Shown in pieces: positions 1 to 64,000 of a DNA stretch of 64,000 nucleotides. Under the pieces are notes generated by a model. The model saw only the letters and a list, made by a program, of their open reading frames with translations. It was not told the origin of the DNA and searched no databases. This DNA is from Gymnopus androsaceus JB14 (Eukaryota > Basidiomycota > Agaricomycetes > Agaricales > Omphalotaceae). Position 1 is the first letter of the stretch. Each line of letters opens with the position of its first letter. Both the position numbers and the translations under genes were made by a program. Where the stretch lies: the NCBI GenBank assembly GCA_009733575.1, contig ML769593.1:1-64000 (forward strand), read 5' to 3'.

Positions 1-1
1 C

Positions 2-415
2 TCAATCGACAATTCTGTTTCCAATCCCATCTCTACACCAGGCGAGTCTGAGCCCATCTCCGGGACTACTGACTCTACTCCTGAACCCACCCGAGTCGAG
101 TCCGCTCCCGAAACTACTCCTGAACCCACCCGAGTCGAGTCCACTCCCAAAACCACTCCTGCTACTATGAAGATTTCTAATCAGAAACGCCAGCGGAATC
201 CGGAAACGATTCAGGTCGCACAGGAGGATGTTGGACGTTCTACGAGAAGTAAAACAGCAAAAGTTGCAGAAGAAGAGGCAGCACGTCCTGCGAAGAGACA
301 GAGGAAGGCACCTGTGAATGGAGGCACTGCTCGAACAGGAACTAAACAGGCTCGGGGTGAACCTAAACAAGCTAGAGGGGCTAGGGGTGGAAATAGACGA
401 GGTGGGAAGAAGTAG
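2..415 (+). CDS. C-terminal tail of a probable KDZ-type transposase (5' end outside window)
   Basis: One frame is open from the first bases of the window to a TAG at 413-415. It reads as a Ser/Thr/Pro/Glu-rich stretch with the unit PEPTRVES occurring twice (about nt 79-143), then a strongly basic Lys/Arg/Gly tail of about 80 residues that would suit nuclear localisation or DNA binding. No catalytic domain is visible. I call it a KDZ tail only by analogy. The KDZ gene at the right end of the window also finishes in a basic, low-complexity tail and is also followed by a GTTTA-rich array. It could instead be the end of any disordered nuclear protein. Partial; the start is upstream. Confidence 0.4.
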   Translation, partial: SIDNSVSNPISTPGESEPISGTTDSTPEPTRVESAPETTPEPTRVESTPKTTPATMKISNQKRQRNPETIQVAQEDVGRSTRSKTAKVAEEEAARPAKRQRKAPVNGGTARTGTKQARGEPKQARGARGGNRRGGKK

Positions 416-420
416 TATGT

Positions 421-860
421 GTTTAGCAATGTGACGGTGAGCATTTTTAGTGATTTGCTTTGATTAGTGCTTAAAGCTGATGTTTAGAGTCCTGTTTAAT
501 CTCTGTTTAGAGCCTTGTTTAATCGGTGTGATTACTTATGTTTACCCTCTTGTTTAGTATGCCTCTCTCTCTCCTTTCTGTTTAGGTCTCATTTTTACGT
601 TGTTTGATATGCATACCTTTTTATTTACTTGTTTAGATATTGTCACATATGGCTGTTTTGAGTAGTGGTTTAATCTTTCAATGTGCAGAGTGTTTGATGT
701 TGTGTTTAGCATAGTGTTTAATGTACTAACAAGGTAACCTGTTTAATGGTTGCTCAAAGTAGGTGCATTGTTTCGTTTGATTACTATTATCATAGTTACA
801 TAGTGTTTAATATAATGTTTAGCTATGTTTAATGAAATGAGGCTTTACCTCAACTGTTTA
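421..860 (+). repeat. GTTTA-rich array in the 3' flank of the probable KDZ gene
   Basis: I count 17 occurrences of GTTTA in about 440 bases, all on the + strand, mostly as TGTTTAG or TGTTTAAT with irregular 10-40 base spacing. Chance expectation is below one. The array begins six bases after the upstream stop codon. The one-strand bias and irregular spacing argue against a CRISPR or a simple tandem repeat. Subterminal transposase-binding repeats are a reasonable guess. Confidence 0.6.
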
Positions 861-1033
861 GAGCAAAGTGAGCCGAATTCTCTCTGTCAACAGGCAATAT
901 AATTTGGGAAGTCCATAGTAACTTATAGCTTCCCATAGCAATTCATAGCAGTTCATAGTTCTATGGCTGCTATGGCTTGCTATAACAGCTATGGCAATTA
1001 TCCAGGTTTTGCTGATACAAGGATGATACTCAG

Positions 1034-2009
1034 ATGGCATCCCTCAATTTTAAAGAGGAGCTCATTGTTGACTTTGAGAAATCAGCAAAGCACTGGGATT
1101 TTTATGGTGTGATCCTTCAATCTGGGGACATTTTGTGAGTTTTTCCTTGATTTCTGCTTTATTGTTCTCTTTAACTGTATTTCAGTATTATGAGACCTGC
1201 TACACCTCATTATGTTATGACCCTGGAAGACTCACTATGTTTTGGCAGTCATTGCTACTCATCCCAAACACTTTCTCTGACATAGCTTGGGATTGTCCAT
1301 GCTTTGGCTACTGGTGATCTTTTCACCAACACTTCTCACCCCAATGCCTTGGAAGGCCTTGTGAGGATAATCCAGTGGTGGCATAGGTCAATTTTTGGGT
1401 CTGAAACTATCTTCCTCAATGCCCTTAGGAAGGCTGGGCCACAAGTCCAACAAAGTGGTGAGCATCTCAGTCATTTTATGCACCACTGATCAGCGAAAAG
1501 AAATTCATTATTCATATATAGGTTTGCATATCATTCCTCACAAGCCCAACTTCCATCTTCTGTCAGACCTGATTGGGTTTTTAAACTTAGCCAATCTGGT
1601 AACCCTTGAGCCTGTTCTAGATGCAAGATACTACAGTCTCAGTCAAGTGGAATTTATTCCTGATGACACAATGGAACTGTATGAGCAAGGAAAAGGTTGG
1701 GTGTCAAAGATCAAAGAGTGGCTATTTGAGCACTTTGAAATGCACATTGAGGGGGATAATGCTGATAATGGGCTCACTGATATTTCTCGTCTCAGGATAA
1801 TGAGCCAGGAATACTTGGTCCAACAAAGTGCAGCCTTGGTTGTGCATAAGTGGGAGGCGGCAAAGGCAAAGATTGGTGGTGAGGTTAAAGGGGTAACAGC
1901 TGCCAAGATCAAATCTGCTATTGAACACAATTTTGTTGGAGACGGCAATTTCCTTGAACAGTGGCCCAACTCAAAGCTAGATTTAAGTGACTGGGTGGTA
2001 TTGTGCTAA
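1034..2009 (+). pseudogene. JmjC/cupin-like hypothetical gene with an in-frame stop
   Basis: Exon 1 runs from an ATG at 1034 to about 1134, followed by a 51-base intron (GTGAGT..TTTCAG). Exon 2 gives RPATPHYVMTLEDSL then G-HCYSS, the pattern I associate with Agaricomycete JmjC-like proteins (PGTPH...T.ED....G.H). A TAG at 1283-1285 interrupts exon 2. The same frame then continues with HALATGDLFTNTSHP, which is also typical of that family. A second intron probably ends near 1522, and the last exon (DLIGFLNLANLVTLEPVLD onward) runs to TAA at 2009. JmjC proteins are Fe(II)/2-oxoglutarate enzymes; whether this copy ever bound iron is uncertain. The single stop suggests a recently lost gene. Confidence 0.55.
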
Positions 2010-2672
2010 AAATGTTTCAAGTCAGGACTTTTGTATTCTTTCCCAGAGCCACCTCAGGAGTGCCAGCTTGTGATGGTCCAGGTTGAAGGTTTCTAGTTAT
2101 GTTACCATATATTTACAAAGCTCCATGCATTTGTGATTTGTGAATAACAAGCTATGTTGTGCAATGTGCAGCTTCTGTCTCAAGGGAACTACAAAATTTT
2201 AGTGCGCTTTGATTACATAATCACCAGGAAACTATGTATCATGTAATCATATAAGTAGACTTGAGATAGAGGACCTTGATGATAGTACTTCATGTACAGA
2301 TTCTCAGACAGCTTCAAGTAACTATATGCTGGCAAACTGTATCTTTAGTCACCCAAATGCAAGATAAAGTGGTATGCTCCAGTCTAACTCCTATGAGATA
2401 CTGGCAGCCACTGGGCTAACATTGTACTACTAGTAATTTGGTTAATTGAAATTTGTTCTCCATAAACGAGTTCTTATCAAATTCCCCTTCAGGAGACTCT
2501 AGATTGGGTCATTAAATAAATAATAGTTCCAATACTGTATATGCTGTTATTTGATTTTTTTCAAGAAGCCCATATCTGTATACAGTAATGAAATTGGTCT
2601 AACATTGACATGGGTAGAATAGTTAATAAAAGGTCCAAAGCTTGAGCCCACAATGATTTTCTGTCTTGCATG
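2010..2672. other. intergenic, no gene recognised
   Basis: AT-rich sequence between two convergent broken genes. I see no convincing reading frame, RNA gene or inverted repeat here. Confidence 0.5.
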
Positions 2673-4255
2673 TCACGGGAGGAGTATGCTGGCATTTGAA
2701 TTTTGTAGCAAAGCATCAGTGAAAATCTCGAGCTGTTCCTCTGTTTCAAAGGGACACTCAAATGCAGGGTTCTCTACCAATGACAAATGAGGAGGTTGTT
2801 GTGAGCTATATGGTGTAAGGCTCTCCAGCTCATCTGGGTTATGCTCATTATGGTGATGAAGCAAAACAGGATCAGCCATGTCTTGCCAATCCACACCATA
2901 AGTCATGATATTTTCAATCTCCTCTTCCAAACGTTGGAAAGTACCGGATGCATCAACAACACCTTCTGGGCCTCTGAGACCCTCTTGAAGTACCCCAAAG
3001 AAGTACATGTCCCTTGGAGACTGCTCCCTCTCTTTACCATCAAAGGAGATTTTATGGTGATTCCAAGCTTCTGCCCACTCCAGTGCATCTTGATCTATAG
3101 CAGGAAGGAACAGGAAATGAAGAAGCCATATATGGACATCACTTTCTGAATGAAGGCCTCCTTCTGCTTCCAGATCAAAGAAGAAATTGTACCATTTGGT
3201 ACCAAAACCCTGGGTAACATCTCACCAAAGGTGCTCAATTCTAACATTGTGAACACTCCTGCATAAATTTTGAGGGTCAAATGTAAGACAGAATTTCAAA
3301 AATAAAAATACACCTTCCCCAGATATAAGAGCCTCTTTCTGGACCATAGTCCTCCTCCATGTAGCGGGCCACCCCCAGGTTCTCAACACCATGAGCACCG
3401 TGTACAATGGGCCTTGACGTAAGATGAGCAGGAGCACCAGTAACATGTTCATATGATAACCAAATGTGACTATGGGGAACAGTGTGCCCAAGATGCTGGA
3501 GATGGCCAGCTATCTTTTGGCGTCCAAATGCAGGAAAAACCTCCAAGATGTGCTGAACTATAGTGCCCAGCTCATCACCACTGATCAGAGAGAGTTGACA
3601 TAGGAGAAGTAGAAGACTGATAAAACCGAAGTAGTTCTCCAGTATCAGGGTCTTCATATGTGACACAAACAGGTGGAGAGGGTTCTGCTAGGCCATTTTC
3701 CAGAGTCCTTCGATGTATAGTGCGGGAGGAACATCCAAAAATAGGAGCAAGATGTGTTGGACCATGATACTGTAGACTTGCTTCCAAGATAGTGGGATCA
3801 ATATGTTTTCTAGGGCATCCACGTCTTCCAGTATGAATGGTCTCAACTGCAGAGATTGGAGCATGCTCCACAATGTCCTCTGAACATGTAATTGCATCTG
3901 CAAGTGCTACAAGCATGGTCTGAACACCAGTATGAATAATGGTATATTCCTCTGGTTCAAATAGACTTTCATGCTATTCAAAACTGGCATTAGATAGGAG
4001 CTGATAGACAGGGGACTCCATACACACCTGGGTAACAGAACCCAAGAATTCATCTGCAGATGCTTGCTGCCTCTTTATTTGAGAAAGATCTCCTGCCTGG
4101 ATTCTGAGGGCCTGTGTAACTTGATCACCTAGCTCCCTATAAGCTGTGCGTATAGTTTGAATTTGGAGATTAGGTGCTGGTTGTGATGAATTGGTGAAGG
4201 AAGAAAAAAATACAAGGATAAATGGAAGCACTTTGCACAGAATGAAGAGTGTCAT
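2673..4255 (-). pseudogene. integrase-core-domain transposon protein, internally deleted
   Basis: The order on the minus strand is an N-terminal helical region (QIQTIRTAYRELGDQV), a helix-turn-helix-like block (GRRGCPRKHIDPTILEA ... PIFGCSSRTIHRR), DELGTIVQHILEVFPAFGR, a remnant integrase core, an intron at about 3254-3312, then RIEHLW and a long C-terminal domain (EWAEAWNHHK, PRDMYFFGVL). This matches an Agaricomycete family annotated as integrase-core proteins. Breaks: TAG at 3974-3976, a one-base frame change near 3590, and TGA at 3222-3224 directly after HLW. The stretch that normally carries the first catalytic Asp and the strand after it is missing between SYEHVTGAPA and the VHGAHGVEN motif. 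VHGAHGVEN stands where homologues have a GD.G.EN motif, so the second Asp is also lost. Clearly non-functional. Confidence 0.7.
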
Positions 4256-5307
4256 TGTGCAAGAAATCCCGAAAAGGAAATTGCAGTTTTACCAACATGA
4301 CAGTCACATGTACAAAAGGGTACCAAAGGAGAAATTCAAAAATGGATGGAAAGAACTTTCAAAATGAGTTCCAAAGATTGTAATGTATTGTCCAAAACTC
4401 TAACTCATGAGTGCAAACTTTCATAATAACAATCACAATTGTGATCATGACATGCATTTGAGACACTTATTTGGAGTGTGATCATGGTCAAGGAGAAAGT
4501 TATGGACCTATGCAAACTTTGGTTTTTTGATCATGATCACAACCTAAAGAGTAACTATTGATAGTAAACACACCCCAAAGTTTAATTTTTTAAATAATAA
4601 CTCTAAATTGATTTTTGTCCAATAAGGCCCCTCAAAGAAAGCCTGAAATAAAAAAAATTCAGTCCACCTTGAAACCATTGTTTTCAGAATTAGCTGACAA
4701 TTGTCATTCAGAAACCTGCGTAAAATATATAATTCAGAAGGTCTGAATTTAATTCCTTTGTAAGTCTATTGAAATATTTATTTTATATACTTGTCTGAAA
4801 AAGTGCATTTTGCTTATGTATTGAATCACATCATTTCCCACAATGCTTCAGTTGGCTAAATCATAATTATTGGCAGTGTGTTAAAAATCAGTGTTCTTTC
4901 CTTCCCACCTTTTTATTTATTTATATATTGTTTGCTTTCCCTCTCCCATCCCTCACCCACCTTCTCACTTCACCTTCAATCTGTGTTTCTGCTGTATCTT
5001 CTAATCCTCTTTTGTCTCTTTTTTCAACTTGCAATCATTCACAACTCTTTTATTTTCAATGGATAAACCTAAATGGCCATTGTGGTGCATATTTTTTGGT
5101 TCTATTTAATTCCCTGATAACATTTTCTTCCCTTTTTTTGGATGGGGCTGCAAGTTTTTGTGAAAGACTTGGTATGTTTCATCTTAATGTTAGTACTATG
5201 TGAGTACCAGTAGCTCTGAGTTATTAGTACTTACATTAGGACTCAAAACTCCAAGCTATCAGTACTAACATCAGTACAAGTAACTCTAAGTGATTAGTAC
5301 TTACATT
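4256..5307. other. intergenic AT-rich DNA with a short repeated motif
   Basis: No gene is supported. At 5170-5310 the sequence TTAGTACTTACATTA occurs twice in direct orientation (about 5223 and 5295), among other copies of AGTAC(T) and AGTACTAACAT. This may be the edge of a short inverted-repeat element next to the transposase that follows. Confidence 0.4.
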
Positions 5308-6537
5308 ATGCTCGGAAAATACATTTGTTTGAAGGATGTGGTTGATTATATCAACCGTCGGGATGTCAAGCAGAGGTATGGGCTTAAGAAAGGAATCTCG
5401 GAGAAGACTGCACAGAAGTGGATGAAGCACATGGGGTATTGTTGGAAGAAGACACCGAAAGGTCAATATATCAATGGGCATGAACAATATGATGTTGTCT
5501 ATTACCGCCAGACCGAGTTTCTTCCTGCTATGAGTGCACTTGAGCATTGTACATGCTCATGGATCCTCACCCATCTCGATCAGCTTGGTCCTCTTCCTCA
5601 AAATCGTATTATTGTTGTATGGTTTCACAATGAGTCTATGTTTTACGCTAACAACAGACGGAATCTTATCTGGTGTGATCCGAACCTTAAAGCCACACCC
5701 CAACCCAAAGGAGAAGGTCCTCCGCTCATGGCTGCTGACTTTGTCCCGCAAGACTATGGCTGGCTTTGCTCTCATGATGGAAAAAGGAGTGCCCAGGTGT
5801 TATTCAAAGCAGGAAAGGGTCGCAAGGGATATTTTACAAACAAGAACATTCTTGCTCATGCAAAAATTGCCATGGACATTCTCGAAACCAACTATCCTGA
5901 TGAAGAACACATTTTTGTCTTTGATAATGCCACAACACACCGTAAACAAGCTGATAATGCCCTCTCTGCATGTTGCATGCCCAAGTCATCATCTAGTCTT
6001 GATTGGCCCAATTTTGGATGCTCAGTTGATAGTGTCAATGCTGATGGACATCCTTTTCTAGAGACCAAACAGGTAAAGAAGCGGAAGAAGAAGACTGGCA
6101 ATTCTTCTGAGGCAGTATCCTCCACTCCCAAAACCAAGCAGGTCAGGAAGCAAGACTGGATCCCAATGCGTGATACAGTCATTCCTGGCACTGACACTGT
6201 TCAGCATCTTTATTTTCCTCACAATCATCCATCATTGCCAGGCCAGTTCAAGGGAATGGCAGTGCTGCTAGAGGAGCAATGGTTTGTTGCTGAGGCAAAG
6301 TTGCATGCCAAGTGTGCTTTGGACTCAGTTCTGCTTAAAACAATGCACTGGTGAGTTCAGTTTATCATGACTTCATGTTTTTGTGGATCTCACGTCTCTC
6401 TAGATTTGCTCAACGTGCTTGGAAGTTCATTAATGCTTATTGTTGCAGTTTGACTGGTCCGCAGGCAGCTTGGGCAGCCAAGAAGTACAAATGGCACCAC
6501 CAACTTCCAGACTCTATTCTCGACAAACTTGAATGAT
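5308..6537 (+). pseudogene. DDE transposase with D-to-N change and lost catalytic C-terminus
   Basis: From the ATG at 5308 the frame encodes 348 residues. A helix-turn-helix-like start (SEKTAQKWMKHMGYCWKK) is followed by PKGQYINGHE, then WFHNES (residues 105-110), GYFTNKNIL and FVFDNATTH (second Asp at residue 206). In the family the first motif is FHDES, so the first catalytic residue is Asn here (residue 108). After KLHAKC the frame diverges to a TGA at 6352-6354. At 6404-6537 a separate remnant reads RFAQRAWKFINAY ... LTGPQAAWAAKKYK ... LPDSILDKLE, the usual family C-terminus. The block between them, which carries the catalytic Glu, has been deleted. Splicing the obvious intron (6351-6403) would create a stop. 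Inactive transposase. Confidence 0.75.
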
Positions 6538-6898
6538 ATCATTGTCTTGACTAATTATTGCTTATTCTTTGCTTATCTGCTTTTAAAACTCTCTCAATGC
6601 TCTCCTTTGTTCTGTTGCTGCAATGTTCTTTGCCATACAAGAATGTATCATGAACTCACTGTTGCGACCTTATTGCTTGTGTAGTCTAGATTATTATGTG
6701 TAGTTCAATTGATACACTCAATTAAACAAATTTCATGATGCATGAATAGATATTGACATCGAGAACCAACCGAAATGGTCTACTTTTGGTTGACTTTTAT
6801 AGTGTTTTGTTTTGCGGAACTTTTATAGGCCACAAATACTGACAAAAATTATATCAAAATGTAGCTAAACGACATATAATTAAACACCAAATAGGAAT
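6538..6898. other. intergenic, nothing recognised
   Basis: AT-rich sequence between the transposase remnant and the 3' end of the split minus-strand gene. No gene or repeat is supported. Confidence 0.5.
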
Positions 6899-7136
6899 TT
6901 AGCTTGTTCGTACTGTGAGCAAAGATATGAGGTGTTCTTTAGGAGGAGGAGCAAGAAAGCCATCGTCACATTGTGACCACATGGTGCCTGCCAGATCAGC
7001 CTCAGTCAATGGGAGCTCAGTGAAGTACACTGACATTTGGTGTCCATCATAAGTCCCATCAACATAGTAGTGCTTGATCTGCTACTCTTCCACCTCCTTG
7101 GTGGGCTGGATAGCAGTGTACTGGGGTTGGGCAGGT
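6899..7136 (-). pseudogene. C-terminal fragment of an unrecognised gene split by a 14-kb insertion
   Basis: On the minus strand this piece reads QPQYTAIQPTKEVEE, a TAG (7082-7084), then QIKHYYVDGTYDGHQMS ... YFTELPLTEADLAG ... and stops at TAA (6899-6901). It continues in frame from the fragment ending at 21377: removing the insertion and one GGCAGGT duplication restores a continuous HQRKLPAQPQYTA. The protein family is not known to me. The TAG corresponds to a Gln codon after one C-to-T change. That cannot be tested without a homologue. Confidence 0.65.
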
Positions 7137-7384
7137 CAGCTGATTCCACTAAGCCTTTGCCAAATATCCTGATAAGTGTCGGGAAACGTTTTGAAAAATA
7201 TCCTGGTAAAAATAAATCAGTGTTTTCTGGCCATTGAGTGGTAGCTGTGCAAAGTTATGATGCTGATCCTAACCCTAATCCTACTCCTAACCTGGTAATA
7301 GGAGGGGCAAGCCCCTGCACTCCCATTTTTATCCTTAATCCCTAACCTATGCAAACCCAAGGTTTGGCAATGTTTTTTCAGGTA

Positions 7385-7653
7385 TGTCGCATTTAGGATA
7401 TCATATCTTATCTTATTTTACATGTGACTTCCCACATATTGTAGCTAGTTTGCTTGCCTTGCTCCTCAGCCGTTTACCACAATCTGGTCACTGAGGAGTA
7501 AGTCATTTCTCACCTTTCTACATCACATTGTACTTACAGATTATAGTTTCCATTTGTGATATTCTTTCTTTAGGTACAAATATAGCTGTTTACCACAATC
7601 TGGTCGCTGAGGATTTACATTTGTGATATTCTTTCTTTAGTCGGGATCTGACA
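7385..7653 (+). repeat. Copia 5' LTR with internal 67-bp duplication
   Basis: The 269-bp LTR matches the 202-bp 3' LTR except for an extra 67 bases at 7574-7640. The extra block repeats GTTTACCACAATCTGGTC and TTTGTGATATTCTTTCTTTAG from within the LTR, a partial internal tandem duplication. The 5-bp duplication AGGTA lies directly outside. Confidence 0.9.
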
Positions 7654-7664
7654 GGTTATGGGCC
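7654..7664 (+). promoter_or_regulatory. Copia primer-binding site (half-tRNA iMet type)
   Basis: GGTTATGGGCC follows the 5' LTR without a gap. It is complementary to the anticodon region (CAT within GGGCCCATAACC) of initiator tRNA-Met, the same site used by Drosophila copia, which is primed by a half-tRNA fragment rather than by a tRNA 3' end. Confidence 0.75.
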
Positions 7665-7802
7665 TTCCTTGATTCAATTTTCTCGACTAGAGAGGATATT
7701 GCCCAGATTAAATTGGCTCAAATTCTTCAATTCTTTGGTTTCTATGCATCTTCTTGATTCTTTGTCTCTGGTTTTGAGTGGCTTAACCGCGTCGATTCAT
7801 CC

Positions 7803-8928
7803 ATGGATGCATATCATGGTGGATCTGACATCCGTATTGGGTGCGATGCCTCTGGTCCGGGGTAGCGGTGGTCATTATTACTGTCAATGTGTGCATGCCC
7901 ACAATCTTTGCTACACAATGGAGTGTGTCGACAACCCATTTGACCCTCAGGTCCAACACCAACTTCCCACTCTGATTACAAACCACATTCCTCATCCTCC
8001 ACCTGCAGGATTTCCTCCCTCTGCTAGCCAGGGGCAGGCCCTGCCCAGTCATTCTTCCTTGCAATTCCCATTTGAGCACACAAATTTTACTTCCACGGAC
8101 TTTTACAATACTCTCAGTTTTATTCCTGGTAGAAACAACCCATTTGTCTCAACCATCTCAATTGCATATGTCTTTTGCTCCATATAATAATACCTTACCA
8201 ACCTTTCATTCCCAAAGTGTTAACACATTTTCTTCCCCTCATAATTTGCATCATGAGCCAAATAACATCCCTTTACATTATAACATGTATCCTACTGTAT
8301 TGCATGTACCCTCCATGAATCCATCCATGAATCCTTTTCCTATCCACTCTCCTCATGTTCAAATACCGCAACAGCAATATGTACAACATGTCCACTGCCC
8401 AGTACCTACATCCCTTTTCACTCCTGCAGTACCTACAACTTCTCATACCAACAGGATTGCAAACTGGGTTTTGTGCTGCTTCAGCGATGGACATAGACAT
8501 GAACTCTTCTGGCCATGGATCTCACAATCCTTCTCCACTTGCTCCTCCTCCACTTCCACCATGCCCACCCAGTCTTACTGCTGCTTCATCATTCAATGGT
8601 GGATGGGAAGTCCCTCCACAACGTATTGCGTTCACTCCTGACGCTGAACCTACATCCCCTACATTGGATGTGTCTACAACCACATCAATCATGCTAGCAG
8701 GCCTCCTAGCTGCTATCAAAGACACTCTGCTACTCAAGGATGAGAATCATTTGCACAGCGGGACCAGGTGATTGATTAATCATATCATCACCTCTATGCC
8801 CATGGAAGCAACACAGAGAACAATATGGAATATTCCTTCCTATTGACTGGTGGCTTCGTTGAACTCTACACCGCAGGAGATCCGGGTAATAGAAGCTTGG
8901 GATAGTCAGGATGCTGTGATGGTCCAGG
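7803..8928 (+). pseudogene. Copia gag, N-terminal part (degraded)
   Basis: Degraded coding sequence starts at ATG 7803 (MDAYHGGSDIRIG), soon hits stops, and is followed by Pro/His/Ser-rich stretches in shifting frames (for example 8190-8460 and 8490-8771). The last portion, EAWDSQDAVMVQ, ends at the Gypsy insertion point. Removing the Gypsy element with one CAGG copy joins it to ITNRLSKEACGILPP downstream in frame, so it belongs to the same gag. Several frame breaks; non-functional. Confidence 0.65.
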
Positions 8929-9242
8929 TGTCGCGCTTCATACGTGTATGCACGCGTATGACTTCGCGACAAGGCCCTTGTACCATAGATACAAGGCCCA
9001 ACATACTTACCAGCTATCGGTGCTCTCGGACACGTTCCGTTCCTTGTTACTTACCGCACAACCATTCAGTTAGACTGTAGACACATAGGGGATCCGGTAT
9101 GTAGAAAACGAGCATCGATTCGAGATAGAAAGTAGATACAACTTTCCCTACACAATATACCTTCTTTAACCTGCAAACAAACCTGATTAACCCTCTCGAA
9201 CCCGAAGCACATTCACGTCTACGCATGCGAGCAAGCTTTACA
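8929..9242 (+). repeat. Gypsy 5' LTR
   Basis: 314 bp, TG...CA ends, same length as the 3' LTR. It begins with a short palindromic tract (CATACGTGTATGCACGCGTATG) and an ACAAGGCCCTTGT palindrome at about 8970, features shared with the 3' LTR. Confidence 0.92.
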
Positions 9243-9640
9243 ACTGGAGCCCACCGCGAGGGGGTAATCCAGTTTTGTTTGCAAAAACACCCCGTTAATC
9301 CAAAACGCCTTGACCGCGTCGAGAAGGCTTGCGATCGGGTCGTCTCTCACCCGAAACCCAAGAACTCCTCACTGGAATCCAGTCCGCAGAGTTAACCTTT
9401 GCAACATCAGATCTTTTTGAAGCGGTTCCCGACAACGAGGCTACTCACAATAGTTTATCGCTATTGGAACCAGAAACACCTCCTAGTCCCCTTACTCCCA
9501 CTCCTCCAGATACTCCCTCAACACCCAGCTCCTAGTCCCGGAGCTAGTCCATATAACGGGCCGAGTCCATGGTCTGCTCACATACCAAATCCCAATCCAG
9601 TTCCCACTCCAGCTCCAAATCCGACTCCTGCTTCACTCCA

Positions 9641-10960
9641 ATGGCTGCTATACACCCTCTTCCTGCTCGAAACGAGCGCTCAGCTCCTAAATGGGACTCC
9701 GAGTTTGAAGAACAACTCCCAACGTTCTTCGAGGAGTTCGAGGCAGTTGCTACAACTGCTGGTATCAACAACGACGATACGGCGATGAAGAAGGGGGTCC
9801 TCCATTACACAGACCAACAGTCGATGCGGTTTTGGAGGACCCTACCTACCTACGAGGATGCCACGAAAACGTGGACCGAGTTCAAGGACGAGGTCTTGGT
9901 CCGCTATCCCGGTGCGTTGAAAGATGCGGAATCGACGATGGAGGACCTGAGAAAGGTCGTTAGCGAGTACGCCGGTTCAGGAGTTACGAACAGCAAAGAA
10001 CTGCTGACTTACCATCGTGACTTCTCGATCATTGCCAAATCCCTTTTGACCAACAGAATACTTTCCGGGGTCCAAGTTGCCAGCATCTATACCGAGGCGT
10101 TCTCCAAACGATTCGTAATCGCCTAGATACACGACTCCAGGTGAAATGCCCCCAGAAACCCAAAGGACAAGCGTATACACTTACCGAGTTGCGCGAAGCC
10201 ACCACTATCTCCTTTCCGATGCATCAACCACAGTAAAGCCCGGAAATTTTAGTACAGGGGACCGCTCCAAGGTCCCCGTATCCTCTATAACTGCATCAGT
10301 AGCTCCTAAGGTTGAATCAACAGGAGTCGAAGCTGGACCAGTTGTCCCAAGTGGTCGCTTCGTTGACCCAACTAATGACCCAGATGGTCAAAGGTGGCGA
10401 AAGCAGCCCATCTTCATCCAGTAGTGGTTTCCGTCCTCCGAAGCCGAATCGGTCGAATAAGTGCTTTTGGGATAACTGCGACAGCACGAAGTTTGATAAC
10501 TGTGTTGACCTATCGGAATGGGTTAGCAAAGGTCGCGTGGAACGAGACGAAAATGGATTCGTACAGTTGAAAGGTGGCCAGCGTCTTCCTCGTATTCAAC
10601 GATATACGGAGGGTACGTTGAAACAACGCTTCGAACGATATTTCGAAGACCATCCGTCCGAGAAGTCCTGGCTGTTGGAATCACCCCAGGTTACAACGGG
10701 ACCGTTGGCGGGAGTCGACGTGAGTGCCCTACTCATCGTATACTCTACAGGGATTCCAGGGTCCGTCGATGCTTGCAAAGGCAGCGTCGTATATGGCGAG
10801 TCCTGTCGACGAGGAACAACAAGAAGCTGAGGTAATTCGTCAGCTTCTCTTCAAAATGGAAACACGCCGTGCAGCGAAGGAAGCCAACGATAAAGACGTA
10901 CCTGATAAAACGTCGTCGAAGCCTATACCGAAACCCAAACCTAAACCTCCTCCTCGCTGA
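9641..10960 (+). pseudogene. Gypsy gag with zinc-knuckle-like region, frame-broken
   Basis: Starting at ATG 9641 (MAAIHPLPARNERSAPKW), a helical capsid-like domain reads EEQLPTFFEEFEAVATTAG ... TWTEFKDEVLVRYPG ... LLTYHRDFSIIAKSLL, stopping at TAG 10124-10126. A second frame (10312-10830) begins with Gln/Ser-rich sequence and holds CFWDNCDSTKFDNC, a Cys-rich motif in the zinc-knuckle position. A third frame (10724-10960) continues with EEQQEAEVIRQLLFKMETRRA and a KPIPKPKPKPPPR tail. The order matches one gag frame broken by at least two frame changes. Gag would form the virus-like particle and bind RNA. Confidence 0.7.
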
Positions 10961-11897
10961 TCCTGAGCCTTCCCAGCCGATTCCTCCTGTTCCTGGTCCA
11001 ACGAGACCGCCGAAGCCTATCATAGGCAAACTTCCCCCCAATTACGTCCCTCCGCAGGAAAGGACGGTTGGCGTCCCTCCAAAGGATGACGTCCGTAACT
11101 TTCGATACCGAGCACCTATAGAGACCGAGGCTGCTGTTGAACGAGTTGTTCAGGCAGGACTCTCGAGCGTGGTTTCTATTCGACAGGATGATCTATTAGC
11201 AATCGCTCCAGAATACAGAAGAAGAGTGAAAGAAAATGTAACGAGCCGTCGTATCGGAATCGACGGAAATCTTTTGGAAGATATTGAGCCGACTTACCTT
11301 TTGGAATCGTCAAAATCACTGTCCCCGAGTAGATCTCAGTACTGTGAGAATAACTCCCTCCCTTTTGCTCTGAAAGATCCTCCAGATCCGGTAGCAGTTT
11401 TCTTCCAGGAATTCGGAGATGCGGTAGAAGGAGATGGTTTCTACGTTGCAAAGGAATCAGCCAGTATTCGAGGAATAAACGCCCTCATTGGAGAACGTTC
11501 TGTCCATTGTGTTGCGGACAGTGGGTGCAGCATAGTGGCCATGTCGGACGCAACTAGCAACGCGTTAGGACTTTCATTCGATCCGAAAAGACGTATCCCG
11601 CTACAGAGCGCGAATGGTAAGACGGACTGGACACTAGGAACTGCGAAGGACGTACCATTCCGTTTCAACGACATTATTGCGTTCTTGCAGGTCCATATCG
11701 TCGACTCTCCCGCATACGACGTCTTGTTAGGCCGTCCATTCGAGATCCTAACCCAAGCCCATATTAAAAACTTCCTCTCCGGCGATCAGCACTATACGCT
11801 GACCGACCCCAATACCGACAAGGTGGTCACCATTCCTACGATCCCTCGAGAGCTTCCGCGATTTCGCAAGGAAGACGGAAGGGACAGAAGCTATTGA
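10869..11897 (+). CDS. Gypsy protease region of pol
   Basis: An open frame of about 340 residues. After a Pro-rich lead, the sequence HCVADSGCSIVAMSDATSNALG has the retropepsin active site (D-S-G) at nt about 11517-11525, and AYDVLLGRPFEI near 11717 is the flap/C-terminal LLG motif of retroviral-type aspartic proteases. The frame ends at TGA 11895-11897, and RT follows in another frame. In an intact element this would probably be fused with RT. Confidence 0.75.
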   Translation: MQRRKPTIKTYLIKRRRSLYRNPNLNLLLADPEPSQPIPPVPGPTRPPKPIIGKLPPNYVPPQERTVGVPPKDDVRNFRYRAPIETEAAVERVVQAGLSSVVSIRQDDLLAIAPEYRRRVKENVTSRRIGIDGNLLEDIEPTYLLESSKSLSPSRSQYCENNSLPFALKDPPDPVAVFFQEFGDAVEGDGFYVAKESASIRGINALIGERSVHCVADSGCSIVAMSDATSNALGLSFDPKRRIPLQSANGKTDWTLGTAKDVPFRFNDIIAFLQVHIVDSPAYDVLLGRPFEILTQAHIKNFLSGDQHYTLTDPNTDKVVTIPTIPRELPRFRKEDGRDRSY

Positions 11898-11913
11898 GGA
11901 AAGAGAGAGGGGG

Positions 11914-14900
11914 GTGGCTTATACCCTCGAGCCAGCGCCACCGCCCCCGACGATGGTGGAGTTTGAAGACTTGAACGATGGAGATGAAGTCCTGGTGGCC
12001 GTTGAGGTGCACGAGGCACCGCTGGCATTGGACTTATCAAACATCAGCGCTAATATCTCAATATCCCTTAGATCCGAGGTCCTCGGTCCGGAACCGAGTT
12101 CCGATCAAATTAGCTTGGCGTTCTTTCACGCCCACGCTTTCTTCTCTTACGATTCAACAACGTACGCGTCGATTCTTCAGTGTTCAGCTGTTCCAGCCTC
12201 ATTCATTAATTCCCCCAGTCTCTCTTCTTCCTGTTCCACTCTAGGGTCCCTCCTTCCTCACCTCCCTTCACAATATAGTTGTCTACCTTTAACTCCCAAT
12301 GAAAATTCTATACCAATTCCCATATTTGCTGCCGCGAAGAAGCGTTACAGGCCAGTACACCGGCGTACTGTTCCTGTGCCAACAACTCTGCCCGAGAAAT
12401 TCCGAATAATTCGCCATTTTCCAACGGATCCGCTCGAAGATCTTCCCATACTCAATCCAATTCCGCCATCTTTCACTCCCACTGGACGTTATACCCAAGA
12501 ACGTAAAGACGTTATTGACAGCGTTCACGACCACGCTTTCCTATGGCCGGAAGAAATGAAGGCAGTCCATCATCTAATGATGCTTCAGGAGGGTGCATTT
12601 GCATGGAACGAAATGGAAAAAGGTCAATTTAAACATGAGTACTTCCCTCCTGTGGAAATTCCTGTCATTGAACACATACCCTGGCGTGTGCCGGTCCTCC
12701 CGATTCCCCCAGGTCTAATGGACGAGGTCATTAAAGTAGTCAAGGATAAAATTCAATCTGGCATTTACGAGCCGTCGAATTCGTCCTATCGGTCCCGTTG
12801 GTTTACAGTGGTTAAGAAAGATGGAAAGTCGCTGCGAATCGTTCATGATTTGCAGCCTCTGAACGCAGTCACGATTCGTGATTCATCAATTCCGCCAGTC
12901 TTGGAGCACCTAGCAGAATGGTATGCGTGCCGGGCAGTTCTTGCAGCGCTGGATATCTTTGTAGGTTATGATGAACGTTCCCTGGCCATCTCCTCCCGCG
13001 ATCTCACAACATTCCAAACCCCTCTTGGTCCTTTCCGTCTAACTGCTATTCCCATGGGTTGGACAAACTCCGTCCAAATATTCCACGGAGACGTCACCTT
13101 CATTAATCAACCTGAAATCCCCGAATTCACCATTCCCTATTTGGAACGACGTTAATGTTTGTGGCGGTCCTACTCGCTACGAACTCCCGGATGGCTCGTT
13201 CGAGACAATTCCGGAGAATCAGGGAATTCGTCGATTCATCTGGGAACACCTCCAGGTGGTCAACCGTATTCTCCAACGTATGAAGTATGCTGGGGGTACG
13301 TATTCTGGTCCGAAGGCCATCATCGCGGCGTCTGAAGCCCTTATTACTGGCCACCTCTGTTCCTACGAAGGTCGTAAAATTGACAAATCGCGGGTGGCGA
13401 AAATTGTCAATTGGGGTCCTCTACTTAAGCTCACAGATGTCCGGGCATTCCTAGGTACCACGGGTCTTTGCCGGAACTTTATTGAGAGGTTCGCCGAGTT
13501 GGCTGAACCTTTGACTCGGTTAACGAGACGAGATATCCCTTTCCAGTTCGGGGAACTGGAAGCCCGTACTCAACAATGCTTAAAGGACGCGGTCCTTTCA
13601 AGTGGTGCTATCCGTCCTCTGGTCTATGTGTCCGGCATCCCAGTCATTCTTGTTGTCGATACCTCAAATATCTGCATTGGTTTTATAATCATGCAGCCCT
13701 CTCCCGATAATCCCTCAGTCCGCTATATCAATCGTTTTGGATCCATTACTTTAAATTCTCGTGAAGCTAATTACAGTCAGGCCAAGCTGGAACTTTACGG
13801 CCTTTTCCGTTCCTTACGTGCAACTCGTCTATGGACAGTTGGTGCGAAACACTTCGTTGTTGAGGTAGACGCACTCTACATCCGTGGGATGATCAATAAC
13901 CCCGATATCCAGCCCAACGCAACTATAAATTGTTGGATTGCTGGGATTTTACTCTTCAACTTCACAATGTTCCATGTCCCTTCTGAGCGTATCGCTGCGG
14001 ATGGCGTTTCACGCCGTACTCCTCAACCAAACAATGATCCTGAAGATGATGGTGACCATGAAGACTGGATAGACCGTGCAAACGGGTTTATTCATTTTAT
14101 TAACTTTTCTGTCTTTCAACCTTCCTCCCTCAACAGACTTTCAACCTTTCCGGTATTTGCCACCGAGTCTATTTCCTCTCCGCATTCATCTTCGGATGAA
14201 TTTATCCCTTACGAGTCTATTCCGCGGTCAAAACAGGCTATTCGCGTGGATTCACGTATGGATTCCGTGCGGGAATACCTCTCATCCCTCCAACGACCAG
14301 AGGGTCTTTCCGATGACCAGTTCTCTGGTTTTATTCGATATTGTCTACATTTCTTTGTTGACAAGTCGGGACGCTTATGGCGCAAAGATGTCAATGGCTG
14401 TCACTGCCTGGTAATCCCTCAAGCTCGTCGAATTCCCATTATTCGGGAATGTCATGACTGAATGGGTCACAAGGGTATTTGGTCCACCATGGCATCCATC
14501 CGTGAACGTTTCTGGTGGCCAAACTCAACGAAGATGTCAAGTGGTACATCCGTACGTGTCACCTCTGTCAACTCCGTCAAACGGAGAAGCTCCGTATCCC
14601 TCCAGTGGTTGCAGAACCACTCAGTTTATTTTCAAAGTGCTACATGGACACGATGGAGATGCCATCCTCTGGTGGCTTCAAATATATTGTCCATGGCCGC
14701 TGCTCTTCCTCCGCATATCCCGAGTTCTGCAAATTGCGATGCCAGACAGGCGATGCAATTGCTACTTGGATTTTCGAGTCAATCATCTGCCGTTGGGGTG
14801 CTTTACGAGAAATCGTTACGGATAACGGTACTCCTTTCCTTAAGGCCCTCGATGTCCTCGCGAAACGTTATGGCATCCGTCACATTACAATTTCGACGTA

Positions 14901-15613
14901 CAACTCCCAGGCAGCTGGTGTTATTGAACGCCGACATCTCAATGTCAGAGAAGCTTTGGTCAAGTCTGCTGACGGGGATGCTTCCAAATGGTCTCCGGTT
15001 TCTGCCTCAGTCTTTTGGGCTGAAAGAGTTACGGTACTCCGTTCTGTAGGTGCGAGTCCGTATTTCTTAGCCCACGGTGTTCATCCCACTCTTCCCATCG
15101 ATCTCCTTGAGGCTACATACCTCCTTCCTCCTCCTACTTCCACCATGACCACAACGGATCTTATTGCATGACGGTCTCGCGAACTTCAAAAGTGTCTCGA
15201 AGATCTCGAGGATATGCGCCTCCGCGTTTACGGTAAACGGCTCGATTGGGTTCGCAAGGTTGAGTTGGAGCACGCTGCTTCAATCAAAACCTACGATTTT
15301 GTCCCTGGAAACCTCGTTTTAGCTCGCAATACGCGTGTCAAGACTCGAGAAGAACAATATGCGCTACATGGGACCCTTGATGGTTATACGCCGTAACCGC
15401 GGTGGAGCTTACATTGTTTGTGAGCTCGATGGTACAGTTTGGCGTCGCCCAGTTGGGGCGTTTTGCCTTATTCCCTATCTCTCTCGTTTATCTCTCCCTC
15501 TTCCGGACCTGGACGACTTCCTCGATATCACGACGACGGAGTTAACGGACCTGGAGGGCTCGTTTGACGAGGACCCCGAGGAATCTCCGACTGTTGAGGG
15601 TTCGGAGTTGTAA
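11914..15613 (+). pseudogene. Gypsy reverse transcriptase, RNase H and integrase (frame-broken)
   Basis: RT: RSRWFTVVKKDGKSLRIVHDLQPLN, AALDIFVGYDE and PLGPFRLTAIPMGWTNS are RT blocks. The YLDD active site is destroyed by one extra A at 13145-13146, after which DVNVCGGPTRYE continues in another frame. RNase H region: VDTSNICIGFIIMQ ... YSQAKLELYGLFRSLR. TGA at 14459-14461 lies just before the integrase GHKG. Integrase: a zinc motif ending CHLCQ, catalytic residues YMDTMEM, TDNGTPF and IERRHLNVREAL all present, but a missing A at 14521-14523, TGA at 15169-15171 and a frame change near 15350 break it. The C-terminus (YMGPLMVIRRNRGGAYIVCELDG) ends at 15613. Confidence 0.88.
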
Positions 15614-15652
15614 TTTTTGCTTTACTTTAATTTACGCTGAGATTTAATTGAC

Positions 15653-16290
15653 AAAGTTCTACACATCCCCTTCCTCTCCGTTTCCTGTACGTTCAATCAC
15701 ATTCCAAGCAGCAACAATTCCATTTCTACCTCCCCCAGCTCTTTTGAACACATCCTCAATCGTCTTCCGTCCAGCCACATCCCCATATTCAACGCCAAAC
15801 CAGGTGGAGTCCGTTTCACCATCCATGGGGTGTTCACTATAGTGAGCATTCACAAACTGGATGCATTCCCGAAGATTGGAGTGCGTGGTGAACCTTCGAA
15901 GAAGTTCAGACCAATCCGTTTGCAAAAATCCCAACACTCACTTCAAAATACGCACGTCCTCCATCTAAAAATAACGACGGGAACGGCTCGGGTCAAGCCA
16001 TAATGCCTGGGCATTGACTTCTCGACGTGGATTGCACTTTCCGTAATCTCGGCGGGGAGCAACTTGAGGGTTTGCCCATCCATCGTGTGCAAATGGGAGA
16101 AGAAATCCTTTGGGTACACAGGGACGTCCCCGCTTTCAAAACCAGCCTGTCGGATAAATCCTTCGAGTTGGATTATTGACCAACCGAGCATGAAGGTGTT
16201 GTGGGCGTTCCGGTTTTCCTCCCATTTGTCCAGAAGGGTATCGAATTGTTCACGGAGATACAGGTACAGGGATTCACGTTCGCTGGTCAT
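15653..16290 (-). pseudogene. antisense accessory ORF between Gypsy pol and 3' LTR
   Basis: On the minus strand ATG 16290 opens MTSERESLYLYLREQFDTLL, continuing with NAHNTFMLGWSIIQLEGF, PVYPKDFFSHLHTMDGQ and KLLPAEITESAIHVE. A short intron-like or frame-broken interval follows (about 15925-16010). Then another frame gives ELLRRFTTHSNLRECIQFVN, PMDGETDSTWFGVEYGDVA, TIEDVFKRAGGGRNGIVAAW and NVIERTGN, ending near 15655. Composition is protein-like over about 190 residues. I do not recognise the family. Its place, opposite to pol and just before the 3' LTR, resembles antisense extra ORFs known in some plant Gypsy elements. Confidence 0.6.
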
Positions 16291-16395
16291 GATGGTGTGT
16301 ACTTGCCGACTTTCTACTTCATATATATACATTTTTTTTTTCTTTTCTGTTTGTCTTTCTTTTTTGCTCCGCTTGGTCCCCCGTGTTTTCATTTT

Positions 16396-16410
16396 AAAGT
16401 AAAGAGGGGA
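16396..16410 (+). promoter_or_regulatory. Gypsy polypurine tract
   Basis: AAAGTAAAGAGGGGA lies directly before the 3' LTR, the expected place for plus-strand priming. Confidence 0.7.
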
Positions 16411-16724
16411 TGTCGCGCTTCATACGCGTATGCATGCGTATGACTTCGCGACAAGGCCCTTGTACCATAGATACAAGGCCCAACATACTTACCAGCTATC
16501 GGTGCTCTCGGACACGTTCCGTTCCTTGTTACTTACCGCACAACCATTCAGTTAGACTGTAGACACATAGGGGATCCGGTATGTAGAAAACGAGCATCGA
16601 TTCGAGATAGAAAGTAGATACAACTTTCCCTTCACAGTATACCTTCTTTAACCTGCAAACAGACCTGATTAACCCTCTCGAACCCGAAGCACGTTCATGT
16701 CTACGCACGCGAGCAAGCTTTACA
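16411..16724 (+). repeat. Gypsy 3' LTR
   Basis: 314 bp, about 97.5% identical to the 5' LTR by eye. Followed by CAGG, the second half of the target duplication, and then by Copia gag sequence. Confidence 0.92.
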
Positions 16725-16728
16725 CAGG

Positions 16729-17133
16729 TCATCACTAACCGCTTATCAAAGGAGGCTTGTGGTATCTTACCTCCAGCCCTGGACCCTTTGGCTGGTTTAC
16801 CTGCCACAGCACGCGACTTCTACTTAGCCCTTTGAACTCAGTATTGCTTGCACTGGCAATCTACTGGCTTGGCTATTCTTGAAGCGAAATTGCATACGAC
16901 TTGTATTGAAGGGGGTAACATTCCAGAATGGATTGTTAAATGGAAATTGACTGTGGGACGACTCCAAGCTGCTGCGTATCCCATTGTCTGGTTGACCATC
17001 CAATCTACCTTTGCTCAACTACTACCTCCCAATGGACCATGCTCTCATGTTGCCCACGATATCTGTAAACATATTGACCACCCAGATCTCTTCCCTCACA
17101 AACCACTTAACTATAACACCTTCCAATCCTATA
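16729..17133 (+). pseudogene. Copia gag, middle part
   Basis: The reading frame resumes directly after the Gypsy element: ITNRLSKEACGILPPALD ... PATARDFYLAL, then a TGA at 16833-16835, then TQYCLHWQSTGLAILEAKL, IPEWIVKWKLTVGRLQAA, NGPCSHVAHDICKHIDHP and NYNTFQSY, where MITE B interrupts it. These helical segments are typical of UBN2-like gag of Agaricomycete Copia elements. Confidence 0.7.
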
Positions 17134-17881
17134 CAGCTGATTCCGCTAAGCCTTTGGCAAATATCCCGATAAGTGTCCAGGAATGTTTTGCAATTTGGCC
17201 CGATAAAATTGAATCAGTGTTTTCTGGCCATTAAGTGGTGGCTGTGCAAAGTTATGATGGTGATCCTATTAGGTAAGCCATTCTTTAGCCTTTCTGATGC
17301 TTTACGTAAGGTCCGATCAATTTTTACAGCCGCTGTGGCCATGCCAAATTTGGCAATTTTATATCTCAAGAACGAGGCATCGTGGGAAAAAACTGACACC
17401 CCCCCTTGGATTTGTCAGACCATCCCCTATCCAACCCTGACCCTAACCCTAACCCTAATCCCACTCCTAACCTAGTAATAGCGGGGGCAAGCCCCCGCAC
17501 CCCCATTTTTATCCTTAACCCCTGACCCTAACCCCAACCCCTAACCCCTAACCTATGCGCACTGAAGGTTTGGCAATGTTTTGATCAGTTCTCTATGTTA
17601 GGGTTCGCACAAGTGCGAACCCTAACGAGAACTGCTCAAAACATTGCTTTTTCAGGTAACCCTAATTAACCCTAATTCTGATATTTGCCAAATATTTTGT
17701 GATATTTTCACTGTTTTTGACGAATATTTTGCAAAGAATCCAAAGTTCTGCCCCCTATCAGAATATTTGGCAAATAGTCTTCTAGGGCAATTTTTTTTTT
17801 CTTTGATTTTATCGGGTCAAATTGCAAAACGTTCCCCGACACTTATCGGGATATTTAGCTTAAGACTAGCAGCATCTAGTG
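17134..17881. mobile_element. MITE B, second copy of the MITE A family, nested in Copia gag
   Basis: 748 bp, CAGCTGATTCC...GCATCTAGTG, flanked by TCCTATA at 17127-17133 and 17882-17888. Inverted subterminal blocks carry AAATATCCCGATAAGTGTC and CAATTTG(G/A)CCCGATAAAAT. Deleting it with one TSD joins NTFQSY to TAKVQAAYKNDKH of gag in frame. The interior holds CCCTAA-type tracts (about 17427-17460 and 17516-17553), a CCCCCGC hairpin, and a 73-bp hairpin absent from MITE A. Confidence 0.88.
17574..17646. repeat. 73-bp telomere-like hairpin inside MITE B
   Basis: Outer arms CAATGTTTTGA and TCAAAACATTG, middle arms CAGTTCTC and GAGAACTG, and a central perfect stem GTTAGGGTTCGCAC / GTGCGAACCCTAAC (17597-17626, two-base loop). 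MITE A has only CAATGTTTT followed by TTCAGG at this position, so the hairpin is extra to this copy. Confidence 0.85.
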
Positions 17882-17888
17882 TCCTATA

Positions 17889-18361
17889 CTGCCAAAGTCC
17901 AAGCTGCCTATAAAAATGATAAACATTTGAAGGAGATCCAAGGCAAGCAGGACAACTCAACTAGCAGCCACAGTGGTAATCAAAATGGCCACAGTGGCTG
18001 GAAGGCACGTAATGGGGGTGGTCGGGATGGTGCCAATTCAGCTACTTCTGCCACAGTTGATGGGGGTGGCACCAATGGGGGTGGTACACATAGAGAACCG
18101 AATACTAATACCGGCCAAGAACATGGGCTGAGGGCTAATATTGTATCAACTTCTGTTTTGGAGCAGAACAAACTTGGAAACATAGGTACTACATCTGTAT
18201 CAGCTATCTTCCCAAACAAAGACATCCATATTTCCTCATATCCAATGTGTACACCTAAGCCTTTACCTACCTCGACATACACCTTGGACAATCTTTGGAA
18301 ATCCGATGGATTTGCATTTGCTACAATCATTGGCGGATATTCTACGCTCTCTTATTGGTGA
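17889..18361 (+). pseudogene. Copia gag C-terminus and truncated linker
   Basis: TAKVQAAYKNDKHLKEIQG continues gag after MITE B, followed by Ser/Asn/Gly-rich sequence (GGRDGANSATSATVDGGG) and a linker ending NLWKSDGFAFATIIGGYS. No CCHC knuckle or D-S/T-G protease motif is present, so the gag-protease-integrase junction appears deleted. Confidence 0.6.
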
Positions 18362-20905
18362 TGCCGCCACATCCTACATCAGCACAAAAAATATCAATAA
18401 ATGTCCCCAGGCATATGAACACCTTGTTTTGACTGTGAACGAATGGGAACAATTTAGTGGGGAATGTACTGGTGCATTGCGCGCAGATGGTGCAAAGGAA
18501 TTTCATGACAAGAAAATTGATGAATTCTTACACAGGCGGGGAATCTCTGACGCGTCCACAGCCCCGTATGCTCATTGGCAGAATGGGAAAGCTGAACGTT
18601 GGATTCGACAAGTGCAGGACATGGCGATGGTCCTATTACAGGCATTAGGCCTGCCTATGTCCTTTTGGGGTGATGCTGTTGACACAGCAGCTTACATTGT
18701 CAAGCGTCTACCCACTTCAGTGCTAGATGATGATGTTACTCTCTACGAAAAGATGCACAAGATAAAGCCTGACTACTCCATTCTCCAAGTATGGGGGTGC
18801 CAATGCTACTTTTGGGTTGCAAAGGAGAGATAATGGAAACTTGGACCGAAATACACTGAGGGTATTTTTGTTGGCTATGAGAACTCTGGGTATAGGATTC
18901 GGGATCTCAATGGAGCTTACCATGTCATTCCACATGACTGTGTCATCTTCAACAAAAATGAGTTTGGTCGGCTCAAGGCTCCAAGGTTGAAACGCACTGT
19001 CAACTGGGATCCTTCCCTTGACCCTCCTACTACCACAATCGAAGCAGATCTTGCTGAGTGGGATACCTATGTATCTAAGCTTCGGTCTCAATGCCAACAG
19101 TCAACTCTCCCAATCCAATCATATGCTGCATTAGGTAACTTTGTAGCTTATACCTTGGCTGAAGACCTGGTCTCCAAAGCACTGGAACTACCCTCCGATG
19201 AACCTTCTGATTTTGCGAACACTCCTGATACAATTGTACTACCCAACAACTTGACTCAAGACTCTCCAATTTACCTTGCCGCTCCTGCTCTTTGATTCCG
19301 TCACGCAGATGAATCCCAACCTCGTTGCTTGTGCAAAGAACTTTTACAATGCAGCAATAAGGACCGCTGGTTAACTGCAGAGGGAGATGAACTGGCAGGA
19401 CTTCAGAAATTAGGCATGTACTCTATGTCAACACTGCCACAGAATCGGAGACCAATTGTTCCTAAATGGGTCTATAGCTGGAAGCTCAACTCAGAAGGGG
19501 CTATTGTAAAGGCCAAGGCTCGCCTAGTTGGTTTCACTCAACGCCCGGATGACTATGGAAAAACATCTTCTCCTGTAGCACGTGTATCTGGGATCCGACT
19601 CCTTCTTGCAATGGCTGCTCGCCTCGATTGGGAACTATTCACCTTTGATGTGAAACAAGCATTTCTTAATGCTCCCCTAAAAGAGGAAGTTTATCGCCAA
19701 CAAATTCCGGGTTATGAGCTGAGGACCATACATTGGTTCTCCGACTCCATTGTGCACTATATGGTCTACATCAAGCAAGTTATGCTTGGTACTGTACTCT
19801 CCGCAATGCTATTGAGAGTATTGGATTACGCCGGAGTGAAGTAGATCATGCTGTTTTTGTTGGTTATTGGGAACAACCCCCTGATTCCCTGATAGAAATG
19901 CCCACCAATGGTTTGCCTCTTCAGCTAATTATCCCAGTTCATGTCAATGATGGTCTCAGTGCCTGCAACTCTACACCTCTATACCTTTGGTTCATGCATA
20001 TGATCAACAAATTCTTTGAAGTTGAAGATCTTGGTACAGCGTCCATCTTCCTTGGTATGAGGATTCACCGGGATTGGACAAAGAAGGAGCTCTACATTGA
20101 CCAAGCTGCATATATTCTTGATCTGCTTGAACAACACAACATGGTGGGGGTGCAAAACTCAATCTGTTCCAATGACCAAAGTGCTTCATAAACTGGATGA
20201 CAATGTCAACACCAATGCATGCCCTGATATCTTGCGGGAAAACTGGATGGTTTTCTACCAGGCTTTGGTAGGTTCATATAATTGGCTAGCCGTCATATCT
20301 CATCCCGATTTTTCATACACGGCATCATTGCTGGGAACGTATAACTCCAAACCAGCGTTTAAACACATGGTGTTGGCCAAATGTGTCCTTCAATACCTGG
20401 CTGGGACAATTGAATGGGTTCTGGTTCTAGGAGGGAACCAACTGTGCTCATTCAGAACATTCCCCCCTCTATATTTGCAATATTTCTATTTGGCAGTCTA
20501 GTTTTGTGGTCTTCCAGCAAACAAAAGATGGTTGCCCTATCCTCTACTGAGGCCAAATGCATGGCGCTGACACACATTCTTAAAGAACTTCTGTGGTTCC
20601 GTCTCTTCACCACTGACCTTCAGATCCACCTACCTATCCCATTCCCTTTACTTTCAGACAATCACTCCGGAATCCAAATCGCTAACAACAACTCCACATC
20701 CACAAATGCAAAACATATTGATATTAAATTTCACTTCATTCGCTCTCATGTCTCAAAGGGAGATTTTGACATTCACTGGATTCAAACTTCGGATACGGTT
20801 GCTGATGTCTTCATAAAGCCCTTACAGCATGAGTTACATACAAAACATAGTTTACGTCTTGGTTTGACTCCTTTTTCATCTCTTCATATTTCTGACTGTT
20901 CTTGA
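18333..20905 (+). pseudogene. Copia pol: integrase, reverse transcriptase, RNase H remnants
   Basis: Integrase: ALRADGAKEF (second Asp) and WQNGKAERWIRQVQDMA (Glu) are present; the first Asp is missing. TAA at 18831-18833 after VAKER and TGA at 19293-19295 interrupt the linker. RT: WVYSWKLNSEGAIVKAKARLV ... DVKQAFLNAPLKEEVY, a frame change near 19730, then LHCALYGLHQASYAW. The active site is HVNDG (about 19940), where Copia elements have (Y/H)VDDG, so one catalytic Asp is Asn. RNase H: SSKQKMVALSSTEAKCMAL and SDNHSGIQIANN ... TNAKHIDIKFHFIR are present, but its N-terminal part is lost. Ends at TGA 20903-20905. Confidence 0.85.
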
Positions 20906-20935
20906 TCCTACTTACAGAATCTGTCTCTTTGTAGC

Positions 20936-20947
20936 CCAAGGGGGATG
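20936..20947 (+). promoter_or_regulatory. Copia polypurine tract
   Basis: The purine-rich run AAGGGGGATG precedes the 3' LTR. Confidence 0.6.
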
Positions 20948-21149
20948 TGTCGCATTTAGGATATCATATCTTATCTTGTTCTACATGTGACTTCCCACAT
21001 CTTGTAGCTAGTTCACTTGCCTTGCTCCTCAGCCATTTACCACAATCTGGTCGCTGAGGAGTAACTCATTTCTCACCTTTCTACATTGCATTGTACTCAC
21101 AGATTGTAGTTTCCATTTGTGATATTCTTTCTTTAGTTGGGATCTGACA
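20948..21149 (+). repeat. Copia 3' LTR
   Basis: 202 bp, TGTCGC...CTGACA, followed by AGGTA (target duplication) and then the right half of MITE A. It differs from the 5' LTR at about 13 positions and lacks its 67-bp duplication. Confidence 0.9.
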
Positions 21150-21376
21150 AGGTAACCCTAGTTAACACCTGATACTGATATTTGCCAAACCGTGACTTCA
21201 GCACTTCCTGTTTTTGACAAATATTTTGCAAAGAATCCAAAGCTCTGCTCCCTATCAGAATATTTGGCAAATAGTCTCCTGGGCAATTTTTCTTTCTTTA
21301 ATTCTATTGGGTCAAATTGCAAAACATTCCCCAACACTTATCAGGATATTTTGCTTAAGAATAGCAGCATCTAGTG

Positions 21377-22990
21377 GGCAGGTAGTTTGCGCTGGTGGGT
21401 TGTAGTTGAGCCACTGGCAGTGGGCAAAGACTGGTGTTTTGAGATTTTCAGTTTCTTGAGAGGGGAGGGATTGGAAGGGTGATGATCAATGGTTTGAGAG
21501 GAAGATGAGGCCTCAGGGTTTTGCAGGTGGTCATGCTGGCATTGGAGGCTACGCTGGTCATGCATTGAGATAGCCAATGCCCTAAGCATCTGTTGGGCCT
21601 CTTTGTTATCATTGGTGGCGGCTATGAACCCTGGAGCAATGTTCCAATGGGAACGAGAGGTAGATTCTCCATCTGAGAGAGTGGAACCAAAGAAAAGGTT
21701 GACCTCATCTACTACGTCGTCTTCAAACTTGAATTCACTATTGTCAACAAGGACCGCAGCCTTAGGTTTGCCCTTCCCTTTCCCTTGCACTTTGCCTTTT
21801 TTTCTTTCCTCCAGCAGGCTTGGGGGTGGAGTGGGCATTGGCTCCAGGCTCAGGCTTGGTTTCAACTGTTTCAGTGCTAGGAGGGACTGTACACTGGTAG
21901 TGATGGACACGGGTCCGGATCCAGGTATACCTGGATCCAACAGACAGGTACCTGTGGCCTCAAAGGGCTGACCTGTGACCTGCCCTGAAAATATCCCAAA
22001 GGATGACCTGTGACCTGTGCCAGATCCATGGGAAACAGGTACTGGGATCTGGACTCATGTCCATCATTACTGTACAGTGTGGTGATTAGTTCCAATGACA
22101 GACATGTTGGGGTGAAGCAGCTTACTTACGTGGGGAAATAGCCTTAGACTTTCCTTTGTGTTGGGCTTTGCTAGGCTTGGGTGGATGAACAATAGTAGAA
22201 CCAGTGTCAGGTTCATCTGGTTCAGGTGCGGGTTCCAAAGAGATAGCCTTGGAGTGTGACCTACTTGTAGGCGCTGAAAAAAATGGTCTGGAAAATACTG
22301 GTGGTCTAAATTATTAAGGCTGGTTCATGAGCAAACAAAGGTCACGCAAAATCTTGAGTGGGGAACATCTGTATCAATTGTATATCTATAGCTTGAACCT
22401 AAAAAACAGGGAGGCAAAGACTGTGAATTATGGAACAGAAGCTAATCAACAAGGAAGGGTTTATTTCCCGGATCATTTTTTTGGCGCCTACAAGTAGTGT
22501 TGCAATGAGCAGCCAACTGACTAGTTCTGGTGTGACATTGTTCTCTGCATCTGCTCTCCCATTAGCCTCAGCAATCTTCTCCTTCTTTGTGCCTTTCTGC
22601 TCAAGTTGGACCCTCATGGTAATGGTCTGGTCCTGAGGATAGTCTGTTTTGGGCTGCAACAAGGGGACAATGGCATTGGGGATGGGAGGAGCATGGATGC
22701 TACCCTCTAGACCACTGTGGTCAGCTAGTGCATCAAGTGCTAAGATAGTAGAGTTGGAGGGTGAGGCAGCTCTGCTGCTGTTAGGTTACCCATCCAAGGC
22801 CATCTCGACAGACAAAGAGGGAGGTTGGGTGGATTGGTTGGCAGCGGTGTCCTCAGGAGACTTTGCAGGTTCCTTGGAGGTAGATTTGGAGCAGGTCATG
22901 GTAGGGCAAGTAGTTGGTTGTAGGATAGTTCTGGTGCAGTGGCTCTGGTATAGTGGCAAGAGAGGGCTGGGGACAACTTTGGTACTCAAT
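21377..22990 (-). pseudogene. N-terminal and middle part of the unrecognised gene split by MITE A
   Basis: Minus-strand reading from about 22990: a Ser/Pro/Thr-rich region (KSTSKEPAKSPEDTAANQS), TAA at 22786-22788, then in the same frame PNSSRAASPSNSTILALD, RVQLEQKGTKKEKIAEANG and VTPELVSWLLIATLL. An intron follows (about 22400-22487). Then SLEPAPEPDEPDTGS, a basic KGKSKAISPR, and after an intron holding the 21897-22070 MITE the last exon LKPSLSLEPMP ... KGKGKPKAAVLVDN ... NLFFGSTLSDGES ... HQRKLPA, which runs into MITE A. The C-terminus lies at 6899-7136. Mostly disordered and basic, probably nuclear; no known domain. Its length and Gln/Ser content resemble transposon-associated accessory proteins, but that is a guess. 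Confidence 0.55.
21897..22070. mobile_element. 174-bp MITE with 8-9 bp TSD
   Basis: Ends GTAGTGATGGACA / GTAATGATGGACA (inverted), continuing as an imperfect inverted repeat (GTCCGGATCC / GTCCAGATCC). Flanks TGTACACTG (21888-21896) and TGTACAGTG (22071-22079), 8 of 9 identical. Confidence 0.75.
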
Positions 22991-23204
22991 TGCTCCTTTT
23001 AAACTAGGATTTAATTTCTTTCACAAAGAAAAATCATTTCATCATACCTTGGTCTTTGTATTGTCCAAAATGGGTTGGGTGGCAATTACTTGCTTTGTCC
23101 TGGCATGAGGCTACATTGTTGTGGCAATAGCCTTATCTGCATGGTCTAGAGCTGGCAGTGAGCACTTCCACCTGATTTGAGTAGGAAAGAGTTTGAGAGG
23201 GGTA
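22991..23204. other. short non-coding stretch
   Basis: Upstream of the split gene and possibly its 5' exon or promoter; nothing definite. Confidence 0.3.
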
Positions 23205-23212
23205 GGGTTTTG

Positions 23213-23762
23213 AAGTACAATTTATTAAACTGCAAATAAATTGTAAAATGTATTGTATTGTACTGCAAAATGTATCACTGAAGTTTGTACTGATAAACAG
23301 TTTAAATCAGTACAGGTTTACAGTTTATTCAAAATGTGAAAATTGCTTAAACTGCTTTGAATCAGTTTAATCAGTACACATTTACAGCAGGTTATACTAG
23401 TGCAAACCTTGCATTACACCTACTAAACAAGCTTACAGTGTCATTTATTACTCCAATCTTGATCAAGATGTACTTTCAATAATTTATGAGAACTTCCTAT
23501 AACATGGATGTTGTAAAACATTACATATCTGGTAGCAAATAGTATATAAATGATCAGCTCATATCAGTCTATACTGATATAAACCAATTTGAATCTGAAC
23601 TGATTTAAACTCATAAATTGTATTGTATTACACTGGTTGTATCAGTACAATCAGTACAAGTACACAGTTTAACCAGTTTTCAATAAATCTTGTACCAGTA
23701 CAATTCATGATTTATTGGATGTGGACCAAATAAATTGCATTGCATTGTACTTTGAAACCCTA
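23213..23762. mobile_element. 550-bp hAT-like MITE with perfect 8-bp TSD
   Basis: Terminal inverted repeats TAGGGTTTTGAAGTACAAT / TAGGGTTTCAAAGTACAAT and flanking GAGAGGGG at 23205-23212 and 23763-23770 (8 of 8). The interior is AT-rich with many AGTACA, CAGTTTAA and ATTGTATTG motifs and no coding capacity. Confidence 0.85.
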
Positions 23763-23770
23763 GAGAGGGG

Positions 23771-24157
23771 TGTGGCCAAACGAGCGATCCAGGCCAGTTC
23801 CTTGCTGCCTTGCAAAGTCTGCCTCGCAATGTCATCTGGTCAGACCAGTCCTAAGCCTTGACCTCAATACAAGTCAATTCTTAGGAATGACCAAGCAGCA
23901 GCAAGATAGGTGGCTGACTAGCCAAGGACAGGGATACAGTGTTGTTGTATAGCTTGTGCTGGTGTAGACTCACTATCTGTGTGTTGCAGAAGTTAATCCA
24001 GTGGTGATTTCAAAACCGACTATGGTTTTATTAGCTGTCTGAGGAGCATATGGTATAATGCAGTGACAGTAGTTAGCAGTGGTGTTGTTACCGGGGCACG
24101 GTATGATGGTACACATCTTCTACTCTTTAGCCTAAAACTGTAGAGTAAGAGACAACC
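23771..24157. other. non-coding spacer between two MITEs
   Basis: No gene or repeat recognised. Confidence 0.4.
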
Positions 24158-24165
24158 TTACCACT

Positions 24166-25687
24166 CAAGGGGGTTCAAAGAATTTAGCACCCAACTGGGC
24201 CTAGGTTAGTTAGTCCAGCCGCCAGGCTGGGAAAAAAAATTACACCCCCCATACAGGCCGGTTTTTGCCCTATTTTGGCCATCTTCAAAGTTGCAAAGGA
24301 TTTGCAAAGGCTGTAGGCTCTTCAAAATGTGTAATTTAGCTCTAAGAATGAGATTTTACCTTTTATTAACCTTTTCAATGCCAACAATATCCTGAAAGCA
24401 TCACTGATGGCCAGTGATATTGACAAAAAGGCCACCTTTTCACACTAAGATTCCCGTTTTAATACTAAACATTTCAATTTCAGAATCCGGAAAACATTTC
24501 AGCAAGGGGGTCCGAAAAATTTAATTTCGTACCAGGGGTTGGAAATTTTTTTCAGCCTCGGCACTGGACCCTCCCTCCCTTCACATGATCTTCTGGGTCA
24601 TGTGATTACCAAATAAGGCAACTATGAGACAGATCACCATTTCACCTTACTGTGCTGGTCTTTTGCCCTTTTTACATGCTCTACATAACTAATTAGCCTT
24701 TGTAAACTCTTCACCTCACTCTGGATGCCATATATCTCAAAATATATTAGACAAGGTCAAGAACTGTAAGCACTCATGAAATGACCTAAAAAGGCAATAA
24801 AAAGGTATATGCTCACTCTACACAATGTAGCTGGTCAAAATATACTTTTCAGGGATTCTTGGGCTTATGTATTTGACTCATTTGGATATCACAAAAATGC
24901 ATTTTGAGGGTCAGTCAAAAAATATTTTTCAGGCCTCACAATGGACCCACCCTACCTACCCTCCGGTATGGGATTTCCCGGCCCAGACCCCCTTGCATTT
25001 CAGTTGATGCAGATGGATCATGGATACTGTACCGTTCCAACCAAAAGTTCAGTCACGCATCACTTAGGCTCAAAATGAGCAGTTCACGGGAGGGTGTCAC
25101 TGGTCATTTTGGGCTGTGAACACCGTGACAACTGAAACAAAATATACAGTCAAAAAAATATTCCTCAAAAATGGTAATTTTAAAAAAAGTCCTTAAAAAC
25201 ACTCAAATTAGCCTTGATTTACTTACAAACAAGCCATTTCTTGCTTCAAAACAAGATATCCACCATATCATGAACTAGAACAACAGGTGGACTCAATGCC
25301 AGTGAACAGTTCACAGATTGGTCACAGGTCACTGCACTTTGTGAACACTGATTTTTCTGAACAGTAGAGGTCACGCATCACATACCATGAACTTTTGGTC
25401 GAAACGGTACAGTACATTCTCTTGACATTCTCTGCCCACAATGTCAGCAAAGGTTTAAAGCCAATAAATCAATACCACAGGCAGCACAAGCCTCCAACAA
25501 CTCGTAAAACCGCTCGTGCCTATGTGACAGCTGACAGTAGGGGGCACGCTGTAAGAGGCATGCTTATCTTATCATGATATACCATATATAGGCGTGGGAA
25601 TGATTACATAGTGAGTTAGTCCAGGGCCAGACTCCGGGGAAAAAAAATCAACATCCAGTCATTTTTTTAAAATTTTGAACCCCCTTG
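24166..25687. mobile_element. 1.5-kb non-autonomous TIR element with 8-bp TSD (hAT-like)
   Basis: Terminal inverted repeats CAAGGGGGTTCAAA (14/14), and flanks TTACCACT at 24158-24165 and 25688-25695 (8 of 8). Subterminal sequence TTAGTTAGTCCAG (left) and GAGTTAGTCCAG (right) lie in direct orientation, each followed by a run of A. A second, shorter member of the family is at 50460-50956. I find no transposase frame inside. It also contains repeated CAGTCAAAAAATATT tracts. Confidence 0.85.
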
Positions 25688-25695
25688 TTACCACT

Positions 25696-26247
25696 GTTAG
25701 CATGGGAATTTCTTGAGATGATGGTGGTTCGAGATCAAGGTGCAGCGCCCTATGTATATTGTTCTAATGCACTTTATGCACCAATTCCTGGCTCTTTGTA
25801 CACTATAAGTAAAATAAGATAGATTGTTGTGACAAGTTAACCTGTCAGTGGAAAAGTTAGCAGTAAGTTAGCAGATTTTGAAAAAATAAGTTAGTCTGGT
25901 AGTTATCAGATGCAGAACTGATACTAGTAACTTTTCTATTGGTCCAATTGACCATCTAATATTATGGTGCTTACCAGAATTTTTAAAATGGTGTTGATGA
26001 ACTGAAGCAAATTTTGCCGCCGATTTGCACCCCAAGGCAATCTCTGAGAACTAGTGGCAGCAATTTTACTCTCGAATTTACCGTCTAAGCTTGGTGCAAG
26101 TCATGATCTATTTAATACAGTTACTAGCCTTTTGGCACTGAAACCAAGATCAAAAACAAAAACTCAAAGGTGAGGGCATCTAAATCCAAGAACAATGTCA
26201 GCAACCAGATAAATATTCCCTTCATATGCTACTTAGTACTTCTTAGT
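25696..26247. other. 3' flank of the Hsp70-like gene
   Basis: Non-coding. Segment 25905-25965 (GATGCAGAACTGATACTAGT, then CCAATTGACCATCTA) recurs at about 28240-28305 on the other side of the Hsp70-like gene as GATGCAAAACTGATATTAGT and CGAATTGATCATCTA. Confidence 0.5.
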
Positions 26248-27444
26248 CTACTCAAGCATTCGATCAAGGTTGTCCTTCCTGTCTGCATCCACTGCCTTAT
26301 CGAGTTCTGTACTTCCGTTGCCCATATTTCCCCATATACACCGAATTCCTCTATTGCCCAAAACCTCTCCATCCTCCCCGGAGTCCAATATCTGCGATAC
26401 AACAACATGAGTGTGAGCCAACCCATCCACTTTAATCAGCAAGCGAACTTTCTTTTGTATTGCTGGTGAAAATTTTAGCAGATCAAGCTTTATTTCTGCG
26501 AGATGCACCCGATATTCGGGCCCTCCTGCAATAATATTGAGAGTAACCGTGCCATTTTGAGATGGCATCTCCAGGATCACAGAACGGTTTTGGGGAAGTG
26601 TAGTATGCTTTGGGATGATGGTGGAAACTTCATCTGAACAAGAGAAGTTTATCCCAACGCGAAGCAGTGTTAAGGAAAAAGGTGCTCCAATGTATTTCAC
26701 CGACCACCAGCTGTAAAACAGCCCTTCTCCGTGAGCCTCCTCTGCTGCATATGTATCGGGATCATTGCAGGTTAGAGTTGGTACAGAGGAAGCAACCAAG
26801 TCAGAAAGGTGACCTGTTATGAGCTTCAATGCGACGTCTCTTGCCAAGGAGCTTCCGCCGTGATAATTGATGAGAATCCTCCCCAGTACATTCCCCTTCT
26901 TCAATTTCTCTATCACCTCTTTTACACAGTCATAGATATCATTGATAGTGGATCTGCAGACCCCTTTCAAGACATTCCCTTCCACTTTGAAGCACCCCTG
27001 ATGTGTTCCGGTGATATTTACTTCGTATCCCATCTTCTGATCCCCAATATCCATTACCAATTCATGACAGGTATTATATTCGGGGACCACTTCGGGCAAT
27101 TTCCGAGCAAGAAATTTTCCCAATGCAAAGTGGATTGTTTCAAGATGGGTCCTTTTTTCAAATGCCACTGTGAATTGGGGGGGAAGTGCGTCAAACGCCT
27201 CCTGCACAGCCATTTCCTCCTCCGGGGAGAAGTAGATCGGGATACTGGCCACGGCATACACGTAGGCGTCGAGTGGTATTTGGGCGATGGAGTATATATG
27301 CCGTACAACAGATTTAACATCTGCGGTTATTGCTTCTCGAATGCCAAGCCTCAATTCGGGATTTGCGGCTATCACTGTACAGAAAACTGTCGAACCTTCT
27401 TCCAGACTAGAGAAAGAGATGCCTAAAGCTGTGTCGTAGACCAT
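26248..27444 (-). CDS. highly divergent Hsp70-family-like protein lacking ATPase motifs
   Basis: Single-exon frame of 398 residues with a good start context (CCACCATGG). Alignment by eye to Hsp70: YAVASIPIYFS corresponds to the conserved VPAYF block, NYHGGSS to the VGGSTRIP block, NDPDTYAAEEAHGEG to NPDEAVAYGAA, GAPFSLTLLRVG to TPLSLGIE, and IPKHTTLPQ to IPRNTTIPT, followed by a beta-rich substrate-domain-like end (LNIIAGGPEYRVHLAEIKLD). The phosphate-1 loop (DLGTT) reads ALGIS and phosphate-2 (DLGGGT) reads DIGDQKM, so nucleotide binding is probably lost, and the first ~80 residues of a normal ATPase domain are shortened. No lid domain. Probably a pseudo-chaperone; the frame is intact, so it may be under selection. 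Confidence 0.7.
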   Translation of the reverse strand: MVYDTALGISFSSLEEGSTVFCTVIAANPELRLGIREAITADVKSVVRHIYSIAQIPLDAYVYAVASIPIYFSPEEEMAVQEAFDALPPQFTVAFEKRTHLETIHFALGKFLARKLPEVVPEYNTCHELVMDIGDQKMGYEVNITGTHQGCFKVEGNVLKGVCRSTINDIYDCVKEVIEKLKKGNVLGRILINYHGGSSLARDVALKLITGHLSDLVASSVPTLTCNDPDTYAAEEAHGEGLFYSWWSVKYIGAPFSLTLLRVGINFSCSDEVSTIIPKHTTLPQNRSVILEMPSQNGTVTLNIIAGGPEYRVHLAEIKLDLLKFSPAIQKKVRLLIKVDGLAHTHVVVSQILDSGEDGEVLGNRGIRCIWGNMGNGSTELDKAVDADRKDNLDRMLE

Positions 27445-27497
27445 GGTGGTTCAAGGCGTTTTCGAGGATGTAGATAAAACGGAATGCTTATGTTGTG

Positions 27498-27508
27498 TAT
27501 ATATATAT
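27498..27508 (-). promoter_or_regulatory. TATA-like element upstream of the Hsp70-like gene
   Basis: TATATATATAT about 55 bases upstream of the ATG at 27444 on the minus strand, at a usual core-promoter distance. Confidence 0.45.
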
Positions 27509-28386
27509 CTTTCGATGACAGCGTGGGACTGGCATCGTAAAAAGGGCTGTGTGGATTGACGACGTCTCCAACGAGCTCAATCCTCTCAAAATGTTTGAAG
27601 GAGTACGGAACTTGTCTAAAAAAGGTCTCGAAGCGCCTTCATTTGTTGCTAAATCCGAGCTACAAATGATTAAAGAAGCTCATCAGCCGTGTCACACTCA
27701 CTCCCATCAGAGGAATTGGAGATTCAAGCCAAGTTACAAACGGTAGGAGGGTTTGGGCCCTCCTACAGATGCATTTTGGTGCTATAAACGCTGCAATCAG
27801 TGATGGCATAGCGCAAGCAACTAATATCTTGGCTATTCACTTAAAAACAGATGTTGCGCTCGCGACCCGAGTGCTTCTTGACCGGACCTATGGCATGCAC
27901 TTGTCTACAAATCCATCTATAAACTTTTCATCAAAATGTGACTGGAATTTTGTAGCTTGGCGATAATTAGTATTAAAATCCTACAGGATGTCACCCAATG
28001 CACCTAGAAACCGGGTTGCGAGGAAAACCAAGATAATTTTCTGGCTTATCAATTGACCTGCTTTTTTTGAGCTCAACAAGACAAAAAAGGCCAGTCAATA
28101 ACACAGCCTTAGTTATGATGACTGCTGCGACCTGAGAACTTCACTTCTCTTCAATTTAGACAGGCGCCATTACACATGGAAGATTCTGCCGGCTTCTAAA
28201 TAGAATCATCGGGACGCGAGGCTATGCCGGATGCGCTGAAGATGCAAAACTGATATTAGTGACTGTTTTCTGGCTGCCGAATTGATCATCTACTTAATAT
28301 CTAATAGAGTCCTGTACTAGCCCTTTCTGAATGGCATTAATGATTAGGGATAATTCTAATGGGAAAACCAGGTTTCTGAGGGTTTT
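27509..28386. other. non-coding DNA between the Hsp70-like gene and the Plavaka element
   Basis: No convincing gene; open frames here are short and unlike any family. It holds the second copy of the Hsp70 3'-flank motif (about 28240-28305), so it may be the scar of a tandem gene copy. Confidence 0.4.
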
Positions 28387-28698
28387 CACATCAGTAAAAC
28401 GTCCGATGCCTTGAGAGCTTTTAAAGCTTCCCTCAAGCCCCCCTCAGGCTGGTCTTGCTCAAGACCAGTGTCTTTGACCACACCCCTCGTTTGCTTGACA
28501 AGACACTGTCAAGCCCTCAAGCCAATCTCAAGTGCCTGTCAAGCCACGTACAAAGCCTACAAGCACACCTTAAAGCAAATTCGTGAGAGCGGACAATTAC
28601 AGCGAGCAGCCATATCATTTCTACTACACGGTAGATACAACATTGATGTAAAAACAACGAGTAGTAGTGAAAAATAATCATTTTGAAGGAGTTGAAGC

Positions 28699-31578
28699 CT
28701 ACACCAATGGGCAACAGTTAGTTAGCGGCTGATCAATATGAAAACGGTCACGTACATTGGATTTCTTGTTCTTAAGAAGGGGTCGACGGGCCTGAGGAGC
28801 AGCGGGAGTAGCAAGGGAAGTTTCTACCGCCGCCGCCTCACTCATTGCTGCTGCACGCGCCGATTGCTCTTGGACTGGATCACGCCGAGCATTTTTTTTG
28901 AACGTGGTGAGAGCAACGGTCAGAAGAGTCGACCAGTCGTTGTCATCTAGGCTGCAAATGTCCTCATAAATCTCCGCTGCCCACATACCACCAGCTGTAG
29001 ATAAACCCCAGTTCGATTCGGAGAACTCTTCCTTGGATCCATCTGTGGCGTTGACAAGAAAAACTCCAGTGCGATTATATTTGAATGCTCGGGCACACTG
29101 AAAACTCATTGTTAGCGTTCCATCACATGAAGAATGTGCTACGTACCGCCATAATACACATAAGCAAAGCTCCCTTTGGACGCCCGGCTGCAGTTGACAT
29201 CTTGTGAGATAATGACCGAGCGTGAACATAATACAGAATGATTCAAAAAGACCATCCCGCTCCTGTCAATATGTGTATTGAGAAAAATAAAGGTGGAAAC
29301 AGAGACGACTCACCTCCGATTCATCCAGGGTGAACGTTCGCCACAAAAAGCCACGGTCTACATCAGGCTGACTTGTCTCTTGAATGACACCAAAGTCAGT
29401 AGCTTGTGTAGCACAGCGAGCCCTGTCCTCAATGGTGTTGATATCGTTGTCAAGAAAGAAGAGCTGCACAGCCTTCTCGGATGACTTGCGAATGCCACCT
29501 CGGAAGTTGTATAGTGCAGCTCGAGCCTGGAGGTATTTAGCAGAGGGAAAGGAAATTGAATTAAACAGTGACATACACACATGAAAATAGCATCGCCAGC
29601 GTGGACGTTGTGAGTGTGGTTAGTGGCTGCCTTGATAACGGTGTCGTACTCGACCTGCAGCATGGAAGGTGTTGGTACAAGCCAGACATTTGGAGCGGAG
29701 CCTTTGGGGAACCAAACAGTCGCCAGTGAAGCCAAATTGTGGACGATGGTCGGCTCGAATTTGCCAATAAACACTTTCTTGATTTCCTCAGGTAGGCTGT
29801 TACGGTTGTGCCTCGCAGCCTTCTTCTTCTTAGGATTACCCTTGGGCTGAGGGTTTTCAAGCGCCAGTGCAGGTGCATTGTCGTTCACTTTTGTAAGGGA
29901 GTTTGCCTCGGAGAATAGTATTAGATTGAACGTCGTTCGGGAAGAATTATGCAAACGCACCACAATAGTTGGAGTCGGGACTGCAGGTGCAACCTTTGCA
30001 ATAGTACGAGGCTATGAAAAATAAGTGAGAGTAAGTGAACATTAAAATTTGGCAGGAGAAATAGAAAAAAAACGCACCAATACGGGCTTTTCAATTGGCT
30101 CTTCAGTCTCAAAGCCTCCAAAGCGAACCTCATTGCCAATTTTAGATCCTTCATCAGCGTCAGGCTCGTCAATGTCATCAACATCCATCTGGTCTGATGC
30201 ACGCGATGCTGGGCGCGAGTCAAAGTCAGACAACGGCTCGGAAAAAAACGCTCCGCCATCACTAGTAGTGTACTCTCTCTCGGGGATGGATTCCGGGATG
30301 AATGATTCCCAGTCCTCGGTAAGGCCTCCAGCTGCAGGCCCCTTCTGCTTCTTGAAGTTGATCTCGCTAGATGTAGAATATTAATTCATTGTAGATGAGA
30401 GAAAGGAAGGAGAACATGCCGTTGAGACTTTGCCTTGCGCTTTGATGGAGGCATGTGATCATCGGAATCTTCACTGAAGATCTCCGCCTGCTGTTTCTTG
30501 AGCTCCTCTATATCAGCACGGGTAGCTTTCTTTGTTTTCTTCACCAGGCCTTGACGATGAGCAGGAGCAGGTTCCTCTTCTTTCTCTGGGCCTGAGGAAT
30601 ATTCTATGGTGCTATCGGAGTTGTGATCATTGCCGTTCGTCTGGTAGCCTTCGGAATCATTGCCATTTGAACCGTTGTCATCTTTGGCATCTAGTGAATC
30701 AAGGTTTAGTAAATCATTTTTGTATACAAATAGCCATACCAGAATTAGTTTCTGGAACAAATGGTTCCCCAACCATTCCTGGACAAATGAGCTTAGCCTG
30801 CTTGGCACTTTGTGCCCGGTTCATTTCATTTTCGATTGCTGCGAGTTGAGCTTTGGCTTTAGCTCTCTGTTCTTCCAATCTCACAAGACTGGCAGCCTTC
30901 TCCTCTTGCTGTGGAATGGTAAGTTTTGGAGGTGGTGTTTTACGTTTCTCTTCAGGAGTGAGGTCCGTTCCAGGATGAACATTCTTGTTGCTTTGCCGGG
31001 TCTGAATGCCTTGCCAGTCACTCGCAACTGCCCGCTGCACATCTGCAGACTCGCTTCCAGTGAGAAAGGTTTCTTGGCCATCTTGACCAAATTTTTGTAA
31101 GCGAGATTCCGTATTCTATTTCACTGAACACTGACCTGCGATTGTTGTTCTTGAGGCAAACGTACGAACACTGGAAAAAAAAAAAACAAAAAAAAGTTAA
31201 AGTACGTGTGATGCTTAGTTCATTGAAAGATACCCACTGCGTCTCCGAAGCTCCACGTTTAGGTGCTGTGGCCTTCTGCGCTGGCTTTGTGCTACTCGAT
31301 TAGGCAATTAGATGCAGGTTGATCAGAAATGACTTTTTTGGCTCACGAATTTTTAGTCAGTGCCTCAACTGCATCTGATTTCTTTTTCTTGAACTGCTTC
31401 GTGGTGTTCCCTGCAACACTGAGAACGATACCAAATAGAAGAGGTATGTTAGCTAGGTTTTTTTTTGGAAAGAGATGAAGTTAACTTACTCCACATCAGC
31501 TGCCATTTCCTCAGCCTTTTCGCTTGGTTGAGAACTTTTCGCTCAACCTTTTAGGCCTGCACGACGCTTTGAAGTCAT
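28699..31578 (-). pseudogene. Plavaka-1 divergent accessory gene (nuclear-type, one in-frame stop)
   Basis: Multi-exon minus-strand gene divergent from the transposase. ATG 31578 (MTSKRRAGLKG), then TGA at 31543-31545, then in frame AKSSQPSEKAEEMAADV. Exons continue GNTTKQFKKKKSDAVEALTKNS, STKPAQKATAPKRGASETQW, DVQRAVASDWQGIQTRQSNK ... EEKRKTPPPKL, a long charged coiled-coil (SLVRLEEQRAKAKAQLAAIE), DIEELKKQQAEIFSEDSDD, acidic DQMDVDDIDEPDADEGSK, NSLPEEIKKVFIGKFEP, ALYNFRGGIRKSSEKAVQLF, and a C-terminal domain with AFKYNRTGVFLVNATDG, GGMWAAEIYEDICSLDD and LTVALTTFKKNARR. At least eight exons, roughly 700-800 residues. Similar genes sit beside transposases in Agaricomycetes; function unknown. 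Confidence 0.6.
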
Positions 31579-31863
31579 AGTGTTGAGGTGGTAGTGGTAG
31601 CGGATGAAGAAAAGTTCTTTTTTGTAAAATTTTTTACCGGTCGGATGAAACTCGAGAATTTCCGAAGTTCAATTTGCAAAGTTCAACGGTTTAACTGTTC
31701 TTCTATTTATCCATGCACTGCTTTAACTGCTCTAGTTTGTGCCTCTAAACTTGAATTCAATGTTCGAAGCATGTTCTTTAATGGTTCAAAGGCCTTTTCA
31801 TTTTTGCTCATCCTTGCTATATCTTGCTCCACTGCCATCCTCATTCAAGAAAATTACGAGTCC

Positions 31864-34800
31864 ATGCCAGGCAGTAAATCTGTAGACGCAGTTCGTAAAA
31901 TGGCATATCGACCGAGAAATTTGGCCTGTGTTGTCAATGGATGCCTGCGACATTTCAGTACTCCTGCAGGACGTACAAATCATATGAACACAGCTCACCC
32001 TCTTTATCAGCCAACTGCCAGTGGTTCCGTGACGCAGCCAGCATGTTCTCCAACTCCTATTCCTTTGGGACAAGATGACAATGGGGTCAATGACCCTTTC
32101 GACGATGACATAGGAGAGCATCCGAGACGATCTCCAACAGTAGAACCTGAACTGAAGTCCAAAAGATACACGTATGAATATCACCCCAAGCTTAACGGTA
32201 ATGAATCTTTGCTTTTCTATGAGTATTATAATTTATAGGTTTATGTACTTCAGGACTCCCTTGCGATGCAGATGGCAACTTTCTTCCACCCGATACACCT
32301 CCTTCACCTCCAGCCCCACCAGGATCTAATGACTTCACTCCTTTCAGCCATAGAGTGGAATTCGAGATGGCGGACTATCTTTTCTGTGAATGTCAAATGT
32401 CAGCTGGAAAGATTGATCGACTCATGCACCTCTTGGCCGCATACCATGCTGGCAAGGCAGATCCTCCTTTTGCCAATCACAAGGAGGTCTATTCAGCAAT
32501 CGATGGAGTTGAGCATGGCGAAGTACCTTGGAAATCATTTTCAGTCTCCTATAATGGCCCAGTACCAGAAACTGGCAACATTCCGCCCTGGATGCAGCAG
32601 GAATTTGAAGTATGGTACCGCGATCCAGAACAGATTCTTGCGAACCAGTTGAAAAACCCTGATTTCAAGGACGAGATTGATTATACAGCGAAGCGCATGT
32701 TTGACCCCAACACAAAGCAGCAGGTCTATAAAGACTTCATGCCGGGTGATTTTGCCTGGAAAGATTCAGTATGTTGTATCACCAATTGCTCGTTGCATGA
32801 TACTAACTGAGTCTACGACAGGATGAAGCCGCAAAAGATGAAACCACGCATGGCTCAATGATCTGCCATGTCATTTCAGGGAGCAACAAGACCACAGTCT
32901 CTGTTGCCACAGGCCAAAATGATTTCTACCCATTCTACACGTCAATCGGCTCAATTCACAACAATGTCCGTCGCGCTCATCGTAATGGTGTTGCATTGTG
33001 TGCGTTCCTTGCAATTCCCCATAGTGAGTTCACTCCTATCTGTAACGGTATATGCCAGCTCAATCCTGCATGACAGCCAATAAGGAGTACGCCGATGATG
33101 ATAAATTTCGCACCTTTCGCCGTCAGCTCTTTCATACATCTATCGCCCATATTTTCTGTACACTGCATGATGGAATGACCACTCCGAAAGTGAGGCTATG
33201 TGCTGATGGTCACTATTGACGTGTTGTATATAGTCTTGGTCCCTACATTGCCGACTACCCAGAGCAGGTCCTTCTTACCTGTGTAGTGAACAACTGGTGC
33301 CCAAAGTAAGTCGTTAATGTGGGCTCAATGTATTATCTGTTCTAATATACACTTTAGGTGTACAGCACATTGGAAGAACCTCGATGGAACTGCTAACACC
33401 GTTCGACGCTGTCTGGAGCATACTAGGCAGCTGAAAGAAGTATTTGATCACACAGGCCTGTGGAATGAGTACGGCGTTGTTGGGGATGTTGAAGTAACTG
33501 TTTCTCCATTCTATTTCTTTTTTCGTTGACTTATTTTGTGCTTACTAGCCTTTCACTTCTTTCTTCCCTCGAGCAAATATTCACCACCTTATCTCTCCCG
33601 ATCTTTTGCATCAAGTTATTAAAGGAACATTCAAGGATCACCTGGTTGAGTGGGTGAGCAACTACATCACTCTCACCTATGGCTCTCGCGCGAAAGCCGT
33701 ACTTGCAGATATTGACAGGAGGTTCGCTTGATTATTCCGCTCACACGACTGCTAGACTTACATGGTCATACTAGGATTGCAGCTACTCCACCGTTTCCGG
33801 GTCTACGGCGATTCAAAGAGGGAAGGAACTTTAAACAGTGGACCGGCGATGATTCCAAGGCTCTAATGAAAGTGAGTACTTATTTAGGATTGTTCAATAT
33901 TGGGGTACTCATTTCATATACAGGTCTACCTTCCAGCCATTCGTGGACATGTACCAGAACAGATGGTTCATGCATTATCCCATTTTTTGGAGTTCTGTTA
34001 TCTCGCACGTCGTGATGTTCTTGATGAGGATGCTCTGGCACAAATGGAGACGGCACTTGGGAACTTTCATTGTGATCGGATCGTATTCGAACATGAGCTT
34101 GGGCATTCTGGACGGACCGAAAGTTTGTTCTCACTGCCACAACAGCATTCTCTTAACCACTACATCCCATCGATACGTGAATTCGGTTCACCAAATGGAC
34201 TCTGCACCTCGATTACCAAGTCAAAGCACATCAAGGCCGTGAAGGAGCCCTGGCGATGTTCTAGCCGCTACAATGCATTGGGCCAGATGCTCTTAACCAA
34301 CCAGCGTATCGACAAGCTTTCAGCAGCACACGTAGATTTCACGGCACGTGGGATGCTCAATGGCCCACTCTTCACCGCGGGGCTTGTATTAAATGGCTTC
34401 AAAGATGGATCGGCTGATGATGTAGAGGAGCAAGGATTGCAAAAGCCACCAGAGGAAGATGGTGCCATTGAAGGGCCTCGTGTACTGGGTGAGGTGAAGC
34501 TTGCAAAGAAGCCAGGTATGTTCTTGTATTTTATCTTGTATAGCACTTTACTAAGAGGTATTATCTCAGTTCCTCATTATCCCAGAGCTCTTCATGCTCT
34601 TGCTGCGCATATCAGGCAGCCACAACTCAGCTTGCTAATTCGGCGGTTTTTATATGGACTTGAACATCCTGACTGCGACGATCCTTCCCTCATAGATCCA
34701 GTCAACTATCCTCCGGCTCCAAGTAATGCCCGTGTGTTCCCATCCGCGTGTGCAATTTATTTTGCACCTAGTGACCATTCTGGCGTTGGAGGGATGCATT

Positions 34801-35237
34801 GGGAGCGCATACGGTCGGTACGTTCCTGGCGAAAAGGGCCCCCGCGTCGAGACTGTGTGTTTGTCTCAAAGGACCCAGATACTGCAGGATTTATGGGCCT
34901 CAATGTCGCTAGGGTACATCTGTTCTTTTCCTTCAAATACAAGGGTGAGGATGTACCCTGCGCCCTTATCCACTGGTTCTCGGCGGTTGGGGACTCTCCG
35001 TGTGATTCAACAGGAATGTGGGTGGTAGAACCGGACAAAGACCCTGATTCTGGCAATCGTGTCATGGATATCATTCACATCGACGCAATCTTTCGATGTG
35101 CACACTTGATTCCAGTCTATGGAGACAAGTTCATCCCTCGGAAGGACAAGGTAAACTTCGCCAATTCTTTGGATTTGTTCAAGTCTTTCTATGTAAATAA
35201 ATATGCTGATCATCATGCACATGAGATTGCGTTCTAG
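31864..35237 (+). pseudogene. Plavaka-type transposase with one TGA stop
   Basis: Nine exons fit with matching phases (about 31864-32197, 32254-32768, 32822-33023, 33077-33305, 33358-33493, 33549-33721, 33775-33871, 33924-34515, 34570-35237), giving 981 codons plus stop. The N-terminus has a C2H2-like finger (CVVNGCLRHFSTPAGRTNHMNTAH). Family hallmarks follow: HPKLNGLPCDADG, DNPDF-like NPDFKDEIDY, GSNKTTVSVATGQNDFYP, SIGSIHNNVRRAHRN, GPYIADYPEQVLLTCVVNNWC, HLISPDLLHQVIKGTFKDHL, and a C-terminal DVPCALIHWFSAVGD. TGA at 33217-33219 sits where homologues have Arg (GHYxRVVY), so one change inactivates an otherwise full gene. Plavaka is a CACTA-like group of DDE transposases. Confidence 0.85.
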
Positions 35238-35392
35238 TAGTGTCATGTTGTATAGTAATTCCTAGTCTATTCAATGCTCAATGTTTGCTCGCCATTCATA
35301 AAGACATCTGAGTACCGTTTAAGGTTAGGGCTAGCGGCCTATACTGCATCCCGAATTATCCCGGATATATGAAATTCGTTGGAAGTCCTATC

Positions 35393-36033
35393 ATGACCAA
35401 CAAGTCTCTAAAACGGAAAGCAGAGAACAATGAAAACTTGGCTCTACATGAGCCACCTCAAAAACTTACTAGTCCGCGCAAGAGTCCTCTTCAAAAGTAC
35501 GTGCTTCAAATGTGTCCTGTTCTCTTCAAATTGTTTAACATTGTATTTTTATTGTTTATCAGTCTCAGCAACGAGTATCAAAGTATCGAATCAGAGCATA
35601 TCACCAAAAAGAATGCTGGAGATGTTGTTCATTTGGATACTCAGGCTGCCGCAATTGAAAGGCCCGGGAAGGAAGAGAGCTCGGTCGATGATCCTGACGC
35701 AACTCTCGTTATGGAGGACGGCTGCGATCCTTTGACTGGCGAGGTCAAAAAGAACACTGATTTGAGTGGTGCGTCTACATATTTAATTTATATACATGAC
35801 ATTGACAACGACTATACAAAAAAATGACAGTGCAACTCAATGAAGAGGAATCTAACTGGCCGGTTTCGCAACTCAAGCTTGTTCACCGAACAGCATTGAT
35901 TCACGAAGTGGTTCCCACCGTTTATACGGAAAATCGACGACTAAGGGGCGTGATTAGGTTGCTCGAAGAGCAGGCAGTCTCGAAAGATGCTGAAGTCAAG
36001 AGGCTGCGGAATGCACTTAATACTCACCAGTAG
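35393..36033 (+). CDS. Plavaka-1 coiled-coil partner protein (170 aa, intact)
   Basis: Three exons (35393-35496, 35563-35768, 35831-36033) with matching phases encode 170 residues. A basic N-terminus (MTNKSLKRKAENNENLAL) with PRKSPLQ is followed by a long acidic linker (EESSVDDPDATLVMEDG) and a C-terminal leucine-zipper-like helix (TENRRLRGVIRLLEEQAVSK, then DAEVKRLRNAL). It starts 156 bases after the transposase stop, same strand, and ends inside the right TIR region. The frame is fully open although the transposase is not. Unknown family; a nuclear dimerising cofactor is my inference. Confidence 0.65.
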
Positions 36034-36221
36034 TAGTAATTGAATTTTGGGCATGTTGGAGGCATACTACACACTGTAATGTATTGAACAACATGAAAAG
36101 TGCCTTGCAGAATTGCTTGCACTTGAGAGACACTTGAGCTTGAACGGCCGGAGCGTCTTGATCAAGCACAGCTTGGTAGGCTCTTCTCAAGCCTCAAGCT
36201 GCCGGACGTTTTGCTGATGCA

Positions 36222-36741
36222 GACAAACTCATCAGAAAACACCGAGCCTGTCTGGAGTGGTCAGGAGTGTCCATATTGGAAGTAGAAAAATAGACACCCC
36301 CCATGTACAAATAAGTACTCCAGGAGCGCTCTGTACAGATGACAAGTCTATCAGACCTCTGAATTGATGTGTACATGATCCGAGTCACTATACACCAACA
36401 AAACGTGTGTGATGCGGCAGTACTCAAAAGTGCCTAGCAGAGTTCCAGCTTTCCAGAGACTCAAGGACCTAGATGGTAAGCGCTGCCCTGGCCAGAGCTC
36501 CCAGAGGCCGGATTATTTTCTTATATGGAGATTAAATATGCTGGGAGGCTCAGGCAAGTACTGTGAAATCTTATGTTTGCTAGGAAATTGGACGTTTGCC
36601 ATCGCTAAAAACACATTTTGCTGATGTAATTTACCAATACCTTTTGATCCTGTACTTGTACTGCCACTAAGATTACCATTCAAGAGCACAAATAAGAGAG
36701 AGGAATAGCCTATGAGCTTCTTTGTATTGAACAATAGATCT
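36222..36741. other. non-coding spacer
   Basis: No gene. It contains CATCAGAAAAC (36230) and, inverted near 36620, CATCAGCAAAA, which might mark another decayed element of the Plavaka termini family; the arms are too short to be sure. Confidence 0.3.
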
Positions 36742-36879
36742 CATCAGCAAAACCTGTATCAGCTGGGACCCTCTGGGAGCACTGTCAAGCGCTTGCCGGC
36801 ACTGCCCAGGACTCGGCAGTGCCGGCAAGCGCTTGCCAGTGCTCCCAGAGGGTCCCAGTCAATACAGGTTTTGCTGATG
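36742..36879. mobile_element. 138-bp palindromic MITE with Plavaka ends
   Basis: Starts CATCAGCAAAACCTGTAT and ends with its inverse; nearly the whole element is one hairpin (inner arms GGGACCCTCTGGGAGCACTG and CAAGCGCTTGCCGGCACTGCC, with a loop near AGGACTCG). The 2-bp flank is CT on both sides. The first 12 bases equal the Plavaka-1 right TIR (CATCAGCAAAAC), so Plavaka transposase is the likely driver. Confidence 0.85.
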
Positions 36880-36919
36880 CTGTCTAGTACAGGAAACTAC
36901 TTACATGATTAACTATTTT

Positions 36920-37927
36920 TCAGCTTATGTCCACCCGCCCCAATACCCTGAAGCTCCAGAGACAGAGTTGCCAGGGGCAGGCCCTCCAAAGGATCAGACC
37001 TAAAGGACTCTAAGTCCCATCCTGTTCCTACACCTCCCGCCGGTGAATGTGCGCCATTTACTATTAGTATTCCCGACTACCAGATGTTGCAAAACATCCG
37101 CAGTACCATTCATAACCAACAATGTGATGTCCTGGCACTCTATTTTTCCCAAGGCTTCAGCTTCTTGAAAAGGGAGGGAGGGTGAATAGCTGGAATTCGG
37201 GACTCAAAGAGCATTCTGCTAGCGAGCCGAATGCGTGCTACAGTGGCAAGTATGAACAACTGCATAATTTTTACCTAGATACGCCAGTTGATGACAATTG
37301 AAAAGCATTCATGCAGCAAATGGTTACTCACGTCTATTTGGGAGGTTATCAGAAAGATTAACGATGAAAAGCTGAAAAAGTTCGCGAAATGGGTCTTCTT
37401 TGACGTTTCCCGTTTCTTCCTCTGGGACGTACCTAAGTTCTTCCTATGGGACCTACCCCTAGCATCCTTCGAGCCTTGGGAAAGTGGGCCTGGAAGGCTT
37501 TGACAGTATGTTTGCCTGCATTTATAAAGGCTCTGGGAAGGACTGTGTGGAACGTTGTGAAGGGGCTGGGAGAGATAATTGGTCGCGCCATCAGTAGCAT
37601 TGCTTCTGCAATCCACTCGCTTTTCATGGCCATCGCCACTTTCCTCCGCAACGTGACTCTCCAAGATGTCTTGCGTGCCTTTAAAGAGGCTCTCAATGCC
37701 ATCTTATGCAACTGCCTTTGCTCGTGTGAAGAGGTATCAAGGGAGTGGCCAAAGCTATTGATAAGTTGTTATGTAGTTTGTTCGATATCTTTTGGTGGAC
37801 TGGGAAAGCGCTAGTCCGAATAATACTTTTCGTGCCGGAGACTATTGGGCGGATTGTCTTGGAGATGGGGTCGTTGGCGGGGAAAGTTGGTAGGGAGATC
37901 GTGCTTCTCATCAATCCTAGGTTTTAG
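36920..37927 (+). pseudogene. ankyrin/amphipathic-helix gene, copy 1 (decayed)
   Basis: Homologous to the copy at 40.1 kb. Sequence from 36924 matches AYIHPLHYPEASETE, but the initiator ATG region is lost. The ankyrin part is nearly gone after NQQCDVLALYFSQG (37120). From 37330 the frame gives IWEVIRKINDEKLKKFAKW, FFDVSRFFLWDVPKFFLWD, then after a frame change ALGKWAWKALTVCLPAFI, KALGRTVWNVVKGLGEIIGR, ISSIASAIHSLFMAIATFL, VTLQDVLRAFKEALNAI, and after another frame change KAIDKLLCSLFDIFWWTG and PETIGRIVLEMGSLAGKVG to TAG 37925-37927. The C-terminal region is a run of amphipathic or membrane-seeking helices. At least three frame breaks. Confidence 0.65.
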
Positions 37928-38083
37928 CGTTCCTTAGCCTCTAGAACACGATCTTTGTAGTTTGATCTTCGCCAGGAATTCATTAATCCCCCAAAGGCCT
38001 ATGGGCTGCAAGTTATAGTGGTAGATGGACGGAAATTCCTTCAAGATACATAGTAATTCGGTACGTGTACTTGTACTTTGATA

Positions 38084-38864
38084 TTATTTAGTATGAGTAC
38101 TTGTGAGTTGATCATGCCGCTGTGCTAGCCTATCCAAATCTGCAGTGTTTATATTGTCATAAAACGCAGTGGATTGTATGGTGTCCGCCAAATCCCCATG
38201 TCCCGACTCCAAGTAAATAGCTCCAGTGCATTGCCCCGTTTCGCATTTTTTCCTTTCACCAGTCGCATCTGCACCATTCACCACCTTCACCTCATACCTA
38301 TTCATGACAGGAAGCCATTGAGCCTGACATCCCTCCGAGAAAGTCCATGTCGGTGTGCCGACGAGGCGAAGGTGCCCGGCGGCGGCAGCAGCCAAAACGA
38401 ATGCTCTGATTTTTGGTTCGAGTTGGTTTTTCTGAGCGTCGCTACATGGCGTATTCCGGATGGTAACTCTTGGGACCTCGGCGTCCCGGTTCGAAATTTC
38501 AAAATCGTGGAACTGTTCTTTTGTCCAGTAGGTGATAGTGACTCTCGAGTTTACACCCTTGGCTATGTTGTCGGGCCGGGATGCAACAATTTTGGTGGAG
38601 TCTTTGGGCGAGGATGGGGGTGTGATATATTTGGCTTCGACAGGGTGTTGGTCTTTAGTGTTCATTGGTGCAAGTGGTGCCGCAGGTTTGGGTTTAACTT
38701 CAGCGAGCTGATGACAACGGGTTGGTGAAGTATTGAAGTCAGTAAGGCGTGACAGTGCAGGATTGATATTAGCATTGGTAGCTCACAGTGACGGGTACCG
38801 CACAGACAGTCGACACAGTCAAGAAAGCTGAAGCTGCAATAAACAAGTAGCCGCTGAGACGCAT
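38084..38864 (-). CDS. small secreted protein, 233 aa
   Basis: Exon 1 (38787-38864) encodes exactly the signal peptide MRLSGYLFIAASAFLTVSTV plus CAVPVT; an 79-base intron (GTGAGC..CATCAG) follows; exon 2 is 38084-38707. The mature part is Pro-rich first (EVKPKPAAPLAPMN, EAKYITPPSSPKDS), then a globular domain with NSRVTITYWTKEQFHDFEIS, AEVPRVTIRNTPC, KIRAFVLAAAAAGHLRLVG, TPTWTFSEGCQAQWLPVMNR, and three to four Cys (CETGQC). A cleavage site after VCA fits. No family recognised. Intact frame; candidate effector-like or cell-wall protein. It lies between two broken ankyrin-gene copies. Confidence 0.7.
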
Positions 38865-40136
38865 TGGACAGTGTTTAGAAAATAAGGTTCCTGTGTTGCT
38901 ATCGATTAATGAATGAGAAGTAATTTTGACGGAATGAAGTGACCGGGATGGTAAACTCGACCAGCGAGTGAAGGGGACCAAAAAAAAAGTTACATCGTTG
39001 GCTTTTAAAGATCTTAGAAGGATGGAAGGATGGAAGGATAGACGGCAGTTCTATTACACGGCGGCACATCAAAGATACTAGCATCAAGTTTCCATCACCA
39101 ATTGATAGACGCGTAATATGCTCAGTATCCTGAAGTACTGAAGCTACCCAAAAAGACTGTGTCGACGGTCGTGCTGAGAACAAAGATTAATTAGGCGCGC
39201 AGTGCCCAAACGCCTTCCTTCCAACTTCCTTCAGCTGCTTAATGCTTGACTTGAACCTCGAATCTGATTCTAACGCAGCTCTGAATAATCGATGTGGCGT
39301 GAACCTCGAATTCGGCCTGGAATTCAATGCTTTATTGGAAACCGCAAGAGTTGGACTTGACTGTAATTTGCGACCTGAAAAAAGGAGACTCCAGTCGCGT
39401 AAAGATGTAGCGAAGCTCATGGATAAATCGGTTGTGTAGGTTCGTTATCGTTACAGTCTGCTTGAATTCCTGCTGATATTCTACTTTGGATAGATGCTAT
39501 GCTTTCGGGCACTCGCCAAGCTCTCTTCCAACTTTCCTGGTCGACTCCAAATTGTCCATCTGAAATTTTAGATGCCGCTGGCACATCCTCGTAATGAACG
39601 GCATCCATTTTGACTATGTTCTACCTGCATAGAAAGGAGATATCGCACAAGCAAGAAGACCAATGCTAGGGTTTTAATGACTCGGGCTCCTGCGTTGCGC
39701 TCGTTTACTTGCTGATGGTCGGATTCGGCCTTCTTGTCGTCGCTGTATCTTTCGGAATGTCCCTCCATCCGATGTCAGGGGAAGAAAGATCTTGGAAGAT
39801 CCTGTTACCGAGGAGTTCTACAATCCTTTTCGCAACTTTGACTCGTGGGGCAGTGGCAAGGCAGTAGAGCAGGAGGATAGATGAAGTGTTGTACGGATTC
39901 ATGATAACCAAGCGCAGTACGCATTTTCGACGTAGGAAAGTCGATGTGAGGCTCTAGTACGTGTTCAAATGACTAGTATAAATTGTACAACACCTTTTCC
40001 TACATAGCCTAAATCGGTAATTCGGGCAACTGCATACATTAAATCACACGGCTCGACAGGTTCTGAAAGACATTATAAGCAAGTAAAGCTGGTTGTCGAA
40101 ATCATGGCAATTCACAAATCAAGCTCACTTTGAACG
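38865..40136. other. promoter region and non-coding DNA
   Basis: It includes the upstream region of the secreted protein gene, a GGATGGAAGGATGGAAGGAT microsatellite (about 39019) and low-quality open frames at 39.2-39.9 kb that I cannot assign. Confidence 0.4.
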
Positions 40137-41614
40137 ATGTCCAGCCCACGCCCTGCTCCAGCTTACATTCATCCGCTCCACTATCCTGAAGCCTCCGAGA
40201 CAGAATCGGCGGAGTCAGGGCTTTCCAAAGGAGCGAATCCTCCTTCGTCAAACGACTCCAAGTTCTACACCTCCCGCCGACGAATATGCTCCATTACTGG
40301 ATGAGCACACTGACTCTTATACCATTTCCCACTACGAGATGTCTCGAAACATTCTCGGCGCCTTTTACAACCAACAATACGACGTCCTAGCACTTTACTT
40401 CTCCAAAGGTATCAGCCCCGATCATCTCACCTGCCTCGGCAACACACCTCTCCTTCTAGCCATTCGCAAGGGCGACTTGAAGATGTGCAAATTTCTCCTT
40501 GAACATGGTGCGAGGGCGGATAGCTGGAATTCCGGACTGGAGGATCCTTCAATGCCCAAGCCTTTGATAGTGAATCAGTGACCTGCGTAATTTTTACCTA
40601 GATTCGCCCGCTAGTGGCGATTCAAAGGCATTCTTGAAGCGAGTGAAGGCCTTTCAGAAGGAGCTTTTGAAAGATAAGTCTAGACAACGATATCACTATG
40701 ATAAACGGAAGAACAGAAATTTTCTCTATCCATCTCGGACGCCATGATGGTCAAGCTGCTTGTTGAACGGTGCGGATCCGGATGTGGTGGCCCCGGATGG
40801 CCTAACTGCATTTCGGATTGCAAAGGATGCTGGACATGGAGGTGTGGCTAAGTTTTTGCCCCCGAGTAGGAAGAGGATAATGCGAAGGATTAAATGTGAG
40901 TTTTTCTCTCAAGTTCCAACTGACCGAATCCTAATCCTTGTTTCTCGTTAGTCAGGAGTCGTAAACCCATACACAAGATCAAAAAGATCGGGACTGAAAT
41001 CTACGATTACTGCAGGTTCGGGCAAGTCCCAAAATTCTTGGTCTGGGATGTTCCGAAATGGGCCCTGACGTCGTTCTAAAAAGCTATTACCCATGAACAG
41101 ACGAAAAGGTCAGTGAGATGGATCTGTATTGACGGGTCCTGGTTCATCTTTCGGGATGCCATCCCGCTCATTCTTCGGGAATGGGCAAGGGGACGTGGAA
41201 ATACCTGACGGTACACTTTCCTGCTTTTGTCAAGACACTGGGGAAGACTGTATGGAAGGCTAGAAAGGGGACGGGAGAGATCATTGGATTTGGCCCCATC
41301 ATCAGTAACATTGCTTCTGCTATCCATTCGCTTTTCGACGGATTTATTACCCTCATGCGACAAGTCACTCTCAAAGACACCTTGGGTGCCTTTGAAGTCT
41401 TTAAAGTGATCTTGAACGCTGTTTTCGTGGAACTGCCTCTATTTGTGTGGAAAGATGTGAAGGGGCTGGCGAAGGCTCTTTACCAGTCGTTCGTTGGTTT
41501 GATCCTCTCCTGGTGGACTGCGACGCTGTTATCACATAGTTTGATTGTCCTTTCCCTGGTGGGCTGCACAATCTATCTGGGAGCTATTCAAAAAGACCTC
41601 ACGCGGTCTTCGTG
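40137..41614 (+). pseudogene. ankyrin/amphipathic-helix gene, copy 2 (frame-broken)
   Basis: ATG 40137 gives MSSPRPAPAYIHPLHYPEAS. After a frame change near 40255 the frame reads TPPADEYAPLLDEHTDSY and SRNILGAFYNQQYDVLALYF, then an ankyrin repeat NTPLLLAIRKGDLKMCKFLL EHGARAD. A stop region and a second ankyrin-like unit (NGADPDVVAPDGLTAFRIAK, 40763 on) follow. Downstream come RFGQVPKFLVWDVPKWALTS, then GTWKYLTVHFPAFVKTLGK, WKARKGTGEIIGFGPIISN, IASAIHSLFDGFITLMRQ, TLKDTLGAFEVFKVILNAV, FVELPLFVWKDVKGLAKAL. Ankyrin repeats mediate protein binding; the C-terminal helices look membrane-active. At least three breaks; the intact family would be about 450-500 residues. Confidence 0.65.
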
Positions 41615-41624
41615 ACCTGAGCAG

Positions 41625-42177
41625 GTGGATGTGAAGGTTTTTCACTGTGTTCTTGCCTGCGGCCTTCAAGGTTCTCGGGAAGTGGTTATGGAAGGCACTG
41701 ACGGTCAGCTTACTGCATTGGTTGGGGTAATTGGCAGTGCTTTTGGAAATGTTTGTTCATTTGCCTGCATTCGTCAAGGCTATTGGGACGGGCGTATCAA
41801 CGTTTCTAATGGAATTGGGGGGGGCTTATTGAGCGCGCTACGAGTAGCATTGCATCCGCCATCCATTCAATGGCCATTCTCACTTTCCTTCACAGTGTCA
41901 CCCTTCAAGATGTAGTGTACGCCTTTAAAGAGGCCTTTGATGCTGTCTTCGTGCAATCCACTCTATTAGCGTGGAAGGGTATGACGAGAATGGTGAAGGC
42001 TTTGGATAAACTCATGACTGATCTTTTTGACATCTTCTGGTCGATTGCGAAACTTATGGTGCGGATCAAGTGTGGATAATACTTTTTGTACCGGAGAAAA
42101 TTGGGAAGATGATGTTGGAAATTGGGTCTTTGCTTGGGAGATTTTCAGAGAAATCATTCTTTTCAACTTTTCATTGA
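41625..42177 (+). pseudogene. ankyrin/amphipathic-helix gene, copy 3 (C-terminal part only)
   Basis: Begins just after copy 2 with fragments of LPAAFKVLGKWLWKALTV, then ISNASAIHS-like SIASAIHSMAILTFLHS, VTLQDVVYAFKEAFDAVFVQ, STLLAWKGMTRMVKALDKLM and TDLFDIFWSIAKLMVRI, with a stop at 42077-42079 and a frame-shifted tail. It repeats the C-terminal helix block of copies 1 and 2, so the array arose by partial tandem duplication. Confidence 0.6.
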
Positions 42178-42531
42178 TCCTAGGTAGTCTGTAGTACCTT
42201 TCTTATACGGCCGGCGGGCACGCGTACGGGAAGGCTGAAACTATCTATATAAACTTTGCGTACCGGTTTCGTTAGCTAGGAGTATTTTGATTCAGGCTTG
42301 AGTTGCAGTCCAAGTACCTTCGGGTGTGGATGAGGACGAACAGTAGAATTTTACACCCAGAACGAAAGATTTTAACGTTGTCCGGATCCGCATGCCAAGC
42401 TGTCCGAATCTGTTCTCGGGCATACTACTACCGAGTTCATCGAGCCTTGGCCTTAGCTGGAAGTTAGGAGCAAAGATGAGCAGTAAACCAGTACTAACCC
42501 GATTCAATTGAATCTGAGTCTGGGAATAGTT

Positions 42532-42900
42532 CTATATCTTTATCCTCCATAGTGTCATGAAAAATCTGCCAAGAAATTGGATCCACCGAAACCCCATGCT
42601 CCGTCTCCTTACCATCCCAAAACACTTTGCATTGAGATTCAGCTTCTCATTTCTAATCAGTTCGCACTTTCTATCCGCTCCAGTGTATGATCTTAAAGTC
42701 CGGGAAAACAAATTACTTGTTATTGTCTGTGATGATTCGCTATCCTGTGACTTGAATCTCCATTGTTCCAAAGTATTTCGATGGATCAGAGTTCCTTTTT
42801 TGAGCTCGAGCATGAACATAAACTCTGAGTCTTGTGGCAACTCGTCGGAAAGGTGATATACAAGGTTACATTTACAACAATACAGTACGCTATGATACAC
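42532..42900 (-). CDS. hypothetical 122-aa frame, weak
   Basis: An open frame of 122 codons (CCKCNLVYHLSDELPQDSEF, TLRSYTGADRKCELIRNEKL) on the minus strand downstream of the OPT gene, possibly an exon of a larger gene. No domain, intron or homologue is apparent; it could be chance. Confidence 0.25.
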   Translation of the reverse strand: MYHSVLYCCKCNLVYHLSDELPQDSEFMFMLELKKGTLIHRNTLEQWRFKSQDSESSQTITSNLFSRTLRSYTGADRKCELIRNEKLNLNAKCFGMVRRRSMGFRWIQFLGRFFMTLWRIKI

Positions 42901-43029
42901 GCAAGTACTTCATAGCCCCATATGCATAAGTTGAACGCCGTTGCTTGGAAGAATCAAGATCAGGACCAATTTCGAGGTCTGTCACAACAAGTCAGGATGA
43001 GAAAAGCCACATAAATTTTCAACTGAAGC

Positions 43030-46000
43030 TTACCCAAAGCCTTCCGGAGGGGGAGTGAGGAGGGACGTCTGTCTTCCATCGGCCGTGTTGAGGAATACCT
43101 GCGAATATATTGCATAAGCACCCGAAGCTACATGGAATGAGCCTGCAAAACTAACCGTATTTCCCCACCATTTCTGGATGCTTTGAGTGAGACAGTAGTT
43201 AGTCTAAATGATAGTGCATGATGTCTATTCTAGAGCTTACGTGTCTCCACCAATTGTACCAGCTTTGGGGAACTCCAAACAAAAGAAGATCACCACAGTG
43301 GAAACTGCGACTCCGGAGTCTGCACCAGGATTGTTCTGAGTTGAAAGAAGCATGAGAAGAAGAATACTGACCCATAGCGGCTAAGGAAATCGTTGAGAAA
43401 ATATACAAGATCAAGTAAGAAGTGAGCTGACCTGAGAGGACATAGTTATACTTTGACCACCAAGAGAAGGATCTGCGGCGAATAACGTATTGGAAGATAA
43501 ATCCAACGATGGCCCATGGCACGAAGTTGATGGAAGTTGCAGGAGGCAGAAGCTAACATAAAATGAATCTCTATGTGATATCGTTTGAACGAGTTTAGAC
43601 GTACTCCAGTCCCAGTGAAGATGACGGGGAAGCTACAAAAAAATAAGGAAATAAATTTGATCTAATATCGAGGCACATACTTGACATAACGGACCCAACT
43701 GTTAGGCCATTTCAGAGTGGCGAGGTAGTGCAAGACGGGTGCAAGGAACCCAGCAAGGAAGAAGTACAACAGACCTGGGAGAGAGCTTGAGTGGTATCTT
43801 GCATGAGAGAAGCCCACTAACCGTTGTACGTTGCTCCGGCAGAGAAGATTCTTTTGGGACCGATTACACCTATTACACATGGTCATCAGCAAGTTGTTGT
43901 GCGCTGCATAGGGAGACTAAGTAATACCCCATATGATACTGGCGGTTCCAAACACCGTCGTGTTTGGACAAACAAAACCGTCAGGTTGGTGAGCGTCACA
44001 GATTCCTTTTCGAAAGTTTAAAAAAAATTATGTTCATGGTAAACAAAAATCACATGCCTTCGATGTTGGTGAACATCCAAGCTTGAACTCCCAGTTGTGT
44101 GGTTCCAGCGACAGCAGCTGCGATTACCTGAGCGAGGAACATGGTCCTTGGAGGTTTACATTTTGGTTGGTTTTTACATTCTGCGAGAAGACTTTGCGTT
44201 GCTCACCTTGGAGGAATCTCGAAAACATAAGGTTAATTTTACTTCTCAAGCACGCAAACCAAACCTACCTTCATGTAGTGACCCAGTTTAAGGTCTTGCG
44301 TAAATTGCAGGGCTAATGAAAGCACAAGGTGAGTGAATTTTACATCTCAAACAGGCAAATCATACCTTGTGCCATTGTAATGTATCCCCATGTCTTGAAC
44401 ATCATCATGGCAATTGGACGACCAGGTAAAGCATAGCCAATAATAAGCTCGGTGATAACATTGAGACCAACTGGAAGATACGAGGAGTTCAGTAACCGAA
44501 GATAAATCGAATAAAAATCACACGCATGCCTTGCTGGTTGGTGATAGCTTGAATGATACCAATGGGAATGGTGTAGAAGAAGGCTATAGAACAAGTTACG
44601 TGGTTTAGCCCCGCGGAGAAAGTTGTGTAATAAAACTCACAGATCACAAGGGCAAGGATAAAGTACTGAACCGGGAACTTTGTGTCCCACACTGTGATAG
44701 ATATTACACCGAACACGAACATGACCACTAAAAGAATGCTCAATTGTGTGCTTTCAAACAAGAAGGCTTTAGGGGACTCACCGAAGGTAACTATAAACCA
44801 CCAGTTGGGCACCTGAGGGTAGCGAGACATAAGCCTGGCATGAATATCATTCTGTTCATGAATGGAGCGGCGGGCCTGCGACCAAATTTGCTTGCGGTAG
44901 AACAAGCTAAGATAGATGAGCATGTGTTCTTCCATAAGGAGATTTGGCATACATCGTGTGTGTCAGTGTCCCTGTCACACTGGCAAAGGACAATCCTAAA
45001 GGAAAAGGAAATCAGAGGATTACTTCCAAACACACATTTCGCAAACTTACCATAAGCAAGAGCAAAGGTTACTGACAAGTACAAGGGACTGTATGCTTGA
45101 TACGCGGCCTCATTGAATGTTCCATCCGAATTGGTGATCTTGGAAACGTCGTATGGCTGGCCAGTATTGTCAAAGGACCCATCATTCAAAACTCTGTCAC
45201 TCAAGTGAGCAACAATAGTGAGACCGAGTATTTAGAAAACATACGGAAGGTAGGATGAAAACCAGGTGTTGGTGTACTTTTGTGACTGGCGTCAGGAAAT
45301 TTCCAGCAATGAAAATACCAGACACATACGTAAAGAATAGGGGCGACGAGCCCTGCAAGATATAGTTCAGACAGGGTTCATGCAATTAGATCGGAGCACT
45401 CACAATAGAAGAACACAAACGCGAAGGCCACGTTCGCCTACAGTATAAACCATATAAAGATACAGTAGATAGACAGTAGGATTGCAATCTTACCTCAGCC
45501 CACCAAGGCGTCGCTAATGGGGAACCGGTATATGCAATCTGAAACGACTTTTAAAACCTTAAAGTCCTGTGGAATACTGTAAAATATTACCTGAGCCCAG
45601 TCGAAAGTGAGCATGCTCATTCCGAGCCCAGATTCGTACTATATATCATCCATCAAAAGTTTTGCATAAAGAATTTGTAACGGAAAACTTACCCCGAACA
45701 TCTGGTTAACCTTGATATTATCCGGAACGATCCAACAGACCCAGGAGAAATAACTCAACGCTTGGAAAGCGTACCCAGGCAAAAAGTACCACGAGAAGGA
45801 GCCAAGGAATGCGTAGAGGAAGAAACGTTCGCGACTGATACCTCCTCGTTTCCCCATTCCTGCATACTGTGTTGCGTGCAGGGTGTTGAAAAGTGCACAA
45901 GTAACCAAGTTCGTAGGCCAAATCATTGAGGGAGGCTGAACAAGGAATCTTCGGCAAATACCGCCGATAGAGAAACCGATAAGCTGGGTAGACATGACCA

Positions 46001-46893
46001 TCAACCACTGATAACTAAAGTTGAACGTTTGGTTGTAGAATACGCGCTGAACAGCGACGATATCTGTCGACATACATTATCAGCACAGTAGAAGGAAACC
46101 TCAAAATAGAGAACGAGCCTGTGGCATAAGCTGACTGGTAACCGACTGTAGCCATGATCGTAATGAGGACCTAGACAAGCATAAGCACATTCAGGATGTC
46201 GTTCACGACAAAGTGTAACTTACGTGCTCCTTGATGGTGAAAGGTCCAGGATTCAATTCGATACCAAACACTTTGACTTTTGGAACGAATCTGGCCCACG
46301 CACGACCGACAGGGAAAGCAAGCAATTGTGCCACAAGACCAGTAATTGTGACCGATGGAAACCGGAAAAAGAAGAACTGGTTGAGTCCCTAGGAATCAGT
46401 AAAGCTCCCAATTAGTATCCGGTTTCCTTTTTTTCGGAAGACATGTCCGCTCACAGGGATCACGACTGGAATATGGTCACTTGGTCAACAACAGGAGAGC
46501 AGACGGACAAAGCGGAAAAGACGAACTGGCCCAGATAAATCCGATGAACCACGCCCGGAGTGAACTGACGGGGAGGGATGGGTCATCCGTGTTCGCCACA
46601 GCAGATCTAACCTCGGGATAGGGAGAATCATCCTCTGTGGTCTTTAATTGAGCTTAGACTCAATAAAAAGGGAAAAATAGAACCAACCTAGTACTCCTTC
46701 GATGGCAGCGTCCTTGTCGATATTAGGATCATCGAAATCGGGAATGGCGATTGCTTCGACAGCCTCTGAAGTGAAGTGGGACTATGAGTATATGGGACTA
46801 TGGTACATCGTTCGGAAAGTCACCTATGTCGTCCTGGGCGAGCCCCTTCTCGGGGTCTGCAAAATCTGCGCTCTGCTTTTCTTCAAGCGACAT
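43030..46893 (-). CDS. OPT-family oligopeptide transporter
   Basis: Many short exons on the minus strand. Start [17 protein letters not shown] (ATG 46893), exon 2 [20 protein letters not shown], exon 3 [21 protein letters not shown]. Hallmarks: the [10 protein letters not shown] motif (about 46215-46250), membrane segments [57 protein letters not shown], and the family C-terminus [15 protein letters not shown] ... TPPPEGFG (TAA 43030-43032). I see no frame break. OPT proteins import tetra- and pentapeptides (some transport glutathione or metal chelates) with protons across the plasma membrane, using about 14-16 helices. Length about 780 residues, usual for the family. The only large, clearly cellular gene in the window. 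Confidence 0.85.
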
Positions 46894-49800
46894 AGCAGGG
46901 AACCTATAGTCAGTGAGCAAAGGATAGAAACCGATTTCCTCATACGTTTTCCATTATATATTATCTGTGGAGAGATAAGAGGTTTCCGGGCAATACAATT
47001 TTCCTTCTTCCTACCATATGGTCAAATCTCAGAAAGAGAAGTTCCTCCCGCAGTGAGGAACGGTCCGATAGACTGGAATTAAATCTTCAGGTCCAGAGAG
47101 TATATTTGTTCAATAGCGCCAAGGTCGCCCATGCAGCGGTACATCTGAGCCGTCGGCGATGTAGTCACTAGATCGCTCGAACATGGTACCGAAGTCAACA
47201 CCACAAGTTATCGATAGGTTTAGGAAAGAGTATCCCCGCCTTGGAAGGCTTGTCGGATCCACATGATTGTCAAGGCTACTTTCTTTTCTCATGCGAGCTC
47301 GAAAGAAGTGAGTTTCATTGGTCGGGTTTCTCCATTTATCGCGTTCATTCAAATATGTAGCTCTTTGGGAAGGATTCCCCGAGCTCGGGACAGATGGGTT
47401 CCTGTTATCTCATTAACATCTAATTAAACAGGAATGTAAAGGATTTAACGACTCACTGATCGAGATAATGGCCGGTCGAAAGCCAGTAAGAAAGCACTGA
47501 GCGTGTGGGCTAATAATGGTTTTCCCGTTTCGAACTAACCAGTTCCAAATAGCATCCGAAAGTTTACCTACTTACGACTGTATACTGTGCGGAAGCTTGG
47601 AATAAACAACAGCCGCATACGCCATCGTAACACTTACGAATGAGCGCCGTTCTTCTACATTTACACCATCCTCTCCCACATTTTCCACTGTTCCATGGGC
47701 GCGGAGTCAATGTCTGCGAATCTGAACGTCAACCTAGCTAAGTAGCTCCACTCGTTCCAACTCGTTCCAAGGAACAAGGGCCCGGCGATTCGCGACCTAC
47801 AAGGGGTAATTCAAGTTATTGAAGGTCGTGAACAGAGAAAGTTTGATACCTGACTAAAAGCGTAAGCGATAAAGGATGTTGGGATTGTATTCTGTATCAG
47901 TAACCCGATAAGTACGTAGGGTTTTGGCAGTTACCTCGCGAGATAAACAAACCGGATAATGGCGTAGGTTGTCTCTGTGATGCAGGATGATGAAGGTAAA
48001 CCTAATGCAGTAATACAAGCATGTACGAACAGCGAGCGCGGGACGAGATACTCGAAAAAGCTAACATCCCCTAAAATCTGTCCCCCGCTACCGCCACTTA
48101 CGCCGATTTGTTTTAGTCATCACTTGATCATTTTGGACTGACCTCCTGTCAGACCCAGTCACGGAACGCCTCCTCTTTTCGTACCAGCAGTCACCACCGG
48201 TGATCTCGAGAGGACAGCGAAGGTTTGAACTAAGTTCCGGGTTGGACGTCGGTGTAATCGGAGTAAAATTTTCACATACATCCCTCAGGATTATCGAGCG
48301 AAGATCAAGAGAGCGAAGATCCTGGTCCTGGTGCTCTCGGCAGTCCTGTTTGACGCCTTCTAAGACTACGAAGCCATTTGTTCTGCTAATCTAAAATCCA
48401 AACTTATGAGAACGGTGAACGAATGGACAATGGCACTCACAATTAAAGCGGGCAAGGCAAGGCTTTATCTTCCGTAATCGTCGATGAGGAGACTTGAGCT
48501 CGAAGAGCGGCATTAGCTTACCGGTCATCAAAAAGAACGCCTAGCGTCGGCCTGATGGGTATACAAGCATGTGCCGTCCGTCTGCAGACGCGTTATCCCA
48601 TATCCAGTAGTGCACCCACTAGAGCGAGATCGAAAAAGAAGGGATGAAAAGAATATCAGCAGGTGTCGAGAATGAGAATACATAGTGAATTACAAGCATC
48701 CATATACAAGACAAGGATAATGTTCCTCTACTTCTGCACCGTCATAGGCCCATCCCAAAGCAACACAAAGTTATTGTAGCGCTTGTGCAATCGATGTAGT
48801 CGTTAATAGCACTGTTGGAATGCGACAGGGATGGAGTGGCATGTCTGTCCAAAGGATGGATAGATAGAGTGCGGCTGGTATGCAGCTAGTGAAAGTCCCG
48901 TAAGTTATCCTTCTCGCAGTAGTCGTAGCGGGACGCCGTCAGGCATTCGGATCAGAGCTTCCAGTTGAAAGTCGAGTTCACTGTCTGGCCAGCCAGTCTC
49001 GGCGGTGATTGGTAGTTCAAGAAGATTCTTCACATGTAGGAAGAAGATTAATGCTAGAATGATACATCAGCAAGAATCTGGGCCTAGATATCGATAACGT
49101 ACTAAATAGAGACTAAAGTCTCGTATCGTCCAGAGCAGCTAGGCTTGCATCCTCTCATCAATTTCTCCTGGTCCCTGGGGTTATCGGACGTCTTCAATTG
49201 AATGGCGTTGGAATGGCTGTCAGGTCATTTACACCGAAATGATAGTCTGTCGGTCGGGATGGGCACTTTCTGTGGTCAGTGCTGCTGTGAGCTCCAGAGA
49301 AGCTTGCATCAAGACAATTAGTTAAAAGCGTCCGAGGAGATTGATTGAACGGGAAAAGGAAAGGAAATACCTGGCCACACCACATTAAGCTATGCAGATA
49401 TCGAAGTCGCTCTATTGTATTGTTGCCTCATGCAGTGTAAAGACGAAAGAGTGGATTCAATCATGTTTGCTATTTTTGCTATTTCTCCGATCCATGGTGA
49501 CCTGAAAGTCTTTCGATGATCGATGAACAGAAGACAAAGAGAAGTTGAAGAGAAGAAGATTAAGCGCTAGAGCGCCTAAACAACAACTCTCAAGAATCAA
49601 CTTCAACTTCAACTTCAAGATCATTCCAAGCGGGAATTATACATGGCAGCCGAGAAAATCTCGAACTTCCCTGTTCAAAGAACAACATTCCCTACCTTGT
49701 TATCCGACTGGCTCCACTGCGGCTGCAGACAAGGCCCGGGGGGTCATCGAGGTGAATCAGTAAAGCTAATGATTTTCTTCCTATCAGGCCCTCGGAATAA

Positions 49801-50459
49801 TGGCGGAGAGCTTGCTAACAACTAAACAAGGGTTTTGCACTGCTTTGCCGGTAAAACTACTAATTTCAGCGATATTTGAGTAGGTACACACAATCTCCGC
49901 AGTCCCCACGCAGAATAACATGTATCCTATCCAGCCTGCAGAATGGCCCGGGGCCTTTGAGGACATGGATACGATATGACACGAATCATACTGGTCAAGT
50001 TCTGTTTCCGGCGAACAACGTTTTGAGGACACTAATAATTTCCTTCCTATTCGGCCCAAATTGGGCCATCTGAATAATGGTGGAGATTCTCCTTGCTCAC
50101 GTTAAACATCTGAACGAGGGTTATCGAGGCAATGCGAGGCTTCGGTGAAATTACTAATATTCTAGGACATCTTACAAAACGAAATGGCGGAACTGCCTGC
50201 GCAAGGTGTTGGAGATAGAACCGTATCAGGCAATCGAGCCGTACGCTCTATCTGGTTCCGTTTTTATTCAATATATGCGCTTGATGCGCTGTTTCCGTAT
50301 TTGACATTATCTTACTTATCGCTCGGTAGAGATAGCTTAGATAGTTCAACCTATCATTACAGTAGCTATATAAAGTATTGTACCTCTGAATTTATTCCCC
50401 GCGCGTTTGCTAAGGGCTATTAGACCAGAGTGAAGTCACCGTTTCAGACTTTATTCTAA
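46894..50459. other. 3.6 kb without a recognisable gene
   Basis: Contains the OPT promoter. From 47.1 to 49.5 kb only short frames occur. A diverged direct repeat of about 100 bases occurs at 49775-49870 and 50045-50165 (shared GAATAATGG(C/T)GGAGA and AATTACTAAT-like tracts). I assign nothing else. Confidence 0.45.
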
Positions 50460-50956
50460 CACAAGGGGCTGCAAATAATTAAGCGCCCAACTGGGGGTTG
50501 GTTAGTTAGTCCAGCCATCAGGCCAGAAAAAAAAAGTTCAACATGCCTCTAAATGGGTGATTTGGGGCTTTTTTTGGGCCTCCTTAGTCTATTATATTTA
50601 CTACCAGATGTCTAACTGAGCTCCTCTCATGATTCCTTCATTTCTAGTCATTTTTAAGGACCACAGTCACCTTTCTGTCACACTAGTCACATAGTGTTAA
50701 ATGCAGTACACTTCAGTGATAATATTTTTTACAAAGTGTTCATTCAAGATTCATAGTATATATTCCATAAATATCACCAAAAAAAGGCTTGGGATAGTTT
50801 AACTGGTATCTCTGAGGCAGAAAGATACAATATCTAATCTTGATATACCATATATGGTGCATGGGAATGCTTATGTAGTTAGTTAGTCCAACCAAAAGGC
50901 TGGTTCCAAAAAGTTCAACCTGCGGTCAACTTTTTGAAAGTTTGCAGCCCCTTGTG
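50460..50956. mobile_element. 497-bp TIR element, short relative of the 24.2-kb element
   Basis: Ends CACAAGGGGCTGCAAA (16/16 inverted). The interior carries GCGCCCAACTGGG, GGTTAGTTAGTCCAG, a poly-A run and ATATACCATATATGG, all matched in the 24166-25687 element. No clear target duplication. Confidence 0.75.
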
Positions 50957-51154
50957 CCTGCGCTTTCCAACTTGCTGGTCGAGCTCCCCTTCAAGCTTCA
51001 AGGACCATGCTTTTCTTGAGTGAGGTCAACTCTCAGCAGATTATAATGATTAACTGATCAACCAGGACCAATGATAATGTTCTTTAGCCATTACAGCTCT
51101 CGGCTTACTCTCAACTGTGTCAAATGTCTGTGCCATACCGGTCACTGTCACACA

Positions 51155-51323
51155 GGATTTAGCAAAAAATTCACTGAGCAAATTTCCACACTGAAATTTG
51201 CACGTGACTCCCAATAAGCCATAATTGGGCGTGGGAATTATCACGTGATTAGCGATATGCCATCTGTGGCTTATCAAAATATTTCAGTGCAGAAATTTGC
51301 TCAGTGAATTATTTTCTAAATCC
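51155..51323. mobile_element. 169-bp MITE with long TIRs
   Basis: Ends GGATTTAG(C/A)AAA, then ATTCACTGAGCAAATTTC and CACTGAAAT inverted on the other side; arms about 45 bp. Target duplication not clear. Confidence 0.75.
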
Positions 51324-51984
51324 CATATATGTAGATGTTATCAAGAACATTACTCCCTTATCTACTAATCTCTCATCTCCAGGCTTCTATTGACACAGGC
51401 CCCATCATTCACACTTTGGAAAGTCTGAATGTTGTTTGTCCTTGCACCACTCATGTCTGAGATTTAGCACATGCCTTTTATATTGAAGACAAAATAGAAA
51501 TTGCTGTCTGGGCTGCCAGCAAAGTACTTGATGGCTGGGAGTCTGGGACTGACTCTTTCTCAAAAAGAGCCCCAAGGGCTTTGCTATCCCTCCTGGAAGT
51601 GTTGCCACAGCTTGGCTAGCCGATAGCTGGCTTGAGAAGCTGCGGTTCAGCCGCTCAAGGTGGTTTTGACAAACTGGCCTGAGGACAGCACTAAGATGCA
51701 TTGTGAGCATTGTATACCAATATATCTGTATCCTTGAGTCTCCCTTATGCTGCTGCACTATTGTACAACACTGATTGAGGCAAAAATATGGCTGACTGGA
51801 AATTTTTTATTATGTCATTTAAATATCAATTAAATATATTAAACTTTGTTGTGCCTGTGCATTGTGTCACACATTGCCAGGCATTGGATTTGTTTACAAA
51901 CACTTATAATGGTAATTAATATCAATGTCAACAAATGAATTACAATTGACGGTGGCAATGTACTATAATTAAATTACAACACTA
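51324..51984. other. non-coding DNA
   Basis: Short frames only (for example 51405-51758 minus, which shows no family signature). No feature assigned. Confidence 0.4.
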
Positions 51985-52460
51985 CATTACATGAGCCTGA
52001 TGGCAAAGCGGTATTCTTGGTCACCAAATTGGATACATGTGATAAATTATATACCTGTTGATGAGTGTTCAAATCATTGATGTGTACAATTAAGTATTTT
52101 TTTTTCTTTCTATGCAATGCCGTGGCTAGCTCCCCAACATTAGAGAGCTAGTCCAGCATTGCTGAATGTACTGGGTTAGCAGTTAGGGGTTGGGGTTAGG
52201 GTCAGGGGTTACGGCCTCTCGGAATAAGTGCAAATAAGGCTTTAGAGTGCCCGCCAATGACTTCCCGGCCCAGGGGACCCCCCAAGCGCAATGAGGGAGG
52301 GGAGGGAAGCAGAGGTGGGCCCAAAATTTGCGTGCATAACTATATATATATATAGTATTGATAATATTGATGGAACCTACAGTCATAATAAATTTGTAGA
52401 CATTGATACTATTTACAATTGTAATGTAATTTGTATACAATATCTGTGTCCTGGGCTCTT
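51985..52460 (+). repeat. SINE-like repeat, copy 1 (tRNA-type head)
   Basis: TGGCAAAGCGG (52001-52011) fits the RNA polymerase III A box exactly and GTTCAAATC (52067-52075) fits the B box. A T-run, a CTAGCTC...GAGCTAG hairpin, telomere-like GGGGTTAGGGTC, CAGGGGACCCCCCAAGCGC and an ATAATAAATTTGTA tail follow. A second copy lies 1.1 kb downstream in the same orientation. Confidence 0.55.
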
Positions 52461-53069
52461 CCCAAGGCAAATTTGGTTCAGAATTGGTTCATTGCTATCA
52501 CCTTGGACTTGCTCCTACACCCAAGAGCAGTCAAAAGAACCCTTCGTAAGCTGCAGTATGCATGAATTAAAAATTGAGAATGCAAGCTAATGCCTAAACC
52601 ATGGCAACACTACCTCCTGGCAAATGGGACACTACTGAAGAGCAGGAACTTCTCAGTCCCCTAATCAAAACATTCATCAAAGCAAGTCTTGGTCTCTCAA
52701 AAAAGCAGAATTTTCATTTCACAAACAATGCCCTGAAGCATTTACTTCCTGTCTACAGCATATTCAATGTTGAGGTACTACTAGCAGAGAATAGTGGAAC
52801 AGGATGTTGGGGTAGCAGAGAATAGTAGTGGAAAGATGGGTGCACAAAACTGTATAGACAGAAAATGCACTGGTGGGATCTTTTTTTGAGTCCAGACATG
52901 GGGTACCTGCTGGGAGCAAAGAAGGCACATCAGCAAAACCTGGGTCTTGGCCATAGAAGCCATAGGAAGCCATAGCTAGTGATCACCATGGCAGCCTACG
53001 ACACTGTATTTGTATACAAATAGATTACAACATAACAGCTGTCATGTAATATATTTAAATTGAACTCAC
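52461..53069. other. spacer between the two SINE-like copies
   Basis: Holds CATCAGCAAAACCTG (52916), identical in its first 14 bases to the palindromic Plavaka MITE, followed by CATAG-rich repeats; a partner end was not found. No gene. Confidence 0.4.
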
Positions 53070-53535
53070 ACCTTACATGCGCCTGATGGCTTAATGGTAT
53101 TGTTGGACTGCAGTTCTGACAGGTATGATGCATACGTGTTGACACACATTTGAGCCACTGATATGTAAATTTAAGTGATTGTATGTTTTCTTTTTATGCA
53201 ATGCCGTGGCTAGCTCTCGTTAGGGTTTGCCCAAAGGGTGAACCCTAACATTAGAGAGCTAGTCTGGCATTGCCAAACATCCTGGGTTAGTGGTTAGTGG
53301 TTGGGGTTAAGGTTAGGGGCTACTGCCTCTTGAAATAAGTGCAAACAAAGCTTTAGAGTCCCCACCAAGGACTTCCTGGCCCAGGGGACCCCCCAAGCGC
53401 AGCGAGGGAGGGGAGGGAAGTGGAGGAGGGCCCAAAGTTTGCGCGCCAAATTATATTACTACTAATGGTTGTAATATTTGATGGTACCTACAGTTGTAAT
53501 AAATTTGTATATATTATTTGTGTCTGGGGCTCACC
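53070..53535 (+). repeat. SINE-like repeat, copy 2
   Basis: Same module order as copy 1: TGGCTTAATGG (53087-53097, A-box-like), ATTTGAGCC (53148-53156, diverged B box), hairpin, GGTTGGGGTTAAGGTTAGGGG, CAGGGGACCCCCCAAGCGC, tail. It has an extra telomere-like stem GTTAGGGTTTGCCC / GGGTGAACCCTAAC (53219-53249) between the CTAGCTCTC and GAGAGCTAG arms that copy 1 lacks. Confidence 0.6.
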
Positions 53536-55286
53536 ATGGGATGGCATATTCATTGCAGGGTGCAGGTACAGGTACCGGTGGGCCAGGCCTGGGTTGAAAA
53601 ATTACACTTGTAACCCATTGGCAGACATGTCAATGGCCATTGGCCCTGTTTGTACTGTGGAGCACTGGGCAACAATTCACTACTCCTAATTTGTTCAAAA
53701 CCTTCTATATATGCTGAATTTATTACTTTCAATACATGGACAAGAACTTATTACATACTATGTGTATCAATTAGAGATGGGCACAAATAGTGAATATTCA
53801 TGAGTATTCATGAGTATTTAGCCATTCATTACTCGCAAATAATTAGTCACATGTGACAAATACATTTGTTACAGAAGTACTTACTTGAGTATAAATAGCC
53901 AATTTGATGTCACAAATATTCATGGTACTTTATTCATGAATATTCGCAAATAATCACCGATATCACGTGCTTGTTAGCATGAGCATGTGAGGTATTCATT
54001 ACTTAAGCAAACATTCAATACATAACTCAATTCGGCTATGTTTGAATATGTATATAATGTTATTGACATGTAGCTGTAATAAAATCTGTGTGGCTTAGTG
54101 GTTATGGGTGCTGTCTCTGGATTAATGTCAGGCCTTCCTGTGATAGCTGACCAGCAGAGTTCAATTCTCAGTACTGCCACAATTTTGTTTCATGTGATAG
54201 TACTCGGAAATGTATACAGACTGTACTTATAGTATTATTATTTTATAGGTGAATACCCAAGTCTGACTGTTTTGTTTCCTGTTACTACTTACCAAGCTTT
54301 ATGTTCTGTAATCTTATACCTTTTTATCTTGTCATTACTTCCCAAGCTTTCATCTAGATCCTTGCTGTGATCTTATACCCTGACTACAAACTTATGAATA
54401 CATGATTCTTGTTTAATCTGAGCTGATTTTTACAATATCTAGTGAGAAGTCCAAGACTCTGAAATTTGAACGCTGGACTGCCCAAATATCTAATTTTATC
54501 ATATGTGACTTATGAGGGAGAACTTGAACATGCAGATGATTTAATACTTGAGTGAGGACATTATCTAGTCTAGGTTCAAATTTTGAACACTGTGGCATTG
54601 CGGGGTGCCCCGTACCCATAGAATGATGGGGAACCCAGGACCCAGATCACAGGTTGTCACCTGTTGTGGCCTGGGGCAGGTCAAATTTTTGGGGCTGCGG
54701 ATCCCCTGTGGTGATCATTAGCCATAGTTCTCTGCAGAGCTATGAAGTGCTATGGATTCCTATGAGCTTCTGTGGGATTGAGCCAACTGTCAAACATATT
54801 TTGACATCTCATCATTGTCACTCAGCTCTGTGGGTGCCAGTGGGCACTATATAAGAGTCAATGAGCATTGTTGTAATGTTGCAGCATTAACTTCTTCCCT
54901 CCAACAGTGAGCACCTGCTTCTTTATTTTTCATTTATCTACTAACAGGTATCACCGGTAATGACCACTCATTAGTAATAGTAATCCCAAGGCTCCCTTAG
55001 TACTGTATATATACAAATCGTTATACTAGTCTCACTACATTGTACTACTAGTACTAGTGCTGCAGATGCATCAATATATTATTTATATGACTACTTGCAG
55101 TCTTGCACTGGTTTTGCAAGTCTAGGGAATAATTCAAAAGAGTAATATATTTGGTATTGAATATAAATCTGACAGATATCATTTTTGTGATATCCGTTGC
55201 TCTTATAGCAGTTTATAGCATTCCATAGCAATCCATAGTTCTCCACAAAGGGAGGACTAGGCGCCAGCATAATTGGGTCTTTATAT
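53536..55286. other. AT-rich non-coding DNA
   Basis: Contains repeated ATTCATGAGTATTCATGAGT tracts (53797 on), a tRNA-like segment, and CATAG/CTATG-rich micro-repeats at 54722-54790 and 55195-55245 like those at 905-1000. No gene recognised. Confidence 0.45.
54085..54180 (+). other. tRNA-like segment (not a functional tRNA)
   Basis: TGGCTTAGTGG (54091-54101) and GTTCAATTC (54159-54167) match A and B boxes and a long variable arm would make it Leu/Ser-like, but the sequence before the A box does not pair with the sequence after the T arm as a 7-bp acceptor stem. Probably a SINE head or tRNA pseudogene. Confidence 0.4.
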
Positions 55287-55288
55287 TC

Positions 55289-57480
55289 ACTGTTCAGCAT
55301 GGTGGTACAGATTCCTGTTGAGGGCTTCCTTCCCAAATTGAGTCTGTATTGGATACTGGGCTGATCGCATGACTGGAACATTAATTTCTGGAACAAAAAC
55401 ATTGTCAGTCTTAAGATAATAGGAGAAGAAATCCTTGAGATCATCATTTGGAATGTCATCAGACACATCTAATACCTTAAATTCTATTCTGGTTTGTTCC
55501 ACTCTGGTTCAACCAACAGTATTTGTGGTGAGAGAAGTCAAGTAAGATCAAAATTGCAATGAATTTTCACTAGAAACATCAATGGTCAGAAGTGCAAACT
55601 GTTTTGCAAGCCCATTGCTTCTGAGAAAATTAATCTGTGACTTTGGAAAATAGATCAAGACAGGTCAGTGGTATGGGAAAAGGACAATCAGATAGAACTG
55701 TAAGAATTGGCAAGCCTTGTAAGGGCTTTATGTCCTTTGGAAAGAAGTCCTGGAGGAATACAAAAAGCTGGACAGCATCTAGATGAGGGTAGCTGTACAT
55801 GTCAACCTGATCAGTGAGCCAATCATACAACTGAGGTGGGAGAACATATCGGGAACATGATAGTTCATCTTGGGAAAAGTCAATAGGTCAATATGAATAA
55901 AGCATAAGAAATAAAGAGAAAACCAGCAAAGAACACATCAAAGCTCTTGGACATCAGGTATTTGACATGTTTACACAGGATACAGTAGGTGGAAAGATAT
56001 TTGAGTGTAAGCTTGGTCATGACAATGTCATGGAACATGAACACGTTGGTCAAGCCTGGTATTGGGAATGGTATGATGAGATGAGAAAATGGATCAGTAG
56101 TCATAATGAAATTTTGTGAGCGTTGGATCAGTAAGGAACATATGATCTTGAAGCAAGGTTCGAGAGATAATGTGTGAGTGAAGCTGACATTGAAATGTTG
56201 ATGTGAAGGCAAACAAAACAGATGGCTTGACCATGGGATACTAGTCCCCTGTGGTGGTCACCACTGTGGAAGAGGATCCATCTGAAGATAGATGGAAGAG
56301 GTTGCTAGTTGGGTCAAGCTGGTTGTTCACCTGTAAGAGGCAATGACATGTCCACAGAGTGCAACAATGACCAAGCAGTGAGATAATATGATGAATACAA
56401 TAGGAGACTCACTGAGGGAGTCCTTGCCAAGTCTTGGAGCTAAACACTCAGTTCATTATTGAACTGCACATTTGTTGGTGACAGTAGGGATGTTTCAGGC
56501 TGGCAAAATTTGCCAGTCACAGAGAAAATTTGCAGAATTTTACAGCTACTTTTGTACAGCATGACGTAGCAAAGAAATAGCTCTATCAAGCAAAATTTGC
56601 TGTACATTACAGCAAAATTTGGAGCAGTAAAATTTGCCGGCCTGAAACATCCCTAGTGAGTGGATATAAGTCAACTCTAGAAGAGTTGACTTGAATGATC
56701 TAGAGGATCATTTGCAATAAATCAGGTTGGAAAGCAGAATATTGAGGCATTGCTTGAGGTCATTGGCTCAGATAAAGACATGTTGGTCTTTAGATGGTTG
56801 TGGTTCAAGATCAAGAAGGGGATTGATTAAGTAAGTGCCAAAGTGCAGGGAAAACATGGGGTAACAGTACAAAAGATAAATTAGGAAACTTGTACAGTAA
56901 TTGTCCTCTCGGTCGCTCCTCCAGGCCCAAATGTATTTGGAATCCTCCATCAAGTCGGGTTACCTCTTGACACAATCCTGCACATCGATTGGAGGAGGAC
57001 AAAGTCTCCTGCAGAATTGCTCAGGCTCTGGCGGTGGCTGGAGGACCGGACTCATCGGGATCAACCTAGCACATCAGAGCCCTTCGGCCATGATGAAATA
57101 GGGTGAAAGTGAAGCAAAGGAGAAATGGGGTATGTATTGGGTGTCAATGAGTGTAGTGAATGACACTTCCACAGCCCCTGTCCATCTCCTCCACCTCCCA
57201 TGAGAAGGATCTTGAGATACAATAAGTTGTAGCACGTGGAAGCCACCTCATTTGGAAAACCTGTACAACCGGAGATTTTTCATCCTCTGCGACTGAAGTT
57301 TTGTATTCCAAATGAGCAGTCGACAAACCCAAATGGTAGGATGGTGGTATCCTCAACCTGTTCTGTAGCAGCAGTAGTAAATTCGCCGAGATCCTGAACG
57401 ACACTGGCGGCCAGTCGCGCGCGAGGGAAAAGGGCATCAATGTGGCCAAGTAAATAAGACCACATGAAGGTGCAACTTGA
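55289..57480 (-). pseudogene. broken unidentified minus-strand gene
   Basis: Protein-like segments on the minus strand in several frames: MWSYLLGHIDALFPRARLAA and DTTILPFGFVDCSFGIQNFS (57280-57465), EDSKYIWAWRSDREDNYCT (about 56930), a hydrophobic stretch (56100-55900), YDWLTDQVDMYSYPHLDAVQ LFVFLQDFFPKDIKPL (about 55800), and RIEFKVLDVSDDIPNDDLK DFFSYYLKTDNVFVPE (about 55480). It lies upstream of, and divergent from, the second Plavaka transposase, as the accessory gene does in Plavaka-1, but I see no similarity between the two. Contains a MITE at 56485-56655. Family unknown. Confidence 0.35.
56485..56655. mobile_element. 171-bp MITE
   Basis: Inverted ends TAGGGATGTTTCAGGC(T/C)GGCAAA, with internal AGCAAAATTTGC motifs. 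TSD not convincing. hAT-like termini. Confidence 0.7.
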
Positions 57481-57960
57481 CCGTTCAAAAATACAGATTC
57501 AAAGCCTTGAATGGTGGAGCCTGAGGACGAACCTGAATCAGCACCCCTGCTCCCGGTTTCCTTACCCTCAAACTTGCCTTCGCTTCTTCCCAGAATACCC
57601 AAGACAACCATCATAACAACGAAGCGTAATTCGGGAAGGAAGGCGCTTGAAGGAAAAACTGCGATTCCGAATTCGAAGTACTGTATCGGACTCAGAGCCA
57701 GATACACAGAAACAAGACGGAGGCGAAAAGTTCAACTGTAGCCTGCAAAGAATCGATTCGGACAGATTTATCGGGCCCGAGGTAGAGGGATCCGCTATGT
57801 CCAAGCCAACGAGGGTTCAATAACCATGAGAAGGCATGTCAAAAAAAAGCAAATGATAAATGCTCAGCAGAAGCTTTTCGAAGGGAGAAGAATTTAGCGG
57901 AACGTATGTCCGATTCATTCTAGAATCTGTATAATTCTCATAATTGGTTTCTAAGTAGGA

Positions 57961-60900
57961 ATGCAGACTCTCGATAGCCCTACTGAAACCGTCAGGTCTG
58001 GAACTGCCGCTGGTCAACCTGAACACAATTTCGCCGGTGATAATTTCAGTGATTTTGAGCTGTCCAACAGTTTTGAGCATACCAGTAGAATAGGTATACC
58101 GCTCTCTGAAATTCTTGACCCATTTTCTGAATTGTCCATTTAGACGACCCCATGTTCCGTGAAACTGAACTGGATGACATTAAAACCGAATATCATCCCA
58201 ACAGTGGTCGACCATCCTCTACAGTTGCATTTGATGATTTTGGAAGATCCATGACAATCGAACCTATACCCCCACCAACACCACGACCTTGGCATCCTTG
58301 GCAAAGTCGTACAGACTTTGATGCTGCATCGCTCGCCCTGGATTGCTATATGAATGAAGATCAAACCAACAAGCTTGTGGATCTTCTTCATCGTGTTGCT
58401 CAGGGCCTCGACAGATTCACACTCAAAAATTACACTGAAATACAACATACATGGGATTTAGCTGCTAACCATTCAACAAATGTACGTACTGTATTTTCTG
58501 AGTACTTCTTAACATTCAACTTGTTTCTCTAGTTTCAGAAGGTATATATACCAGTGCCTTACCGAGATGAAAAGGTGGAACCGTTTGAACTACACTATCG
58601 ACCAGTATGGGAGTGGCTGCAAGAACTGTTGTTGGATCGAAATATTGTATCGCGGATGGAATGGGATGCTCGTCGGCTTTTTAGGTTTGACAGTCAAACC
58701 AAGACATGGAAACGGTTTATACATGAATCATGGTCAGCAAATAAGTGGTGGGAAATCCAGGTATCTTATTCTCACTTTTCAACCTGAGATCCAATGTAGT
58801 GATTCAATTTCAGGACAAGCTCCCACCTGGTGCTGTACCACTATGTATTGTGTTTTATGCGGATAAAAACAAGCTATCATCATTTGGTACTGCTAAGGGG
58901 TATCCAGTGATTGTTAGATGTGCTAATCTTCCTATGGACATCCGGAATGGTTCTGATCTGGGGGGGGGACGAGTGGTAGGATGGTTACCTATTGTAAGCT
59001 GCAACTGCCCTTTAGTACTGTAAGGCAGAAAACTGACTTCTCTAAAGGTTTCTGAAGATGCCGCTCATAGTGGAAAGACTGATTTTGTCAACTTCAAGAA
59101 CATTGTTTGGCATGAGTCAACAGCCAAAATTCTTGAGTCAGTGGTGGAATATTCAAAGACAGGGTACAAGATGGATTGTGGAGATGGTATTCGGCGATGG
59201 TTGTTCCCATATGTTCTCATTGAATCTTCTGATTATGAAGAACAGTAAGCATTTTATTATACATTTATAATAAACTGATTCTGATTGTTGCTTAGATGTG
59301 TTATTTCTTTTATCCGTGGCTTAAAAGGCCTATGTCCATGCCCAAAATGTCTTGTTCCAAGGGATAAACTCACAGATCATAGTACTGTTTATGCTCGACG
59401 AACCCCAGCGCAAACAATTTCTGTACTAAACAAAGCAAAAAAGCTTGAAAGGTCATCAAAAGCAGATGCAGAAGAGCTACTTAAGGAACTAAGCTTGCGC
59501 CCACATATAGTGAGTGATCCATTTAGAGTACTTATCAACTTCCGAGTTCTGACTTAGACAATATCTAGAATTCATTCTTTTTACTTGCTAATGCAGACCC
59601 ATATGAAGCACTTTCCTTTGATGATCTTCATTTCGACCATAGTGGGACTTGGGGTGATCACTTATTTGAAGCATTAAAGATGCACATCTCATGGGCAGGA
59701 AGAGATGCATCTGTAACAGTTGACAATATGTTTGTGTTCCTCTATCATAACAGTAAGAGCTTCATGTGCTCATCTTTGGTTTCTTCTTAGATTCAAATCC
59801 TTCCCTCGCTGGTCAGGGCTTCATCATTTTCAAGATGGTGTTATGAAGCTTTCCTTCAATGATGGCAGTAAGCATCAAGATATCTCAAAAGTGTGTAATG
59901 GTTTTCATGATGTCTGATTTGAATCTCATATGGATCAGCTTTTTCTCTTTGCAGTACACAATATAATACAGCAAAAGGATGATAGTGCTGGGTTTATGCT
60001 GTTGAAGGTTGTTTGAAAGTACCTTAACATGATCATGTATGCGGGACTTGATATTCAAATCACGGATATCATTGCACAGGGCCGAGACACAGTGGAACAA
60101 TTCTTTAAAGCTCTTTCAGTAAGTGAAGCTTCTCTCACAGTGTTTTTTATTGCTAACAAATGATTTTTAACAGATTTACGTATTGGAAATGGAGACCCAT
60201 GAGCTTGAAAAGCCCAAGTCATGGAACTTTATCAAGCTGCACTACCATCTACACATGTATGATGACATTGAGAACAAAGGTGTCTTGCGTGGAATGAGCA
60301 CAAAACCAAACGAAAAATTTCATGGCCCTATTCGGAAAATCTATGCACGGTGTACAAACTTTAAGGACACTTCACAACAGGTATTACTTTCAGTTTCCTT
60401 CTACAATTGAACTGAAACTCCTGCAGATTGTTTGCATTGAGCATCAGACTGTTGTTGCGACTCTGATACAGAGTCAGATTGATGCTTACAATGCCTACTA
60501 CCAACCTGATCCCAATCCCGATATGCCAGACGACCTTGAAACTCCAACAGACAATCTTCACTTTACGATAGGTTCAAAACTCAAGGAAACTACATATGCA
60601 GCACTGTTGGAACAAGATCCAGCACTTTTTGCACGATTTCACATCCAAGTATCTGATTTTATGTCCAATCTCCTTCCATCATCTGGTATTCCACTGCCTG
60701 GAGGTCAGCGTATTACCTATACGGCTGCAGATACAGTCAGTTACTATGCATGATGTGCTACAAATTTTCCTCTGATAAAATTACAGGTTATTCCATATCA
60801 ATATTTGAAGGTGAACTACGAATCTCTTGAGACTTGGCGGCTGGCAACCGACCAACTACGATGCAATCCACTATTCTATGGCGCTCCACGATATGATTTT

Positions 60901-61236
60901 ATCATGTTCAACACTGGGGACAACCCAGTCTTTGCTCAACTGCGTTATATGTTTGTATGTGTTGTTGGAGACACAAAATATCCTATTGCTCTTGTGCAGG
61001 CATACAAGGTTATACATGCAAGGTCTGCTGTAGACAAGGATCTTGGTCTCCTCCGTCTTCGAAAGGAGCGACAGACCAAGCTCATTTCGATCCGTTCAAT
61101 CATACGTGGGGCAGTAGTTTGTGCAGCATCAGAGGATCCACTTGAATCAGATGAAATGTTGGTATTTGATCCTTTGGATGGGGACATGTTTCTTCGTATC
61201 AAGAAATATTTTCCTCACTATACAACAGGTAGGTAG
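57961..61236 (+). pseudogene. second Plavaka-type transposase (Plavaka-2), one TGA
   Basis: Twelve exons with matching phases (about 57961-58093, 58144-58481, 58533-58760, 58814-58993, 59048-59244, 59296-59509, 59569-59729, 59791-59867, 59955-60118, 60174-60380, 60427-60735, 60787-61236), 885 codons. Signature blocks: NKLSSFGTAKGYPVIVRCAN, GGGRVVGWLPIV, WHESTAKILESV, YEEQCVISFIRGLKGLCPCP, SFDDLHFDHSGTWGDHLFEA, FKSFPRWSGLHHFQDG, HMYDDIENKGVLRGMSTKPN EKFHGPIRK, YDFIMFNTGDNPVFAQLRYM, ISIRSIIRGAVV and DGDMFLRIK. The only break is TGA at 60014-60016 (LLKVVxKYLN), where Arg is expected. The N-terminal zinc finger is not visible, so an upstream exon may be missing. No TIRs located. Confidence 0.82.
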
Positions 61237-61400
61237 ACTGTATGTGACACATATTCTTGTTTGTTTTTAATTCTGAATATTAATAATAATACTTCGAAAT
61301 CGGTAATTCTAATAATTGTTGTTGTGGTCCAGGGTCCACATTGATCTTTGCTTGAACTCAAACCGTGACTTCTTCTCCTTAACCTCCTTCCTCCAAAGTT

Positions 61401-62155
61401 ATGCCAGATGACAGGAATATTTCCGACGTTTCTGAAGATCCTGACTTTGTGCCCTTTGAACTTCCGAGTTTGGAAACCACAAGCATCTTTGATCTTCGCA
61501 AAGTGAGTGGCACAACTAATATTTCAATTCCAGTTATGTCTCAAATATCTATAGGCATTGGAGGATCTTCAACTTCAGCACCAAAAAGTCCTCGATCACA
61601 ACAAGAACCTAAGAATGCAAGTTTTGGACCTCGAAGCACAACTTGCGTTGCAGAAACGCAAAGGGAAAGGGAAAAAGCAGACCAGCAATGACGACGAGTT
61701 TCTTAACCATGAGATGATTGTCAAATTGGGAAAGAAATATGTAGTCATGGTTCACCCGTGGCCTATTGCCGCAATGTTCATGAGGATTCCGCCATCGGAT
61801 GCCCCTGACCCCGAGTCCAAACAACGATTCGCCAGTCTTGATTTGTACGAGGCTGGATTAATTAAAGAACTCCATGTCTATCTGAATGACAAAGACCTAT
61901 GTGATCGAGCAGCTCGGTATGCTCCATTCAAAACAGCGGTAAGTGCTTTCGCTGCTAATTCTAGGATGTACTAACCTGCTTTTCCAAATGCAGTTCTTGC
62001 TACAGGCTAAGCAAGAGCGTACCGCCCTCATTCATACTCTCCGAGAGTGTGCCTTTATCATCATGCAGTCCATAGATGTTTCATCAACACTATGGATTAC
62101 CAATAATGGTGGAATGTGCAAGGAATCTCCAGTTCTCCGGGGCCTTCTTCAGTAA
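61401..62155 (+). CDS. Plavaka-2 coiled-coil partner protein (215 aa, intact)
   Basis: Three exons (61401-61502, 61555-61938, 61994-62155), all phase 0, encode 215 residues. An acidic N-terminus (MPDDRNISDVSEDPDFVPFE) is followed by a coiled coil (ALEDLQLQHQKVLDHNKNLR, QVLDLEAQLALQKRKGKGKK) and a globular part with LGKKYVVMVHPWPIAAMF, RFASLDLYEAGLIKELHVYL and KQERTALIHTLRECAFIIM. Proteins with the same plan (coiled coil, then a GKKY...P.W block, then an ELY/EL helix) are common hypothetical proteins in Agaricomycetes. It starts 165 bases after the transposase stop on the same strand, and is convergent with the KDZ gene, with which it may belong instead. No break. Confidence 0.7.
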
Positions 62156-62164
62156 CCCGATAAG

Positions 62165-62608
62165 CCTCGTTAAACACAAGGGGGTCAATTAACGTTTCTG
62201 TTAAACGTGTTAAACAAAGTAAAATTATCATACATAAAAGCATCGAATGAAATAGATTAGAAATTGAATAGACTATAGTTTAACGAGGTTTAACGCAGGT
62301 TAAACACTATGCTTGCGCCCCAATCACCTAATTCGTTTAACACCGTTAAACGCTCCCAAACAGTTCTTGAACATCCCCAACCGAGTAATGCGTTCAACGT
62401 CGTTAAACGCGAACCTCAACGTCTCAACAAGCCAGCCGTTGAACAATGCTAAACCAGCTGTTGAACCCCCGTTTAAACACAAACCACTCACACCGTTAAA
62501 CAAGGTTTAACGCAATTGAACCAACCAAAGATCATGTCAATTAGAACATATAGTACATGTAACTAGTACCGTTAAACATCGTTAAACCGGTTAAACTCGG
62601 AATAGAAA
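62165..62608. repeat. GTTAAAC/GTTTAAC array between convergent genes
   Basis: I count 10 GTTAAAC and 4 GTTTAAC plus one GTTTAAAC in about 440 bases, many as CGTTAAAC or ACCGTTAAAC. On the KDZ coding strand these lie directly 3' of the gene, the same place as the GTTTA array after the KDZ-like gene at the left window end. Core GTTTA(A) is shared. Confidence 0.7.
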
Positions 62609-62652
62609 GACGAACCAAAAGAGATGAAAACTAATAATAAAATCGTACTCGT

Positions 62653-64000
62653 TCAAGTCCTCTTCAGCTTCTTCTTGGGTGGCTGCTTGACGCGTGCATC
62701 CTCGGTTTCTCCAGCACCCACATCCTTCTTCGCAGGCCGTCCGCGCTTTCTAGAGGGTGCCACACTAGTATCATCGTTTGTCGTGTTATCAGCAGGCCCT
62801 GTTCCCGAAACAGGTTCCAGTACGTATGTCCAATACTTGGACTGCTTCTTGCGTGCAACAGCGCCCTTCGTACTGGAGGGACCTGCCTCATTAGAGCTAC
62901 CTGCTTTATCCTCCCCGGTTTGCTGACCCCTGGTACTTCTGCGTGGGTGCCCTGCTCCTGCGCTTTCGACGAGAAAGCAAAACAGCGTCCTTGTGGAGCC
63001 TCAGGAACAACTGTGGCATTTCGACGTTCTTGCGGAAATTGTTGTAGGTATAATGATCGGTGAGAACCTCCATACGGTGGCCAGCGTTCATCTGTCTAAT
63101 GGATCCCCCAAGCTGGTTTAATTCCACCCATTGCTGCTCCACTGTTTCACCATGCTTGTGAGCCGCCGAAGGGATATAGGCTGCATTAAATTCGTATATG
63201 CAATCTTTCAAGTGGTCCAAGATATGCAGAGCAGGGATCATGGGGCGTAGCAGGTTGATAAGGTCAACCAGGTGATGCCAATTGGCGGAGAATCGCTTGG
63301 GCAGGTTAACACAGTATTGACAGTTACAGTCGTAGGAAAAGAGAAAGTTGGATGCGCCCAGATGGCCGCAAGGACGTTTATGGCGAGTATGTGAAAAAGC
63401 ATGTTGCAAGGCATAGTCCGAGAACTTGAAACTAAAGAAAAAATCAGCGCATGAAAGAAAAATAAACAGAGAAAGTATTACGCTTCGCCTTTCCGTAGGT
63501 TCATGGAAGAGGAGATAACACAGTGATTGCACGAGACATTCACCACACCGGAATAGCGCATGTTCTTGAATTTTTTCTTATTCTGATTATTAACAACCTT
63601 GAGATAGTTACATGTCGACTTCTAAAAGATAGGGTCAGTCGCTACAGTGAAACAGTGATCAATACATGCACCTCTTTGTCGTCGGCAGTCCTTTTCAGAT
63701 ATTCCTCTACTTTCTTCTCGTCCGGAAAATATCCAATATCATTGTCGCTCACAAGTGAGATATCATTCGGGTCTGTATTTTTGACATACTGGCCGAGGTG
63801 AAAGTTCCCATCCATCGTCTTTGAATCTTGGTTTAAATGACTAGCACATTCCATGATCAGCACAAAAGTTCTATACTCACTCAATAAACCTACTTGAGCT
63901 CCGGTGGCGTCTTTTCCCATCCTTTCTCCATGTTAAACCCATCTTCAGGACACGCCAGACAAAATTGCACAATGGATCCCGGCATCCGATGAGGGAACGA
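62653..64000 (-). CDS. KDZ-type transposase, 3' portion (5' end outside window)
   Basis: Minus-strand exons, N to C: QFCLACPEDGFNMEKGWEK, TMDGNFHLGQYVK ... DIGYFPDEKKVEEYLKR, STCNYLKVVNNQNKKK ... MRYSGVVNVSCNHC, FKFSDYALQHAFSH, ASNFLFSYDCNCQYCVNLPK RF, IPALHILDHLKDCIYEFNAA YIPSAAHKHGETVEQQWVEL NQLGGSIRQM. The catalytic triad appears as MDGN (Asp), SYDCNCQ (Asp) and GETVEQQW (Glu). The Cys/His pattern is that of the KDZ (Kyakuja-Dileera-Zisupton) superfamily with a Cys-rich N-terminus. A frame change or short intron at about 62930 precedes a basic low-complexity tail (SRKRGRPAKKDVGAGE ... PPKKKLKRT, TGA 62653-62655). These elements are known from fungi alongside TET/JBP expansions. Confidence 0.85.

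What the first reader, a model, noticed from the sequence alone, without database searches (positions are those of the whole stretch)
6899..22990. Four-layer nested insertion with every target duplication readable
Seen directly: a minus-strand gene is split by MITE A (TSD GGCAGGT); MITE A is split by a Copia (TSD AGGTA, 7380-7384 / 21150-21154); Copia gag is split by a Gypsy (TSD CAGG) and by MITE B (TSD TCCTATA). Removing each insert with one TSD restores continuous reading: VQ|ITNRLS, FQSY|TAKVQ, RKLPA|QPQY. LTR divergence, about 13/202 for Copia against 8/314 for Gypsy, agrees with the nesting order. This gives a relative clock for element activity at one locus.
Basis: seen in the sequence. 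Interest (0 to 1): 0.75.

Follow-up and report, generated by a model that had tools for sequence, protein, structure and literature searches.

The report
Nested mobile elements in a mushroom
Four mobile elements landed one inside another at this spot of what is probably a mushroom genome, which is an ordinary kind of event, but one of them carries a conserved backward-facing gene with an intron that deserves a look.

Summary
The nested structure is real. All four target duplications are exact: GGCAGGT (MITE A), AGGTA (Copia), CAGG (Gypsy), TCCTATA (MITE B). Related copies in the same 83-Mb genome provide uninterrupted sites for the three inner insertions; flanks overlap by exactly the duplication length at the Gypsy and MITE B sites. 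The outer "gene" is not supported: no homologue was found for the piece searched, no second copy, and the reading stops at the 16th codon past the junction.

The LTR clock points the right way but is weak (13/202 against 8/314, p = 0.039; p = 0.16 without CpG-type changes).

Most interesting is a two-exon antisense gene between Gypsy pol and 3' LTR. It is broken in the window, but follows 16 of 18 pol matches that reach the 3' end of the query, with dN/dS 0.12-0.23 in seven pairs. Its intron is missing exactly, in frame, in one copy. Antisense extra ORFs are known in plant Gypsy elements and reported for Botrytis. Verdict: an ordinary nested stack with an unusual passenger gene.

The parts
7137..7384 (+). 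MITE A, left part (starts CAGCTGATTCC; ends with the first AGGTA)
   Evidence: TSD GGCAGGT 7130-7136 / 21377-21383; 86-90% identical stretches in other family copies
21150..21376 (+). MITE A, right part (starts with the second AGGTA; ends CATCTAGTG)
   Evidence: other MITE copies read through the Copia site
7385..21149 (+). Copia element with its nested inserts; 5' LTR 7385-7653, 3' LTR 20948-21149; TSD AGGTA 7380-7384 / 21150-21154
   Evidence: LTR alignment, 13 substitutions in 202; RVT_2 domain in ORF 19296-19844
18349..18350 (+). point in Copia pol where 711-713 nt are missing relative to paralogues C512 and C339
   Evidence: the stretch in C339 holds Pol_BBD and gag_pre-integrs domains
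8929..16724 (+). Gypsy element; LTRs 8929-9242 and 16411-16724; TSD CAGG 8925-8928 / 16725-16728
   Evidence: 8 substitutions in 314; gag-asp protease, RT_RNaseH, sub-threshold rve; absent from C339 and C512 at this site
15943..16290 (-). exon 1 of an antisense gene (aORF) of the Gypsy; frame broken near its end in this copy by small deletions
15659..15893 (-). exon 2 of the antisense gene, after an inferred intron of about 50 nt
17134..17881 (+). MITE B (748 nt), TSD TCCTATA 17127-17133 / 17882-17888, same family as MITE A
   Evidence: absent from C339 and C512 at this site
21898..22071 (.). repeat C inside the outer region (ends TAGTGATGGACAC / GTCCATCATTA), internally shorter than the 8 relatives looked at; duplication not resolved
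   Evidence: 25 related matches among scored candidates
22262..22496 (.). repeat D inside the outer region (inverted ends CTACTTGTAGGCGC); no clear target duplication in 12 copies looked at

Best explanation
This is a stack of successive insertions in what is probably an agaricomycete genome, and each step is an ordinary transposition. A 7-bp-TSD element (MITE A) inserted into single-copy sequence; a Copia element inserted into MITE A; then a Gypsy element and a second, younger member of the same MITE family (MITE B) each inserted into the Copia gag region. Shown: the four exact duplications and related uninterrupted sites for the Copia, Gypsy and MITE B insertions. Inferred: the MITEs were moved by a KDZ transposase whose elements share the ends of this family, and the Copia lost about 712 nt of pol after insertion or moved with help. 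The Gypsy belongs to a clade most of whose scored copies carry a two-exon antisense gene between pol and the 3' LTR. Purifying selection on it is indicated by codon-position bias and dN/dS; splicing is inferred from frames and GT/AG; its role is inferred to be regulatory or accessory to retrotransposition.
For: Four exact duplications. C339 and C512 empty at the Gypsy and MITE B sites, flank overlap of exactly 4 and 7 bp. 14 of 15 MITE sequences read through the Copia site. LTR divergence order and nearest-copy divergence order. Exact 7-bp TSD in 7 of 10 other two-ended copies and in the 3796-nt relative at C283. A family member (C218, L048) shares 72 of 75 terminal nt with the KDZ + CxC2 locus C453, which is collinear with a second KDZ locus, C843. 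Antisense gene after 16 of 18 pol matches that reach the 3' end of the query.
Against: No empty site for MITE A itself: no paralogue or second strain of the outer locus was available. The far ends and duplications of the two KDZ loci were not found. The window MITEs themselves match the KDZ ends only at 51-56 of 76 positions; random window stretches reached 51 against C453, so the link runs through other family members. Repeated-region misassembly cannot be excluded without reads. The LTR clock fails once CpG-type changes are set aside.
Confidence: 0.94

Rival explanations
1. The pieces were brought together by rearrangement or assembly error, not by successive insertions.
For: The region is repeat-rich and the assembly has 934 contigs; no reads or second strain could be examined.
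Against: Each of the four insertions has an exact duplication, the MITE ones of the length seen in 7 of 10 other copies; flanks overlap by exactly the duplication length at related uninterrupted Gypsy and MITE B sites; the Copia site is uninterrupted in 14 of 15 MITE sequences.
Confidence: 0.03
3. The antisense ORF of the Gypsy is not a gene but an open frame that survives by chance in young copies.
For: The window copy and C58b, C103 and C256 are broken; no Pfam match and no confident fold match.
Against: Exon-1 dN/dS 0.12-0.23 in seven pairs of open copies (pairs share copies, broken copies left out); third-position bias; protein similarity down to 27% with 20 invariant columns in 10 sequences; intron at the same place while exon 1 is 376 nt in 4 of 6 close copies; a gene model annotated across both exons in Gymnopus androsaceus.
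Confidence: 0.07

Closest known systems
Nested LTR retrotransposons (1491 nested pairs in 12 plant genomes, PMC6911290; only the start of the abstract seen, in the listing)
   Same: Elements inserted in elements; younger inside older.
   Different: Small fungal genome; two members of the same MITE family sit at different levels of one stack.
Kyakuja (KDZ) DNA transposons of Agaricomycotina (PMC12730594, passages and section 3.2.1 seen)
   Same: 7-bp duplications, 5'-CA..TG-3' termini; family ends on loci coding KDZ and CxC2 domains; an upstream ORF with a sub-threshold Tet_JBP match.
   Different: The MITEs and the 3.8-kb relative have inverted ends, while the two Laccaria families described have none; no complete autonomous element was delimited here.
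hAT7 transposons of rust fungi (PMC12730594, passages seen)
   Same: 7-bp duplications.
   Different: Reported from Puccinia and Melampsora; no listed hAT domain lies within 10 kb on the element side of the 49 ends.
Antisense additional ORFs (aORF-3R) of plant Gypsy elements such as Grande, RIRE2, Retand (PMC7264820 and PMC11963269, passages seen)
   Same: Between pol and 3' LTR, antisense to gag-pol, present in most copies, function unknown.
   Different: No match to any Pfam family (TRP28 included); has an inferred intron; about 200 aa in a probable agaricomycete.
Boty-like Gypsy of Botrytis cinerea with antisense gene brtn (Zhao et al. 2011; seen only as a citation and mentions in PMC7264820, PMC8365987 and PMC4227169)
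   Same: Fungal Gypsy element with an additional antisense gene.
   Different: Sequence not compared here; another phylum if the host is an agaricomycete; whether brtn has an intron or is related was not tested.

Membership tests
Ty1/Copia LTR retrotransposon | LTRs with TG..CA ends, short duplication, RVT_2 reverse transcriptase | tested here: met
   LTRs and AGGTA; RVT_2 E 6.6e-25
Ty1/Copia LTR retrotransposon | complete protease and integrase region | tested here: not met
   711-713 nt of pol missing against two paralogues; a defective copy of a Copia family, not another kind of element
Ty3/Gypsy LTR retrotransposon | LTRs TG..CA, protease, RT/RNase H, then integrase | tested here: met
   rve (26.2 bits, cut-off 32.6) and Integrase_H2C2 (21.7, cut-off 25.5) are below their Pfam cut-offs
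KDZ (Kyakuja-type) DNA transposon, non-autonomous | 7-bp target duplication | tested here: met
   A, B, C283 and 7 of 10 other two-ended copies exact; the C418 copy has one mismatch
KDZ (Kyakuja-type) DNA transposon, non-autonomous | 5'-CA..TG-3' termini | tested here: met
   CAGCTG..CTAGTG; exceptions: L054 and L052 start with TA, and L052 ends in AG as placed
KDZ (Kyakuja-type) DNA transposon, non-autonomous | same ends on an element coding a KDZ transposase | tested here: inconclusive
   one end shared at C453 (72 of 75 nt with family member L048; 54-56 of 76 with B and A) and C843 (51-52 of 76 with B and A), collinear with KDZ and CxC2; far ends not found
KDZ (Kyakuja-type) DNA transposon, non-autonomous | no terminal inverted repeats (as described for two Laccaria families) | tested here: not met
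   inverted ends in A, B and the 3.8-kb relative; hence filed as KDZ-linked, not as Kyakuja
hAT7 | hAT transposase with the same ends | tested here: not met
   0 of 49 terminus sites have a listed Dimer_Tnp_hAT match within 10 kb on the element side or 6 kb outside (150 of 237 candidates scored)
antisense aORF of Gypsy elements | ORF antisense to gag-pol between pol and 3' LTR, conserved in most copies | tested here: met
   16 of 18 pol matches reaching the 3' end of the query (40 of 54 candidates scored)
antisense aORF of Gypsy elements | antisense transcription | not testable with these tools
   no RNA data

The most novel reading that the evidence does not exclude
A clade of agaricomycete Gypsy elements carries an ancient, selected, intron-bearing antisense gene of a protein family with no known relatives outside it. 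Its spliced antisense mRNA can itself be reverse transcribed back into the element, as the exact in-frame loss of the intron in the C256 copy suggests. The protein would be an accessory regulator of retrotransposition, working like the antisense genes of some retroviruses.
Probability: 0.3. Interest if true: 0.65.

Novelty: new variant of a known kind. Interest (0 to 1): 0.42.

Why it matters
The stack itself is a clean example but an ordinary one; it shows two pulses of one MITE family on either side of a Copia insertion. The antisense gene matters more. Because gag-pol RNA is the template for new copies, an antisense intron survives retrotransposition and so marks which transcript was copied. 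A copy that lost it exactly is a testable sign that the antisense mRNA was also reverse transcribed. The 7-bp MITE family gives a handle on which transposase serves non-autonomous KDZ-type elements.

Tried and rejected
Outer gene as a known host gene: rejected for lack of evidence. The right-hand piece matched none of 91 candidates, two pieces have no Pfam family above cut-off, and only a 71-nt stretch at C83 resembles the left piece.

Autonomous partner in the 3.8-kb C283 element: 704-nt inverted arms at 97.3% identity and an exact CACTCAC duplication, but no transposase-sized ORF between them; so KDZ loci near the ends were examined. C418 turned out to be an 848-nt MITE next to a rearranged KDZ piece and is not used for linkage; C311 has KDZ on the outer side. 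With C418 dropped the proximity is not significant (P 0.082); collinearity and the 72-of-75 end are the better evidence. The KDZ list was truncated, and 150 of 335 candidates were scored.

hAT parent: no listed hAT domain near the 49 ends.

TET/JBP gene upstream of KDZ at C843 and C453: only sub-threshold (PF12851, E 0.13 and 0.16); no PDB support. The HxD..H reading is recalled.

Recent capture of the antisense gene by this Gypsy: rejected, because divergent copies carry it at the same place. Structure: P0001 model mean pLDDT 71, no PDB or viral match at E <= 0.001; P0005 model too poor to use (pLDDT 51). PHROGs: none for P0001 and P0005.

Duplications of repeats C and D: not resolved.

Literature: none of the listings showed, by title and start of abstract, a paper on antisense genes in basidiomycete Gypsy elements; I read passages of only four of the papers on this matter. 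The library is open-licence PMC, so this is weak evidence of absence.
Full report
WHAT IS THERE. The window is 64 kb of a 121-kb contig (C211) of an 83.3-Mb assembly in 934 contigs. The host is probably an agaricomycete. KDZ and Plavaka transposase pieces occur in the window, and a protein recorded from Gymnopus androsaceus JB14 (P0005) is 92% and 93% identical to the two exons of the antisense gene of a Gypsy copy at C820 in this genome; Gymnopus is in Agaricales, Omphalotaceae.

DUPLICATIONS AND BOUNDARIES. MITE A is 7137-7384 plus 21150-21376, with GGCAGGT on both sides. The Copia is 7385-21149, with AGGTA. The Gypsy is 8929-16724, with CAGG. MITE B is 17134-17881, with TCCTATA. All eight duplication copies match exactly. 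The Copia 5' LTR (269 nt) has a 67-nt extra stretch relative to the 202-nt 3' LTR.

RELATED EMPTY SITES. Two Copia paralogues at C339 and C512 (65-77% identical pieces) are continuous where the window has the Gypsy and MITE B. Aligning the two window flanks apart to each paralogue, they overlap by exactly 4 nt at the Gypsy site and exactly 7 nt at the MITE B site, in both paralogues. For the Copia, 15 MITE sequences (14 of 17 fetched copies, and MITE B) were tested: 14 read through the site (L056 gave no match), 11 of these with one intact AGGTA; five (L041, L042, L044, L045, L055) have the very sequence of MITE A around it. For MITE A no empty site was found in this genome.

MITE A and MITE B are one family (85-86% identical stretches), so this family was active before the Copia insertion and again after it. 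MITE B has a sister copy at 98-99% (C216), while MITE A's nearest fetched copies are at 86-90%, in line with the order. The paralogues C339 and C512 have 713 and 711 nt of pol that the window copy lacks at 18349/18350. In C339 this stretch carries Pol_BBD and gag_pre-integrase domains, so the window Copia is defective, and a stop codon interrupts the gag piece right of the Gypsy. Two further repeats, C (21898-22071) and D (22262-22496), lie in the outer region.

THE OUTER GENE. The right-hand piece has no homologue at E <= 0.001 among 91 candidates; the left piece was not searched that way. Neither of two pieces tested has a Pfam family above cut-off. The tail of the left piece has one relative at C83 (71 nt aligned to 77, 84% identical, a 6-nt indel), which leaves a decayed gene possible but unproven.

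THE CLOCK. Differences are 8 of 314 (Gypsy) and 13 of 202 (Copia); two-sided Fisher p = 0.039 and K2P 0.026 against 0.068. 7 of 8 and 11 of 13 are transitions (and the tail), and 5 of 8 and 7 of 13 are of CpG type (the thirteenth Copia difference, in the LTR tail, was classed by eye, because the script misaligned that tail by one base). Without the CpG-type ones it is 3/314 against 6/202, p = 0.16. The order rests on the nesting itself, not on the clock.

THE MITE FAMILY. Of 17 fetched copies, 14 were scanned for ends and 10 had both located; 7 have an exact 7-bp duplication, one has one mismatch (L051), one has two (L048), and one has none as placed (L052). A 3796-nt relative at C283 has CACTCAC exactly on both sides and 704-nt inverted arms, but no transposase-sized ORF between them. 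A terminal pattern gave 49 sites in the genome against 0 for the backward control. Among listed KDZ matches (161 in all, list truncated), KDZ lies within 5 kb on the element side of 3 of the 49 (C418, C453, C843) and on the outer side of one (C311); 0.47 expected, P = 0.012 for three. C418, however, is a separate 848-nt MITE beside a KDZ piece, and for two P = 0.082. Listed hAT domains lie near none of the 49. C453 and C843 are collinear from the shared end through CxC2 and KDZ domains although only 67-69% identical inside. Over the terminal 75 nt the family member at C218 (L048, itself 76% identical to MITE B over its length) matches C453 at 72 of 75. MITE A and B match it at 56 and 54 of 76, and C843 at 52 and 51 of 76; 300 random window stretches against the C453 end averaged 36 and reached 51. 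The link of A and B to KDZ thus runs through other members. Kojima (PMC12730594, section 3.2.1 and passages) reports 7-bp duplications and CA..TG termini, without inverted repeats, for two Kyakuja families of Laccaria, and 7-bp duplications for a hAT7 lineage in rusts. I file the family as KDZ-linked and not as Kyakuja proper, because the no-inverted-repeat feature is not met and the far ends were not found.

THE ANTISENSE GENE OF THE GYPSY. Between pol and the 3' LTR lies a minus-strand gene: exon 1 15943-16290 and exon 2 15659-15893. In the window copy, small deletions break it near the end of exon 1. Five close copies (C58 twice, C7, C103, C316) carry it; exon 1 is 376 nt in four of the five, the fifth (C58b) is frameshifted, and C103 has two stops. 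A protein search of the genome found 24 pieces in 19 loci; 16 of 19 lie on the opposite strand 341-675 nt past a Gypsy pol match (which used 29 of the 48 rows); the other three (C286, C251, C24) are on contigs without a row. Counting the other way by eye (54 candidates, 40 scored), 18 pol matches reach position 3400 or beyond of the 3601-nt query, and 16 are followed by the gene; C173 and C69 are not.

SELECTION AND INTRON. Exon-1 dN/dS (NG86), seven pairs of open copies: C58a/C7 0.18, C58a/C316 0.23, C7/C316 0.21; C218/C96 0.12, C218/C809 0.13, C96/C809 0.14, C820/C789 0.17. The pairs share copies and are not independent; C58b, C103, C256 and the window were left out as broken. Differences lean to third positions (for example 28 of 53 for C58a/C316 and 37 of 56 for C218/C96; 7 of 12 for C58a/C7). 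Ten exon-1 sequences down to 27% identity share 20 invariant columns. A putative intron of roughly 45-55 nt, starting with GT and ending with AG, lies at the same place in the other copies whose junction was read (C58 twice, C7, C316, C103, C145, C218, C96, C809, C789, C820 and the window); C286, C61, C30, C251, C119 and C24 were not read. The Gymnopus protein P0005 is annotated across both exons, with a later start and a slightly different exon-2 start. In C256 the intron is absent exactly and in frame (YFGNGQFTTHN against YFGED-R-FTTHS). The deeply divergent C789/C820 lineage has the intron, so loss in C256 is the simpler reading. C256 has a frameshift in exon 1, so this is one event from one decayed copy.

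HOW IT MAY WORK. An antisense intron is not removed when the sense genomic RNA is copied, so it persists through retrotransposition. Exact loss would need reverse transcription of the spliced antisense mRNA and recombination back into the element (inference). Exon 1 and four related proteins have no Pfam match at E up to 10, P0001 and P0005 no PHROG, and the model of exon 1 (pLDDT 71; helices, then a strand pair of low confidence) has no confident fold match. The profile search found six proteins at E <= 0.001 in 5.8 billion, among 468 candidates. Function is inferred from analogy only: plant antisense ORFs between pol and 3' LTR (PMC7264820, PMC11963269, passages) and the Botrytis brtn gene (cited there; original not seen).

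VERDICT. Observation confirmed, interpretation partly supported. The stack is ordinary. The antisense gene is a new variant of a known kind and carries most of the interest.

Noticed in passing
window 15659-16290, minus strand; L083-L087, L098-L104: Two-exon antisense gene in the Gypsy clade, under purifying selection, with an intron lost exactly in one copy (C256).
   Followed up: yes
G000 C843 (L094, L096) and C453 (L095, L097): KDZ + CxC2 loci with the MITE-family end; an upstream ORF has sub-threshold Tet_JBP similarity in both.
   Followed up: partly
G000 C283:33794-37589 (L079, L092): 3796-nt non-autonomous element with 704-nt inverted arms at 97.3% identity and an exact 7-bp duplication, sharing the MITE ends.
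   Followed up: partly
G000 C58:248962-261230: Two Gypsy copies appear to lie in tandem sharing an LTR (inferred from match positions).
   Followed up: no
L038 (C339) 6452-8239: The C339 Copia paralogue carries its own insert of about 1.8 kb near the end of gag.
   Followed up: no
window 22262-22496: Repeat D has clear inverted ends but no evident target duplication in the 12 copies looked at.
   Followed up: partly
G000 C820 and C119: MITE-family ends directly abut the same internal Gypsy point at three places, suggesting an insertion that was then amplified with the Gypsy.
   Followed up: no
window 62906-63577 (-), 32232-32810 (+), 2673-3221 (-), 44489-46076 (-): KDZ transposase piece, Plavaka transposase piece, integrase-like rva_4 domain, and OPT transporter pieces.
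   Followed up: no
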